In this document: one piece after another, positions 1-53,989 of the stretch
Layout: each line of letters starts with the position of its first letter
Position numbering within the stretch: position 1 is the stretch's first letter
IMG/VR virus record: IMGVR_UViG_3300034106_003074
Coordinates: 1 to 53,989 of that record
From: a virus
Length of the DNA stretch: 53,989 nt
Strand: one strand, 5' to 3'
Position numbers and translations under genes: made by a program
Notes under the pieces: model-generated
Told to the model about the DNA's origin: nothing
Databases searched by the model: none
Seen by the model: the letters and a program-made list of their open reading frames with translations, nothing else

Positions 1-773
1 ATGAAGTCACAATCACATTCTTGTGCCGAACCTTTAACTCCCAAAATACGGGTTTGTTCATCTCTCCACGCCTGATTTCTTTCAGGGTGAACTGTCCAAT
101 GTAGATTGATACAATTAAATCCGTTTGCACCACTCTCACCATCTACCCACATTTTGTGAAACCAGTTACCCACACCATTCGGAGTAGATAATACAATTGC
201 AGCTCCACCCGTTGATAGAGTAGATTGCGCTGATAACCAAATTTCATCAATATCTCTAATGAATGCAGCCTCATCCACTACCAATAGGGATAGGGCTTCA
301 GAACGTCCTGCATCAGGTGAGGATGCGATTGCTTTGACCTGTGAACCGTTTTTTAATTTAAGTGATAGTTTGTTATCTTCAGCTGCCGCAGTTCCTCCAT
401 CCCTCAACCAAACGGGAAGTAAATCGTGCATTACCCTAACTTTTTCTACGAGATTTTTAGCTACCGTCACTTTTGTTGCAATAACCAATGCATTATAATC
501 CTGATTGAATATCATTTTCCAAAGAATAAATCCCGCAGAAAGAGTTGATAAACCTAACTGACGAGATTTTAGAATGATATTAAAACGATGGTCTTTAAAA
601 TCAGTTAAGCAATCCTCTTGAAAAGAATAAAGGTGAAAGGGTATTTTCCCTCTCACCGGATGTTGAATAACACAATATTTCTTCATAAAGTAAATGGGGT
701 CTCCCGCGCATTTACGATATTCTTCAGAAATTATTTCTTTTAAAGTTTTTTTTGGTTGTCCTTGAACTCCCAT
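1..773 (-). CDS. terL: Terminase large subunit (partial, C-terminus outside window)
   Basis: This is the ATPase/nuclease motor that packages DNA into the prohead, of the T4 gp17 type. The frame is open from the ATG at 773-771 to the window edge, so about 257 N-terminal residues are visible and the RNase H-like nuclease half is missing. A Walker A variant reads SRQLGLST (about residues 65-72, nt 560-583) and Walker B reads LLVVDEAAF (nt about 263-289), followed by a coupling-motif-like STPNG stretch. The N-terminus carries the lysine-rich lead typical of phage terminases. It is the last visible gene of the minus-strand run, with its ATG 1 nt past the stop of the membrane protein at 775-1425. 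The terminase family is clear; the T4-type subgroup is inferred from the Walker A form. Confidence 0.93.
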   Translation of the reverse strand, partial: MGVQGQPKKTLKEIISEEYRKCAGDPIYFMKKYCVIQHPVRGKIPFHLYSFQEDCLTDFKDHRFNIILKSRQLGLSTLSAGFILWKMIFNQDYNALVIATKVTVAKNLVEKVRVMHDLLPVWLRDGGTAAAEDNKLSLKLKNGSQVKAIASSPDAGRSEALSLLVVDEAAFIRDIDEIWLSAQSTLSTGGAAIVLSTPNGVGNWFHKMWVDGESGANGFNCINLHWTVHPERNQAWRDEQTRILGVKGSAQECDCDF

Positions 774-774
774 A

Positions 775-1425
775 TTATTTTTTTAATTTAATCTTCCAAT
801 ATGTTCCAAATCCAACATAAGGAGAGAATGCACCATTTATTCCATCGGTAGTTCTATTATTAACACCGATATTTAAGTTGTATATTTTATCTTTTTTTGT
901 TTTAAGAATTAGACCAGCTCCTACTGCAGATACATAATCTTCTTTGTTGAATCCCCCATTCAAACCAAAATACACCTGATTTTTTGCAGGTTCTTTAACG
1001 ATTAATTCTTCTTTGATGATTCTTTCTCTAACTTTAGCATCAAATGTTCTACCTAAAATTCTGTTTTGAGATATAGTATCAGTTACAGATACCGTTCCCA
1101 ATGAATCAGGTAATACCAATACATCTTTGTATAATACTTTTGAGTAATAATTTTTAAGTAATGCCGCAGTATCTATATTAGATGGAATAAAAACTTCTTT
1201 CTCTACGATTGTTTCGTGATAAATATCTTCTCCTCTTTTAGTTACAACTTTAGTTTTGATTACATCAACGGTATCAATTGTATGTTTAATAACTTCATAT
1301 TTTTTACCATCTATTGTAATAGTTCTACCACCTGGCATAACTCCACCTGGATTAAACCATTGTAATAACACATAAATAATCAATGCTGCTATAGCAATGT
1401 TCTTAAAATTCAATAATTTTTTCAT
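775..1425 (-). CDS. Membrane-anchored protein with beta-rich C-terminus (possible spanin-like)
   Basis: A 216-aa protein of unrecognised family. Residues 7-24 form one hydrophobic segment behind a short Lys-rich N-terminus, so it should be anchored in the inner membrane with the rest outside the cytoplasm. Residues about 40-150 are charged and Val/Ile/Thr-rich. The last ~65 residues alternate hydrophobic and polar positions with Gly and aromatics (for example YFGLNGGFN, SPYVGFGTYWKIKLKK), resembling strands of a small outer-membrane beta-barrel or hairpin. An N-terminal inner-membrane anchor with an outer-membrane-like C-terminus would suit a one-protein spanin or an envelope-spanning lysis or exclusion factor, but this is inference. 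It lies between a zinc-ribbon protein and the terminase, in an apparent operon. Confidence 0.6.
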   Translation of the reverse strand: MKKLLNFKNIAIAALIIYVLLQWFNPGGVMPGGRTITIDGKKYEVIKHTIDTVDVIKTKVVTKRGEDIYHETIVEKEVFIPSNIDTAALLKNYYSKVLYKDVLVLPDSLGTVSVTDTISQNRILGRTFDAKVRERIIKEELIVKEPAKNQVYFGLNGGFNKEDYVSAVGAGLILKTKKDKIYNLNIGVNNRTTDGINGAFSPYVGFGTYWKIKLKK

Positions 1426-1430
1426 AATTT

Positions 1431-2099
1431 TTAATTTTTTATAAGCTCTGAATGATTTAATTCTCGTAACTTATCTTCTAATGCTAACTTTCTTTCTAAT
1501 AATGCTTCTATTGCATCGTATGCTCCATCAATATCAGTTTTTAAATCAACTTTTACTTTTTCAATATCAATATCCCATTGCCATTTACTAAATGAACCAT
1601 CTTCGTTAAGCATTTCAATTTGTTGAGTTACACTATTAAATGCTTCTTCTAATTGTGATTTAGTATCTCTAACAAAATCTAATTTATTTAATGTTATTCT
1701 ATAATCTTCATAAAACGCCCAACTACCATCTTCTCGTAGTGATTGTTCTATTTTTCTCATACAAGTTACACAATATCCAGTTCTAACAATTAATTTTTTA
1801 TCTGCATTACTATATTGTATTGTTCCACAATTTTCAGAAGAACAAGTTGTTAATTTTTTTAAATATTCTCTGGCATCATCTAATTTGGTGGTATTAATTT
1901 TGAAACCTTCTTTTTGTTCCCATTCATTACCAGCTTCATCTACCCAAATTTCTCCAACTTCTTTTTTTGTTTCATCTGCCTTTTCATAACCAAACACATT
2001 TTGATTATCATCGGTTCTACCAAATACCGTATCTATAATTAGTTTACGAGATTTGTGTATGTGTTTATTTTTTTCGTCAAAACTTTTTCTTTTTGTCAT
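1431..2099 (-). CDS. Conserved hypothetical protein with zinc-ribbon-like cysteines
   Basis: A 222-aa hydrophilic protein. Four cysteines in two knuckle-like pairs (C86 and C91; C110 and C113 in GYCVTCMRK) suggest a structural zinc site. The segment before it (residues 45-66, EVGEIWVDEAGNEWEQKEG) is reminiscent of a recurring protein of marine T4-like phages, as far as I recall. The C-terminal half is charged, Glu/Lys/Leu-rich and probably helical or coiled coil (residues about 115-218). It sits two genes upstream of the large terminase, where a small packaging protein could be expected, but nothing in the sequence identifies it as a small terminase. Function unknown. Confidence 0.6.
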   Translation of the reverse strand: MTKRKSFDEKNKHIHKSRKLIIDTVFGRTDDNQNVFGYEKADETKKEVGEIWVDEAGNEWEQKEGFKINTTKLDDAREYLKKLTTCSSENCGTIQYSNADKKLIVRTGYCVTCMRKIEQSLREDGSWAFYEDYRITLNKLDFVRDTKSQLEEAFNSVTQQIEMLNEDGSFSKWQWDIDIEKVKVDLKTDIDGAYDAIEALLERKLALEDKLRELNHSELIKN

Positions 2100-2144
2100 T
2101 TTTCTATATTGTTATAACCTATTTATTAATAATATATATTAAAT

Positions 2145-5100
2145 TTATTCGTAAAATATACCTAAAATTTGATTTAGTGGTGCAAATGTACCTGTTAATT
2201 TATAAGTGTTACCTTTATAAACGAATACAATACCTTCGTTTGGAACTATTTTATCTTTACCACCTATAGATGCTAATCTACTTAATTCCATTTTTAATTT
2301 AGCTATTTTAGATACATCACCACTACCTCTTACCTTTTCTGCAGTAGATTCCAATCTGCTTTTCATATCGGCAATTGCTGAATTTGGATTTGCGGTTAGT
2401 ACTGAACTCATAAATGAAAGAACATCAGCACCTACTCCCAAAAATATTTCTTCAAATTGTCTAACATTTTCTTTTTGTTGCTTTGCTACATTTACTTTAT
2501 CATTTTCAATTGCCCATTCTTGAGCTTCTTTATCAGCAATAGTATTTAAACGGAATGATTTATCACCAAATGCCCATCTTCTTACCAATGCTTCTTTTTC
2601 TAATTTTTGTAATTTAACTTTTGATTTATTTACAAAATTTTCCCACCATGCTTGATGATATTCGGAAACACCATCATTATTGGATAACCCAAATTCAGAT
2701 TGTAATTTTTGTAATTTACTTAAATATTTATTTTGTTTTGCACTCAAATCTTCATTTTTAGGAAGTTGTGTGACAGGAGGTCCTTGAATTGTATACTTTG
2801 ATTGAACATCGGCATTCACCTGCTTAATCATTCCTGCTAATTTAGTTGCAGCTGATTGGTCAGCACCTACCGCACTTCCTTTTTCATCATAACAAGTTGT
2901 GTTATGGAATACTAAAAGAGCCTGTCCATACGGAATAACATTTACCGAAGTTGGCCAAATTACTTCCAAATTCATAAAACACTGACCTTCGTTAAATATT
3001 TTCTTTCGTTGTGGTTCTGAAAGAGATTGAACTGCTGCTGATAAATCTTTCATTGCAAAGTTATAAGCATCGGTTAATCCACCTCTGCCACCAAATTTAG
3101 ATGCAACATCTTCAATTCCCATTGCGTTTGCTCCTGCATTTGCCAAATGTCCTTTGTTTCTTGCTGCAATTAATCTACCATTTTTCCAACTGATTGCCAA
3201 TGCCTGTCCATCGGTTTTTTCTCTTGTCAATTCCAATTCACCAGTTAATGCACCAGTTATTATGTTTTTTAAATCACCAAAAGTTAAATCCATATCATCA
3301 AATGGGTGAGACATGTGCCCGTATGCACCACCTTCAGTTAAAAGAGATTCATTTACTAATCCTGTTTTTGAAAAATCACCTTTAATAGTACCACTTTTAT
3401 TTACTGAATAAACACGAACACCAGCTTTTTGAATTTCGTCTGCCACTTTTTCTACAACATCAGGAGATACTTTATAAAAACGAAGGAAATTATTACCATC
3501 ATAACTATATCCATTATTTACAATATTATGAAATCCTCTTACAGAAGTAGATGTAGTTTTCATTGCATTTACACCATGCTTTTTCAAAATAGCATTTACC
3601 ACCTTTTTTACAGGATTCATTTCCGCTTCGTTTAACTTAACTCCTGCGTATTCTAATCTATACTCATAGTATTCTTTTTTAATATCATAAGGAACTTTTG
3701 AATTCTTTCTGAATATTTCATCTACCATCTTTCGAGTATCGTTTGATGATAGTTTCCATTTTACTTTATCTTTATCTAATGTAAAAAAAGTATTTAAAGT
3801 AAAATCTATTTTGGTCAACATCGGTTTCAAAATTTCATTTTTAAAAAATGAATAGTATTCTTTTCGTTGTGAACCATCTAAATAATTAAGAGCGAAATCG
3901 GAATCATACAATTCGTTTTCTAATGATTTTGCAATCATCTCCAAAACATACTTTTTATCGTTGTTACCGAGATATTTTTCTTCACCACTGCCAATTACAT
4001 ATTTGTACTGATTACCCACCAAATCTTTTAATTTGAGTTCGTTTAATTTACCAGTATCGGTTTTGAAAAACGGACCTCTTCTTACACTTCTAAAGTCTAA
4101 ACTCATTTCGTTTCCAAAAATTTCTGTAGGTGCAAGTATTTTCAATCTAATAGTTCCGTTTTTATTATCTACACCTAAAGTTTCAAATTCAATTTCGGAA
4201 TACTTTTTACCCTTAAATCCTAAATTCTTACCAGTAATAAACTTATGAACTTTACCACCACTAACTGCCTGTGCTTCTTGTAGGTTTGTTTTTTCAGCTA
4301 AACCCAACTTATCAGTAACATACGTTACTTCTTTATATCCGTAGTTTTGTAATTGTTTAACTACATCGTTTCTATCTGCTTTAGGGTCATTACAAACAAT
4401 TGCTCCAATCTTTTTTCTAGCAAATGAACCTGCGTTATCCCATATTTTCATAATTGCTTTGAAGTGCCAATCATTTGAACCAACTTCTTTTAAAGATTTT
4501 GCAGGTTCATATCCTCTATCTTCAGTATCTTTTTTATCTATTTGATGTCCTACCTGCTTTGTAGTATCATCAAAATCAACTGTATCCAATTCTGCAGGAT
4601 ATCCCAAATCAGGAGTGTAATTACCAGTTCTATGATGATGTAGAAAATCTTTTTGAGCACCACTTTTTGCGTGTTTTGAATGAGTTGCTGCACCTATAGA
4701 TTCTCCTCTTGGTATTCTGAATGTTGTTGCCTTTTTACCATTAATCGTTGGCATTCCGTGGTCATCAGTTCCAATATCTTTAACGGTAACTTTTTTGTTC
4801 TTAAATTTACCCATCAAAACTTCATCACCCTTATCAACATCTAAATTAATGTCTTCTTTAACAAAATCAGTTTCTACATATTCTACATTTGGTAAATTTT
4901 TTATAGTATACTTTATAGTTCTTTCTTCCGCTTCATCATCTCCAAATATAGCATCTGCTTTTGGAAATTCAGTTTGTGTGTATCCACCATTTTTGTACCA
5001 AGCTTCACCTTTATCGGTATCTAATGCTCTCTTCTTGCCTTTCTTTATAAATGCGCCATCTGGAACATCTGCGGTGTTTGCAGTTTGAACATTACTAACT

Positions 5101-7652
5101 TCGTTATATATTTGTTTATTTATTCTTCCATACTCTCTCATCAGAATTCCAGCTACGGCATGTGCTTGGTTTTCTATAGGAGAACCATCTGCCCCATCTT
5201 TTTCTGCATTTCTAACTAATCCCAACTCATCTTGCTTTCTATGAACCATTTCATGTGCAAGTGTACGAAGTATATCCGCTGTCAATCTACCCTCTGTTGC
5301 TACATATATTGATTTATCATCTGGATTATACCCACCCAAAGATGTTTTTACTTCAGCAAATTCTCTACCACCAACTAATGTTACATTTGGAGATTCTTTT
5401 AACTTCAATCTTTTAGTTGCAAACTCTACAAAGTTCTGAATAGATTGATGTTTTGATTCAGATAAATCCTCTTTCATCAAATCCGAAGCGTTAGCCATCG
5501 ATTGGTTTTTAGTTCCTTCTTTTTTATATCGAGCAATCGTTTGTATCAATTGTTCATCGGATAGTTTATAGTTTTGCATTATTTCTAATGTTTTTTCTAT
5601 AAACTTTGGCACAAACTTTTTCGTATCAAATTCTTCTTCACCCTCTTTATTTTCAAATATTTTAGCTACCCCTAATGCAATACCTCCTAATGAAGCTTGT
5701 GCTTGATTAGCTCCCAATGATTCAAACGCAGAGTGTTTTATTATATCTTTAACTATATACGCCCCCAAATTCCCTCCTCCAAATTTGGTTGCTATTCCTG
5801 CACCAGCTCCTTGTATAACACCACTAATACCCGCTCCTTTAGATGCGGCCGCAATACCTCCTATCAATCCTCCGGTAACTGCGATTGAACCCATAATTAT
5901 TGCGGTAGTTTTTACTAAACCTCCAACGGCCTTTTTTTGTCTTTTACTTTCTTTCCAAGACTTTTCCGCTAATTCTCTTTGTTCCGGTGTTAAATCTTCT
6001 CTAAATACGGGTTCTTTTGTTGTTTTTGGCTTTCCTAACCAATTTTTTTCTTGTACCTTATTTCCATCCGCATCCACTACATCATGACCATGTTTATCTT
6101 TTTTATAAACAGGAACTTCTTTCATTTTAGGTTTGCGATTTCCAAAAGCATTTAACTTACTTGTAGTTGAATCAGGTTCTGTAAAATCATCCCAATGTTT
6201 AGTTTTACCCTCTGAATCCTTAACACCTCCCCATCGTCCAGTGGTTGCCAATGATTTTATAGCACTACCTGTTCCCACCAGCATTTCTTTGTTATGCTGA
6301 TATGTATGCATAATGCCATGCCCAATCTTTGATGCTGCTTTTTTTAGTACACTCATAGCCCCTTTTCTTTCTTCCGATTGTGGGCTATTTACTTTATCAA
6401 TTGATTCGTTATCTTCTTTTGATAATCCTTTTCTAGCATTATTTAAATTTTCTGTTGTTTTCGCGTCTTTCTTTTCTTTATCAGATTTTTCGGCAGACGA
6501 TTTTAACTCACCTCCACTTAATTTTTGAGATGGTGGTGGCGGTGGTGGTGGCGGTGGTGGTTTTGGTACGCCCTGTTTTGGTTTCGTTGCATCCACCTTA
6601 CCTTGTGCAGTTGCCCCCTTATTTACAGGTTGCCCTGGTTGTGGCGGTGGAGGTGGTGGAGGTGGAGGTGGTTTTGGTATTCCACCACTTTGTTTTTTCT
6701 TAACTGCATCAGCTTCGGCAGGAGTTAGGGTTCTAATTTTACCATCGTCAGATTTGTGACTCGCAGGTCCTTTAGCATCTTTACCATAGTATCCACCACC
6801 CAAATGTTTTAATCCCATTTTTTCGGCTTCACTTTCTTCGTTAAAATATGTTCTGGTAAATTCTTCGAACATTTCTTCCATTGCAACTCTACCAAGTATT
6901 TCTGCAATTGGGTTATATAACTCATTCGTTGGATGTTCGGTTTCATGCCGTGTAGGATGTGGTTCGGGTCTCATTTCATACGATGGCTTTGTATTATTGC
7001 TCTCATCCGTTGAACCCGTTGGTGCTCCATTAATGTATCCTCCTGGAAGATTTAATCCAGTTCCTATACCACCTGGAAAACCATTTTCATTTAATTTACC
7101 TGTTATCATACCGAATACCTCTTTATCAAATTTTGGATATGCTTTTAAAAATCCCTTTTTCTTTTCATCATCACTCCCTTTACCCAACCAATTACGAACA
7201 TCTGTTCCACTAATTGGATTTGGTTCAGCAGGAACGGCGTATACATATCCAATTTCCTCGTATCCGTATCCAGCTTTTTCTTTATATGGTTTAAAATATT
7301 TACCTGCTAATCTATCTGCATCCTTTTCTCCAACTGCCGCAACATACGCAGTAGTTTTACCATCAAATTGAGATAATATTTCTTTTGGAGCATACGGATT
7401 ACGAACTTGAACTATCTTATTCGATGGTATTCCAAACATTGTAGTAATTATTTTTACCTTCTCATTAAAATTAAAAGGAGATTTTGGTCCTGATGTATCA
7501 TTGGAGGTTCCAATATATACATTTGATTTTCCAAATTTTTGAGCAAGTTTTAAATAAGAAACATAATGCCCCTTATGGAATGGTTGGAAACGGCCGGAGT
7601 ATACTACTACGGTTTTTTTTACTACTGGTTTATCTTTTTCGTTTAAATTCAT
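2145..7652 (-). CDS. Giant multidomain protein: NMNAT-like, poly-Pro, HExxH peptidase and ligase-like domains
   Basis: An 1835-aa protein, probably a virion-packaged polyprotein. Residues 14-180 are a nucleotidylyltransferase of the NMNAT/NadR type, with GRFQPFHKGH (20-29, HxGH motif) and ISGTDVR (147-153, ISSTxxR-like). Two runs of ten prolines lie at 328-337 and 365-374. A Gly/Ala-rich hydrophobic stretch (about 575-625) could insert in a membrane. Residues about 770-850 form a zinc-peptidase-like domain, with HEMVH at 800-804 and a downstream ENQAHA at 827-832. The C-terminus (about 1441-1835) is a covalent nucleotidyltransferase of the RNA/DNA ligase type: KTDG 1479-1482 (motif I), a NLEVIWP segment at 1561-1567, EGIVF 1806-1810 (motif IV) and KLTG 1818-1821 (motif V). 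Boundaries between these parts carry LNE, LSE, LQE or LTE, resembling T4 gp21 prohead-protease sites. Domain calls are good; the polyprotein role is inferred. Confidence 0.8.
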   Translation of the reverse strand: MNLNEKDKPVVKKTVVVYSGRFQPFHKGHYVSYLKLAQKFGKSNVYIGTSNDTSGPKSPFNFNEKVKIITTMFGIPSNKIVQVRNPYAPKEILSQFDGKTTAYVAAVGEKDADRLAGKYFKPYKEKAGYGYEEIGYVYAVPAEPNPISGTDVRNWLGKGSDDEKKKGFLKAYPKFDKEVFGMITGKLNENGFPGGIGTGLNLPGGYINGAPTGSTDESNNTKPSYEMRPEPHPTRHETEHPTNELYNPIAEILGRVAMEEMFEEFTRTYFNEESEAEKMGLKHLGGGYYGKDAKGPASHKSDDGKIRTLTPAEADAVKKKQSGGIPKPPPPPPPPPPQPGQPVNKGATAQGKVDATKPKQGVPKPPPPPPPPPPSQKLSGGELKSSAEKSDKEKKDAKTTENLNNARKGLSKEDNESIDKVNSPQSEERKGAMSVLKKAASKIGHGIMHTYQHNKEMLVGTGSAIKSLATTGRWGGVKDSEGKTKHWDDFTEPDSTTSKLNAFGNRKPKMKEVPVYKKDKHGHDVVDADGNKVQEKNWLGKPKTTKEPVFREDLTPEQRELAEKSWKESKRQKKAVGGLVKTTAIIMGSIAVTGGLIGGIAAASKGAGISGVIQGAGAGIATKFGGGNLGAYIVKDIIKHSAFESLGANQAQASLGGIALGVAKIFENKEGEEEFDTKKFVPKFIEKTLEIMQNYKLSDEQLIQTIARYKKEGTKNQSMANASDLMKEDLSESKHQSIQNFVEFATKRLKLKESPNVTLVGGREFAEVKTSLGGYNPDDKSIYVATEGRLTADILRTLAHEMVHRKQDELGLVRNAEKDGADGSPIENQAHAVAGILMREYGRINKQIYNEVSNVQTANTADVPDGAFIKKGKKRALDTDKGEAWYKNGGYTQTEFPKADAIFGDDEAEERTIKYTIKNLPNVEYVETDFVKEDINLDVDKGDEVLMGKFKNKKVTVKDIGTDDHGMPTINGKKATTFRIPRGESIGAATHSKHAKSGAQKDFLHHHRTGNYTPDLGYPAELDTVDFDDTTKQVGHQIDKKDTEDRGYEPAKSLKEVGSNDWHFKAIMKIWDNAGSFARKKIGAIVCNDPKADRNDVVKQLQNYGYKEVTYVTDKLGLAEKTNLQEAQAVSGGKVHKFITGKNLGFKGKKYSEIEFETLGVDNKNGTIRLKILAPTEIFGNEMSLDFRSVRRGPFFKTDTGKLNELKLKDLVGNQYKYVIGSGEEKYLGNNDKKYVLEMIAKSLENELYDSDFALNYLDGSQRKEYYSFFKNEILKPMLTKIDFTLNTFFTLDKDKVKWKLSSNDTRKMVDEIFRKNSKVPYDIKKEYYEYRLEYAGVKLNEAEMNPVKKVVNAILKKHGVNAMKTTSTSVRGFHNIVNNGYSYDGNNFLRFYKVSPDVVEKVADEIQKAGVRVYSVNKSGTIKGDFSKTGLVNESLLTEGGAYGHMSHPFDDMDLTFGDLKNIITGALTGELELTREKTDGQALAISWKNGRLIAARNKGHLANAGANAMGIEDVASKFGGRGGLTDAYNFAMKDLSAAVQSLSEPQRKKIFNEGQCFMNLEVIWPTSVNVIPYGQALLVFHNTTCYDEKGSAVGADQSAATKLAGMIKQVNADVQSKYTIQGPPVTQLPKNEDLSAKQNKYLSKLQKLQSEFGLSNNDGVSEYHQAWWENFVNKSKVKLQKLEKEALVRRWAFGDKSFRLNTIADKEAQEWAIENDKVNVAKQQKENVRQFEEIFLGVGADVLSFMSSVLTANPNSAIADMKSRLESTAEKVRGSGDVSKIAKLKMELSRLASIGGKDKIVPNEGIVFVYKGNTYKLTGTFAPLNQILGIFYE
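6531..6560 (-). repeat. Poly-proline tract 2 in the giant protein
   Basis: Ten consecutive proline codons (residues 365-374), with purity broken only at third codon positions. The tract is preceded by the same PKPP lead as tract 1, suggesting duplication of a ~37-residue linker. It probably forms a rigid polyproline-II rod between domains. Confidence 0.9.
6642..6671 (-). repeat. Poly-proline tract 1 in the giant protein
   Basis: Ten consecutive proline codons (residues 328-337) in the context GIPK-P10-Q. It is paired with the second tract 37 residues further on. Confidence 0.9.
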
Positions 7653-7655
7653 ACA

Positions 7656-7664
7656 TATAAATAT
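7656..7664 (-). promoter_or_regulatory. ATATTTATA motif before the giant-protein gene
   Basis: The coding strand reads ATATTTATA, 3 nt before the ATG at 7652, inside the 14-nt gap after the preceding stop. This spacing is too short for a conventional promoter plus leader, so here the motif may act in translation or be coincidental. Confidence 0.3.
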
Positions 7665-7666
7665 AA

Positions 7667-9106
7667 CTAAATAAGAGTCTTATTAAAATCTAACAAAAAA
7701 TTTATTACTAATTGCATTTCTTTGTTAGATTCTATATTTTTATAAGAGTGTTTCCCATAGTTAAAAAATAGTTTTTGATTATCTATACATATTTCTTTTA
7801 CATTATTTAAAAACTCATCCTTTTCCTCTTTTGTTTTGTTTGAAAATTTAGTAATTTCATCTTGAATTAGTCGCAATCTAGCAAAATCATCACATTCCAT
7901 ATCATAACTCTCATCAATATACGGATGAAATGTTTTAAATCCAAATCTGTTTCTTAAATATTCCAATGATTTAGCAGGTCCTGCTAATATAAATGGTTGG
8001 CAATGTCCGATTGGTTTCCATATTTTTTCTGAAAGATATCCTGTTGGGAAATTTACAAATACATCATCAGCACCTTTTGATTGAAAAAAAACAGATTCAG
8101 TTACAATACTTACATAAGAATTTAAATAAATATTTTTATCTTCAAATCCAAATCCAGCTATTTTAGTTAAATCATCTATATCTAATACCGAAGATGTTTC
8201 TTCAATTAATTTACCGAATTCTTCATTTCTATCGTGACGATACATTTCTTCCACTATGTTTTTTGAATAAAATCTTTTATCCCAAGATACTAAATTTTTA
8301 TCTAAACCTAATTTATGCAAATGACTCAATAATAATAATCTATGCAATTTCCAATGCCTGGACAACAATAAAAAATCTTTTTTATCTTTTCCAATACTTT
8401 CTTCAAATTCTGTATGAGTTGCAACGGTGGATACTCCAGATTTAATGGCTCCTACCTGTGGTTCGTTTGAATTCTCACCCCAATAACGAAAATCTGGATT
8501 ATTTATTATATTATTAAATTCTTGAGATTTAGCAACCATATTTAAGGCATAATCGGCTACTTTATATTTTAATCCCAATTTTTTAAGATTCTTTTTTAAT
8601 TTAAAATCTGCAAATAAAAAATAAACTTTTTCTTCAGGTATTTCTTTATCACGAATATTTTTAATTAATCTTTCAAAATTTTCTATTTCAATACCTTCAC
8701 CTCCATCTATTGTATAATGTAAAAATAATTTACCATTACCATTTTTTATTTCATCAATTGCTACTTTTGACATGAAATTTAAAGCAAATTCATGTATTGG
8801 ATGGTTTCCAAAAAATTGATTTAAATTGCCAAATGGTTCTACAATATAAAACCAATCGTAATTAACACCATTTTTTCTATCTTCTTTTATTTGATAAATT
8901 GATTTTTTTACAGCATATTTTTCAAAATAATTACTATTATATACCGCCCAATCACAATTCCATCTTTTAGAAAAAAATGCACCTGAATTTGAAAAATCAA
9001 AATCAGATGCATTATGTATTGTGTTTATGTATTTTGGATTCATACAATTCGGCAATTCACCATTGTATGTTATTATATCATACCCAAAAATTAATTTACT
9101 ATTCAT
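7667..9106 (-). CDS. Glycosyltransferase-like protein, TEK-type paralog 1
   Basis: A 479-aa member of a four-gene family in this window (with 14680-16083, 30278-31600 and 32844-33941). The shared C-terminal signature is VTES...LSEKIWKP...QPFILAG...LRNRFGFKTFHPYIDESYD (about residues 330-400). The E-K-x-x-K-P-x-x-x-x-x-P layout resembles the nucleotide-sugar-binding C-terminal half of GT10-like or exostosin-like GT-B transferases, so a cytosolic glycosyltransferase is the best guess. The N-terminal half has no motif I recognise. It ends 14 nt before the giant protein gene, closing the glycan module. Acceptor and donor unknown. Of the four paralogs it most resembles 14680-16083, sharing the TF.P.IDESYD box. 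Confidence 0.68.
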   Translation of the reverse strand: MNSKLIFGYDIITYNGELPNCMNPKYINTIHNASDFDFSNSGAFFSKRWNCDWAVYNSNYFEKYAVKKSIYQIKEDRKNGVNYDWFYIVEPFGNLNQFFGNHPIHEFALNFMSKVAIDEIKNGNGKLFLHYTIDGGEGIEIENFERLIKNIRDKEIPEEKVYFLFADFKLKKNLKKLGLKYKVADYALNMVAKSQEFNNIINNPDFRYWGENSNEPQVGAIKSGVSTVATHTEFEESIGKDKKDFLLLSRHWKLHRLLLLSHLHKLGLDKNLVSWDKRFYSKNIVEEMYRHDRNEEFGKLIEETSSVLDIDDLTKIAGFGFEDKNIYLNSYVSIVTESVFFQSKGADDVFVNFPTGYLSEKIWKPIGHCQPFILAGPAKSLEYLRNRFGFKTFHPYIDESYDMECDDFARLRLIQDEITKFSNKTKEEKDEFLNNVKEICIDNQKLFFNYGKHSYKNIESNKEMQLVINFLLDFNKTLI

Positions 9107-9129
9107 ATAGATGTTTTGTTTTTAATATC

Positions 9130-9255
9130 TTAAAATGATTTGTAAACGAATGGGTCTCTTTTTTTAAGTTCTTCTAATTTTTTTTTAATTTTTTTCTTTG
9201 TTTGATATGCTTGATACCACTTTACAAAGAATGAGATAATAGGTAAATTTTTCAT
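9130..9255 (-). CDS. Small basic protein, 41 aa
   Basis: The ATG at 9255-9253 opens a 41-codon frame ending in TAA at 9130-9132. It fills a gap that would otherwise be empty between two glycan genes. The protein has a hydrophobic/aromatic start (NLPIISFFVKWYQAYQ), then a Lys-rich helix (KKKIKKKLEELKKRDP) and ends FVYKSF. It begins 6 nt after the stop of the E1-beta-like gene on the same strand. The pattern of a WY-rich start plus KKRDPF ending looks like a genuine small phage protein, possibly a membrane-associated or partner-binding peptide. Its function is unknown, and expression is inferred only from position and composition. Confidence 0.5.
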   Translation of the reverse strand: MKNLPIISFFVKWYQAYQTKKKIKKKLEELKKRDPFVYKSF

Positions 9256-9260
9256 ATTAG

Positions 9261-9803
9261 TTAGTTTTCGTAGTATAATGCAGGCCATTCAACAATAATA
9301 TGAACGCCACCTTCATTGTATGCATCTGTATATATCTTATAAATATCATTTGGATTTTTTAATTCCCAAATTTTTGTAAATTGTAATATGGATTTGAATT
9401 CTTGTGTATAATCGTTTCTATGTTGAATACCTGGGTCTAATGGATTTGTACTACCAACACCAACTCTAATTATGATGTTTGCTTTTTTACCCGTCATATT
9501 CTCAAACTTATCAGCATGATTTATTAACTGATTTGCAGCCGATACTAAAAAATCCCAACGTGGATAAAATGATATAACGGTTTTTCCTGTGATAGCTAAT
9601 CCTAAACTCATACCCATTTGAGTTTCTTCCATAACAGGTAATTCAATCATTTTTTCTTTTGGAACTTCACCCAGTGTTGTACTCATAGGGTTTCCCGCAT
9701 AGACAATTTGTTGCCCAACAAAGATTGTATCTTCTTTTTGAGCAAGAAATGTCATTGCTTTAGTAAGTTCATCTTTATATGGTGATAGTTGTGGTGTACT
9801 CAT
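9261..9803 (-). CDS. TPP enzyme, pyrimidine-binding (E1-beta/transketolase middle) half
   Basis: A 180-aa stand-alone pyrimidine-binding domain of thiamine-diphosphate enzymes of the 2-oxoacid dehydrogenase E1-beta/transketolase type. The start resembles E1-beta (DELTKAMTFLAQKEDTIFVGQQI), the Glu that activates TPP is likely in the LPVMEETQMGMSLG stretch (about residues 55-68), and the SFYPRWDFLVSAANQLINHA helix is typical of the fold. The C-terminal transketolase domain is absent, so this is a minimal half-enzyme. The complementary PP-binding half is encoded at 18676-19311, 8.9 kb upstream. Together they should form an alpha2beta2 TPP enzyme. In a nucleotide-sugar setting, such pairs could transfer a two-carbon or acyl unit onto a keto-sugar; this last point is inference. 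Confidence 0.85.
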   Translation of the reverse strand: MSTPQLSPYKDELTKAMTFLAQKEDTIFVGQQIVYAGNPMSTTLGEVPKEKMIELPVMEETQMGMSLGLAITGKTVISFYPRWDFLVSAANQLINHADKFENMTGKKANIIIRVGVGSTNPLDPGIQHRNDYTQEFKSILQFTKIWELKNPNDIYKIYTDAYNEGGVHIIVEWPALYYEN

Positions 9804-9804
9804 A

Positions 9805-10920
9805 TTATATGTTTAAATTTAAATGATGAAAATTGTGATTTACAAATTTGTTATTATTTATTTTATTTATTTCTTTTAAAAAATCATCAAACAATTCATG
9901 TTCTTCATTAAATACTTGCAACTCTTTTAAAGTTTCATCTGTATATGTTCCCCAATCTACTATTTGTCTATATTGTATCCATAAATCAAATGTTGAATCT
10001 TTAAATATATTAGTCATTATCTCATAAAACAAATGCATTTCTTTATAGTTGTGTTTACTAACTACCATAGAGCATATAAATTGGTTTATTGTTTTTTGTT
10101 TTGATAAAAATTTTAAATTGGTTATTAATCTATCCCAATTACTATTTAATCTAGTCTTATTTTCGTATGTATCTTTTGTTGCAGCGTCAATACTAACTTC
10201 TATTGTTTTAATGTAAGGACTTGCTTTCATTTGATTCCAAAGCTTTTCATCCAATAAATTACCATTGGTAATTATTTGCAATTGTTCTAACTTTGGATAT
10301 TTTGTTATATCAAAGTTTATCAAATAATCTCTATAAATCTTTGAGTAAAACGGGTCACCACTTCCTGTTACCATTATACATTTTAATCCACTTGCAAAGT
10401 TATCTTCAATGGATTTTAATAAATGCAACTTTGCTTTATGTTGAGGAGATTGTAAATCATCATTTGGAATTAAATTAACTCTACACGATGGACATTTTAA
10501 ATTACAACTTCTATCAAACCCAAATAAAATTTCTTGAGGAGGTAATTTAAAATTAATTACATCTTCTTCGGTATGTATATTATACACTTCTTTAAACTCT
10601 TCTATTTCTCTAAAAAAACAGGGCTTTCTACCTGTATTTATTAACTCATTTAATCTTGGGCATACCGTGTGATTGCAATATGTGTAAGTCCCATCTAAAA
10701 CTGATTTACGAATGTTTTTAGCGGGAGTAGATGTCCAATTTCTCATTACATCATCGGTTTCATTTATTGGAAACCAACTTTCATTTCCGTTCTCATCTAC
10801 TCTGATACTTTGCGGTGCCCAAGAAGGACAGCATACGAATTGAGATATCGATTGTACATCACTATACATAAACGGCATCTCACAAACGTATTTTTTAAGT
10901 ATGTCCTCTTTTTTATCCAT
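9805..10920 (-). CDS. Radical SAM enzyme 1 (SPASM-like)
   Basis: A 371-aa radical S-adenosylmethionine protein. The [4Fe-4S] motif CX3CX2C is at C139, C143 and C146 in DRSCNLKCPSC. A glycine-rich VTGSGDPFYS (about 183-192) takes the GGEP position, and SIDAATKDTYE (about 245-255) is the typical fifth-strand motif. Extra cysteines near the N-terminus (C30-C31, C82, C87) may bind an auxiliary cluster. Substrate unknown; within a sugar gene cluster it may carry out a radical dehydration, epimerisation, methylation or cross-link. Its start overlaps the stop of the upstream epimerase by one base (TAATG), implying translational coupling. Confidence 0.88.
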   Translation of the reverse strand: MDKKEDILKKYVCEMPFMYSDVQSISQFVCCPSWAPQSIRVDENGNESWFPINETDDVMRNWTSTPAKNIRKSVLDGTYTYCNHTVCPRLNELINTGRKPCFFREIEEFKEVYNIHTEEDVINFKLPPQEILFGFDRSCNLKCPSCRVNLIPNDDLQSPQHKAKLHLLKSIEDNFASGLKCIMVTGSGDPFYSKIYRDYLINFDITKYPKLEQLQIITNGNLLDEKLWNQMKASPYIKTIEVSIDAATKDTYENKTRLNSNWDRLITNLKFLSKQKTINQFICSMVVSKHNYKEMHLFYEIMTNIFKDSTFDLWIQYRQIVDWGTYTDETLKELQVFNEEHELFDDFLKEINKINNNKFVNHNFHHLNLNI

Positions 10921-11912
10921 TAAGGTTTTGAATTTGGGTTATATTGGTGTTTGTTAGCTTTATACCACTCAATAGTTTCTTTAAGAGCTTGTTTCAAATC
11001 TCTTTTTGGTTTCCATCCTAAATCATTAATCTTTTTAGAAGATAGTAATCTAATAGGAATCATTGGTGCTTTGTTATTAACATATTCAATTGGATTAGTG
11101 TTGTTATCCAATTCTTTAATTGTTGTAAGTGTTTCGTTTACCGTAAATCCTTCACCATAACATACATTAAAGATATCGTATGTATCGTTGTTTTCTGCTA
11201 CAAAGATAAAACCATCTGCCATATCTTCAACGTGTAGTAAATCTCTTACTTCAGTACCATCACCCCAAACTGGGATTGGGTTTAACCCATCTGCAACTTT
11301 ACGAATGTTTGCTGGAGTAACGTGACACTTTTCAAAATCAAACTTATCATTAGGTCCAAATGCATTTGAAGGTCTGACAATCAAACACTGCATTGGTTCG
11401 TGAATCTGATTTGAGAAAAAATCACATAACATTTCACCATATCTCTTCATACCACCAACTGCTTTATAAACAGGCAACATTGGAGTTGCGTGAACATTTA
11501 TATCTTCAGTACAAAATTCAGTACCCATATCTGGATAAGTTGTATTTGATGAAATAAACAAAAACTTACGAACTTTGTTTTTCCAACTCTGTTCCATAAG
11601 ATTTACATTCATCTCCACATTTGGAGTAACGTGTAATAGTGGATTGAATTTAGTATCCAATGCGTTTGATGTGTTCGCTGCACAATGAAAAACTACATCT
11701 ACATCTTTACTGATTAACTCACAAAACTCTGCATTTTGTAAATCTCCTTTGATATGTTCTACTTCGGATGTTCCTTCGAAATCATTTCTCAAATCTCTGC
11801 TAAATGATGTTGACCGAAGGTTTCTGTAACCCTTTTCATGTAATAACCTTAATAAATGTGAACCTATAAATCCACTTGCTCCTGTAACTAAAACTTTGTC
11901 TGTTTTTTTCAT
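10920..11912 (-). CDS. NAD-dependent sugar epimerase/dehydratase 1
   Basis: A 330-aa extended short-chain dehydrogenase/reductase acting on nucleotide sugars. The Rossmann motif is GASGFIG (11-17), a DVVFHCAANTS segment lies near residue 70-80, and later VRPSNAFGP and RDLLHVEDMADG are typical of the family. The catalytic Lys lies in GGMKRYGE, but the residue four positions before it is Val rather than the usual Tyr of YxxxK; some GDP-fucose-synthase-like branches place residues differently here. The reaction (4-epimerisation, 3,5-epimerisation/reduction or dehydration) cannot be assigned. The length is normal for the family. Confidence 0.88.
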   Translation of the reverse strand: MKKTDKVLVTGASGFIGSHLLRLLHEKGYRNLRSTSFSRDLRNDFEGTSEVEHIKGDLQNAEFCELISKDVDVVFHCAANTSNALDTKFNPLLHVTPNVEMNVNLMEQSWKNKVRKFLFISSNTTYPDMGTEFCTEDINVHATPMLPVYKAVGGMKRYGEMLCDFFSNQIHEPMQCLIVRPSNAFGPNDKFDFEKCHVTPANIRKVADGLNPIPVWGDGTEVRDLLHVEDMADGFIFVAENNDTYDIFNVCYGEGFTVNETLTTIKELDNNTNPIEYVNNKAPMIPIRLLSSKKINDLGWKPKRDLKQALKETIEWYKANKHQYNPNSKP

Positions 11913-11917
11913 TTTGT

Positions 11918-12961
11918 TTAATTAAAAATTTTCCAATTTAATACTACATCGTTTACAAATTTATGAGTTAATATGGATGATGTGTGCCCATACCAACTTT
12001 TTTCTAAATATTTCTTTTGCTCATCAATACTCATACCGTTCATTTCTCTCCACAAAACTTTTGGTAGATTATCAGTTTCTAATTCTAAATTAAAGTTTCT
12101 AATACTCCATTCTATTATTCCTCCGTATAAAGATACTAAATTTTCTTCAAAAAACCAAAAATATTTACTAAAATCTATCTTATCTGCATAAGTTTTTACA
12201 TACGCGTTATCAAATTCTAATTCTTTTTGTTCCCAAGTGTTGCAAATATCTCTATTTTGAATTATACATTCATAAACCGACTTATCTGTTGGTGTATGAT
12301 AATATGGTGGTGTTCTACCTTCTCTTAAATAATTTTTAGAAAAGTTGTTATTCATATTAAAAAACTTTATTTTTGTAATTCCATTTACTTCTAAAAAGTT
12401 AAGCAATAATAAAACATATTCAAACCATTCAAAATATCTTTCATCATAAGTCATAACTTTATCTAACCATGCAAATGTAACAGGGTCAATATTTATAGGA
12501 TTATTGGTTGGATTGAATCCACCAGTTAAATGAAAATACCCATGCTCGTATGGTGTTGTTTTTTCTTTACCATTTATTAGATAATCATTACTATGTACCC
12601 AACTGTTGTTGTGTTTAATATAACTAATTGCAGGGTTTTTATTATTATCATATTTTTCTGGTGAAATAAAAAATGAATTTCTAGTCAAAGTTGTCCATTG
12701 TGCAATTACTGATATATCATTTGGGTCTACCCCTTGTTTTAGTAAATCAGAAACTTTATAAATAATAGAACGAGCAATTGTTTTATTATCATTGGTTATG
12801 GTTCCGTAATTATGCAATTCATGAGTTTCTTTTAGATTTTCTTGTAACCAATGAGCCCAAGTCCAATTTTCAATTGGGTCTCTTTCCCATCGTTTTTCAT
12901 CTTCTAAATTACATCTATAATTGTTAGTAAAAGAACAGCCAGATACTACTATATGTTTCAT
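11918..12961 (-). CDS. SGNH-hydrolase-like protein 1
   Basis: A 347-aa protein starting MKHIVVSGCSFT, the block I GxSx pattern of SGNH/GDSL hydrolases, with the putative nucleophile in GCSF. A C-terminal GHTSSILTHKFVNDV (about residues 325-340) could hold the catalytic His. The start chosen is the ATG at 12961, which overlaps the upstream stop as ATGA; a start 45 nt further upstream would give a longer overlap and put 15 extra residues before the family motif. It belongs to a trio with 12958-13674 and 29394-30281, all sharing a GCSF start and an I.QWT motif. In glycan clusters, SGNH proteins commonly add or remove O-acetyl groups; that role is inferred. Confidence 0.7.
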   Translation of the reverse strand: MKHIVVSGCSFTNNYRCNLEDEKRWERDPIENWTWAHWLQENLKETHELHNYGTITNDNKTIARSIIYKVSDLLKQGVDPNDISVIAQWTTLTRNSFFISPEKYDNNKNPAISYIKHNNSWVHSNDYLINGKEKTTPYEHGYFHLTGGFNPTNNPINIDPVTFAWLDKVMTYDERYFEWFEYVLLLLNFLEVNGITKIKFFNMNNNFSKNYLREGRTPPYYHTPTDKSVYECIIQNRDICNTWEQKELEFDNAYVKTYADKIDFSKYFWFFEENLVSLYGGIIEWSIRNFNLELETDNLPKVLWREMNGMSIDEQKKYLEKSWYGHTSSILTHKFVNDVVLNWKIFN

Positions 12962-13674
12962 ATATAATTTAATGTTTGTAATTTGTTTGATAAAACATTT
13001 GCCCACATTTCATGTCCTTCTTTATTAGGATGGTCATTTTTAATTGTTTTAGTATACCCGCCAAATGTTTCCTTTAAGAAATTTGGATAATTTAGTATTT
13101 CATTATCTGAAATTATGCAACTATCCCACCCAAAAAAATGCAAATGTTTATAACCATTTAGCTCTAAATACGCATACAATGATTTTATATAATTTTTCGT
13201 TTTATTTATTTGATATTTTGTATTTAAAAAATATCCTATAAATCTCTGCAAATCATTATTGTGTAATTCTAATAATTTTTTTGTGGTTTCATCCGTTTTA
13301 TTATAATCTGAATTTTTATTTACTACATGTTTAGAAAATATTCCATAAAAATTTACGTCTTTTAATACTTTATCTGATACTGGAATTAATGCGTTTGGTA
13401 TTGTAAAATACCATTCTCTATTATCGTATGTTGTAGGAAGTTCCATACGGGTATAATGTGTCCATTGAATTATTAATACATCTTCTTTATTAAATCCTTC
13501 ATTTAAAATATAAAAAGCTTTTCTAAAAATATAATCGTTGGATGCCCCACAATTTCCAAAATTATGACAATCTACTTTATGTTTTTCAGAAAGCAATTTT
13601 GTATAATTTTCTATTTGAAAATTTTCTAAACCCTGACCTTCTGTAAAAGAGCATCCAACCGAATATAATTTCAT
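12958..13674 (-). CDS. SGNH-hydrolase-like protein 2
   Basis: A 238-aa protein with an SGNH layout: block I VGCSFTEG near residues 6-13, a NFGNCGASND segment (about 38-47, resembling the block with Gly and Asn oxyanion residues), LIIQWTHYTR, and a C-terminal DHPNKEGHEMWA resembling block V DxxH. The catalytic set is the most complete of the three paralogs. It is probably an intracellular esterase or acetyltransferase-like enzyme acting on a glycan or sugar intermediate. The ATG overlaps the upstream epimerase stop by one base, and its own stop overlaps the next start as ATGA. Confidence 0.75.
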   Translation of the reverse strand: MKLYSVGCSFTEGQGLENFQIENYTKLLSEKHKVDCHNFGNCGASNDYIFRKAFYILNEGFNKEDVLIIQWTHYTRMELPTTYDNREWYFTIPNALIPVSDKVLKDVNFYGIFSKHVVNKNSDYNKTDETTKKLLELHNNDLQRFIGYFLNTKYQINKTKNYIKSLYAYLELNGYKHLHFFGWDSCIISDNEILNYPNFLKETFGGYTKTIKNDHPNKEGHEMWANVLSNKLQTLNYI

Positions 13675-14672
13675 TACAACCTGCTTTTGTATTCTAAAAT
13701 TGATTTTGTTAATCCTTCTTTCAATGTAGTTTGTGGTAGGATTCCGTATTGTTTTTGTTTTTTAGAACCTAAACATCTAATAGGGTCTCCGTTTGTTTTT
13801 GTAGAATCCCATACTATGTTTTTAGTTTTACCTGTAATTTCGGTATAACATTCAACAATAGTTTCAATTGTATCTTTAATTGATACCGCTTCCGCACATC
13901 CAAAGTTAATAATATCTCTGACTTCCTTTTTAACTACATCAATCGATGCCTGTGCTACATCATCCCCAAATACAAAATCTCGTTTAGATGAACCATTACC
14001 CCAACAAACTATATCATCTCCCTCTACATTGAATAGTTTCCAAATGTTAGAAGATATTACAGTTGCATCTTGCGCAAAATTATCGTTTGTTCCATAGATG
14101 TTAGAAGGTCTAATTACAGTCCAATTATCCCAACCATACTGAACTCTTAATGAATCCAATGTAAGTTCTCCCATTCTCTTTGTCCAACCTGGATGCCAAT
14201 CTAAACGAGATGGGGTTGATGCCCAAGTTTCTTCTTGATTCCAAGTATCTTCTTCATTCATTACATCTGCTGGCTTATAAACTCCAACCGATGAAAGATA
14301 AACGAACCAATCAACCTTTGCATCAAAGGATGCTTTAATCATATTGGTATTAAACATCAACATTGGGAATAGATAATCAGCAGGACAAGTTGATGACCTT
14401 GCTGGTGAGCCTTTTACTCCTGCTATATGTAATACAATATTAATATCATCTAACTTAAACAAATCCTCACAATGTGAAAGATATGTTAAATCGGTTTTTA
14501 CCAATTCCAATCTATCTTGATATTGTCCCTTTAAGAAATTTAAATTTTCACTAAATCTTAAATCTACTGCATATACTTTTGCAGCATCTTCTTCTAAACA
14601 TTTTTTAACTGCTGGTAATCCTACCAATCCATTTGCTCCCGTAACCAGAACGGTTTTTCCTTTTAATTCCAT
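13674..14672 (-). CDS. NAD-dependent sugar epimerase/dehydratase 2
   Basis: A 332-aa extended SDR protein: Rossmann motif GANGLVG (12-18), VLHIAGVKGSPARS, SSVGVYKP, then PGWTKRMGE with the catalytic-site Lys, VIRPSNIYG and RDFVFGDDVA. The residue four before the Lys is Pro instead of Tyr. The WTKRMGE form recalls the GDP-fucose-synthase-like or related branch in which GWAKRMGEL is common, so a keto-sugar epimerase/reductase is likely. Cytosolic, acting on an NDP-sugar. It shares the cluster with two other SDRs and an RmlC-type epimerase, consistent with several steps on one deoxysugar pathway. Confidence 0.88.
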   Translation of the reverse strand: MELKGKTVLVTGANGLVGLPAVKKCLEEDAAKVYAVDLRFSENLNFLKGQYQDRLELVKTDLTYLSHCEDLFKLDDINIVLHIAGVKGSPARSSTCPADYLFPMLMFNTNMIKASFDAKVDWFVYLSSVGVYKPADVMNEEDTWNQEETWASTPSRLDWHPGWTKRMGELTLDSLRVQYGWDNWTVIRPSNIYGTNDNFAQDATVISSNIWKLFNVEGDDIVCWGNGSSKRDFVFGDDVAQASIDVVKKEVRDIINFGCAEAVSIKDTIETIVECYTEITGKTKNIVWDSTKTNGDPIRCLGSKKQKQYGILPQTTLKEGLTKSILEYKSRL

Positions 14673-14679
14673 TTTATTT

Positions 14680-16083
14680 TTATTTTGTTGTGTAATCTAT
14701 TTTTATTTTTTCAAATATCTCATCAAAACACTCATAGTTTTCAAATGAGTATATATGCTTTTGGTTATATAATAATATATCAATTATTGAATAATACCAA
14801 TTATGTAATTCCTCAATTGGTATATTTTTTAATTTAAGTAATTCTTTTTCTAAAAGTAATATTCTTTTTTTAGGGTCTATTTCTGAATCGTAACTCTCAT
14901 CTATAAATGGTTCAAATGTTTTAAAGCCCAGCCTCTTTAATTCTGCTAATGTTAGATAATCACCAAACACCAAAAATGGTTGTAGATTTGAAATTGGTTT
15001 AAATATTTTTTCTGAAAGGAAAACATTTGGTCCAAAAAATGTTTCAGTTACTAAATGAAAATATGAATCCGCATACCATTCTTTTTTATTATTTCTAACT
15101 CCAAATGCCTGTTTCTTATCAGATGGAACTTCTTTTGTATCATCTTCATACGGTAATAATGATTCTAATTGTGTTGTATATTTTTCAATATTTTCAAAGG
15201 TGTCATCATATACATTTGTTACGATACTTTTTAATTTATCTTTTTCTAATTGTTGTATAAATGTAAATAACCCATCTTTTAACAAATCATATTTTAATGC
15301 AAAATACCCCATCATAGTTCTTTGTGGTTTTTGCATTGTTCTATTTGGGGATAAAAATTTATGTTTTCTAATTTTAGTAGAATCCAAATCTTTTTCTTCA
15401 AATAATTCACACAAATACCCCAAATTACCAATCATTGGAAATGAATTTATTTCATCTGCGTATCCTCTTATAAATAAGTGTCCATTGTATATTTTTATTT
15501 TACTATCAGAATACATTTGATAATATTCAGAAAATTTACTTCCTCCTAAAATTATAATATTGGAACTATCAACTCCTAACTCATTTAATTGAAGTTCAAA
15601 TTTTCGTATATTATTTGAATCATATAACGGGTCGTGTATCATATTTACCAATATCTTCACTTTACCCAATTTAATTAAATCAAATAATTCAGGTTTTATA
15701 ATATCTTTTAAAAACCAACTATATTTTGTATCATTTAGTAAAAAATTGTTTTCACAATGTAGTGCAGAAAGTGTATCTTTTATTTCCAATGGATACACAT
15801 ATACAAAATCATCATCTTTAATTTGATTAAATGATACTATATTTTTAGGAAAATTTCTAGAAAAATAATTAAACAATTCCGAATGGTCAAATTTAATACT
15901 CTTTTCTTCCGATTGATATTGGAGCACCTGATACCAATCTAGTTTTAAATTATTTTTTAAAATATGTTGAATAAATTCCATAATAACAGGATGCATCCCA
16001 TTACCAAATGGTTTTAATTGTCCTTGTTCAATATACCAATCGGTATATATTATTTTAAAATTTGAACCATGTATTGCATTCAT
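14680..16083 (-). CDS. Glycosyltransferase-like protein, TEK-type paralog 2
   Basis: A 467-aa protein from the ATG at 16083, which leaves a one-base gap after the upstream stop. An ATG at 16110 is possible but would overlap the upstream gene by 26 nt. The C-terminus has the family signature VTETFFGPNVFLSEKIFKPISNLQPFLVFG followed by FKTFEPFIDESYD (listed here in two parts), very close to paralog 1. Residues about 140-160 (VKILVNMIHDP) could be a Rossmann-like strand of an N-terminal GT-B domain. A cytosolic sugar transferase using a nucleotide sugar is likely; donor and acceptor unknown. A LLLEKELLKLK helix follows the signature. Confidence 0.68.
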   Translation of the reverse strand: MNAIHGSNFKIIYTDWYIEQGQLKPFGNGMHPVIMEFIQHILKNNLKLDWYQVLQYQSEEKSIKFDHSELFNYFSRNFPKNIVSFNQIKDDDFVYVYPLEIKDTLSALHCENNFLLNDTKYSWFLKDIIKPELFDLIKLGKVKILVNMIHDPLYDSNNIRKFELQLNELGVDSSNIIILGGSKFSEYYQMYSDSKIKIYNGHLFIRGYADEINSFPMIGNLGYLCELFEEKDLDSTKIRKHKFLSPNRTMQKPQRTMMGYFALKYDLLKDGLFTFIQQLEKDKLKSIVTNVYDDTFENIEKYTTQLESLLPYEDDTKEVPSDKKQAFGVRNNKKEWYADSYFHLVTETFFGPNVFLSEKIFKPISNLQPFLVFGDYLTLAELKRLGFKTFEPFIDESYDSEIDPKKRILLLEKELLKLKNIPIEELHNWYYSIIDILLYNQKHIYSFENYECFDEIFEKIKIDYTTK

Positions 16084-16084
16084 A

Positions 16085-17044
16085 TTAATATCTGTATATT
16101 TTTTTAACACTATTCCCTACATAATTGTTATCGTGAAAGAAACTTTCAAATAACAATTCATTTTTTATATAATCTTTAGTACACATTAAATTAAAAATAT
16201 TATCTGAACTTTCTGGTGATATATTGTAATTTATATCGTTATTTATCATATCATTTACAAAATTTTTAATTCCATCTACTATTTTTATTTTATCACTAAA
16301 ATATTTCTGATTGTGTGTATCTGCTTCGTTTACAAACTCATCATTAACAATATCGATATATGTTCCAACTTTATCTGTAAATACTGATTCAAAAAATATA
16401 ATATTGTTTTTAAAATTACATTTTTCAAAATCATAAAAACCTTTTGTATTTTTCAAATCTATATTTCCTTTATAAGTCATATATCTACCTTTTAAATCTA
16501 AATCAAATGTTTTTTGTAAATAGTATTGAGTAGTTCCCTGATACCCACTATCAATCATATATACATTTTTACATTCTCCAATCGTATTATTAATATATTT
16601 TTTATATGAATCTCTTAATAGTTTGGCTTTGCCTAATATATCCGGAATACATAAATTTAAATTTGGTAATCTATTTAAAGTATCAATTTGAATATTAGTT
16701 TCTGTAACATAATTTAATCCAAATCTATCTTTAATCAATTCAGATAAAGTGCCTTGATATCTATGTAAATTAAATGATTCGTAGATATCATCTTCAGATA
16801 CAAATGAAGATAGTGATGATAATTTTCTTGATGTTTTAAAATAAATTGAATTTGGTAAATTATATTTTATTTTAAAATCTTGATATAATTGATTAAGAAA
16901 ATATCCTTCTCGTGAGTTAAATAAAATCAAATCACCATCTTTTATTTCATCTTTCAACCAATTAAAATAGTTAAATAATAATGGTCCAAAAAAGATGTAA
17001 CCAAGTTCTTCTAATGATTCTGGATTTTTAACAATATGACCCAT
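16085..17044 (-). CDS. COG5610-like protein (glycan-cluster partner of HAD hydrolases)
   Basis: A 319-aa protein resembling the C-terminal region of COG5610 proteins (HAD-type proteins found beside polysaccharide glycosyltransferases). Visible similarities are GYIFFGPLLFNYFNWLKDE followed by LILFNSREGYFLNQLY and a TSRKLSSLSS segment, and later MIDSGYQGTTQYYLQ. In COG5610 this part follows an N-terminal HAD domain. Here the HAD domain is a separate gene immediately upstream (17044-17475), sharing one base with this start. The two may work as a split enzyme. Biochemical role unknown; the assignment rests on remembered family patterns. Confidence 0.62.
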   Translation of the reverse strand: MGHIVKNPESLEELGYIFFGPLLFNYFNWLKDEIKDGDLILFNSREGYFLNQLYQDFKIKYNLPNSIYFKTSRKLSSLSSFVSEDDIYESFNLHRYQGTLSELIKDRFGLNYVTETNIQIDTLNRLPNLNLCIPDILGKAKLLRDSYKKYINNTIGECKNVYMIDSGYQGTTQYYLQKTFDLDLKGRYMTYKGNIDLKNTKGFYDFEKCNFKNNIIFFESVFTDKVGTYIDIVNDEFVNEADTHNQKYFSDKIKIVDGIKNFVNDMINNDINYNISPESSDNIFNLMCTKDYIKNELLFESFFHDNNYVGNSVKKIYRY

Positions 17045-17475
17045 TATAAGTAAACTTTAAATGAAGGTATGCCAAGTGAAATCCACAAATCAATTATTTC
17101 TTGTTTATCATCAAACGCACAATACACATCATCTTTGATAAAATCATTGTACATTTTTCGTTTTAACTCTACATCTTTAATATAATGATTTTCTTCACCT
17201 CGCATGAACAATCCATCATATTTAACTCCATGCATTTCTAACCAATCCTGTGTAGAATTAAGTATCATTCGTGGTCTACTAGTTAGTATATAAATTCCAT
17301 AATCATTATATAGGTGATTTATAATATCAATCATAGGTAAGTTAGGCCTATCTGATATTACATTTTTATAATCATATAAAACATCCCAATCGATACTATT
17401 ATCAGATTTGGTTGCAAGTGCATACCTTTTTTTATTTATTGAAAGAGTATTATCTATATCGACTATAACAATCAT
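17044..17475 (-). CDS. HAD phosphatase, polynucleotide-kinase-phosphatase-like
   Basis: A 143-aa minimal HAD phosphatase: motif I DIDNT (D6, D8), motif II LTSR (64-67), a Lys-containing KRKMYNDF segment as motif III, and motif IV FDDKQE (D122, D123). The layout, with RP...LP near residue 43-47, a MRGE segment and D.R.EVVE.W...G-like ending (DDKQEIIDLWISLGI), matches the 3'-phosphatase domain of T4 Pnkp-type proteins more than sugar phosphatases. No kinase domain is attached. Two readings compete: a nucleic-acid 3'-end phosphatase, or the missing HAD half of the downstream COG5610-like protein. Overlaps: ATGA with the upstream radical SAM gene and one base with the downstream gene. Confidence 0.8.
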   Translation of the reverse strand: MIVIVDIDNTLSINKKRYALATKSDNSIDWDVLYDYKNVISDRPNLPMIDIINHLYNDYGIYILTSRPRMILNSTQDWLEMHGVKYDGLFMRGEENHYIKDVELKRKMYNDFIKDDVYCAFDDKQEIIDLWISLGIPSFKVYL

Positions 17476-18674
17476 TTTCGTAAACCTTGTTCTTCATAAC
17501 TTACAGGTACTTTTATTCCTGTATTACACCCATTACAATTATCGCAAAATGTGATATATCCTAAATTTGTATATCCCAAATCGAATTTTATAAAATCTTC
17601 TTTTGATATTGTTTTTAAATCGACATAATCATTTTCATTTAATGGAAATAATTTTGTAAGTACTGCTGATGTATTCAAATGACAATAATAAAACTTACCA
17701 TCGTTTAAACCTCTAAATGGTGCCGTACAACTATCAAAATGTTTAATTAATTCATCCGTTGGTAAATTGTTTTTAATTCTTAAATCACCAAAATCATACC
17801 ATTCAATTTCAGTTCTAACATAGTGATTTATATCCCATTCTTTTAAAGTATTAATAACTCTTAATACTTTCTTTTGAATATTTTCTAATTTATCAGTATA
17901 ATCACTAACACTTAAAATAACATCATTATTTTTTAATAACTCTAATGTGCTTTCTTTAGGTGAAATTGTACCATTTGTTGTAATTATAAATTTATCTATT
18001 TTATCTATATGTTTAGATAAAACATGCTTTATAATATCCTCAATTTGTGGATGTAAAAATGGTTCACCACCAACTAAATGAAACACACTAATATAATCAG
18101 TAATATTAAAAAATAAATCTATATCAGATTTAATTATTTCAATATCTCTGTGATTTGGTGAAACATAATGTGGCATAAACATATTACAATATGAGCATGC
18201 TAATGTACATTTTTCGGTAACTAAAACATCCGTTTGAAATATATGAACCATATTCTTATACTGTAATGGCCATATAGATGCAATGTGTTTATATGTAGTA
18301 TAATCTACTTTGTTTTCTTCCAAATAATTTTTATAGTAATTTTTATAAACATCAGATGTTATAATTACTTTTTCATTTTTATTTAAATCAAAATCATCAA
18401 TGTGAATTAATGGAATACCGCTTCTATCTATTTTAATATTTTTTGATTTTCTAAAAAACTTACTTATTTCATCAATATTATTTAATATAAATTTATCTTT
18501 AATATTATGGTCTACAATATATTTTATTTTTAATCTATCATTCCCCAATAAAAAATCCATAGTTCTAATGAATTGGACACACTCTTTACTTGCACCAAAT
18601 AGTACATATTCCTTTTCAGTATCCCATTCAGATATGAAGTTATTAAAATCGTGTAAATTAGGATTGTATAACAT
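17472..18674 (-). CDS. Radical SAM enzyme 2 with N-terminal Rossmann-like domain
   Basis: A 400-aa protein. Residues 1-120 look like a Rossmann-like domain (YVLFGASKECVQFIR, IKYIVDHN, EKVIITSDVY), as in sugar- or acyl-modifying accessory domains. The radical SAM domain follows with CX3CX2C at C156, C160 and C163 (EKCTLACSYC), HLVGGEPFLHP as the GGEP motif, and a Cys-rich C-terminus (FCDNCNGCNTG) that may hold an auxiliary SPASM-like cluster. Substrate unknown. It lies between the TPP alpha-like half and the HAD gene, so a modification of a sugar or of a carrier-linked intermediate is plausible. Confidence 0.86.
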   Translation of the reverse strand: MLYNPNLHDFNNFISEWDTEKEYVLFGASKECVQFIRTMDFLLGNDRLKIKYIVDHNIKDKFILNNIDEISKFFRKSKNIKIDRSGIPLIHIDDFDLNKNEKVIITSDVYKNYYKNYLEENKVDYTTYKHIASIWPLQYKNMVHIFQTDVLVTEKCTLACSYCNMFMPHYVSPNHRDIEIIKSDIDLFFNITDYISVFHLVGGEPFLHPQIEDIIKHVLSKHIDKIDKFIITTNGTISPKESTLELLKNNDVILSVSDYTDKLENIQKKVLRVINTLKEWDINHYVRTEIEWYDFGDLRIKNNLPTDELIKHFDSCTAPFRGLNDGKFYYCHLNTSAVLTKLFPLNENDYVDLKTISKEDFIKFDLGYTNLGYITFCDNCNGCNTGIKVPVSYEEQGLRK

Positions 18675-18675
18675 A

Positions 18676-19311
18676 TTAAAATACTACCCATTTACCACTT
18701 CCGTAGTGTGGATATTTTGATTTATATTCATAATGAATTACATCGGATGGAATATCTTTCTTTGTATTCCAAGTTGCTTCCGTTGGAGTGTAGGTTGAAA
18801 CCGCATTATCTTCTACTATAAAATATACGGGTAAATCAAAGTTTCTAGCATATTTATGAACTTCATAAAATATACCACTTTCAAAACTCATATCTCCAAC
18901 AAATACCCAAACCTTTTCATCACCACCTTTTTCTTTGATTCCCATCGCTACACCTAACGCAATCGATAAAGTACCTCCAACAATAGCAGATGCATAAAAT
19001 TTCTCATCTATTTTACATAAAGTAATTGATTTACCATTCAATATTTCATTTTTAATCCATTCAGGTGAAATACCATGTAATAGTGCGTGATAGTGAGACC
19101 TCCAAGTTGAAAATACCCAATCATTAGCAGATATTCTTTTAAATATTTCTATGAGTTGTTCTTCATTACCATTTGATAGATGTATAGGTCCTCTGATTTT
19201 ACCGTTTTCCCACTCTTCCACTATATCATTTTCAAAGTCAATTAAATCCTGTGGTGTGAGTGTAGTATCTACCTCATTTAAAGTTTTATATTGTTCTAAA
19301 TTTTGTATCAT
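18676..19311 (-). CDS. TPP enzyme, PP-binding (E1-alpha/transketolase N-terminal) half
   Basis: A 211-aa stand-alone diphosphate-binding half of a TPP enzyme. It shows the E1-alpha entry pattern (GPIHLSNGNEEQL, VFSTWRSHYHALLHG), the GGTLSIALGVAMG segment, and the TPP/Mg motif starting VFVGD (GD at 139-140) and ending VEDN (D168, N169), the expected ~30-residue spacing. It is shorter than usual E1-alpha (about 320-360 aa), lacking the C-terminal part. It probably pairs with the pyrimidine half at 9261-9803. It follows the RmlC-type epimerase with a one-base overlap, placing it in nucleotide-sugar metabolism rather than central carbon flow (inference). Confidence 0.87.
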   Translation of the reverse strand: MIQNLEQYKTLNEVDTTLTPQDLIDFENDIVEEWENGKIRGPIHLSNGNEEQLIEIFKRISANDWVFSTWRSHYHALLHGISPEWIKNEILNGKSITLCKIDEKFYASAIVGGTLSIALGVAMGIKEKGGDEKVWVFVGDMSFESGIFYEVHKYARNFDLPVYFIVEDNAVSTYTPTEATWNTKKDIPSDVIHYEYKSKYPHYGSGKWVVF

Positions 19312-19847
19312 TATCTATCTCTTTTTTGTAATATTGGATTATTTGTTGGCCATTCCATCTGATATTCGGGGTCGTTCCATTTAACAACACCTTGTTCGTC
19401 AGCATCGACATAACCGTCTTTATAAAATAAATTATAGTGAAACATACAATCGGTTAATGCATAATGACCATTTGCAAAACCTGGTGGAACTAATACTTGA
19501 TTTCGCAATCTTTCTGAAATAATATACGATTCCCAATCTCCATAAGTAGGTGAATCTTTTCTCATATCTAATACAACTAAATAGATATCACCAACTGCTG
19601 CTTGAACTAATTTCCAAGTCTTATTATCCCAATGCAATCCTCTCAATACTCCTTTATAAGAACGAGAAAATCTTCCATGTACTTCACATTTACTATCGAT
19701 ATAATCGACTATTGGGTGTTCAATTGAATGAAATGTTGTCCATATTTCACCTCTATATTCTCTAAATACAGATGGTTGGAATGTTGGAACTTCATAACCA
19801 AATTTTTTCGATGGAGTAATTTGAAACTCATCCCATTTACTACTCAT
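19311..19847 (-). CDS. rmlC: dTDP-4-dehydrorhamnose 3,5-epimerase-like (RmlC family)
   Basis: A 178-aa cupin epimerase of normal RmlC length. Family motifs are RGLHW (R69-W73, His72 as the general base), GDIYLVVLDMRKDSPTYGDW (86-105), VPPGFANGHY (120-129), and a FHYNLFY segment containing the acid Tyr (about Y138). It epimerises C3 and/or C5 of a 4-keto-6-deoxy nucleotide sugar. RmlA and RmlB-type partners are not identified by name here, though one of the SDR proteins could act as a dehydratase. A mono- rather than bis-epimerase (FdtA/TylM-like specificity) cannot be excluded. The start overlaps nothing; the stop shares one base with the TPP half. Confidence 0.93.
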   Translation of the reverse strand: MSSKWDEFQITPSKKFGYEVPTFQPSVFREYRGEIWTTFHSIEHPIVDYIDSKCEVHGRFSRSYKGVLRGLHWDNKTWKLVQAAVGDIYLVVLDMRKDSPTYGDWESYIISERLRNQVLVPPGFANGHYALTDCMFHYNLFYKDGYVDADEQGVVKWNDPEYQMEWPTNNPILQKRDR

Positions 19848-19848
19848 A

Positions 19849-20814
19849 TTATGTATTGTTTGCGTACCCTAATGGAAACCCATTTCTAAACTCTGCTCCC
19901 ATTTTTGGAACAATCATTTGATATGCTTGAATTAATTCTTCAATACCTCTATCCAACCCCCACTCTGGCACCCATCCAGTTTCCTCTAGCTTTGCGTTAG
20001 AAACTATGTAATCTCTCTTATCGGGGTCTTCGTAATAATCGTTGTATGCTACGGCAAAATCCTTTACGTGGGATTGAATCTTTTCTAATAATTCTTGCTT
20101 TGAAAGATTAGCATTACTCAACCCTACATTAAATACTTGACCTTTATATTTTTCGTAGTTTATAATCATAAATAAAAATGTAAATGCAACATCTTGAATG
20201 TGAATAAAATTTCTCTTAAAGTTTTTTTCAAATACTACGATATATTTATCTGTAATTGCTTTATAAACAAAATCGTTTACCAATAAATCGGTTCTCATTC
20301 TAGGTGATACACCAAATACAGTTGCCAATCGGAAAGTGATTGCCGATGTGGTTGCTCTTAAAAAAGTTTCAGCATCACACTTTGTTTGCCCATACACTGA
20401 TATAGGTGTTAGTGGTGAATCTTCCGTACATTCAGTTTGCCCAACCCCAACACCGTAACCACTATTTGTGTTTGGATATAAAATCTTTTTATCCTTTGCA
20501 AATTTTACTATGTTACAAATTTGGTCAAAATTGATTTCCCTTGCCAGCTTTGGGTCTGCTGCACACGCAGGAAACCCAACAATTGCAGCTAATGGGATTA
20601 TCACATCGGCTTCATTACACAATTTTTGTAAAAGAAATTCATTACGAACATCTCCATATATAAATTTGAATTTAGGATTTGAAGTATATTGTAATAATGA
20701 CGTTTGGTTAAATAATAGTTTATCCAATACCACTACCTCATAGTTTTGTTCCAATAACATATTAACTAATACAGTACCTAAATAACCTGCACCACCTGTA
20801 ACTAATATTTTCAT
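19849..20814 (-). CDS. NAD-dependent sugar epimerase/dehydratase 3
   Basis: A 321-aa extended SDR with a complete active site: Rossmann GGAGYLG (7-13), VIIPLAAIVG (about 71-80) and the canonical YxxxK (Y141, K145 in VYGQTKCDAE). LATVFGVSPRMR and NFIHIQDVA follow. This is the only one of the three SDRs with a textbook YxxxK. Likely UDP/dTDP/GDP-sugar 4-epimerase, dehydratase or reductase; the SxVGFPACAADP loop is typical of the NAD-epimerase family seen in O-antigen loci. It is directly upstream of the RmlC-type gene, so probably acts one step before or after it. Confidence 0.9.
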   Translation of the reverse strand: MKILVTGGAGYLGTVLVNMLLEQNYEVVVLDKLLFNQTSLLQYTSNPKFKFIYGDVRNEFLLQKLCNEADVIIPLAAIVGFPACAADPKLAREINFDQICNIVKFAKDKKILYPNTNSGYGVGVGQTECTEDSPLTPISVYGQTKCDAETFLRATTSAITFRLATVFGVSPRMRTDLLVNDFVYKAITDKYIVVFEKNFKRNFIHIQDVAFTFLFMIINYEKYKGQVFNVGLSNANLSKQELLEKIQSHVKDFAVAYNDYYEDPDKRDYIVSNAKLEETGWVPEWGLDRGIEELIQAYQMIVPKMGAEFRNGFPLGYANNT

Positions 20815-20818
20815 AATT

Positions 20819-21583
20819 TTAGAAATAAATGTTCTTTTCTATATAAAATTGAGGATAATTTCCACTAAAACTAACATCCCACACTTTATATCTATTGTAA
20901 TGATTAAAATCACATAAAAATGCAAAATTATTTCTATATGGATAATCGTAATTTAATTTTCGTAAATCATTATAAACTATATGTGAATAATCCGTTGCGT
21001 AGTTATCGATAAAATCTTGAATTTCTTCAATTTTTAATTTTTTGTTTAACACAAATGCCATTTCAAACTCAAAATCTCCAATACATTGATGTTCTTCTGG
21101 ACCAATCATACTCCCACACCCAAACCAATAGAAAGAATGTTCGTATTTCATCTTTTCACCATCTTCAAATGCAATAGTTCCTACTAATTTTCCATTTTTA
21201 TAACATTTGATAGTTCTTTCCAAAAAATGGTCACAAATCATAGCGTACTCATTGAATTCGTTAATTTCTTCTGGTAATAATCCAGTAAAAATTTGTTTTG
21301 CGTACATTTCAGTTCTGCCATCTTCAGTTTTTTTTGAAAACCAATATGTAAATCCAATCGAAATAACTCCCAAATTATCTTTATAAGCAGAAATACCTGA
21401 ATGCATTCCATTTCTGGCAATTGCAAATGATTCTTTATTTGTAATTACGGTATCAGGAAATACTTTAAACTTTACGAATAAAGAAAAATCCTCATCCATA
21501 TCTTTATCAATTCTTCTTGACACCGCATATCTACTTTCCGGCAAAACGAAAAATATACTATCTTTGTTTACTCTTAAACTCAT
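20819..21583 (-). CDS. LamG/concanavalin A-like lectin-fold protein
   Basis: A 254-aa protein taken from the ATG at 21583, which overlaps the upstream stop as ATGA; an ATG at 21601 would overlap by 22 nt. It is largely one jelly-roll domain of the LamG type: FSLFVKFKVFPDT, a FAIARNGMHSG core, ERTIKCYKNGKLVGTI (the typical KNGKLVG hairpin), IGDFEFEMAFVLNKKLKIEEIQDF at the end of the domain. The same fold is nested in the three GT7-like proteins and in the 1658-aa virion protein. It has no signal peptide. It may bind a glycan as a lectin subunit of the synthesis machinery or be a virion component; not distinguishable here. Confidence 0.7.
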   Translation of the reverse strand: MSLRVNKDSIFFVLPESRYAVSRRIDKDMDEDFSLFVKFKVFPDTVITNKESFAIARNGMHSGISAYKDNLGVISIGFTYWFSKKTEDGRTEMYAKQIFTGLLPEEINEFNEYAMICDHFLERTIKCYKNGKLVGTIAFEDGEKMKYEHSFYWFGCGSMIGPEEHQCIGDFEFEMAFVLNKKLKIEEIQDFIDNYATDYSHIVYNDLRKLNYDYPYRNNFAFLCDFNHYNRYKVWDVSFSGNYPQFYIEKNIYF

Positions 21584-22995
21584 ATTTTTATTGTTGAACA
21601 AAAGTGATAAAATTCTTCTAATTCAGGGAATGTTTTACAAAAATCAGTTCCTCTACGTTTATCATGATTTGAGAAATATTGATAAAAACTATATCTATTT
21701 TTCATTTGTTGTGTTGCATCCTGCGGAGAAACCATCCAATCATAAATTCTTTTTACTTTTTGAACCTCAACATCAGAATATCCAATATGTTTTGGGTCAA
21801 ATGATGGTGCCGCATAATATGTAATTAGTTTGGCTTGGTCCGTAATATGTTTAGCGTAATCAAAAGGAAGTACCTGAACCGTCTGATGTAGCGGGTATCG
21901 TAAATATGATGAATCTAAAAACACTGCAGAATTCCAATATCTATCGGTAGATGCGTATACATCTTTTAATGTGTAAATATTATGAATTAATTGTTCATAA
22001 TTAAAAACACTTAACGCATTGTATGTAGACATGAATGTTATAATAGTTCTTGGACATTGTGTAAGAATTTTATTTACGTTATCCCAAAATTTATTGAATT
22101 CTAATCCAGTACGAATGTATTCTGCTTGCTCACCCCACGTATCCGTAGATGTAAATATTACAATTTCTTTTACCCTACCTTCATCCTCTATTTTTTTTAT
22201 TTTTTCAATTAGTTTATCTATTAATTTATCAGGAACTCCTAAATTTGAATTAATTGCTAATTTTAATTCAGTATTTGGGTTTGGATGATTTAGAATGTAA
22301 TCTAATACACCCCAAGTATCCTTTGACATTAACGGTTCACCACCAGTAATTCTAAAAGTGTGTAAATCTTTGTATAAATCAGGCCACCATTTCCAAAATG
22401 CTTCAACATAAGGATTATATTCTTTGTTTGGGATGGGTAATTTATCTTCATTTTTCATCCAATCAACTGAATTGAAATTGTCTAATGTTGGATACGCTCC
22501 AAATTCTTCAATTTCTTCCATCCATTTTGAACTGTATGCAGGACCACAATAGGAACATTTAAAATTACACGCATTTGAGAATGCAACTTCTACATACTTT
22601 GGATTAAAATCTTCTCTCCAATCAGATTGGATGATATCATTTATAAATGGATAAGACCAACTTTCACCTGATTTAAAAACTCTATCCGAAAAACGGTCTG
22701 AATTATCTTCCACTTTCCAACAATAATCACATTCGGTTGGTCTTGCTCCTTGTAACATTTCTTTTCTACGAAGTTTTTTGTATCTCGTATTGTGAAGTGC
22801 AGATGGATTTCGTGCAATTTCCGTTTCTGAAATTTTATGTGTTTGAGGGTGGTGACATGAGTGGTTATGCCCACTTTGTAATTGCAATGTTACCTGCGTC
22901 CATTTAGCGGCACACATACCTGGACCAACTGCATCTAACTCATCTTTAACTCTTAAATATATCGGATTTTCCGAATAACTTTTATCTTCTGCCAT
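21580..22995 (-). CDS. Radical SAM enzyme 3 (twitch/SPASM type)
   Basis: A 471-aa radical SAM protein: CX3CX2C at C143, C147 and C150 (NACNFKCSYC), FRITGGEPLMS as the GGEP motif, IFTSTDTWGEQAEY as a later strand motif. The N-terminus has CHHPQTH and ECDYCW, additional possible iron-sulphur ligands; the C-terminus (RGTDFCKTFPEL) carries a further Cys. This long form with N-terminal cysteines resembles twitch-domain radical SAM proteins seen in marine phages, as far as I recall. Substrate unknown. It lies between the LamG protein and the first GT7-LamG gene, so it may modify a glycoprotein or a peptide carrier. Confidence 0.87.
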   Translation of the reverse strand: MAEDKSYSENPIYLRVKDELDAVGPGMCAAKWTQVTLQLQSGHNHSCHHPQTHKISETEIARNPSALHNTRYKKLRRKEMLQGARPTECDYCWKVEDNSDRFSDRVFKSGESWSYPFINDIIQSDWREDFNPKYVEVAFSNACNFKCSYCGPAYSSKWMEEIEEFGAYPTLDNFNSVDWMKNEDKLPIPNKEYNPYVEAFWKWWPDLYKDLHTFRITGGEPLMSKDTWGVLDYILNHPNPNTELKLAINSNLGVPDKLIDKLIEKIKKIEDEGRVKEIVIFTSTDTWGEQAEYIRTGLEFNKFWDNVNKILTQCPRTIITFMSTYNALSVFNYEQLIHNIYTLKDVYASTDRYWNSAVFLDSSYLRYPLHQTVQVLPFDYAKHITDQAKLITYYAAPSFDPKHIGYSDVEVQKVKRIYDWMVSPQDATQQMKNRYSFYQYFSNHDKRRGTDFCKTFPELEEFYHFCSTIKI

Positions 22996-22999
22996 ATTT

Positions 23000-24466
23000 T
23001 TATTTTAAACAATGAACATTTATTAATTTATGTTTATCGGAAATGATTTTAGTGCTAATATGTTTATACTTCATATTATTTATACCATCTTTTTTATAAT
23101 CAATCTTACCCTGTTGCATTTCTAATACATATCTTCTTTCATTTCTAGCCGTTGTTTCTCCTTTAGCCCATTTATCAACACCTCCAACTTTAATTAACCC
23201 CTCGGTTTCATGTGGTAGACAGAAAAATTTACCATCTCTTCTATGCGGTAATATTACATGAGGTATTTGTATTTCTCTTTCCTCAATACTAACATTATAC
23301 ATTACACCATCATTTACTTCAGCCTGGTCTATTACAAATTTACCATCAGTTATTTCATCAAAATTATAATGTAATATTAAACCATCCGTTGAATATTCTT
23401 TATGTAATTTTGAAACATCTTCACTTGATAATGCTCTATTCCATAATTTAATATCGGCAATTTCACCTTTAAAAAAGGCGTGTGGTTCAAATGGTTCTAC
23501 GGTAGATGTGTGTCCTATGTAAAATGGCTCTGTACCATATCTTTTTAAATTATAGTTGTATTCAACTGGAGATTGTGTGCCAGTTCCGTTTCTAGCATCA
23601 CTTTCATTTCCATTCAAATAAAAATGCATTTTCTTTTCTAAATCATCAACTACCATTGTTACCCAAGTCCACTCACCTTCATAACGCTTGAACCATTGAT
23701 ATATGTGTTCTCTGTGTGAGTTCCACATCATACCAGTATATGCTCTACTGTTATTAAAGGATAATCCCCAATCATAACCTGGTTTTCTGAATATAGGATA
23801 TTCAACAAATTTTCTTTCAGTATCACCAATTAACCAAATAGGAACTTTTTCTATTTGTTGTTCTGCTTTTACTAATACTGAAATCGTATGTGAATTAGAT
23901 ATTGCCATTCTAGTTTGTTCTGTGGATGGTATTTTAATATAAGATTGCTTACCATCAAATAGTGCCACATTTTTTACTTTAGCAAAATCAATAGTTTGTT
24001 TATCCACATATCCTTCCATAACACATCTCCAAAAAAGGTCATCATCTTCCATACCCCAATCCCAATAGTCATTTGAATAACCATTAGTTGCTAAAACTTG
24101 TTCTTTTGTAAAAACAACCGCACCACCAAAGTATTCCTGATATTTTAATTGATAATCAGATTGTGAAATACGAACTGCAATGTGTTGTGGATTTTCTTCT
24201 GGATATGAATAATCACAACTATCATCTTCAGGCACCATATCAATATCATGCCAAACAATATAATCACATCCATCATCAATTGCGTGCTTTGCAGCAATAT
24301 TTTTCATCAATCCTCTGTTGAATAAATATTCATCACATTGATGTGCAATATAAATGGTATGGTCAATTCCTTTCTTTGTTAAGAAATTAGTAACCCAAGG
24401 AACAAATTTATTCATGTGTTCCTCTCTGTTTCTATATGGTACGCAAACACCTAACTTATGTCCCAT
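23000..24466 (-). CDS. GT7-type galactosyltransferase-like protein with nested LamG domain (A)
   Basis: A 488-aa protein. The N-terminal half is a beta-1,4-galactosyltransferase-like (GT7) domain: CVPYRNRE (8-15), FNRGLMKNIAA (49-59), the metal motif HDIDM (73-77), EYFGGAVVF (111-119) and the NGYSNDYWDWGMEDDD block (128-143). Residues about 168-400 are a LamG-like domain (LFDGKQSYIKIP at its start, HFYLNGN in the middle, FKGEIADIKLWNRAL near the end). The GT7 domain then resumes with a possible metal His (H419) and the DGINNMKY box (460-467), the counterpart of the terminal DGLNSLxY motif of animal B4GalT. Catalytic motifs are intact. Donor probably UDP-hexose or UDP-HexNAc; acceptor unknown. 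Confidence 0.85.
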   Translation of the reverse strand: MGHKLGVCVPYRNREEHMNKFVPWVTNFLTKKGIDHTIYIAHQCDEYLFNRGLMKNIAAKHAIDDGCDYIVWHDIDMVPEDDSCDYSYPEENPQHIAVRISQSDYQLKYQEYFGGAVVFTKEQVLATNGYSNDYWDWGMEDDDLFWRCVMEGYVDKQTIDFAKVKNVALFDGKQSYIKIPSTEQTRMAISNSHTISVLVKAEQQIEKVPIWLIGDTERKFVEYPIFRKPGYDWGLSFNNSRAYTGMMWNSHREHIYQWFKRYEGEWTWVTMVVDDLEKKMHFYLNGNESDARNGTGTQSPVEYNYNLKRYGTEPFYIGHTSTVEPFEPHAFFKGEIADIKLWNRALSSEDVSKLHKEYSTDGLILHYNFDEITDGKFVIDQAEVNDGVMYNVSIEEREIQIPHVILPHRRDGKFFCLPHETEGLIKVGGVDKWAKGETTARNERRYVLEMQQGKIDYKKDGINNMKYKHISTKIISDKHKLINVHCLK

Positions 24467-24467
24467 T

Positions 24468-25898
24468 CTACAATAATACCGATAGATGATGATAGTTATT
24501 CATTGTTACATCATTTAATACTTGATATAAACAACTATTTAAACCATCTTTATCTGTGTTATATAATTTAGTTTTAACTTGATTTAAAAATCTTAATTGG
24601 TTTATACGAGTTTCTCTGTGAACCCAGTTTTTCTCATTCCAACTATTTGTTTTATGAGATAATAATTTAAATAAAGATTTTCTTCTATATGGAACTGCCA
24701 TTTCTCTACCCAATGATTCATGTGATTTTATGAAATGGCAATTGTGTATTTCTCCGTTATTATTATTAAATGATAAATCTAATAAAGTATCTTCTTTATA
24801 GAATTTAAAATCATAATATAATTGTAAATGTTGTGCGGATTTATAACCTCTAAAATTTTCTAATAAAGAATTTTCTAAAACATTGTCAGATAATATTTCA
24901 ATTTCTTTATCTTTTAATTTACAATCATATATTGCAAATTCGGAAATCATTCCATAAAAAAAGTTTTGATTAGAATCTCTTTCTGGTGAACCAACTCCTA
25001 AATAAAAATATTCTTCATTTGAATAATCTTTAGGTGCATGTTTTACTTTTTCAGTATTAACTAACGTACCATCTTTATAAAAAGAAATTTGGTTTTTTTC
25101 ATAATCAAAAGTTAAACAGATTTGAGTAAAATGATTAGTTAATATTTCTGAATTAATAGAAGTGCAGTTATCAGTATTATCCCAAAAATCTATTTTATAT
25201 CTTCTAAATGAATTATAACTTATATTTGTATCATAACCAGGTATAGAAAATACAGTATACTCATCATAATCATTATTTGGGTTAGATGTTATTTCATCTG
25301 GCTTAAATGTTATTAATATTGTAGTATCCTTTTCAAAATCTAATAATTCTTTTTTTGGTATTTTTATATAAGAATCGTTTCCACTAAATGATAATCCGTA
25401 TAATTTTTTGGTTTCATTTTTACCAATTATTTTAGAATCTAATGGAATTTTTTTCTGATTTACTCTAAATAAAAGGTCGTCATCTTCAAATCCCCATCCC
25501 CAATATAAATTGGAATACCCGTTTATTCGTTCAAATGTATCGGAACTAAACATAGTTACACCACCAAAATAGTCATCAAATGATAAGTTTTTAGATTTAT
25601 CATATTCTAATTCAAAATTAGTTGCAAGATGCATAGGTAATTCAGAATAAGAATAATCAACCTCAATTGGTAACATATCCACATCATGAAATACAACATA
25701 ACCACATCCTAATTCTTTTGCTTTAATATATCCAATATTTAATAACTTTCCTCTATTAAACGGTTTATCATCAGTTTGTTCAACTACAATAATTTCGTGT
25801 TTAATTTTTTTGGATTTTAAATATGAAGATGTTATTTCACCGAATCGGGTGAGATGTGATTCTCTATCTCTATATGGTACAATTATTCCTAATTTCAT
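24468..25898 (-). CDS. GT7-type galactosyltransferase-like protein with nested LamG domain (B)
   Basis: A 476-aa paralog of 23000-24466 and 26253-27710. Catalytic motifs: IVPYRDRE (6-13), FNRGKLLNIG (47-56), HDVDM (71-75), YFGGVTMF (110-117), NGYSNLYWGWGFEDDD (126-141). The LamG domain runs from about 168 to 395 (SFSGNDSYIKIP, ISFYKDGTLVN, FYGMISEFAIYD). The GT7 tail includes LLSHK (metal-His candidate) and DGLNSCLY (451-458). The WGWGxEDDD block is the closest of the three to the animal B4GalT consensus. It is likely an active cytosolic retaining/inverting GT-A fold enzyme; GT7 members known to me are inverting. Confidence 0.86.
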   Translation of the reverse strand: MKLGIIVPYRDRESHLTRFGEITSSYLKSKKIKHEIIVVEQTDDKPFNRGKLLNIGYIKAKELGCGYVVFHDVDMLPIEVDYSYSELPMHLATNFELEYDKSKNLSFDDYFGGVTMFSSDTFERINGYSNLYWGWGFEDDDLLFRVNQKKIPLDSKIIGKNETKKLYGLSFSGNDSYIKIPKKELLDFEKDTTILITFKPDEITSNPNNDYDEYTVFSIPGYDTNISYNSFRRYKIDFWDNTDNCTSINSEILTNHFTQICLTFDYEKNQISFYKDGTLVNTEKVKHAPKDYSNEEYFYLGVGSPERDSNQNFFYGMISEFAIYDCKLKDKEIEILSDNVLENSLLENFRGYKSAQHLQLYYDFKFYKEDTLLDLSFNNNNGEIHNCHFIKSHESLGREMAVPYRRKSLFKLLSHKTNSWNEKNWVHRETRINQLRFLNQVKTKLYNTDKDGLNSCLYQVLNDVTMNNYHHLSVLL

Positions 25899-25903
25899 TT
25901 AGA

Positions 25904-26245
25904 TTATACTTTTTCGATATCTTTTTTAGGTCTTGCTCTACGAGGTGGTGGTAATTCTGCCCCTTCTTCGGTTTGGGCAGGTTCTGTTGGAACATTTCCA
26001 GCAAAAGGTTTTTCTGAATTTGATGATGCACCATTTTCTTTTGCAATATTATAGAATTCATACAGATAATACGCAACTCTATCACTCCACTCTGATTTGT
26101 TAATTTCTTCAAACCAAATAGTAAGTGCATCTAATGAGTTTGCAATTTTTTCTAATGCTTTTACTTTTCTAGTTTCTAACACAACTGATTCTAAATTTTC
26201 GTTTGTAGAAGGTGTTGTATCAGACTGTAACTTAATTTTTGCCAT
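25904..26245 (-). CDS. Hypothetical acidic protein, 113 aa
   Basis: A 113-aa protein of unrecognised family. Residues about 20-75 look helical (VVLETRKVKALEKIANSLD, then WSDRVAYYLYEFYNIAK); the C-terminal third is Pro/Glu-rich, low complexity and ends in a basic patch (PPPRRARPKKDIEKV). The frame lies between two GT7-LamG genes and is preceded by an A-rich, Shine-Dalgarno-free region. A longer overlapping minus-strand frame at 25870-26130 was judged spurious. A regulatory or scaffold partner of the flanking glycosyltransferases is possible, but nothing shows it. Confidence 0.65.
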   Translation of the reverse strand: MAKIKLQSDTTPSTNENLESVVLETRKVKALEKIANSLDALTIWFEEINKSEWSDRVAYYLYEFYNIAKENGASSNSEKPFAGNVPTEPAQTEEGAELPPPRRARPKKDIEKV

Positions 26246-26252
26246 TTTATTT

Positions 26253-27710
26253 TTATATTTTAATTTGATGCTTATAAACTCCTGTTTTAATTTCTTCGGT
26301 TGATATTAAATCGTATGATAATGTATTCAAACCAAATTTATCAGTATCTAATATATCAGTTGCAATTTCATAAAAGAAAATATTTTCATTTTCTTCAAAT
26401 ATTTCATTTTTTTCTGTCCAATTATAGTTCTCTAATTTAGTAAATTTTTTTGAATTTTCCAAGATTTGAAACCGTCCATTTGATTGTTCTGGCATATCAA
26501 ATTCATAAGATAAATTCAATTCTTCGGAATATGTTTCCTGATGTATTCCAGTTGATACTATTCTTGGATTTGAAAATGTTTTAGAATCATCTACATAAAA
26601 ATCTCCAAATTTTTTATCAAATGGTACATTTATAACCGCTTCAAAATTTGTAGTTATTGTATTGTTTGTTGTTTTGTATCCGTCTGTATATAATTTTATT
26701 ATTTCAGAATCTGCTAACGCGTAATCAAATAATAATAAGTTGGATATTTTGCCACTAAATGAATTTTTAAATGCTAAACTACCAATCCATAAATCTTTTC
26801 CTTTAAAATCCATTAAATGTTTTGGTAATTTATCTAATGTTTGCACAATTTTACCATCAACATATAAACTGGCTTTTTTCTTATCCATATCAACCTTTAA
26901 TGATAGGTTTATCCATTGATTGGCATGAGATTTATGTGGATACCACATTTGATGTAAATTATTATCATCACTCCACAATTGAACTACAATTGCTTCATTT
27001 TTCATAATAAAAATTCCCATATCATATCCTTGTTTTCCAATAATACACCCATTATTTGATTGGTTGTTATTGATAAAAACATTCATTGATATTGTAAATG
27101 AATCTTCAAAAATATAATCGGTTGTTTTATTTGCTCTTACAAATACACAATTATTTTCATTTGATTCAAACGGATATATTGTTTTTTTAATGTATTTATT
27201 TACCTCTTTTACATCTGTTAAAACATGCGGTTTATATATATTTTTAGTAAAAAATCTTTTTGCAGATAATAATTTGTGTTTTTTTAATCTATACAAAAAA
27301 TCTATCCAATGAAAAGAACCTCCCCAATAATCATTACTAAATCCGTTTGCTTCGAAGAAATTTTCTTTTGTAATTTTAAAAGCACCACCTACCCAATGTG
27401 GATATGGTTTTAAATTTGGACAAAGGTGAGTTGGATAGTATTCAAAATCGTAATTGCACGATTCCTGTTTAGGTAAAATATCTATATCATGGAATACATA
27501 ATAATCTGAACGATTTTGTGTTATGGATGCACCAATATTGCATAACTTTCCATAATTGAAATAAACATCTGCATCAATTTGTTCTATGAAATGAATTTCG
27601 TAATCCGTTTTATCTTTTAAAAAGTATTCCATGTGACCCACAAAGGTATATAGGTCTTGTAAACGATTGGAGTACGGTACTATAATTGATAACTTTTTAT
27701 TGTTCATCAT
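26253..27710 (-). CDS. GT7-like protein with nested LamG domain and degenerate active site (C)
   Basis: A 485-aa third paralog. The start of the GT7 domain is conserved: IIVPYSNR, FNYGKLCNIG, HDIDI (74-78), WVGGAFKI, and NGFSNDYW (122-129). The acid block then becomes WGGSFHWID instead of WGWGxEDDD, so the EDD residues that bind acceptor and act as base are missing. The metal-His position after the LamG domain appears to be Glu/Asn (RFQILENSKKF). The LamG domain (about 165-385; ASLYVDGKIVQ, FSGKISNLLLFDYAL) and the GLNTLSY tail box are kept. It may be inactive (lectin-like or structural) or have a changed reaction. An alternative ATG lies one codon further in. Confidence 0.8.
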   Translation of the reverse strand: MMNNKKLSIIVPYSNRLQDLYTFVGHMEYFLKDKTDYEIHFIEQIDADVYFNYGKLCNIGASITQNRSDYYVFHDIDILPKQESCNYDFEYYPTHLCPNLKPYPHWVGGAFKITKENFFEANGFSNDYWGGSFHWIDFLYRLKKHKLLSAKRFFTKNIYKPHVLTDVKEVNKYIKKTIYPFESNENNCVFVRANKTTDYIFEDSFTISMNVFINNNQSNNGCIIGKQGYDMGIFIMKNEAIVVQLWSDDNNLHQMWYPHKSHANQWINLSLKVDMDKKKASLYVDGKIVQTLDKLPKHLMDFKGKDLWIGSLAFKNSFSGKISNLLLFDYALADSEIIKLYTDGYKTTNNTITTNFEAVINVPFDKKFGDFYVDDSKTFSNPRIVSTGIHQETYSEELNLSYEFDMPEQSNGRFQILENSKKFTKLENYNWTEKNEIFEENENIFFYEIATDILDTDKFGLNTLSYDLISTEEIKTGVYKHQIKI

Positions 27711-27724
27711 TTTAATAACCTATT

Positions 27725-28576
27725 TTATATAGATATAATTTTTTTAAATAATTTATCCCAATTTTTATAATTTTCATAGTTCGCAGTTGGGCAATATTCA
27801 AACATATATGTTACATCATCATCAATTGGCATTTGAAAGTTTTCTCTCCGAAGTGCTTGGTACATTTTTAAATATTCATCTGAAAATGCATAATCTTTTC
27901 TAATATCTGCTACTGATTTAATTCTATCTATACAAGTAGAATCCCATTTAAAATGATGAACCTGAACATTATACTCATCAACGGGTGCAATTAATGGGTG
28001 ATTCCATCCCATCCATTTCCAAGTTGTTTGTCCATCAATTTTAGCATAATGTTGTCCTGATGTTAATTCAATATTTCCTTTTACTATACAAATTTTGTTT
28101 GGACATGCTCCACTCATTGGGTATCTGAAAAATCCAGCATACGGAAATTGCTCAAATATATTATCAGTTTGATTTATTTTACTAAATTCACCATCTTCCC
28201 CAATTCTATCTATAAATCCACCTCTTACTAATTCCCACCCGTTATTATTACAATCCGCTATTATTTCTGATAATGGTTTTGAATATAAATGAAACTCATC
28301 ATCATCCGATATTACCCACCAATCATTAGGATATTTTGATTTTTCTTCGTTGTATAATTTGGTAACTAATTCCCAATTATATTTTTCTCCAATTGCTCTT
28401 CTTACTATTTTCGCATTTGAAAATTGTGAAACAATATCGGATACATCATTGTATGTACTAACACCTTCCCATTCATATACAACCACCCACATCTCATCTA
28501 CTAAATCGGCATAATGCTTTAGCATGTGATATAAAGTGTTTGTTCTACTACCTGTTACTGTAACTAATCTAATCAT
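27725..28576 (-). CDS. Glycosyltransferase, GT-A/GT2-like
   Basis: A 283-aa protein with a GT-A-like N-terminus: MIRLVTVTGSRTNTLYHMLKHY, VDEMWVVVYEW, then WWVISDDDEFHLY with the acidic DDDE metal site at 91-94. Later HYAKIDGQTTWKWMGWNHP and VHHFKWDS could be the acceptor-side His/Asp region. The sequence pattern (WW.I.DDDEF..Y) is typical of GT2-type transferases in polysaccharide loci. Cytosolic; donor and acceptor unknown. Its ATG overlaps the methyltransferase stop as ATGA, so the two are probably co-translated. Confidence 0.78.
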   Translation of the reverse strand: MIRLVTVTGSRTNTLYHMLKHYADLVDEMWVVVYEWEGVSTYNDVSDIVSQFSNAKIVRRAIGEKYNWELVTKLYNEEKSKYPNDWWVISDDDEFHLYSKPLSEIIADCNNNGWELVRGGFIDRIGEDGEFSKINQTDNIFEQFPYAGFFRYPMSGACPNKICIVKGNIELTSGQHYAKIDGQTTWKWMGWNHPLIAPVDEYNVQVHHFKWDSTCIDRIKSVADIRKDYAFSDEYLKMYQALRRENFQMPIDDDVTYMFEYCPTANYENYKNWDKLFKKIISI

Positions 28577-29331
28577 TTTCTTTTAACTAATGTTAATCCA
28601 GTTGATGCTGGTTTATTTTTTTGAATACCAAAATTAAAAAGGTCAAATACTTCCCAATTTGGATTATCCTTTAATTCTTTTGCAAATACAATTGGTCCGT
28701 GCCAATCATCAAAATCACCTCTATCTTTTACTTCGTTTGTAACGATGTAACTATCTGCATAGTTAGGGTCGGTATCGTGGATTGAAATGATTCCATTTGG
28801 AGAAAGTAATTGTGAGTATAACTCAAAATCTTCTTTAACATTTTCATAACTATGCCCTGCATCAATATGCAAATAATCTATCTGAATATCATTGAGAACA
28901 AAATAATTATGAAATGCTTCTTCTGTTGTTTTATTAATAATTCGTGGATGAAATGTTCTTCTAAAAAAAGATTCTTCTCTGAACCAATTTACATTACCCC
29001 CAATACCATTCATCGCATCAACTACATAAGTAACTCCAATATCTCCCCAATTTAAATCAGGATTTCCTTCAAATATTTTCTGATTATATAAATCATATCT
29101 AGCCTGTGTCATTAATCTTGGAATAAATCCACCACCACTTCCCAAACATACACAAGTTTTTGCTCTCATATACTGGATGATGGAATACACAATTAATCCA
29201 TCACCTAAATGTAAATCAGTTGCACCATGAGACCATCTATAAGGAACTGGAGAATCTTCTTGTTCCTGATACTCATTGAATTCGATATTATTTGTTATAG
29301 TATTTTTTATGTATTGTAAATCTTGTAGCAT
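28573..29331 (-). CDS. Class I SAM-dependent methyltransferase-like protein
   Basis: A 252-aa protein with a class I methyltransferase pattern: glycine loop VCLGSGGGFIPRLM (61-74, GSGGG 64-68), acidic strand end VVDAMNG (103-109), and the YLHIDAGHSYENVKEDFELY segment (153-172) with SPNGIISIHDTDP following, typical of the Methyltransf_24/cephalosporin-hydroxylase-like group found in glycan clusters. It may O-methylate a sugar, or hydroxylate if of the CmcI type. It is preceded by a 62-nt gap, longer than most in this module, so it may start a transcription sub-unit. Confidence 0.82.
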   Translation of the reverse strand: MLQDLQYIKNTITNNIEFNEYQEQEDSPVPYRWSHGATDLHLGDGLIVYSIIQYMRAKTCVCLGSGGGFIPRLMTQARYDLYNQKIFEGNPDLNWGDIGVTYVVDAMNGIGGNVNWFREESFFRRTFHPRIINKTTEEAFHNYFVLNDIQIDYLHIDAGHSYENVKEDFELYSQLLSPNGIISIHDTDPNYADSYIVTNEVKDRGDFDDWHGPIVFAKELKDNPNWEVFDLFNFGIQKNKPASTGLTLVKRK

Positions 29332-29393
29332 TAGATTAGTTGATAAAGTAAAGTGATTACAATATACTAAAAAAAATTCACATTTACAAAACT

Positions 29394-30281
29394 TTATTCA
29401 GTTATTTTAGTATAATATTTTTCAACTTCATCTTTAATTTTTGGCCATAGAAAATTTGTAAAGAAATCGATTGATTGTTCTTTTGATGGATGATTTTTAC
29501 CACCCAACATTGGTTCGTTTTTGTTGACAAAGTATTCTAGCATACCACCACCAAATCCATTTACCCTAACATCATCTGTAAATATAAATTTACTAAAATC
29601 AATTTTTTCTAATAGTTCTGATATTATATTTGCTTCGAACCATGAATCGTCAAATGGTTCTAATTTATCAAACAAACTTTCTGTTTTTAGTATAGAATAA
29701 TTTCCTGCGTCTGAATCTGTTTTTTTTTGAAGAATCTGTAACTTGTTTACTGCAACATCCATTTGAAATAAATTACCTATACAAAACATTTTATATGGTA
29801 TATTTTTTTCTTTAAAATACTGTTGAGTATGATATATACTTTCTAATGTTTGCAATATAGCACCATGTATTGAATAATATTTTTCAAAGAATTCTTTTCC
29901 ATATCCTGATATATCAGTTCCGTTTAACATATAGTTTATTTTACCAATTCTTTCAGGATGCATATTCATTCTTGGAAAGTTTTTTGCTCTATCCTCATCT
30001 ACAAATACAGGATAATCCCATCTATCGATTGTAGACCATTGAACTATTGCATAATCCACTTTCCAATGTGGTTTTAGTGCGTTATTATACTGTAATGAAT
30101 TTAAAAACTTAAATACTTTTCTCCTCATTATGTCATTTCCAGAACCACCACAACCTGCATTATATACATCAAATGGTTCCGCTGATTTTTTATTATCAAA
30201 TAAAGAATATCCTTCCGTTTCAAACCCAATAGGCCAGTTTTCATCTCCAGCAGAAAACGAGCATCCGTTTATTAATATCAT
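29394..30281 (-). CDS. SGNH-hydrolase-like protein 3
   Basis: A 295-aa protein with the GCSFSAGDENWP block near the N-terminus (Ser in GCSF), NAGCGGSGNDIMRRKVF (about 41-57, oxyanion-like Gly/Asn block), VQWSTIDRW, and C-terminal GGKNHPSKEQS. The last block has Asn where the usual DxxH Asp would stand, so the triad may be incomplete or altered. The middle (residues about 105-215) is an insertion relative to 12958-13674. Role unknown; O-acyl esterase or transferase chemistry on a glycan is the family-based guess. Start overlaps the next upstream stop as ATGA. Confidence 0.7.
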   Translation of the reverse strand: MILINGCSFSAGDENWPIGFETEGYSLFDNKKSAEPFDVYNAGCGGSGNDIMRRKVFKFLNSLQYNNALKPHWKVDYAIVQWSTIDRWDYPVFVDEDRAKNFPRMNMHPERIGKINYMLNGTDISGYGKEFFEKYYSIHGAILQTLESIYHTQQYFKEKNIPYKMFCIGNLFQMDVAVNKLQILQKKTDSDAGNYSILKTESLFDKLEPFDDSWFEANIISELLEKIDFSKFIFTDDVRVNGFGGGMLEYFVNKNEPMLGGKNHPSKEQSIDFFTNFLWPKIKDEVEKYYTKITE

Positions 30282-31600
30282 AATAATTTATTTATATTAT
30301 TCATTATATTGCAATAATGTGTTATCAATTTTTGTTTATTTTCTTTTAATATAGGTGTTTTTTGAATAAATGTATTTTTAGCATCGTTTATATTTTTATT
30401 TTTTAAAAAATCTACTATCATATCAATTTGTTCTAATTCATTTTTTGTTTGAATTCCTTGTAAACCAAAATCATCTAAAAACAAATCTATACCAATTCTT
30501 TTATATTCACTATATACTTTATTGGAACCAAATATCAATGGAAGTTTTTCCGATAATATTGGTTTTATAGATTTTTCTGTAAAAAATCCATATTTTAAAT
30601 TAAAAATACAATGTGTTTCACCAACTACTTCAAAATATGATAAATCGTATTCTTTTTCTCTAAAATAATAAAGTAAATGGTCAAACTCAAATGGAGCATT
30701 CAAAGGTGTAATATTTATTTCATTTCTTATAGATTGTAATTTATTAAAATTTTCTTTTGTAAAATATTTTATATGATTATCGGTATGCGTGTTAGTATGG
30801 TCTGTATATATGTATCCTTCTCTAACTGCTTGTAAATATTCTATTAAAAATTTTTCATTTATACAATTTAAACCTGTTTTTAATATATCCGATTCTTTTG
30901 CTTTTAATAAAAACTGAACTCTATGAAATCTTGGTTTTAATGCCTGACTACTATACACATATAGTTTTTCAGTATTATGTGATATATTTAGATTTTTAAA
31001 TATATTATAAAAATTATCATTATATGCTAATTTACCAGTAGTATGATTTGGAAATAAAAAATTTGTAAATTGTCCTTCGGCCATCAAATGAAACATACAA
31101 TAGAATGAATCGTAGTGAAAGTTTTTATCTCCATCAAACAATTCATAATCTGTCATTTTAATATGATTAAATTTAAAATCATATCTAAAATATTGTTCAT
31201 CTTTTTCGTACTCAACTGCTTCTAAAAATGCAAAATTAAATAAAACTTTTGCATTACGTTCAACATACAGCTGTTCCAATTTATTAAATTCAATTGGATT
31301 TTTTTTCATTAATGGTAAATAAAATTCACTCCATATTTTTCTATCAATAACAATTATTAAATTATCAATTGGGTTTGAATACATTAAATCAAAAGTTGTT
31401 ATACCATCAAATGATTTTAATTTATTTAATACATTATATGGGTTTTGTATATAGTGATGTATTTTAATTTTTTCACCAGCATTATCTATAACAATTTCAT
31501 GATGTTTTTCTATTTTTATTGGGGTTACGGAAATCAAATTTGCTTCTGGAAACAAATTCTGTAACTCATTATATGTTGCTAATATATTTAATGACCTCAT
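30278..31600 (-). CDS. Glycosyltransferase-like protein, TEK-type paralog 3
   Basis: A 440-aa divergent member of the four-gene family. The C-terminal signature is GETHCIFNLKYGFFTEKSIKPI followed by EKLPLIFGSNKVYSEYKRIGIDLF (described as two blocks, about residues 325-370). The E-T...F.TEK..KP....LP.IFG arrangement is the clearest GT10/exostosin-like form of the set. The N-terminal domain is unlike the other paralogs. The start at 31600 overlaps the upstream gene by 32 nt, and no internal Met occurs for about 70 residues, so either this overlap is real or a non-ATG start is used. Confidence 0.66.
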   Translation of the reverse strand: MRSLNILATYNELQNLFPEANLISVTPIKIEKHHEIVIDNAGEKIKIHHYIQNPYNVLNKLKSFDGITTFDLMYSNPIDNLIIVIDRKIWSEFYLPLMKKNPIEFNKLEQLYVERNAKVLFNFAFLEAVEYEKDEQYFRYDFKFNHIKMTDYELFDGDKNFHYDSFYCMFHLMAEGQFTNFLFPNHTTGKLAYNDNFYNIFKNLNISHNTEKLYVYSSQALKPRFHRVQFLLKAKESDILKTGLNCINEKFLIEYLQAVREGYIYTDHTNTHTDNHIKYFTKENFNKLQSIRNEINITPLNAPFEFDHLLYYFREKEYDLSYFEVVGETHCIFNLKYGFFTEKSIKPILSEKLPLIFGSNKVYSEYKRIGIDLFLDDFGLQGIQTKNELEQIDMIVDFLKNKNINDAKNTFIQKTPILKENKQKLITHYCNIMNNINKLL

Positions 31601-32552
31601 TTATCCAATTTTGTTTGTTTGTATAGAAATATAATCTTGTTGATAGTTTATGAAATTCAGCATTAACTATATCCATATCATTTTCTAAAATTTCTAAATA
31701 TTTTTGATGAAATTCTCCTTTACTACTTGCTCTATATTTGTAATCAATATGTGGCATCCAATCGGTATGTATAATTGGAATTTTACCATTATCAATTGCA
31801 TCAAAAATTGCGTATCCAAACGGTTCTTTAGTATAACATCCGTGAAATATTTGAAAATTACTTTCAAAAAACTTTTGATGGAACCGATAATCAAATTCTA
31901 TAAATCTATGGTATTCGGAATTTATTTTAGAACCTTCCAACATTCGTTTGTAATCATATTTGTTTGAAAATATAATTGATGGAATGTAATCTAAATAATG
32001 TGCGTTTTTTCGGGTTTCACATCTAGCAGCATACCCAATTTTGTTAGATATAACTCCTGTAAATGGTTTTTTATTTTTCCATTCGTAATAATTTGTGATT
32101 GTAATAGTATTTGGATACATTTTATGTATAGTATCAGATTCATATCCAATCCAAACTATATTATCAGAGTTATCTAATATTTCTTTTTGCCATTCCCAAT
32201 CAATACGAGTCATTAGATTTTCGTACTCATCGTTTAATCCCAACATATCAGGAATAAATGCATGAACAAAGGTTGTGTGGGTTTTGTGAAGATATTTTTT
32301 GATTATAAGATTTGGTTTGTATGAGTGGTGGAGAAAAATTATTTTATCACACTCATCTAATATCTTATCTATTTCCTCATCGTTTTGGAAAGTGTAAATT
32401 GCACCTTCTTCTGGTAACAAAGGTCTACCATCAACTACAATTTTGTAATCGTCTTTTACTAATGGTAATATATTTTCGAAAAAGTTATTACACCATAAAT
32501 CAGCTCCGCCAATAACATTTTTTCCATAACCTGTTGTGATAAATACTATCAT
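31569..32552 (-). CDS. Glycosyltransferase, GT-B/GT4-like
   Basis: A 327-aa GT-B type protein. The N-terminal domain starts MIVFITTGYGKNVIGGADLW (glycine-rich acceptor loop) and has strands such as KIIFLHHSYKP and NIVWIGYESD. The C-terminal domain carries IGYAARCETRKNAHYL, the usual GT4 opening of the nucleotide-sugar domain, and KEPFGYAIFDAIDNGKIPII, the EPFG...A...G.P.I block with the E-x7-E-like position. A cytosolic transferase using a nucleotide sugar is likely; specificity unknown. The ATG is preceded by 59 nt of intergenic sequence without obvious signals. Confidence 0.82.
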   Translation of the reverse strand: MIVFITTGYGKNVIGGADLWCNNFFENILPLVKDDYKIVVDGRPLLPEEGAIYTFQNDEEIDKILDECDKIIFLHHSYKPNLIIKKYLHKTHTTFVHAFIPDMLGLNDEYENLMTRIDWEWQKEILDNSDNIVWIGYESDTIHKMYPNTITITNYYEWKNKKPFTGVISNKIGYAARCETRKNAHYLDYIPSIIFSNKYDYKRMLEGSKINSEYHRFIEFDYRFHQKFFESNFQIFHGCYTKEPFGYAIFDAIDNGKIPIIHTDWMPHIDYKYRASSKGEFHQKYLEILENDMDIVNAEFHKLSTRLYFYTNKQNWINEVIKYISNI

Positions 32553-32611
32553 ATAGAACCACTAATCAATAACTTATTTATTTTAAACTTATAGATGCCT
32601 GCCTTATATGA

Positions 32612-32794
32612 TTATTCGGCAGATTCTACAGGAATTAAAATGTATTTTTGCGTATCACCACACTCATTTGGCTCATCGGTATAAATTTCTTGATTTGTAC
32701 CAAGCCATTCCATTGCTTGTTCAATAGTTAATGATTCACATCCTTCAACTGCTGTATCTGTGCCAGATATTACTATTTTCCAAATTTGTTCCAT
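32612..32794 (-). CDS. Small hypothetical protein, 60 aa
   Basis: A 60-aa acidic protein: MEQIWKIVISGTDTAVEG start, a predicted helix LTIEQAMEWLGTN, then DEPNECGDTQKYILIPVE. The alternation of strand, helix and strand suggests a small compact fold. It occupies its own inter-gene space, with an ATATTTATA motif 19 nt upstream of the ATG at 32794 and gaps on both sides, which supports its being real. Function unknown. Confidence 0.55.
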   Translation of the reverse strand: MEQIWKIVISGTDTAVEGCESLTIEQAMEWLGTNQEIYTDEPNECGDTQKYILIPVESAE

Positions 32795-32813
32795 AATTGT
32801 GAGGTTTATTTAC

Positions 32814-32822
32814 TATAAATAT
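32814..32822 (-). promoter_or_regulatory. ATATTTATA motif before the 60-aa gene
   Basis: The coding strand reads ATATTTATA, 19 nt upstream of the ATG at 32794. The same word and similar spacing occur before other genes with upstream gaps in this window. Confidence 0.42.
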
Positions 32823-32843
32823 AATATTTTTAACAAAACAGTA

Positions 32844-33941
32844 TTAGTTTAATAGTTTTTGAAATATGGTTTCCATTTCTGAATAATCATTTAAGTATTC
32901 CATCAGTTTATATCTATTTTGTATAGATTTTTCTAAAGATTTATTATATTGTTCTTCTATTTCATTATCAGATGTATTATATAACCATTCTGAAAATAAA
33001 TTTATACTTTTTTCCACATCTTCAAATGTATTTATATTTTCTATAAAATCAAAATTTAATAAATAAAATCCCATATTTTTAAGTTCATTTAATGTATCAG
33101 AACAAGCTACCAATAATATAGGTTTACCAAAAAACAATCCTTTAAATGTTTTCTCCGTAATAAATCTTTCACTATTATTTCTATAATCTAATGTTTCAAA
33201 TATTAAATTGTAATTACAATAAAGATAATCGTTTATTGCTTCAAAGTGTTTATATTTGGGATACAATAAATCGTATGCATCATTAGCAGAATCCTTTGGA
33301 TTTAACATTTTTTGAATTAAAGGATTTGAATTTAATAATTCAGTTCTCCAACTTCCAGTTTTATATGCTCTTACATAAGAAAATAATTTTGATTTAGATG
33401 TATCATATTTGGGTAATGGCATATTATTTATTAACTCTTCCAAGTAATAATATCCTATATAGTATTTAAAATACCTAAATGGAAATAGTAAATCAAAATA
33501 AAAATTAGGTTCTTTTTCTAATAAAGGTCTTTTGGAACCTGAAAGTATTAAATCATATTCAATTTCTTGTATTTTTTTCACAAACTCCATCTCAAACACC
33601 TCACCATAATGCCATATAAATACCTTTTTTATATTGGGGCAATCTATGTTTAATTGAAATATTTTATCATCAATCAATTTACTTTCTAAATTTTCTACAA
33701 ATATCACACATCTGTTAAAACTTTTAAAAAATTGATTTGATTCTTTTAAAAAATCAGTCATGCGATTGTAAAAATATATTTTACTATTTAATCCTCTATG
33801 ATAATATATTTGTTTATCGGAATTGTCAAACTCTTTTGCATCAAATTCAGATAAATATTCTAAATTTTCTTTACCAAACATACCAAGCATTATTGGTATT
33901 TGATTTGAGTAATGTATAAATACTATTAGATTTTCCTTCAT
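32844..33941 (-). CDS. Glycosyltransferase-like protein, TEK-type paralog 4
   Basis: A 365-aa protein, the shortest of the four paralogs. The signature reads LIFETLDYRNNSERFITEKTFKGLFFGKPILL (about residues 250-281; described only by its key pieces ETLDY, ITEKTFK and GKPILL), followed by LNELKNMGFYLLNFDF. This is the typical layout of phage-encoded GT-B-like transferases. The first ~200 residues contain NIKKVFIWHYGEVFEMEF, possibly the N-terminal Rossmann part. It is the first gene after the tail-fibre adhesin and shares one base with it (start 33941, adhesin stop 33941-33943), linking the glycan module to the fibre operon. Confidence 0.68.
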   Translation of the reverse strand: MKENLIVFIHYSNQIPIMLGMFGKENLEYLSEFDAKEFDNSDKQIYYHRGLNSKIYFYNRMTDFLKESNQFFKSFNRCVIFVENLESKLIDDKIFQLNIDCPNIKKVFIWHYGEVFEMEFVKKIQEIEYDLILSGSKRPLLEKEPNFYFDLLFPFRYFKYYIGYYYLEELINNMPLPKYDTSKSKLFSYVRAYKTGSWRTELLNSNPLIQKMLNPKDSANDAYDLLYPKYKHFEAINDYLYCNYNLIFETLDYRNNSERFITEKTFKGLFFGKPILLVACSDTLNELKNMGFYLLNFDFIENINTFEDVEKSINLFSEWLYNTSDNEIEEQYNKSLEKSIQNRYKLMEYLNDYSEMETIFQKLLN

Positions 33942-34669
33942 TATATTCCTCCGCCTCCTCCCGAATCCGCTTCAATAAAATGTACAAATATCGCTTGTAC
34001 ATTATTAATATCGTTCCAAGGTATAGTTATTGTTAAATCAGAAACAGTTCCACCATCGGAAAAATAAGTATTAAAACTATTAACCGGGGTTCCATCTGGT
34101 CCGTTTCCATTGATACTACAATTTTCTATTGTTGGAGATACACCACATTGGTCGGATATTCCTCTATATCTTCCACTAGATTTACTATTAACTACAATTT
34201 CAAAACCACTTGAATAATTATTTAGGTAATCCCAATAGATATCAAACCTACCACATCCTCCCAATCCAGTATTACCAAGAACCCCTGCTAACGAACGAGG
34301 ATTGAATGAACCACAATTGGAAACATAAATTGATGTGTAATTGTTATGAATTTTACTTCTTGGGATTTTTATTTCACCATAAGTATAAGCAAGACTGTCT
34401 ACCATAAAAGCCTGAATTCCACCTGCTAATCCAATATTGGTTTCAAAATCAAAAAATAAAGAATCACCAAATCCACTTACATTTTGTGTTTGGTCATTTG
34501 AACCACCCAAAGTTAAATCAGGAATATATTGATTTTCTGCTATATTAGGCCAACGAATTTCAATTGGAAAAAACGCGTAAGGAGTTGATGAGCCAGCTAA
34601 AACGGCACCAGTGCCTGATAAGTGATTACCCAATGCTATTTTTGAAGTTGGTATTGTTATAATTGACAT
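33941..34669 (-). CDS. Putative tail-fibre adhesin or fibre-associated protein
   Basis: A 242-aa Gly/Ser/Asn-rich beta-type protein with no transmembrane segment. The sequence has repeated short turns (GGSNDQTQNVSGFGDS, SRSLAGVLGNTGLGGCG-like stretches) and ends EADSGGGGGI, a terminal poly-Gly reminiscent of phage receptor-binding tips such as T-even gp38, but no real homology is claimed. It follows the giant tail fibre with a single-base gap, the usual place for a distal adhesin or fibre chaperone. Four or more cysteines could matter for stability. Function inferred from position and composition. Confidence 0.55.
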   Translation of the reverse strand: MSIITIPTSKIALGNHLSGTGAVLAGSSTPYAFFPIEIRWPNIAENQYIPDLTLGGSNDQTQNVSGFGDSLFFDFETNIGLAGGIQAFMVDSLAYTYGEIKIPRSKIHNNYTSIYVSNCGSFNPRSLAGVLGNTGLGGCGRFDIYWDYLNNYSSGFEIVVNSKSSGRYRGISDQCGVSPTIENCSINGNGPDGTPVNSFNTYFSDGGTVSDLTITIPWNDINNVQAIFVHFIEADSGGGGGI

Positions 34670-34670
34670 A

Positions 34671-37600
34671 CTACTTATTTAATAACTTTTTAATTGATGT
34701 TATTTCATTTTTTAATTCAGTAATTTCACCATTTTGTTCTTTTATTCCTTCAATCAATAAGGCAATTATCTTTTCGTAATCAACTCCTAAATATCCATCA
34801 CCCTTTTCCTTTACAACTTCTGGTAATACTTCTTGAATTTCTTGTGCTAAAACTCCTACTTCTTGAACATTTTTTGGTTTGTTAGAAATACCGTTCCAAT
34901 TAAATGTATATCCTCCAATTTTTTTAATTTTATCCATTGGATTTGAAATAGGAATAATATTTTCTTTTAATCTCTTATCGGAACTAGCTAATGCGTAAAC
35001 ATCACCAGTTGCTCTTATATCACCATTTATAGTTAGAACACCACTAGATACTGAAAATTCACCAACTGATAAATTTGTTATTGAACCATTGGTTGCACTT
35101 AAAGTAGAAAATGTACTTAATCCAGAAAAGTTTGATGAACCCTTTACGGTTAAAAAATTAGTGGCAGATAAACTTGTATCAACTTTAAATTGATTTGAAC
35201 CATATAGTGATTGTAATCCTGCTTGGCAAATTTCAACACTTCTAGGTGCACTACCAACTACGGCATTTACCCCACTAAAATTTGGAGTTTTTAAAGTAAT
35301 ACTTTCACCACCAACTAAATAATTTACTCCAATTTGATGTTTTATTCTAACATTATATGTTCCACCTGAAGGTATTACTATAGAACCACCTCCAGTAGAT
35401 GTTATACCTCGTTCATAATTAGGAGCATTATAAAATACATAACCCGATGCAATAAGTGCTTCGCCCACTCCCACAACTTCTAAACTTACCCAATGGTAAG
35501 TTTGAACATAAGTTGCAGTAGATATTTGCATCCAATATGAAGTACCTGCCGAATTGGAAATCATTGATGCTATCTCCGCATCTGTTATTGAAACCTCTGT
35601 TCCAGCTGCAACAACACCCGTTGATACATTGTTTGAATAGAATGTAGTACTTGCTTCAGACTGTAAGTTTTGTCCAAAAATTGCACCATTTCTTACTACT
35701 GAATCTGTACCACTAAAATCAGATAAAGCGGATGTAGAACTTCCTATTCTAAATGAAGTATCATCCGTCATAATTACTGCATTTCTAGAACCATCTTTTA
35801 TAAAGAATCCTAAATCATTTGAGTTAATTTCTATTGTACCAGTACTCGTTTTACTTATTTTATCGGTAGAAATTGACCAACCTCCAATTGTAGCACCTAA
35901 CGCGGATAATTCACTTACTGTTATTTTATCTGCCGTTACAGAACCAGCTGCAATCTTACCCGCAGTTATGGCATTTGTAGCAATTTTATCTGCAACTATT
36001 GCGTTCGCTGCTATTTTATCGGCAATTATTGCATTCGCTGCTATTTTACCAGAAGTAACTGCATCTGTTGCAATATTTCCCGCTTGTACTGCATTAGCAG
36101 CTAATTCTGTATTTGTTACGGTACTTAATGTTGCCAAACCACCCAATCCTGTAACTTGTCCAGTTGATACGGTGTTTTGAGTTGCCAAAGTCCCCAATCC
36201 TGTAACTTGTCCAGTTGATACGGTGTTTTGAGTTGCAAGGCCTCCTAATCCTGTAACTTGTCCAGTTGATACGGTGTTTTGAGTTGCAAGGCCTCCCAAT
36301 CCACTCACCGTTCCAACTGGAACACTACTACCAACAGCTATGTTACCAACTATATTTAGAGTAGTTCCATCCCATGTTAATGAATTTGATGCAGATTTTA
36401 AAGATAACCTTCCAGTTGTTCCATTACTACCTATAAATGCACCAATTTGGTCATATCCTTTCGTTGCTTGTCCAATTGAAATAAACGGAGATGTTGTGCC
36501 ACCTGCAATTGTAATATTAGCATTACCTGATGAATTTGTTCCAACATTTATTGTGTTTTGTACAAATGATTCTTTAGATATAAACATTTCAGCAGCTACA
36601 AAAAATGAATCTGTTCCGAGTGATTGCCAAAATGTGGTTTGAGTATCCGGTTGTTTATTTAAATTTGCAGATGCATTTGTTTTTGTAGCATAATAAGTTC
36701 CACTATACAACACCACATCTTTACGTGTTGGGTCTTGACTAACACTATTGTAAGTTGTAGTAGAATTCCAAGGACCTCTAAACACTACACCTGGCCCGTC
36801 TCCCCCAGTCGCTCCGGGTGCACCATCTGCTCCGTTCGTTCCATTGGTTCCGTTCGTTCCATTGGTTCCATTAGCCCCTGCTGCTCCAGTAGGAACTTTT
36901 GTTGCTCTAACAATTATCGTTTGAGTTTGTCCAGTCGTACCTTCACTATCAGTATGTGTTACTGTTAATGTTACCGATGCTTCTGCTGCATTCATTACCG
37001 CAGATGTCATTGTTAATGTTGCACTACTAACAGTTGGTGGAGTTGAGAATCCTGAAGTAGATGCAATGGTCATAGAAGTAAATCTACTAGTTGTTCCTTC
37101 TAATGCACTTATAGTTACATTTGATAAAGTTCCAGTTTGCGTTCCTGCTGCATTAGCCAATACAGATTGCGCTTGAGGTGAAGCAGAAATTAATACCAAT
37201 GGAACTGCTTTTTTAACTTTTGATAAACTTAATGTATCGGTTACAGTTCTACTTGTTCCTTCAGAATCAGTTACAATTGCACTTATATTTACAGTTGTGG
37301 AATTTATTCCATCCGCTAAAGTTTGATTACTCAAAGTTACTACTCCAGTTGTATTATTTACTGTTAAACTCCCACCAGTATCTACTCTAGTTGCAGTTAA
37401 TGTTGCTGGTAAAGTGATAGTAGAACCATTGTAAGTTTCTTTTACAACTATCGTTGAATCTAAAAATGAATCAATTTGTGCACCTGTTGATTTAGCAGTT
37501 ACACTTTGGTCTTTTGGTGTTGATGATATAGCTAAAACAGGTGCTGCTTTTTTATTTTTAGTATAAGTTACGTTTTTTATAATAGAAGTTGTATCACCTG

Positions 37601-39932
37601 CTCCATCCTTATAACTAATTGTTATATCCAATGAACCCGAATCTTGAGTAAGATTTGTAATACTGTATGAGTTTGTTGTTGGATTACTATTATTTCCACC
37701 ATTTGGAGTACATCCAATTCCACTTAAATTTGTTATAGCAAACGTATTATTTGCTCTAATACTATCATTATCATCATCAAATGAAATACTCTCATTACCC
37801 ACTTTAACAGTCACCGAACCACTTGTCAATATGAATGAACCACTTGCTATAAATCCATTTGAAAGTGATGGAAGTGATGCGTTATCATTTGTGAGAGTTG
37901 CGGATAATCCATCTAATATTTTTACAGGAGTTATTTTTATTGCATCAGAAAATTGATTACCAAATTGGTCTGAACCTGAAATGAAGTATGTAGTCTCTCC
38001 CGTTCCAAAGGAATAATCAGTTCCAGCTATTGTATAGGTATCTACGCCGTTTGTTGAGTTAGTAGATACCAATGTCAATGGTGGTTTACCACTTCCTGAA
38101 TTTACAGTTAATGGAGTTGTTGCCGATGCTAAATTCTTACGTTTAGCTTCGATTGTTATTGTTTGACCCGATGGGTTTATTGATAAATCTGTTGCTTTAT
38201 AAATAAATTGATTTGTATTAGATGTTACAAAAACACCAGGTGCATTATCACCATCTTCAAATCTGTATACAGTTTCAAATTGTTCTAATCCTTCACACGA
38301 TGCAGTATATGTAATTGAACCAACTAATACAGATGCTACACTACCAGTAAAATTTGCAATAGTTAATGTTGCACCCGCATCACTTACATTTGTTAATGTT
38401 CCAGGATAAGTTCCTGCATAGGATGCGGGTACTATATAATTACCGCCAATATCAAATGCAGATGATGCGTATGTAACTGAACCTGTTAAATTTGATTTTG
38501 AAACTTTAAATCCTAATTGTTGAAATGCAGGATTACCAAATGAACCAGTAGAAAATCTAAATGCAGTTCTATCTGAATCAAATGTTAACAATTTAGTGGC
38601 TACTCCACTTGTCCCACCCGTAAAATTTGCACTCTGTGTTACTGCAACTGGAACAAAATTGTTATTTACATCATAAAATTCAAATTTAAAATTATAAGTT
38701 TCATTACCAATGACTGTGGGCATTGTAGTAATAAAGGAGATTTCATCAGGTGAAAATGCCGTATCTTCGGAAAGTCTTAAACTTATATTTCCAACATGCC
38801 ATTCACCTTGCGATTGTGAAAAATATAAAGAACCACTTTGAAAATCGGAATCTAATTTAAATGGAATAACCGTATCTGATAGATTTTTTGTGGGGGTTAT
38901 TCCATTTAATGTACCAATTAAAACATCACCACCATCCGAGCCACTTATGTATATTCCTAAATTACTTGCGGTAGATGATGAGTAAAACGCATCTAAATTT
39001 AACTCATACGTGTTTGATGCTTTTATGTCCAACGATTGTGAGTAAGTTAATAATCCACTTCCGTTTAATTTTAATCCACTTTCAACTCTACTAGATGTTA
39101 ATTGGGCAGTTAATGAACCAGTATTCCAAAATAAAGGTAATACTTCCGATGTAAATGTTCCAGTATTTCCTATAACACTTCCTGTTAATTGGGTAGTTGT
39201 TAATAATTCTTTTGATTCTACTAATATATCTTGTATTAAATTAAAATCAGAAATATCTCCTTCAGAAGTTCTGAATACTTTTACTCGTTTTACATCACCT
39301 GCAAATGTTTCTAATTGTGAAAGTTTAATTTCTGCAAAAGATTGATTTATACCAGAATCAACCTTTGAACCACTTTCTATTCTGTATATTGGGGATAGTA
39401 TTTCTGTAATAGTAGCAGTTGGTCTACGATAAAAACGAATTTTAGTAGTATTTGCCAATGTAGGATTTACATTAACACTTCTCTGCCACTTTACATTGTA
39501 AGTACCTTGCCAATCAATTGGTATTGGTGTTAATAAACCATTACCATCATAGTATGAGCTTAATTCACCTAATATTGTAATTGTACACGGACCATACGCA
39601 GTTGTATCTGGATAAACATATACCGCTACAACTTTTGATACCCCTTCATAGTATTCACTAATAAACGATTCTCCGTTTATAGATGACGATACTATACCTT
39701 CACCAGGTTCATGATATATAGTATTTCCTGCAGCATCTTTAATTTCAATTTTAACTAAAGTATCGGCTACTAATTCCTTTGAACCTGCTATTAAAAATGC
39801 GTTCTTACCACCAGTAAATGCATCTGGTATTTCTGTTACATTGAAGTAGGTACTATTTGGAGCAGTATCTACTACAAATGTATTATACTTATCTAAATTT
39901 TCAGCAAAAAGCGTTTTCTTTATTACGGCCAT
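34671..39932 (-). CDS. Giant tail fibre with Ig-like, collagen-like and S74 chaperone domains
   Basis: A 1753-aa receptor-binding fibre. The N-terminal ~780 residues are beta-rich with several Ser/Thr-rich modules. Two tandem Ig-like repeats of ~115 residues begin at KKAAPVLAISSTP and KKAVPLVLISASP. A collagen-like Gly-X-Y run (GANGTNGTNGTNGTNGADG, about 1012-1048) leads to GPGVVFRGPWNSTTTYN. Next come four 17-residue GLGGLATQNTVSTGQVT-type repeats (about 1210-1275) and a 10-residue AANAIVADKI repeat. The C-terminal ~107 residues are an intramolecular chaperone (Peptidase_S74): SSDKRLKENI with the Ser-Lys dyad at about 1647-1651, GVLAQEIQEVLPEVV, and a terminal coiled coil. The S74 domain should trimerise the fibre and then cleave itself off before the dyad Ser. 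Confidence 0.92.
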   Translation of the reverse strand: MAVIKKTLFAENLDKYNTFVVDTAPNSTYFNVTEIPDAFTGGKNAFLIAGSKELVADTLVKIEIKDAAGNTIYHEPGEGIVSSSINGESFISEYYEGVSKVVAVYVYPDTTAYGPCTITILGELSSYYDGNGLLTPIPIDWQGTYNVKWQRSVNVNPTLANTTKIRFYRRPTATITEILSPIYRIESGSKVDSGINQSFAEIKLSQLETFAGDVKRVKVFRTSEGDISDFNLIQDILVESKELLTTTQLTGSVIGNTGTFTSEVLPLFWNTGSLTAQLTSSRVESGLKLNGSGLLTYSQSLDIKASNTYELNLDAFYSSSTASNLGIYISGSDGGDVLIGTLNGITPTKNLSDTVIPFKLDSDFQSGSLYFSQSQGEWHVGNISLRLSEDTAFSPDEISFITTMPTVIGNETYNFKFEFYDVNNNFVPVAVTQSANFTGGTSGVATKLLTFDSDRTAFRFSTGSFGNPAFQQLGFKVSKSNLTGSVTYASSAFDIGGNYIVPASYAGTYPGTLTNVSDAGATLTIANFTGSVASVLVGSITYTASCEGLEQFETVYRFEDGDNAPGVFVTSNTNQFIYKATDLSINPSGQTITIEAKRKNLASATTPLTVNSGSGKPPLTLVSTNSTNGVDTYTIAGTDYSFGTGETTYFISGSDQFGNQFSDAIKITPVKILDGLSATLTNDNASLPSLSNGFIASGSFILTSGSVTVKVGNESISFDDDNDSIRANNTFAITNLSGIGCTPNGGNNSNPTTNSYSITNLTQDSGSLDITISYKDGAGDTTSIIKNVTYTKNKKAAPVLAISSTPKDQSVTAKSTGAQIDSFLDSTIVVKETYNGSTITLPATLTATRVDTGGSLTVNNTTGVVTLSNQTLADGINSTTVNISAIVTDSEGTSRTVTDTLSLSKVKKAVPLVLISASPQAQSVLANAAGTQTGTLSNVTISALEGTTSRFTSMTIASTSGFSTPPTVSSATLTMTSAVMNAAEASVTLTVTHTDSEGTTGQTQTIIVRATKVPTGAAGANGTNGTNGTNGTNGADGAPGATGGDGPGVVFRGPWNSTTTYNSVSQDPTRKDVVLYSGTYYATKTNASANLNKQPDTQTTFWQSLGTDSFFVAAEMFISKESFVQNTINVGTNSSGNANITIAGGTTSPFISIGQATKGYDQIGAFIGSNGTTGRLSLKSASNSLTWDGTTLNIVGNIAVGSSVPVGTVSGLGGLATQNTVSTGQVTGLGGLATQNTVSTGQVTGLGTLATQNTVSTGQVTGLGGLATLSTVTNTELAANAVQAGNIATDAVTSGKIAANAIIADKIAANAIVADKIATNAITAGKIAAGSVTADKITVSELSALGATIGGWSISTDKISKTSTGTIEINSNDLGFFIKDGSRNAVIMTDDTSFRIGSSTSALSDFSGTDSVVRNGAIFGQNLQSEASTTFYSNNVSTGVVAAGTEVSITDAEIASMISNSAGTSYWMQISTATYVQTYHWVSLEVVGVGEALIASGYVFYNAPNYERGITSTGGGSIVIPSGGTYNVRIKHQIGVNYLVGGESITLKTPNFSGVNAVVGSAPRSVEICQAGLQSLYGSNQFKVDTSLSATNFLTVKGSSNFSGLSTFSTLSATNGSITNLSVGEFSVSSGVLTINGDIRATGDVYALASSDKRLKENIIPISNPMDKIKKIGGYTFNWNGISNKPKNVQEVGVLAQEIQEVLPEVVKEKGDGYLGVDYEKIIALLIEGIKEQNGEITELKNEITSIKKLLNK
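35922..36081 (-). repeat. 30-nt/10-aa ADKIAANAIV repeats in tail fibre
   Basis: Tandem decapeptide repeats of the form A-x-N-A-I-x-A-D/G-K-I (for example AANAIIADKI, AANAIVADKI, ATNAITAGKI), about five copies. Such repeats are common in trimeric phage fibre shafts. Boundaries are approximate. Confidence 0.8.
36148..36300 (-). repeat. 51-nt direct repeats, 3 nearly identical copies, in tail fibre
   Basis: Units begin at 36148, 36199 and 36250 and are nearly identical at the DNA level. Each encodes a 17-residue unit around GLGGLATQNTVSTGQVT. High nucleotide identity suggests recent expansion, or a site for copy-number change by recombination. Confidence 0.9.
36790..36895 (-). repeat. Collagen-like Gly-X-Y run in tail fibre
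   Basis: About a dozen G-X-Y triplets, mostly GTN, with one Pro in the Y position (GAP). It probably forms a short triple-helical segment of the trimeric fibre. Boundaries approximate. Confidence 0.8.
36890..37560 (-). repeat. Two tandem Ig-like modules in tail fibre
   Basis: Two modules of roughly 115 residues with matching starts (KKAAPVLAISSTPKDQSV and KKAVPLVLISASPQAQSV) and matching DSEGT...T elements. They are likely shaft spacers or carbohydrate-contacting domains. Boundaries approximate. Confidence 0.7.
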
Positions 39933-39948
39933 TATAAAATATCTTTAC

Positions 39949-39957
39949 TATAAATAT
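39949..39957 (-). promoter_or_regulatory. ATATTTATA motif before the tail-fibre gene
   Basis: The coding strand reads ATATTTATA, 16 nt upstream of the ATG at 39932, in the only divergent intergenic region of the window. Confidence 0.45.
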
Positions 39958-39977
39958 TCTTAAAAAATAAATCTAAC

Positions 39978-39986
39978 ATATTTATA
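39978..39986 (+). promoter_or_regulatory. ATATTTATA motif facing the lone plus-strand gene
   Basis: ATATTTATA on the plus strand, 49 nt before the ATG at 40036. Its orientation is flipped together with the gene it precedes, which supports a directional role for the motif. Confidence 0.45.
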
Positions 39987-40035
39987 TAAAGAAAACTAAT
40001 AAATACTTTATTAAACTAAAGATAACTAAAGAGTT

Positions 40036-40209
40036 ATGAAATACGCGATGTTACAAATAAAAAAAGAAACCCACGAACTTCTCAAAAATTATTGTGAAGA
40101 ACATGGGTTTAAAATGGGAAGTTTAGTAGAAAACTTAATTAAAAAACATATTGGAGTTCCTAAAATTCAAAACGGTGTGTTAAAAGCAGATAAAATTAAA
40201 TCTTTCTAA
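40036..40209 (+). CDS. Ribbon-helix-helix (Arc/MetJ-like) DNA-binding protein
   Basis: A 57-aa protein, the only plus-strand gene found. ATG at 40036, TAA at 40207-40209. It shows the RHH layout: a short strand with alternating residues (MLQIKKET), helix 1 (HELLKNYCEEHG), turn F-K-M-G, and helix 2 (SLVENLIKKHI), followed by a basic tail. RHH proteins bind DNA as dimers via the strand and often act as repressors or antitoxins. It reads divergently from the tail fibre and converges on the 2OG oxygenase, with a 4-nt overlap of stops (40206-40209). An autoregulator or switch acting at the 39933-40035 region is likely. An internal ATG at codon 5 is possible. Confidence 0.8.
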   Translation: MKYAMLQIKKETHELLKNYCEEHGFKMGSLVENLIKKHIGVPKIQNGVLKADKIKSF

Positions 40210-40919
40210 TCTTCATGTGAGTAGAATGATACTATATTATATTTAATATCATTCTGTACTTTTTCAACTTCATGAAATAAATTTTTATCAGAATCCAATA
40301 CTACAAAATTAGGAAAAATTGGATTTACTTTAATATCATTTCCATTTAAATCATGTAATATCAAATGTCCACCATTTGATTCACTCCATTCGTTATTTAA
40401 AAAATATAAAAATACACATATTCTGTTATGAGGTTTTCCATCATCATGTAATTTTATCTCACATCCATTATCGTAAAATTGTAATTTTGTATTTCCAGTA
40501 AATTTATTAAATAATTTTTCAGGATAATATTTTCTTACAAAGTTTTTTTGAAAATCTCTTAATACTTCATTGTTTATTCTATTAGTTATTTCAGAATCCA
40601 TAGAAGTACCAAATACCCAAGTTGGATAGAATCCACATTCTTCAATTTTTTTCAATTGATATTGGTGTGCTTTATTATAAACATAATCGGCAGTATCTAA
40701 ATCGTTATCTCTTGCTAAATAATTATCATAAACCAATTCTTCCATATAAGATTGGTCATTATATTTAAACCAATAATCATATCTAGAATATCTTACAAAA
40801 TTTGTATTATCTATATAATTTTTTATTTGTTTAAAACCATCTAAATCAATTAGTTCGGAATAATCTTCCAACTTACCGTAAATGTATCCACTATTTCTGT
40901 AATTTTCTATACTTTCCAT
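40206..40919 (-). CDS. 2-oxoglutarate/Fe(II)-dependent oxygenase (prolyl-hydroxylase-like)
   Basis: A 237-aa protein whose C-terminal half has the double-stranded beta-helix signature: LHDDG with H158 and D160 as metal ligands, FLYFLNNEWSESNGGHLILHD (about 170-190, described by the typical YLN..W....GG.L.L pattern), distal His H216 in NLFHEVEKV, and K226 as candidate 2OG-carboxylate binder. Resembles phage prolyl-4-hydroxylase-like enzymes. Substrate unknown: candidates are proline in virion proteins, a nucleobase, or a sugar. It shares its last base/start with the SbcD-SbcC gene, so it is in the nucleic-acid operon. Confidence 0.82.
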   Translation of the reverse strand: MESIENYRNSGYIYGKLEDYSELIDLDGFKQIKNYIDNTNFVRYSRYDYWFKYNDQSYMEELVYDNYLARDNDLDTADYVYNKAHQYQLKKIEECGFYPTWVFGTSMDSEITNRINNEVLRDFQKNFVRKYYPEKLFNKFTGNTKLQFYDNGCEIKLHDDGKPHNRICVFLYFLNNEWSESNGGHLILHDLNGNDIKVNPIFPNFVVLDSDKNLFHEVEKVQNDIKYNIVSFYSHED

Positions 40920-43900
40920 TAAAAATTAATTTTACTATATCCATTTTCTTTTTTAATTTCTATTAATCCATCTACTATATCTCTCATTTGTTCTAAATGT
41001 GAAATTATCCATATAAAATCAAATTGAGTTTTAAGATACTGCATCATCATAAATAGGGATGATAAGTTATCCGAATCCAATGTACCAAATCCTTCATCTA
41101 TTACTAAAAAGTTTGGACGAGGTAAGTTACATACATTAATGAGTGCTACTCTAATTGCTAATCCACTAACAAATTTTTCCATACCACTACACATTTCTAG
41201 TCCCCACTCCTGGTCATCATATACAATTTTAGCATTAATTGATTTACCATCCATCTCCATCGTAACTCCAAAATCAACTACTTGTGCTAAAATATTATTT
41301 ACTTCGTTTTCTATTACTGGCAATGCCTTTGAAATTAATTCATAAGGTATTCCATCTCTCTTCACTGCATCCAAATAATAGGTGTACAGGCGGTTCTTTT
41401 CTTCCAATACCTTAACATCATTCATCTTCTGTTTTATGTCCTCTATAAACGAAGATATGGATGAAATAGAACCATTTAAATTTGTTATATCTTTATTTAA
41501 TTTATTAATTTCAATTCCAATATTATTTTTTGTTTTATTTAGTTCAGAAATTACACTTTCTATTTGTTTATTTTTAGAAATTGTATCTTCATTTTCATAA
41601 TACTTATTTATATTTTCATTAATAGTATTTAATTGGTTTTCTAATAATTGTTCTTTAGTTTTTAAAGCATCTAATTCAACTTCTGTTTTTTCTAAAACAA
41701 TTTTACTTTTAGAATATGTGTTTTTTAATTCATTATACTCACTATATTGTGTATCTACACCATCTAATGTATTTAATTTAAATTGAATAGAATTAACAAT
41801 ATTTTTGGAGGTATTTAATTTGTTTTTTAAAATTACCAACTCATCTTTTGCGTTAATTGCATCTTTTACAAAAACATTATCACAACAAAATTCACAATTA
41901 GGGTCATATTTATGTTCTTCTAAATGTAAAATCTTTTCATTCAATGTTTCTTCTATATATTTTAGTTTTTGATAAGAATTTTCCGCTTCTAAAACTTCAT
42001 TTTTAATACTAATATACTTTGAGTAGACAGTTTCGATATCAACATCAACTTCTTCTACTTTAAAAGTTTTATTGTTTACCAAAGAATGTGAAACTTCGGT
42101 TAGAATTGTACTACATTCTATAATTTTATTTTCTTTCGTATTGTATTCTTTATATAAATTTTCTATTTGAGTTTTTAAATTCGTTTTACTTAATTCTAAC
42201 TTTGGCAAATCTAAATTGGAATCTATAGGAGTTAATTCTCTGCTTAATCCAACAATTTTATCATTCAAATCAGTTACTTCTATATTTTTATTGTTTAGTA
42301 ATGTTTCTAATGATTTTAATTGTGATTTTTTTTCAATTAATTCCTTACCTTTTTCGGCAAGTTCGGTTGTAAAATCCGTTTTCTTAAAGTTTTTAATCAA
42401 TACTGAAACTTCTCTAATATCTTCGGTTGCAGTATCATACAATTTATCAAAAATAGTTAACCCCATAAATTGAGCAAGAAGGTCTTTCCTTTCCGATTGT
42501 GATTTATCAATGAATAGAGCGTTATTACCTTGCAGTGATAGTGCAGTTAGTACAAAATCTTCATATTTTCCAACATATTGTTCAATAATTTGGTTTGTAT
42601 CTCTTCTTTCGGTTCCATTTAATGAGGTTTTAGTATCACCATCTTGTCTCCAAAATTGAACATCTACTTTTACATTTTTACCTTTGTTAATTGTTTTAGC
42701 AGTTCTCTGAATACCATAATCTACACCATCTATTTGAAAATATAATGTACAATCAAATTCTGTTTTACGATTATTTAAAATATTAGATGCTTTATATGCT
42801 CTACTGCTTTTATCATATAAACAAAATGATACCGCATCAAATAAAGAAGATTTACCTGCCGCGTTTGGAGCAAATAATCCAACTAATCCGTTTAATTTTG
42901 TAAAATCAATTTTATTCTTTTCACCATAACTAAACATATTTGAAAATTCAAAACGAATTGGTTTCCATTGTATATTACGTTGGATATCATCTTGAACTAT
43001 TCTACTATTTATATCTCTATTAATCAGTTCTAGCCCTTTCAAATCTTCAGGAACTACAAATGGCATCATTCTTTCAATATACTCATTTATAAGTGAGTTT
43101 TGATAATTGATATCCGAAATATCTTCAAAGTCTAATTTATTTAATCTATCACCTGTTTTAGATTTAGAAAGAGAATCGGTTCTGATAATTGTGAAATCCT
43201 CAATACCATACCTCATCTTAATTTCAGCCATTACTTTTTTAGTATCGGCAGAATCGGTATTAGATAAACGAACTCTTAAACGAGGTTTTTTTGGCATATC
43301 CGTTACAATAGGAACTTTACCATTATCAACATCCATAGTATAATATCCATAATCATTTTGAATATCAACTTCTTCGTATTTCATACTATCTAAATCCCAA
43401 ACAAGGAATCCGTGCTTATCCAGCGTTTCACCGAAGTTTTGTTGAATCAATGAACCCGCATAAACTATCTTACATCCACTTGGTGAAATCATAGTTTGTC
43501 TTTTATGAATATCACCTAATAGAGCTAAATCGTATCCATCAAACATTTCGGTTGTGAAATGACGAGATGAAACTGTGTATCCAATATCCGTTTGAGAGTT
43601 ATCCACTGGCCCGTGAAATAGAGCAATCTTTTTATTAGAAGATAATGTATTTCCTTTTGGCCAATTTTCTTTTCTATCAAAAATACTAAATACTCCAAAA
43701 TCTACCCCACCAATTCCATACACTTGAGTATCTTTGAGATATGTGAAGTTTGGTAAATTTAGAGCCTCTACAATTGGTGTAAGTACATCCAATCTATCAG
43801 AATTATTCATATTACAATCGTGATTACCTGTAATAAGAATTGTTTCACAATGTTTAGAACATTCGGTAAATAACCAACTTATTTCTCTAACCAATTCAGG

Positions 43901-44077
43901 AGATAATTCCAATTTAGCATGAGCAATATCTCCTGCTAAATAAATGATTGAATCTTCCGTACCTCTTTTACGAATCTCCTCAAACATTTTTTCAAACACT
44001 TGCCGATACTCATTGTGTCTTTTCACATTACGGATGTGTATATCTGCAATATGATAAATCTTTTTTAATCTACTCAT
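40919..44077 (-). CDS. Fused SbcD-SbcC (Mre11-Rad50; T4 gp47-gp46-type) nuclease-ATPase
   Basis: A 1052-aa fusion of both subunits of the recombination/repair nuclease. Residues 1-350 are a Mre11-like phosphoesterase: ADIHIR (11-16), AGDIAH (48-53), GNHD (84-87), HGP (155-157), GDIHK (188-192) and AGS (207-209). From about 370 follows a Rad50-like SMC ATPase: Walker A FAPNAAGKSS (402-411), coiled-coil arms with a zinc hook CEFC (C728, C731), ABC signature region CSGMEKFVSG (963-972), Walker B FLVIDEGFG (990-998). In T4 these are two genes (47 and 46). It processes DNA ends for recombination-dependent replication. All key residues are present. Confidence 0.95.
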   Translation of the reverse strand: MSRLKKIYHIADIHIRNVKRHNEYRQVFEKMFEEIRKRGTEDSIIYLAGDIAHAKLELSPELVREISWLFTECSKHCETILITGNHDCNMNNSDRLDVLTPIVEALNLPNFTYLKDTQVYGIGGVDFGVFSIFDRKENWPKGNTLSSNKKIALFHGPVDNSQTDIGYTVSSRHFTTEMFDGYDLALLGDIHKRQTMISPSGCKIVYAGSLIQQNFGETLDKHGFLVWDLDSMKYEEVDIQNDYGYYTMDVDNGKVPIVTDMPKKPRLRVRLSNTDSADTKKVMAEIKMRYGIEDFTIIRTDSLSKSKTGDRLNKLDFEDISDINYQNSLINEYIERMMPFVVPEDLKGLELINRDINSRIVQDDIQRNIQWKPIRFEFSNMFSYGEKNKIDFTKLNGLVGLFAPNAAGKSSLFDAVSFCLYDKSSRAYKASNILNNRKTEFDCTLYFQIDGVDYGIQRTAKTINKGKNVKVDVQFWRQDGDTKTSLNGTERRDTNQIIEQYVGKYEDFVLTALSLQGNNALFIDKSQSERKDLLAQFMGLTIFDKLYDTATEDIREVSVLIKNFKKTDFTTELAEKGKELIEKKSQLKSLETLLNNKNIEVTDLNDKIVGLSRELTPIDSNLDLPKLELSKTNLKTQIENLYKEYNTKENKIIECSTILTEVSHSLVNNKTFKVEEVDVDIETVYSKYISIKNEVLEAENSYQKLKYIEETLNEKILHLEEHKYDPNCEFCCDNVFVKDAINAKDELVILKNKLNTSKNIVNSIQFKLNTLDGVDTQYSEYNELKNTYSKSKIVLEKTEVELDALKTKEQLLENQLNTINENINKYYENEDTISKNKQIESVISELNKTKNNIGIEINKLNKDITNLNGSISSISSFIEDIKQKMNDVKVLEEKNRLYTYYLDAVKRDGIPYELISKALPVIENEVNNILAQVVDFGVTMEMDGKSINAKIVYDDQEWGLEMCSGMEKFVSGLAIRVALINVCNLPRPNFLVIDEGFGTLDSDNLSSLFMMMQYLKTQFDFIWIISHLEQMRDIVDGLIEIKKENGYSKINF

Positions 44078-45015
44078 AAACTATTTATTTTATTTAATAG
44101 TAATTCTTCCGAAGTAAATTCTTTAGTTTTATTTAGTTCTTCGTAGAATTTTTCATACCCCATATCTGCGGCATCTTTATCTTTCAAATACATCATTTTA
44201 ACTTGAATCCCATTTTTTCTAAAGTATTCTGCAGCTTTTAATGCGTCAGTCATTGCATCGTTATCTAATGATATAATAATGTTGCTTACTCCACTCATAA
44301 AGATTTTTTCAACCAATTGTTTTGATGGAAACTTACCTAAAAGTGGAATTGCATTTCTTTTAATTGTAATTGCATCAAATACACCTTCACATAATATAAT
44401 TGGCTCATCCCAATTTATCTGTGATTCTAAACAAATTATATTTTTACTGATTGGTGGGTTTTTATATTTCATCTTCTCATCTGTATAATAAGAACGAGAA
44501 ACAAAATAGTTTAGTGAACCTTCTAAACTATAAGATGGTATAATTATTCTTCTACTATACAATCCATCTTTACAATAACCAATATTGTATTTAACAATTT
44601 CCTTCATACCAATTCCTCTTTGAGAAAGATAGAACATAGCATGTTTATATTCTGGATTGAATCCTTTTGGTTCTTCTGCTAATGAAATAAATTCTTTTGG
44701 AAGTTGTATAAATACTCGAGTTTCTGCATCTTCTTGTTGTGGTGTCCAATTACTATCTCCGTATATTTCTCTAATTATTGATATGGTTTTTCTATCCACA
44801 TCCAATTTACGAAGTAATGATGTTAATTTTTTACCACCACTATTACAAGTCCAACAATGCCACTTTTGAGTTTCAGTATTTACTTGTAATTTGGGTTTAT
44901 GGTGGTTACAAAAAGGGCAATAAAAGGCCAATTCATTACCTTTCAAATAATTATATGTACCCAACACATTCGATAGTGTGGTTGTAACGAGATTTTTATC
45001 AGTTTGATTCAACAC
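44074..45015 (-). CDS. DnaG-type DNA primase
   Basis: A 313-aa primase. An N-terminal CHC2-like zinc ribbon has C33, C36, H38 or H39, C54 and C57 (YCPFCNHHK ... WHCWTC). A catalytic Toprim domain has CEGVFDA (209-215, Glu210), SLDNDAM (249-255) and KDKDAAD (278-284). It makes RNA primers at the fork and resembles T4 gp61-type enzymes, but no helicase is fused. The start is a GTG at 45015-45013, chosen because it precedes the zinc ribbon by a normal distance; an immediate TTG is another option. Its stop and the SbcD-SbcC start overlap as ATGA. Confidence 0.93.
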   Translation of the reverse strand: MLNQTDKNLVTTTLSNVLGTYNYLKGNELAFYCPFCNHHKPKLQVNTETQKWHCWTCNSGGKKLTSLLRKLDVDRKTISIIREIYGDSNWTPQQEDAETRVFIQLPKEFISLAEEPKGFNPEYKHAMFYLSQRGIGMKEIVKYNIGYCKDGLYSRRIIIPSYSLEGSLNYFVSRSYYTDEKMKYKNPPISKNIICLESQINWDEPIILCEGVFDAITIKRNAIPLLGKFPSKQLVEKIFMSGVSNIIISLDNDAMTDALKAAEYFRKNGIQVKMMYLKDKDAADMGYEKFYEELNKTKEFTSEELLLNKINSL

Positions 45016-45028
45016 AAATCAAAGATAG

Positions 45029-45037
45029 TATAAATAT
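45029..45037 (-). promoter_or_regulatory. ATATTTATA motif before the primase gene
   Basis: The coding strand reads ATATTTATA, 13 nt before the GTG start at 45015, in a 40-nt gap after the endonuclease stop. Confidence 0.4.
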
Positions 45038-45055
45038 TTTATATTTCCAAGTCTT

Positions 45056-45460
45056 TTAAAACCAATCTTCTGGAATGATTTTATCCGCGTATTTGTACCC
45101 ATTTTTTACACACCAATCTGCGTATGTAGTTTTAGAGTTTTTTGTGATTTTGTTATTTGAGTTGGAAAATACGAATCTTATATCCAAATTTGGATTTTGA
45201 GCCTTAACTAATAGATGTTTTTTCCTATCAGCTGCAACAAATCTACCTTTAGTTTCTACAAAAATGCCATTAGGTAATTTGAAATCAGGATTATAAGTGT
45301 GGTTTGAAGCGGGTACGATGTAAGGAATCTTTTCAGATTCATATTTAACATCGATACCCTTTTCTTTAATTTGACTTGAAATAGTTTCTTCAAGACCAGA
45401 TTTAAATCCGTGTTTTCTACCAACCCAACTTTTAGATTTTTTTATAACTTTTTTAGCCAT
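45056..45460 (-). CDS. Endonuclease I-like Holliday-junction resolvase (T7 gp3 family)
   Basis: A 134-aa protein closely matching T7 endonuclease I: FKSGLEE (E24), IPYIVPASNHTYNPDF (D59), LPNGIFVETKG (E69 and K71), RKKHLL, and a YADKIIPEDW ending. It resolves branched DNA during replication, recombination and packaging. Compared with T7 from memory, the residue matching Glu35 appears to be Lys39 with Glu41 nearby, so one active-site position may be shifted. T4-like phages normally use gp49-type endonuclease VII instead; here the T7-type enzyme takes that place. N-terminus is rich in Lys, as is usual for this DNA-binding enzyme. Confidence 0.94.
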   Translation of the reverse strand: MAKKVIKKSKSWVGRKHGFKSGLEETISSQIKEKGIDVKYESEKIPYIVPASNHTYNPDFKLPNGIFVETKGRFVAADRKKHLLVKAQNPNLDIRFVFSNSNNKITKNSKTTYADWCVKNGYKYADKIIPEDWF

Positions 45461-45466
45461 TAAAAA

Positions 45467-45676
45467 TTATCGTTTTACTGAATCCGAATACTTTGCAAAG
45501 GTTTTTTCACCACCTCTACCTGTTTTGAATTTTGCAGCAGTTAAAACTTGCTCATCTGCTTTTTGCAAATCATTTGTAGAATATGGAGTGTTTGCAGCCT
45601 TTCCAGCTTCAAATGAAATTTTATCAACACCTAGTGCCGATTGTTGGGTTTTGTATAATTCTTCTAATGTTGCCAT
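45467..45676 (-). CDS. Small hypothetical protein, 69 aa
   Basis: A 69-aa hydrophilic protein (MATLEELYKTQQSALGVD start; KTGRGGEKTFAKYSDSVKR end). No family recognised; no signal or membrane segment. It is preceded by an ATATTTATA motif at 45694-45702 and followed 6 nt later by endonuclease I, so it is probably co-expressed with it. The early part and the basic tail suggest a small structural or DNA-associated protein, but this is weak. Confidence 0.55.
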   Translation of the reverse strand: MATLEELYKTQQSALGVDKISFEAGKAANTPYSTNDLQKADEQVLTAAKFKTGRGGEKTFAKYSDSVKR

Positions 45677-45693
45677 TTGTTTTGTATTTTAAG

Positions 45694-45702
45694 TATAAAT
45701 AT
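45694..45702 (-). promoter_or_regulatory. ATATTTATA motif before the 69-aa gene
   Basis: The coding strand reads ATATTTATA, 17 nt upstream of the ATG at 45676, in a 30-nt gap. Confidence 0.42.
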
Positions 45703-45706
45703 AAGA

Positions 45707-46873
45707 TTATGTGTCAAATCGTATAATAAAGTTTACAGGAATATCTCTTTCCGATTTAATTGGTTGAGGAAGTTTAGCTACCGCAACTAAATCACAATTA
45801 TCATCGTATAAACCAATTGTTGTGATGAATGGTGTTAAGAAAGAACCAGTTGAATCGATAGAACTACTTAAATCATAATGTTCAAATCCTGCAAAGTGAG
45901 TAGAAGAACTTACAGATGATGTATAACGATAATCCAAAGTATTTCCATTTTCTAATATAGATTTTTTACGAATGTACTTAACAGGTTGTTTAGAGTATAC
46001 TCTATGTGTATTTCCAGAAGAATCTACAAATGATGTATATTCACCACCTTCCGTTACAACGGCGGATGGGTTTTGTGAAACATTAAATTCATCTTCATTA
46101 ACAATCAATAGATATTCGTGCTCATAAATTGTTTTGGTGGATTTGAATGATAAGTCCCAATTAGATATCAATACATCATTGAGTGCTCGGGTGATTACAA
46201 TCAACCCTTGGGTATAGAATATATTACCAATTGAATTTGTTCCTGCTGCGCCTGATAAAAATGGTATATTTTCTACTATCATTACACCACTTTCAATATT
46301 AAAACTAACAATATTCATATCATAACTTATACCGTTATATGTTAGATTAAATATACTGTCTTCTATATCAAACCCCATAAATTGAAAAGAAGCAGTATAC
46401 GCAGCAGATGCTAAATCTGTAAATATAATTTCATTATCTTGAATATCTATAGATACTACAGTAATAGTATCTCCCGCAGAATCTATTAAATTTCCAAAGG
46501 TATCATCTATATATGTTTTACCATTATCTAATAAATTGATTGAACCTTTTTTGATTCCTTCTCCAACATATATTTGTGGAATAGATATTACTTTTGCGGA
46601 ACCACTTAAAAATCTATCTCTACCCGAATTAGAGATTTCGTATGTATTATTTTTGGAGCCAAATCTTAAAAATGGGTTATCTTCATTTCCATTATAAAAT
46701 TGTGCTCTTAATTGACCGTATATAGAATTTTGTGGATATAATCCAGATAATGTAGATGAATTTTCATTAGCTTCTAATAAATCTATTTCATTAGAACCAC
46801 TAGAAAAGTTCCATTCTTTGTAGGCTTTGAAAGGCCTAATACTAATATCGGATTTGGGTATTCTTTTTAACAT
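45707..46873 (-). CDS. Virion structural protein, paralog of 46958-48193
   Basis: A 388-aa protein from the ATG at 46873; an upstream in-frame ATG at 46912 lies inside the terminator hairpin and is rejected. It is beta-rich with phage-structural composition (MLKRIPKSDISIRPFKAYKEWNF start). The C-terminal ~110 residues match those of the adjacent upstream gene: YLLIVNEDEFNVSQNPSA against YFVRANNREFNFSNNPTF, and FITTIGLYDDNCDLVAVAKL against YITTVGLYNDANELLAVAKT, both ending in a short basic-to-acidic strand. A baseplate, neck or tail component is likely, by analogy with similar C-terminal modules in T4-like marine phages. Confidence 0.7.
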   Translation of the reverse strand: MLKRIPKSDISIRPFKAYKEWNFSSGSNEIDLLEANENSSTLSGLYPQNSIYGQLRAQFYNGNEDNPFLRFGSKNNTYEISNSGRDRFLSGSAKVISIPQIYVGEGIKKGSINLLDNGKTYIDDTFGNLIDSAGDTITVVSIDIQDNEIIFTDLASAAYTASFQFMGFDIEDSIFNLTYNGISYDMNIVSFNIESGVMIVENIPFLSGAAGTNSIGNIFYTQGLIVITRALNDVLISNWDLSFKSTKTIYEHEYLLIVNEDEFNVSQNPSAVVTEGGEYTSFVDSSGNTHRVYSKQPVKYIRKKSILENGNTLDYRYTSSVSSSTHFAGFEHYDLSSSIDSTGSFLTPFITTIGLYDDNCDLVAVAKLPQPIKSERDIPVNFIIRFDT

Positions 46874-46879
46874 ATCATA

Positions 46880-46888
46880 TATAAATAT
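46880..46888 (-). promoter_or_regulatory. ATATTTATA motif before the 388-aa structural gene
   Basis: The coding strand reads ATATTTATA, 6 nt before the chosen ATG at 46873 and just after a Rho-independent terminator. If it drives transcription, the leader must be almost absent. Confidence 0.35.
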
Positions 46889-46896
46889 AAAGAAAT

Positions 46897-46928
46897 AAAA
46901 AACCCCCACCATTTCTGACGGGGGTGTC
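46897..46928 (-). terminator. Rho-independent terminator after 46958-48193
   Basis: On the minus strand, ACCCCC and GGGGGT (plus-strand 902-907 pairing with 920-925) form a GC-rich stem around a 12-nt loop, followed by a T-run (TTTTTTATTT). It lies 30-60 nt past the stop of the 411-aa gene and is the most G/C-rich hairpin noticed in this AT-rich window. Confidence 0.85.
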
Positions 46929-46957
46929 CTTCGGTAGCATCCGTAAGGAATATGTTA

Positions 46958-48193
46958 TTAGAAATCAAGTTTTACTTTTATAGCTACTTCTTTATCAAAT
47001 GATTTAGCAATTGGTTTAGAAGTTTTAGCTACCGCTAATAATTCGTTTGCGTCATTGTACAAACCAACAGTTGTAATATACACATGCGGGTCTCTTTCGA
47101 ACAACGGTTGTACAAATGCACCTACTGAACCAGTTACGAATGTTGGGTTGTTAGAGAAGTTAAATTCTCTATTGTTTGCTCTTACAAAGTAATGCGATGT
47201 AGAAACATTTTCAGTTCTACGAGCTTGGAAATCACCACCTCTTTTTAGTGCATCGTACAATTTCAATGAACCAGATACCGAACCTGATTGATGATATTTT
47301 AATGTAGTTGAACCAGCAGCTGCTGATAATTCACCACCAACTGATGCTGAAAGTGCAGTTGGGTTTAATAAGATAATACCCATATCAGGATAGAATAAAC
47401 CATATCCTTGTTGTGTGTAAGTATCTGATACTTGTGCTACTGATGCAGTTAAGGATGTTCCAATATTCAATGCACCACTAACCATATTATAAACTCTACC
47501 AGCAGTTGTTACATTTTCGCCAGTTCCACCTGAATCATCAATTAATGAAATATATCCAGCTGAACCTGATAGTGCGATTTGTATATTTCCTGGATCTAAT
47601 TTTTCTTTATATCTAGCTCTATTAATGTTAAGTACATAGAATGATGATAAATCATGTCCTCCTGCGGTTGACCCAGTGTAAACACTAAAATATGCATCAG
47701 CTGCATCCAATAATACATTTTTAAATTGATTATAAACTGCAGTAGTTTGCAAATTGGAATCATCATCTTGAGATAATGTAGGTGCTCCGTTTCCGTTTAC
47801 ATCTCCATACGCGATGGAAAATTGAACCTCTGCAGAAGTTGATGAGGTTGCAACATTATATACATCCAAATAATACTTACCACTTACAGAGTTCAACTGT
47901 GTAGATGATGTGAAAAAATTAGTCAATGAACCTTCATCACCACTCCATATTCCAGAAGTTACAATTTCTGTTCTGTTTGTTACTTTATCAATTGCTCCAA
48001 ATTTCTTATATATACCATTTGTAATAGTGGTTATATCCGAACTAATTTGCTCACCCTGTCCTAAAAATTGGTTTACAATACTAACTAATTCATTTGTATC
48101 GATAGGAGTACCTGCTACATTTGATTGTCCTGCCAAGTATTGAGCTATATTACTTGCTAAAAGGGCTCCTCTATTGTCTCTAATTAATGCCAT
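46958..48193 (-). CDS. Virion structural protein (tail/baseplate), 411 aa
   Basis: A 411-aa protein rich in Ala, Ser, Thr and Gly with a beta-type pattern. It starts MALIRDNRGALLASNIAQYL and contains AYGDVNGNGAPTLSQDDDSN, a possible Ca-binding-type acidic loop. The C-terminal module (about residues 325-411; YFVRANNREFNFSNNPTF, VYITTVGLYNDANELLAVAKT) is shared with the downstream gene at 45707-46873. It is followed by a strong terminator, which fits a highly expressed virion protein. Exact position in the particle unknown. Confidence 0.72.
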   Translation of the reverse strand: MALIRDNRGALLASNIAQYLAGQSNVAGTPIDTNELVSIVNQFLGQGEQISSDITTITNGIYKKFGAIDKVTNRTEIVTSGIWSGDEGSLTNFFTSSTQLNSVSGKYYLDVYNVATSSTSAEVQFSIAYGDVNGNGAPTLSQDDDSNLQTTAVYNQFKNVLLDAADAYFSVYTGSTAGGHDLSSFYVLNINRARYKEKLDPGNIQIALSGSAGYISLIDDSGGTGENVTTAGRVYNMVSGALNIGTSLTASVAQVSDTYTQQGYGLFYPDMGIILLNPTALSASVGGELSAAAGSTTLKYHQSGSVSGSLKLYDALKRGGDFQARRTENVSTSHYFVRANNREFNFSNNPTFVTGSVGAFVQPLFERDPHVYITTVGLYNDANELLAVAKTSKPIAKSFDKEVAIKVKLDF

Positions 48194-48201
48194 AGTTTAT
48201 T

Positions 48202-48825
48202 TTATTGAACGTAAGTTATCGTTACAGGTATTGTTTGTGAACCACCAGTTTCGTTACCATAAACCGTAATTGTAGTTTTGATAGTTGAAGTTAAAGATGG
48301 GTTTGGAATAAATTTAAATGTTAATCCTTTAGCAATTGCTGCGGTTGCAGATATATCATCACCAATAAAAATAGGCACTGAACCTACATCAGATGTTACT
48401 CCTTCTCCTACAATATCACCTGCGTTTTTGTTTGATAATACAATTGTGTATCCCAAACTTCTATTTCCAGCTGGAGATGTTGTTGGTGATAATGAAACTT
48501 CACCACTTCTTTGATTAACTGAAATGGTTGGTATACCAAATTCTACAACAGGAATACGAGTTGTATTTTTAGGTAGTGTTACCAATTTATATTTCATTAC
48601 TTGCGTTTCATCAGGATTGGCTTCCAATACTGGCATATTCTTAATTGCCGCATCATAATATGCAGAACCAAGTGGATGTGCCGGTTCGTAAAGTGTGTAA
48701 TCAATCTCATCATCTGCTAACGCAAATTGAGTAATGTTTAATCCTTGTCCTGATGCTAATTTTTCTCTACCTTTTTTAGTAAGAATTGCATCAACAGTTA
48801 ATTCACTATTACTTAAATATCCCAT
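48202..48825 (-). CDS. Virion structural protein, 207 aa
   Basis: A 207-aa protein. The N-terminus GYLSNSELTVDAILTKKGREKLA with FALADDEIDYTLYEPAHPLG is a pattern I associate with conserved virion proteins of marine T4-like phages (unverified). The C-terminal half (about 120-207) is beta-rich, with strands such as SLGYTIVLSNKNAG and TIKTTITVYGNETGG, suggesting an Ig-like or BACON-like decoration domain. It is encoded just downstream of the 1658-aa tail protein and 8 nt upstream of the 411-aa gene. Confidence 0.65.
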   Translation of the reverse strand: MGYLSNSELTVDAILTKKGREKLASGQGLNITQFALADDEIDYTLYEPAHPLGSAYYDAAIKNMPVLEANPDETQVMKYKLVTLPKNTTRIPVVEFGIPTISVNQRSGEVSLSPTTSPAGNRSLGYTIVLSNKNAGDIVGEGVTSDVGSVPIFIGDDISATAAIAKGLTFKFIPNPSLTSTIKTTITVYGNETGGSQTIPVTITYVQ

Positions 48826-48847
48826 AATATTTTTATTATTCTTTGTT

Positions 48848-48856
48848 TATAAATAT
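48848..48856 (-). promoter_or_regulatory. ATATTTATA motif before the 207-aa virion gene
   Basis: The coding strand reads ATATTTATA, 22 nt before the ATG at 48825, in a 49-nt gap after the large tail gene. Confidence 0.42.
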
Positions 48857-48874
48857 AATAATTTTTAAATTTCG

Positions 48875-51800
48875 TTATTCTACTTCCAAAATAGGTTCGG
48901 AAGAATCTCTACCAGTTTTATTTACTTTTAATGTATTCGGATTAGATATAAATGTTTCAATCGGAGAACTACCATCTAGTGTAGTTGCCGCAGTATTTTT
49001 AGAACCCTTAAAGAAACTATTTTGTAATCCCCTAGTTAAATCGGAAGTAAATTTATTATGCGTTGGTAAATATCCATTTACATTTGTTACTTCTATTACA
49101 TTGCCCCCAACTGTTGGACTATTTGGTGCACCGAATGGTTGAATATTTAATCGTGTTTCAGTATAAGTTTGAATATCCGAAACATATCCACCACGTGGGT
49201 CTCCCAATCCGTTTGCAGATGCGGTAATTGCAAATTTTTGTATAATTCTTTCTTTTTCTTCCGTAACTAATTGTACTTTAATTCGTTCTTTAACAACTCT
49301 ATTATCTTTATTAAAATAAGTTCTAATCGCGGAACCGTTTTGTGCGTATATACCAAACCCAATTGTTTCAAATTCAGTTTGTCCTATAACTTGATTGGAA
49401 TTTATAATATCAATTTCAGTTACAATTGTAGGGGTTCCTAAATCTGCATCTATAGTTATTTCTTTTTGATAATAATCCGAATTAAAAACAAAATTAGAAT
49501 TCATATCAATAGTAGAATCCTGTTGATAATTTTCAGCCAATAAATTATTTACCGATGCAGTTGAAATCAATGCTTCATACTGATTGTTTTCTACCGTTAA
49601 ATTTTCTGATAAATTGGCATCTATTAATGTTTCTTTTTGAATATTTTCAAATGAAATAACACTAGTATCAGATAATTTTATTTCAGTTTCTTTCTGATAA
49701 TCATCTGCAGTAGGTTTTTTGTGAACAACTTTACTTCTTTCTAAAAAGTGTGGTTCTATTAATAAACCAGTAGTTGCTTTAACCCTCGCAGGCAACATCT
49801 TTTTTAAATCTTCAAACATAGATTTCTCATATAGTTTGATTAGATTTATGTAAGCATATATATCTCTATTATCAAATCTTTGGAAATAATAATTTCTTAA
49901 ATTATCCAATGATTTATAATTTGGTTTATAATCATCCGATGGGTCACCAATGTAGTTATCAATATTTAACCCACCAAAAGTTTTAGCAATATCCATATTC
50001 AACTCTTTTGTAGGAGAGAAGAATAAACCAACTCTGTTAGAATCAGTTGGAGATTGGTCAAATGCTTTTTTAGTTGCTCTACTTTTTGAAGATAAATCTA
50101 CACCAACACTTCCAGATATTTTTTGATTAGTTAAAGTATATTGGTCTTCGAATCTAACTTTATTAGTTGAAAATCTACTCGCTCCACCATCTGGATAATC
50201 CATTACAATTGTTCTATCGATTACTTCAAATTGAAATGGATATTCACTTATAGATGGGAAATTAAATGCCGATGCTGATAATAATGGTGTAGTGTTTACC
50301 GAATACAATGAAGCAGTAGTTCCATTTTCATAATCATTTCTAGTCAATCCATTTTCAAAATAAATGTTAGTATCAACATTTATTAACGAAGATGTTTGTG
50401 CTAAATTTTTAGGATATTCAAAATCTAAACGGAAATATAAATCATCGGTTGAAGATGAAACACTATTTCCATTAATCATTTCAGGAAATGAAACGTGTTC
50501 ATAAAATCTTTCAGTATCCAATACTTCAGACCATAAACGGAATTCATCCACACTACCAATATAGTTTCCACCCAATCTAATTGTAGAACCATTATTCCAA
50601 TTTGTATAATTAGAAGATGATATTGATTCTTGGAATATAGTTCTTTCTTTATCGGCTTGTCTTACATCCAATTTTAATCCAGCAGAACCACTACTTACAG
50701 ATATACCAAAAAATTTACCATTAAATATTGGTAATGTTGAGGTTTCTATTGATAGTGACCCACTATAATTAAATTTAACTTTACCATAATCACTATTTGT
50801 AGAACCACTTAAATTTACATTCCAGCCACTACCACTTATTAAAGTATATTGGGATGATTCTAATGGTTTTACAAATAATTCAATCGTATTTGGTTTAAGA
50901 CTAGAAGTATTATTTGTTTGTTTCCACTCCATCTGTATTGATGAAGTTAATGCCATGTTAAGACCCGTAGTAATATTATCTATTACCAACTTACTTTTAG
51001 ATGTATCGTTTATTTCAGGACCTCCAAATTCTAAAATTGAAAGATTAGATGATGGAATACCATAACATGCCATCAATGCGTGAATACCTCTCCTAGTACC
51101 TTTATGTTTTAGTAGATATGGTAAGTTATTTACAATTCTTCTCCAAACTTCGTTAGTTCTTTGTTTGGCCGGATTTGATTCTTTATCATTACCTTCTTTA
51201 TCCTTGCCAAATACATAACTCCACAAATCGGCATCAGCTGCTAAATTTTTAGCATCCCAACTAAATGATTTTAATGTATCAAAAAGTAATTTGTCAGAAA
51301 TGCCATCTTTTGCTTTATATCCTAAACCTCTACTTTTTTCAATTGATTTTGTATGGAAATAGATATTATCAAAATGATGTCCAATCATTGAGAAGAATAA
51401 TAATAAACTTTCGTTTTCATCATTATTAACAATGAATTGAGGTATATTGTTTAATACATAATTTGAATTATTGGCATCATATATATTTGCAAGTTCTTCT
51501 ATATTATTGTACCAATTTTTAACTTCGTTAGATGTACTCAATCTTCGATTAGCACCATTGTAGGGCCAACTTAAAGAAGATGATGTGTATAAGAATTTTT
51601 CAAATCCATCAAATCCGTTTATTAATTGATTTTTCTTTAATTGTTGTCTTTCTGCTTCTTGTATAGATGGTAACGAACCACTATGTGCCTGTGATGCGTT
51701 AGCTGCTGATAGAGCAGTTTCATATAATTCAATTAGTTGTATTTTATATACAAAGTTATCAATACGTTCATTTGCAGAACTGAAATGAACAAAATTCTCC

Positions 51801-53851
51801 CATAAATAAGTAGAACCAGACGAGTATTCGATATTTAATTCATCCGTAGTTATTAACGATGAACTTAAATATAGTGATACTAACTCATTAGAAGATGTGG
51901 AACCACTTAATATTATATTATCTAATGATTCGTAATTAGTAGATTGTCCTTTTACAAAGTCTACATCAATTGTAAAATTTGGTCCTTTTATTGGTGGACA
52001 ACTTACATCATTATTTTCTGTTAATACAACCGTTTCAATTAAAGGATTACTCATTAATTTTGTAATCCAGAATGTTGAATTATTCTGTATATTAGCAGGT
52101 AATGGTGAATATAGTTTTAATATAATTGAATTAACAACATCATTTGGAGCAACAAATGTATTACCTAAATTATCTGTAGACTTTTTAGATAATGTAAAAT
52201 CATCAGTTTCCCAAGATGAAATTATAATTTGCTCATCGTTTCCAAAATTAGCAAGGTGTGTTAGATACTTACTTTCTTTTGAAGGTTCATCGATTTTTAA
52301 TTTTTCAGAAAAAGCATTAAATAAAGCGTTAGTAATTATATCTTCATTTAATGAAAGTGTTGGTAGTGTTAATTTTGTCAACACTTCGTATTCATTACCA
52401 ATTAACTCCTCTGCTCCACTTCGATTATATGGTTTTAGTATTAATGTTATATTAGTACTACCAACCCAGTTAGGATAATTTTCTCTTAATTTTTTAAGAT
52501 TAATTTTTATAGAACCGTTTGGTGGTTGATTACTTAATAATCCAATTTTACTACCATCTTTTTGTTTTAACCAAACATCAACTGATGAAACTGCAAAAGA
52601 GGAATATGAAACTTCATAATCAATATTATAATCAGAAAACGATGGTACATCGATTGATTCTGCATATATGACTTCCGTAATAGCAGGGAAATCATTTATA
52701 GCAGTAAATGTTAAAATCACCTCAACTCTAGTTCCTGTTCCAAATTTTTTACTGGTTGGAACAAAAAATATTTTTTTAGAACCGTAAACCTCATTAAAAT
52801 CTTTTTGAAAGAATATAGTTACTTCTTTGTCACTAGCTGGAATTTCTAAAACTTTATCAGCCGAAAGATATACTAAAACGGAATCTGCGAATTCAGTATT
52901 AAATGGAATTACTATACTTTTTTCTGTATCCGAATCTTTTACATTAACATTATATTGTATTTGATTTAATACTACTGTAGGTGATTCGGATTTAATTTCT
53001 CTTTCAGCTTCAATTACAACACCTAAACCTGAATTTAATAATGATGCTGGTACTCTAAATGCATAATTTTGTTTTGTTAACCTATCGTAGTTAACAGAAT
53101 CTGAACCAAATTGTTGAGCAATTCCAGAATATATGTTTTTGATAAAAATACCATCTGGTACATTACCTTTAATTTCAAAGTTAACAAACCCCCCATCTAA
53201 AATATTTTTGGGTATTGTAGAAATTCTGTTATCATATAATTGCAATTCTCCATCTACAACTATATTATCTTCAAATACAATTTGATATTTTAAACTTAAA
53301 GTAGTTAATTCCTTTATATTAGAATTAAACAAAACTTCATAACCAACCATTGGATTATCAACGGTTACCACGTCTGCAGGTGGTGTTGGAAGTGTTTGAG
53401 TTCGTTGTAATACCTCTGTTTTAAATCTTAAAGTTATTGTTCCGAAATTGAAGTTTTGGGTTTGTTGTTCTTCCCATACATCATCTATTAATGAATATTC
53501 TGTAACACCGATTCCCTCAACTATTTCATTCGCAAATTGTAGTTGTTTAGTATTAATTATAAATTTTGATAATACTTTTCCATTATCTAAATTTGCAGTA
53601 TAAGTTTTAGGACCATTAAATTGTAAAGATGAATTATATACAATATCAACGGATTTACCATATCCAGCAGATACACCTTCTTCAAAAAATTCTAAATCAT
53701 TAGTTTCACTTACTAAATAAATTTTTAACGAAGATGGTGGGTTAGTTGGTCTATACGTGGGGGCATTGTAAGGACCAGTTTGACCTGTATTCCTAGTACT
53801 TCCGTTATTATTAAAATCCGGATAAGCGTAAAGGCTTTCTTGTTCTGCCAT
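48875..53851 (-). CDS. Giant baseplate/tail protein with LamG-like domain
   Basis: A 1658-aa virion protein. The N-terminal ~550 residues are a string of beta-sandwich-like segments. A conserved-looking helical block LPYLLKHKGTRRGIHALMACYGIP (about 908-931) resembles the C-terminal motif of tail/baseplate proteins of the P2 gpI type. A LamG-like jelly roll follows (about 970-1130; GGNYIGSVDEFRLWSEVLDTERFYEH at its end). After a linker come five tandem 19-residue repeats (about 1383-1477) of the ENYQKETxID type. The C-terminus is polar and disordered-looking. The protein is likely in the baseplate or tail periphery, and its LamG domain could contact a glycan. Start at 53851 has an A-rich upstream region. 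Confidence 0.75.
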   Translation of the reverse strand: MAEQESLYAYPDFNNNGSTRNTGQTGPYNAPTYRPTNPPSSLKIYLVSETNDLEFFEEGVSAGYGKSVDIVYNSSLQFNGPKTYTANLDNGKVLSKFIINTKQLQFANEIVEGIGVTEYSLIDDVWEEQQTQNFNFGTITLRFKTEVLQRTQTLPTPPADVVTVDNPMVGYEVLFNSNIKELTTLSLKYQIVFEDNIVVDGELQLYDNRISTIPKNILDGGFVNFEIKGNVPDGIFIKNIYSGIAQQFGSDSVNYDRLTKQNYAFRVPASLLNSGLGVVIEAEREIKSESPTVVLNQIQYNVNVKDSDTEKSIVIPFNTEFADSVLVYLSADKVLEIPASDKEVTIFFQKDFNEVYGSKKIFFVPTSKKFGTGTRVEVILTFTAINDFPAITEVIYAESIDVPSFSDYNIDYEVSYSSFAVSSVDVWLKQKDGSKIGLLSNQPPNGSIKINLKKLRENYPNWVGSTNITLILKPYNRSGAEELIGNEYEVLTKLTLPTLSLNEDIITNALFNAFSEKLKIDEPSKESKYLTHLANFGNDEQIIISSWETDDFTLSKKSTDNLGNTFVAPNDVVNSIILKLYSPLPANIQNNSTFWITKLMSNPLIETVVLTENNDVSCPPIKGPNFTIDVDFVKGQSTNYESLDNIILSGSTSSNELVSLYLSSSLITTDELNIEYSSGSTYLWENFVHFSSANERIDNFVYKIQLIELYETALSAANASQAHSGSLPSIQEAERQQLKKNQLINGFDGFEKFLYTSSSLSWPYNGANRRLSTSNEVKNWYNNIEELANIYDANNSNYVLNNIPQFIVNNDENESLLLFFSMIGHHFDNIYFHTKSIEKSRGLGYKAKDGISDKLLFDTLKSFSWDAKNLAADADLWSYVFGKDKEGNDKESNPAKQRTNEVWRRIVNNLPYLLKHKGTRRGIHALMACYGIPSSNLSILEFGGPEINDTSKSKLVIDNITTGLNMALTSSIQMEWKQTNNTSSLKPNTIELFVKPLESSQYTLISGSGWNVNLSGSTNSDYGKVKFNYSGSLSIETSTLPIFNGKFFGISVSSGSAGLKLDVRQADKERTIFQESISSSNYTNWNNGSTIRLGGNYIGSVDEFRLWSEVLDTERFYEHVSFPEMINGNSVSSSTDDLYFRLDFEYPKNLAQTSSLINVDTNIYFENGLTRNDYENGTTASLYSVNTTPLLSASAFNFPSISEYPFQFEVIDRTIVMDYPDGGASRFSTNKVRFEDQYTLTNQKISGSVGVDLSSKSRATKKAFDQSPTDSNRVGLFFSPTKELNMDIAKTFGGLNIDNYIGDPSDDYKPNYKSLDNLRNYYFQRFDNRDIYAYINLIKLYEKSMFEDLKKMLPARVKATTGLLIEPHFLERSKVVHKKPTADDYQKETEIKLSDTSVISFENIQKETLIDANLSENLTVENNQYEALISTASVNNLLAENYQQDSTIDMNSNFVFNSDYYQKEITIDADLGTPTIVTEIDIINSNQVIGQTEFETIGFGIYAQNGSAIRTYFNKDNRVVKERIKVQLVTEEKERIIQKFAITASANGLGDPRGGYVSDIQTYTETRLNIQPFGAPNSPTVGGNVIEVTNVNGYLPTHNKFTSDLTRGLQNSFFKGSKNTAATTLDGSSPIETFISNPNTLKVNKTGRDSSEPILEVE
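49421..49705 (-). repeat. Five tandem 19-residue (57-nt) repeats in the giant tail protein
   Basis: Five successive 19-residue units begin DDYQKETEI, ENIQKETLI, ENNQYEALI, ENYQQDSTI and DYYQKEITI. The consensus is [E/D]-N-Y-Q-K-E-x-x-I-D. DNA identity is low while the protein pattern is kept, so the repeat is old and selected. It may form a beta-solenoid or stacked-hairpin spacer. Confidence 0.8.
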
Positions 53852-53868
53852 TATTTGTTTTTATTTTA

Positions 53869-53877
53869 TATAAATAC
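53869..53877 (-). promoter_or_regulatory. ATATTTATA-like motif before the giant tail gene
   Basis: The coding strand reads GTATTTATA (one mismatch at the first base), 17 nt upstream of the ATG at 53851. Confidence 0.38.
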
Positions 53878-53889
53878 TTTAATATTATT

Positions 53890-53989
53890 TTATTTGATTG
53901 CACCTCTTGGTCTCGGTGTAGGAGAAATTCCAGGATTAAATTGTCCAGTTTGTCCTCTAGTATCTTCAACTAAACCTGTTTCAGATGGT
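53890..53989 (-). CDS. C-terminal end of an unidentified gene (partial)
   Basis: An open minus-strand frame enters from the right edge and ends in TAA at 53890-53892, encoding about 33 residues (ending PTPRPRGAIK; earlier DTRGQTGQFNPG). The low-complexity Gly/Pro/Gln/Thr tail resembles the disordered N-terminus of the next gene (STRNTGQTGPYNAPTYRP), so it is probably another virion protein. Nothing more can be said from this fragment. Confidence 0.6.
   Translation of the reverse strand, partial: PSETGLVEDTRGQTGQFNPGISPTPRPRGAIK

Follow-up and report, generated by a model that had tools for sequence, protein, structure and literature searches.

A LamG domain nested within the GT7 glycosyltransferase domain of three paralogous phage proteins

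Three paralogous phage proteins, here called P1, P2 and P3, carry a LamG domain of about 250 residues that almost certainly interrupts their GT7 catalytic domain, rather than being fused end to end with it. The proteins are encoded in a stretch of 53,989 nucleotides (positions 1 to 53,989 of the IMG/VR record IMGVR_UViG_3300034106_003074), which we refer to as the window. Judged from the alignments, the insert falls after the helix with the catalytic xED acid and before the strand with the metal-binding histidine (C-His).

All three genes lie on the minus strand, P1 at 23000-24466 (488 amino acids), P2 at 24468-25898 (476) and P3 at 26253-27710 (485). P2 and P3 share 29% and 26% identity with P1, respectively. 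Each protein matches Glyco_transf_7N, the first part of Glyco_transf_7C and Laminin_G_3 above the curated Pfam cut-offs, with P3 barely passing for Glyco_transf_7C (23.3 versus a cut-off of 23). In P1, the N-terminal GT7 part spans residues 1-157 (23996-24466) and contains the DxD motif HDID and the segment WDWGMEDDD with the xED acid (GT7N E = 1.7e-18, GT7C E = 2.7e-18); residues 3-167 also match the crystal constructs of B4GalT1 and B4GalT7 (phmmer, E down to 5.6e-32). Residues 158-407 (23246-23995) comprise the inserted LamG/ConA-like domain with its linkers (Laminin_G_3 E = 8.3e-14, residues 171-352), and residues 408-488 (23003-23245) form the C-terminal GT7 part, or tail, with C-His at H419 and the box DGINNMKY (33 bits with the tail HMM described below, residues 409-484). 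The same map applies to P2, with an N part at residues 1-157 (25428-25898; HDVD, WGWGFEDDD; GT7N E = 1.1e-18, GT7C E = 1.9e-17), an insert with linkers at residues 158-404 (24687-25427; Laminin_G_3 E = 5.6e-16, residues 173-333) and a tail at residues 405-476 (24471-24686; C-His in LLSHKTN, box DGLNSCLYQVL; tail HMM at residues 406-474). In P3, the N part occupies residues 1-157 (27240-27710; GT7N E = 1.3e-13, GT7C E = 4.9e-5), the insert with linkers residues 158-407 (26490-27239; Laminin_G_3 E = 1e-11, residues 202-337) and the tail residues 408-485 (26256-26489; tail HMM at residues 409-485). Between P3 and P2 lies an ORF of 113 amino acids on the same strand (25904-26245), without family match and present in 17 of 80 related loci.

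The evidence for nesting comes from a comparison with GT7 proteins that lack the insert. In uninserted bacterial relatives (L090-L115), the xED helix runs directly into a segment of the form RxGxYxxLpH..., and most sequences end in [DE]GL[NS]xLxY. The phage proteins carry a tail of the RxGxYxxLpH... type too, but placed only after the LamG domain. We built an HMM from the tails of uninserted bacterial GT7 proteins, which matched residues ~405-488 in 56 out of 56 diverse members of the phage family (best score 51 bits; a few P3-type members match weakly) and returned 2 very weak matches, of about 4 bits, in 112 reversed or shuffled controls. The full bacterial GT7 HMM splits into two pieces in each of P1, P2 and P3; in P1 these cover residues 3-153 (model 43-189) and 408-485 (model 192-263). 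When profiles were compared with hhalign, the phage N part aligned with columns 3-160 of the uninserted GT7 profile (E = 7.7e-77) and the phage tails with the C-terminus of uninserted GT7 (98.3%, E = 1.2e-14). On the uninserted alignment, the phage N part stops at template column 165 and the tail starts at column 163, which fixes the insertion point within a few residues. The spacing between xED and tail in the fetched loci is bimodal, with 65 ORFs at 0-40 residues and about 298 at 240-310; one further ORF exceeds 340, and one odd value derives from a weak match. We also removed LamG from P2, for use as a search query only; the resulting alignments with B4GalT7 and B4GalT1 cover almost the entire catalytic domain and include the DGLN box at the C-terminus. 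Finally, B4GalT1 chains ranked 1-12 when a tail-only profile was searched against the PDB, though with E-values of just 0.47-1.3, and this match lends weak support to the GT7 identity of the tail.

These results refine the boundaries given in the preliminary description of this DNA. The three proposed paralogs all have the GT7-LamG-GT7 order by Pfam and the tail HMM, but the 113-residue ORF breaks the strict tandem arrangement. The GT7 N-terminal half is present and extends to ~157, whereas ~145 had been given as its end. The LamG domain is likewise real, and the insert measures ~250 residues including linkers instead of ~220. The GT7 tail resumes at ~408, some 50 residues ahead of the [D/F]G[LI]N box where it had been placed.

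We modeled P1 with AlphaFold2 using 56 family sequences (pLDDT 87.2, pTM 0.83). The pLDDT values are 83-97 for most blocks of the tail and drop to 58-62 in a loop at residues 421-440. Since a Foldseek search of the full model against PDB and BFVD aligned both domains separately and did not bridge the insert, we also modeled L118, an uninserted phage GT7 protein of 218 amino acids (pLDDT 94.3). This model superposes end to end on B4GalT1 (224 columns, TM 0.91 by query, rmsd 2.0), which makes the L118 tail an intrinsic component of the GT7 fold. The tail of L118 consists of a strand (158-161), a helix (170-184) and two strands (201-207 and 212-217), and this order resembles that in the P1 model, where a strand (413-416) and short strands (424-433) precede a helix (437-450) and two final strands (467-476 and 479-486). 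The tail of the LamG-bearing phage proteins is homologous to that of L118 and, by this homology, would complete the GT7 fold. In the same Foldseek analysis, the P1 insert matched pentraxins (TM up to 0.70 by target) and a Bacteroides carbohydrate-binding protein.

Direct-coupling analysis of 240 full-length members (effective number about 134) points in the same direction. Among the top 100 pairs, 20 link the N part with the tail compared to 11.4 expected, while pairs between LamG and tail (9 versus 16.3) and between N part and LamG (20 versus 32.6) are fewer than expected; the hypergeometric P-values of 0.009 and 0.026 ignore the non-independence of the pairs. When the GT columns are spliced together, the strongest cross couplings connect residues 480-486 with 37-54, and 409-413 with 95-99.

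An end-to-end fusion, in which GT7 stops at ~157 and the segment after LamG either belongs to LamG or constitutes a domain of its own, would fit the end of the Pfam GT7C match near residue 150 and the Foldseek alignment of just ~152 columns with B4GalT1. We nevertheless consider it extremely unlikely, because tail profiles match the GT7 C-terminus, uninserted relatives have the homologous tail immediately after the xED helix, C-His sits in the tail, and the couplings favor N-tail over LamG-tail pairs. The possibility that assembly errors or chance brought the domains together is negligible, given that about 300 ORFs, spread over many metagenomes, show the architecture at the matching position, and that two bacterial genomes have it as well. 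The original proposal that the lectin is nested rather than appended therefore holds, on the strength of the profile-profile matches, the uninserted homologs, the structure of the uninserted relative compared with B4GalT1 and the couplings. A tail packing with LamG would speak against that proposal, and the evidence, drawn from homology and couplings, points the other way.

The site of insertion can be related to the known functional elements of B4GalT1. In the human enzyme, the lid comprises residues 338-365, and Asp250, His343 and Met340 are the Mn2+ ligands (PMC6198961). A gapless count back from H419 would place the P1 join (residues 408-409) at about residue 332-333 of B4GalT1, approximately five residues ahead of the lid. 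GT-A enzymes have been described as diversifying via three hypervariable regions, HV1 (beta3-alphaC), HV2 (beta6-beta7) and HV3 (after beta8), in a GT-A survey (PMC7185993). As read from that text, the insert, which follows the xED helix (alphaF) and precedes the C-His strand, would lie outside HV1-HV3.

To describe the history of the insertion, we relied on quick trees, computed without bootstrap. In the tree of GT columns, the inserted proteins form one side of a single branch (SH-aLRT 91), within which P1, P2 and P3 are separate clades, and trees of LamG only and of GT only return the matching three groups. The simplest account would be one insertion followed by two duplications. LamG evolves faster than the GT parts: mean pairwise identity in P1 is 0.73 for the N part, 0.50 for LamG and 0.60 for the tail, and in P2 it is 0.56, 0.30 and 0.35, respectively. 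One P1 copy (L155:5440-6875) is frameshifted between LamG and tail, giving frames of 404 and 103 amino acids, possibly through a sequencing error.

The DxD metal motif is kept in all three proteins of the window. Across P1 sequences, the equivalents of E317, D318 and D320 (numbering of bovine B4GalT1), the DxD motif and C-His are invariant (91 out of 91); in P2, DxD and the xED acid are found in 86 of 86 sequences and C-His in 85. The P3 group is degenerate, with xED varying among its members. In the P3 of the window, HWI replaces xED and Asn replaces C-His, a loss that the preliminary description had not mentioned, and with these replacements this protein is probably a pseudoenzyme. All 12 P3 sequences without the Asp also lack C-His; the Asp was lost in one event on the tree, so this joint loss does not count as independent evidence. 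Other P3 members keep the Asp. Three members of the P3 clade (L156:2239-3942, L135 and L296) look ancestral, with an FNRG motif and an intact acid, and in L156 the stretch from LamG to tail is longer by about 80 residues. One could take the state of P3, without xED and C-His, as a sign that all three paralogs are catalytically dead, lectin-like proteins that keep only the GT shell. This is very unlikely in view of the acid being invariant in the 177 P1 and P2 sequences and C-His being present in 176 of them. As to the donor, P1 has a Tyr (Y112) at the position of B4GalT1 Tyr289, a residue that favors UDP-Gal; UDP-Gal as the donor of P1 is only a guess.

The GT7-LamG genes belong to a phage glycan cassette. 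We counted neighbors in 80 related loci of about 13 kb each, so that distant genes are undercounted. P1 is present in 80 of these loci and P2 in 79. A twitch-domain radical SAM protein (21580-22995, minus strand; NF033640 E = 4.9e-104) lies directly downstream of P1 in the window; it accompanies P1 in 80 out of 80 loci, again directly downstream wherever gene order was inspected. Upstream on the same strand are a conserved ORF without family match (27725-28576, 76 loci) and a methyltransferase (Methyltransf_24; 28573-29331, 73 loci), and a GT4-like protein occurs in 52 loci. Nearby, the window encodes several epimerases, a dTDP-sugar isomerase, a PDH-E1-like TPP enzyme, a cytidylyltransferase, a HAD phosphatase and further radical SAM proteins. 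The TPP enzyme (18676-19311, PDH E1-alpha-like, 211 amino acids, in 43 of the 80 loci) adjoins the isomerase and epimerases, and together they constitute a sugar-modification set that is unusual for a phage. Three ORFs of the cassette (14680-16110, 27725-28576 and 30278-31600) have no Pfam match. After these genes come a tail-fiber-like protein carrying an S74 chaperone and, in addition, primase, SbcCD-like and endonuclease I proteins. The window also encodes a protein of 1,835 amino acids (2145-7652) in which an N-terminal cytidylyltransferase-like domain is the sole recognized part.

Taken as a whole, our explanation is somewhat better than an even bet. P1 and P2 would be metal-dependent inverting GT7 glycosyltransferases, probably of the UDP-galactose type, in which residues 1-157 and ~408-488 together make up the GT-A domain and the LamG/ConA-like domain lies between the xED helix and the C-His strand. 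LamG would serve as a putative acceptor-binding module that keeps a glycan or glycoprotein next to the active site, and the cassette of glycosyltransferases, radical SAM enzymes, methyltransferase and sugar-nucleotide enzymes would make a decorated glycan during infection. P3 would be a degenerate copy, probably left with binding or scaffolding only. We rate it at about even odds that LamG keeps the acceptor close to the active site. The preliminary description had raised a putative tether between the enzyme and the glycan it extends. In P1, twelve LamG positions (E222, Y223, D232, N238, N239, R241, W248, Y256, W258, K260, R261 and N285) are 90-100% conserved while the remainder of the domain varies, and this polar and aromatic patch suggests a specific ligand. 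We did not find a comparable patch in P2, where few LamG columns exceed 85%; the poor conservation of this domain (see the identity above) does not suggest a single shared ligand.

Proteins are the ligands of many LamG domains. With the architecture as described, LamG may instead mediate protein docking or oligomerization, with a virion protein, the paralogs or the radical SAM partner, and not bind a glycan, a possibility to which we give appreciably less credence. It would agree with the adjacency of the paralogs across the loci, with the retention of a degenerate P3, as expected for a scaffold subunit, and with a P2 LamG that lacks the conservation expected of a fixed sugar pocket. B4GalT1 itself dimerizes in a metal- and lid-dependent manner (PMC6198961). 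The conserved P1 patch is, however, typical of a specific ligand site, though a protein interface could equally explain it. More doubtful still is a role for LamG as a sensor, in which ligand binding opens or closes the lid, the enzyme is switched on by a held acceptor or product, and P3 is a regulatory subunit; LamG could move the lid since its attachment point precedes both the lid and the metal-binding His by a few residues.

Relatives of our sequence alignment are encoded in at least 573 viral stretches, a subset of which was checked for the insert, and 172 viral stretches match P1. A search of P1 and P2 against 50,697 records of cultured phages (INPHARED), which may leave out near records, gave no match. 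The insert is also present in seven contigs of metagenome-assembled genomes (MAGs): L084, L085, L086, L087, L088, L089 and L095, the last being too short to classify. Four of them (L084, L085, L088 and L089) carry the phage cassette and are therefore likely phage contigs. L087, a contig of 66 kb, looks cellular because its gene (5941-7431) adjoins a GT2 protein, an ABC exporter and a HlyD-like protein. L086, which is 78% identical to L087, is a 3-kb contig of another genome, counted among the relatives of the genome of L087. Among the relatives of the bacterial genome G001, the full-length gene is found only in G001 and G002. The topology that the preliminary description suggested looking for outside phages thus exists in two related bacterial MAGs. 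L086 groups inside the P1 clade and may therefore derive from phages by transfer.

Animal B4GalT1 and B4GalT7 (CAZy GT7) have in common with the phage proteins the DxD, xED and C-His elements and the C-terminal DGLN..Y box; they differ in having no inserted domain, and pass from the xED helix to the C-His strand and lid in about 25-30 residues. The closest relatives of both phage GT halves are uninserted bacterial and phage GT7 proteins (for example L118, L113 and L102), in which the spacing is 0-40 residues and to which the LamG-bearing proteins add about 250. The insert shares fold and Pfam family with LamG/pentraxin-like ConA-fold domains (Laminin_G_3), and LamG domains are usually free-standing, repeated or terminal, not within the catalytic domain of an enzyme. 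In ppGalNAc transferases (GT27), a GT-A enzyme is joined to a ricin-type lectin that helps acceptor choice, and this lectin is a C-terminal appendage. The phage proteins do not belong to this class, in which the lectin is appended to a complete GT domain, as their LamG lies inside the GT domain. GT7 and GT27 are kin, according to the GT-A survey (PMC7185993). In AaV, the packaged B4GalT and the ConA-like lectins are separate proteins. The open papers that we searched contain nothing relevant on GT7 or LamG in phages and no description of the nested GT7-LamG design, and we found no family model for this architecture. The earlier suggestion that the design may be new is in line with this result.

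The phage proteins indicate that a GT-A enzyme can accept a whole lectin-like domain at an apparent fourth site, flanked by the catalytic acid on one side and the metal-binding His on the other. The insertion apparently happened a single time, and the copies that arose by later duplication have retained it in a widespread group of uncultured phages. The GT7-LamG proteins provide a natural test of an acceptor-binding module that is integrated within a glycosyltransferase instead of being attached to it, and they are a possible scaffold to engineer acceptor choice. The cassette around them marks an unstudied phage glycan system with radical SAM enzymes.
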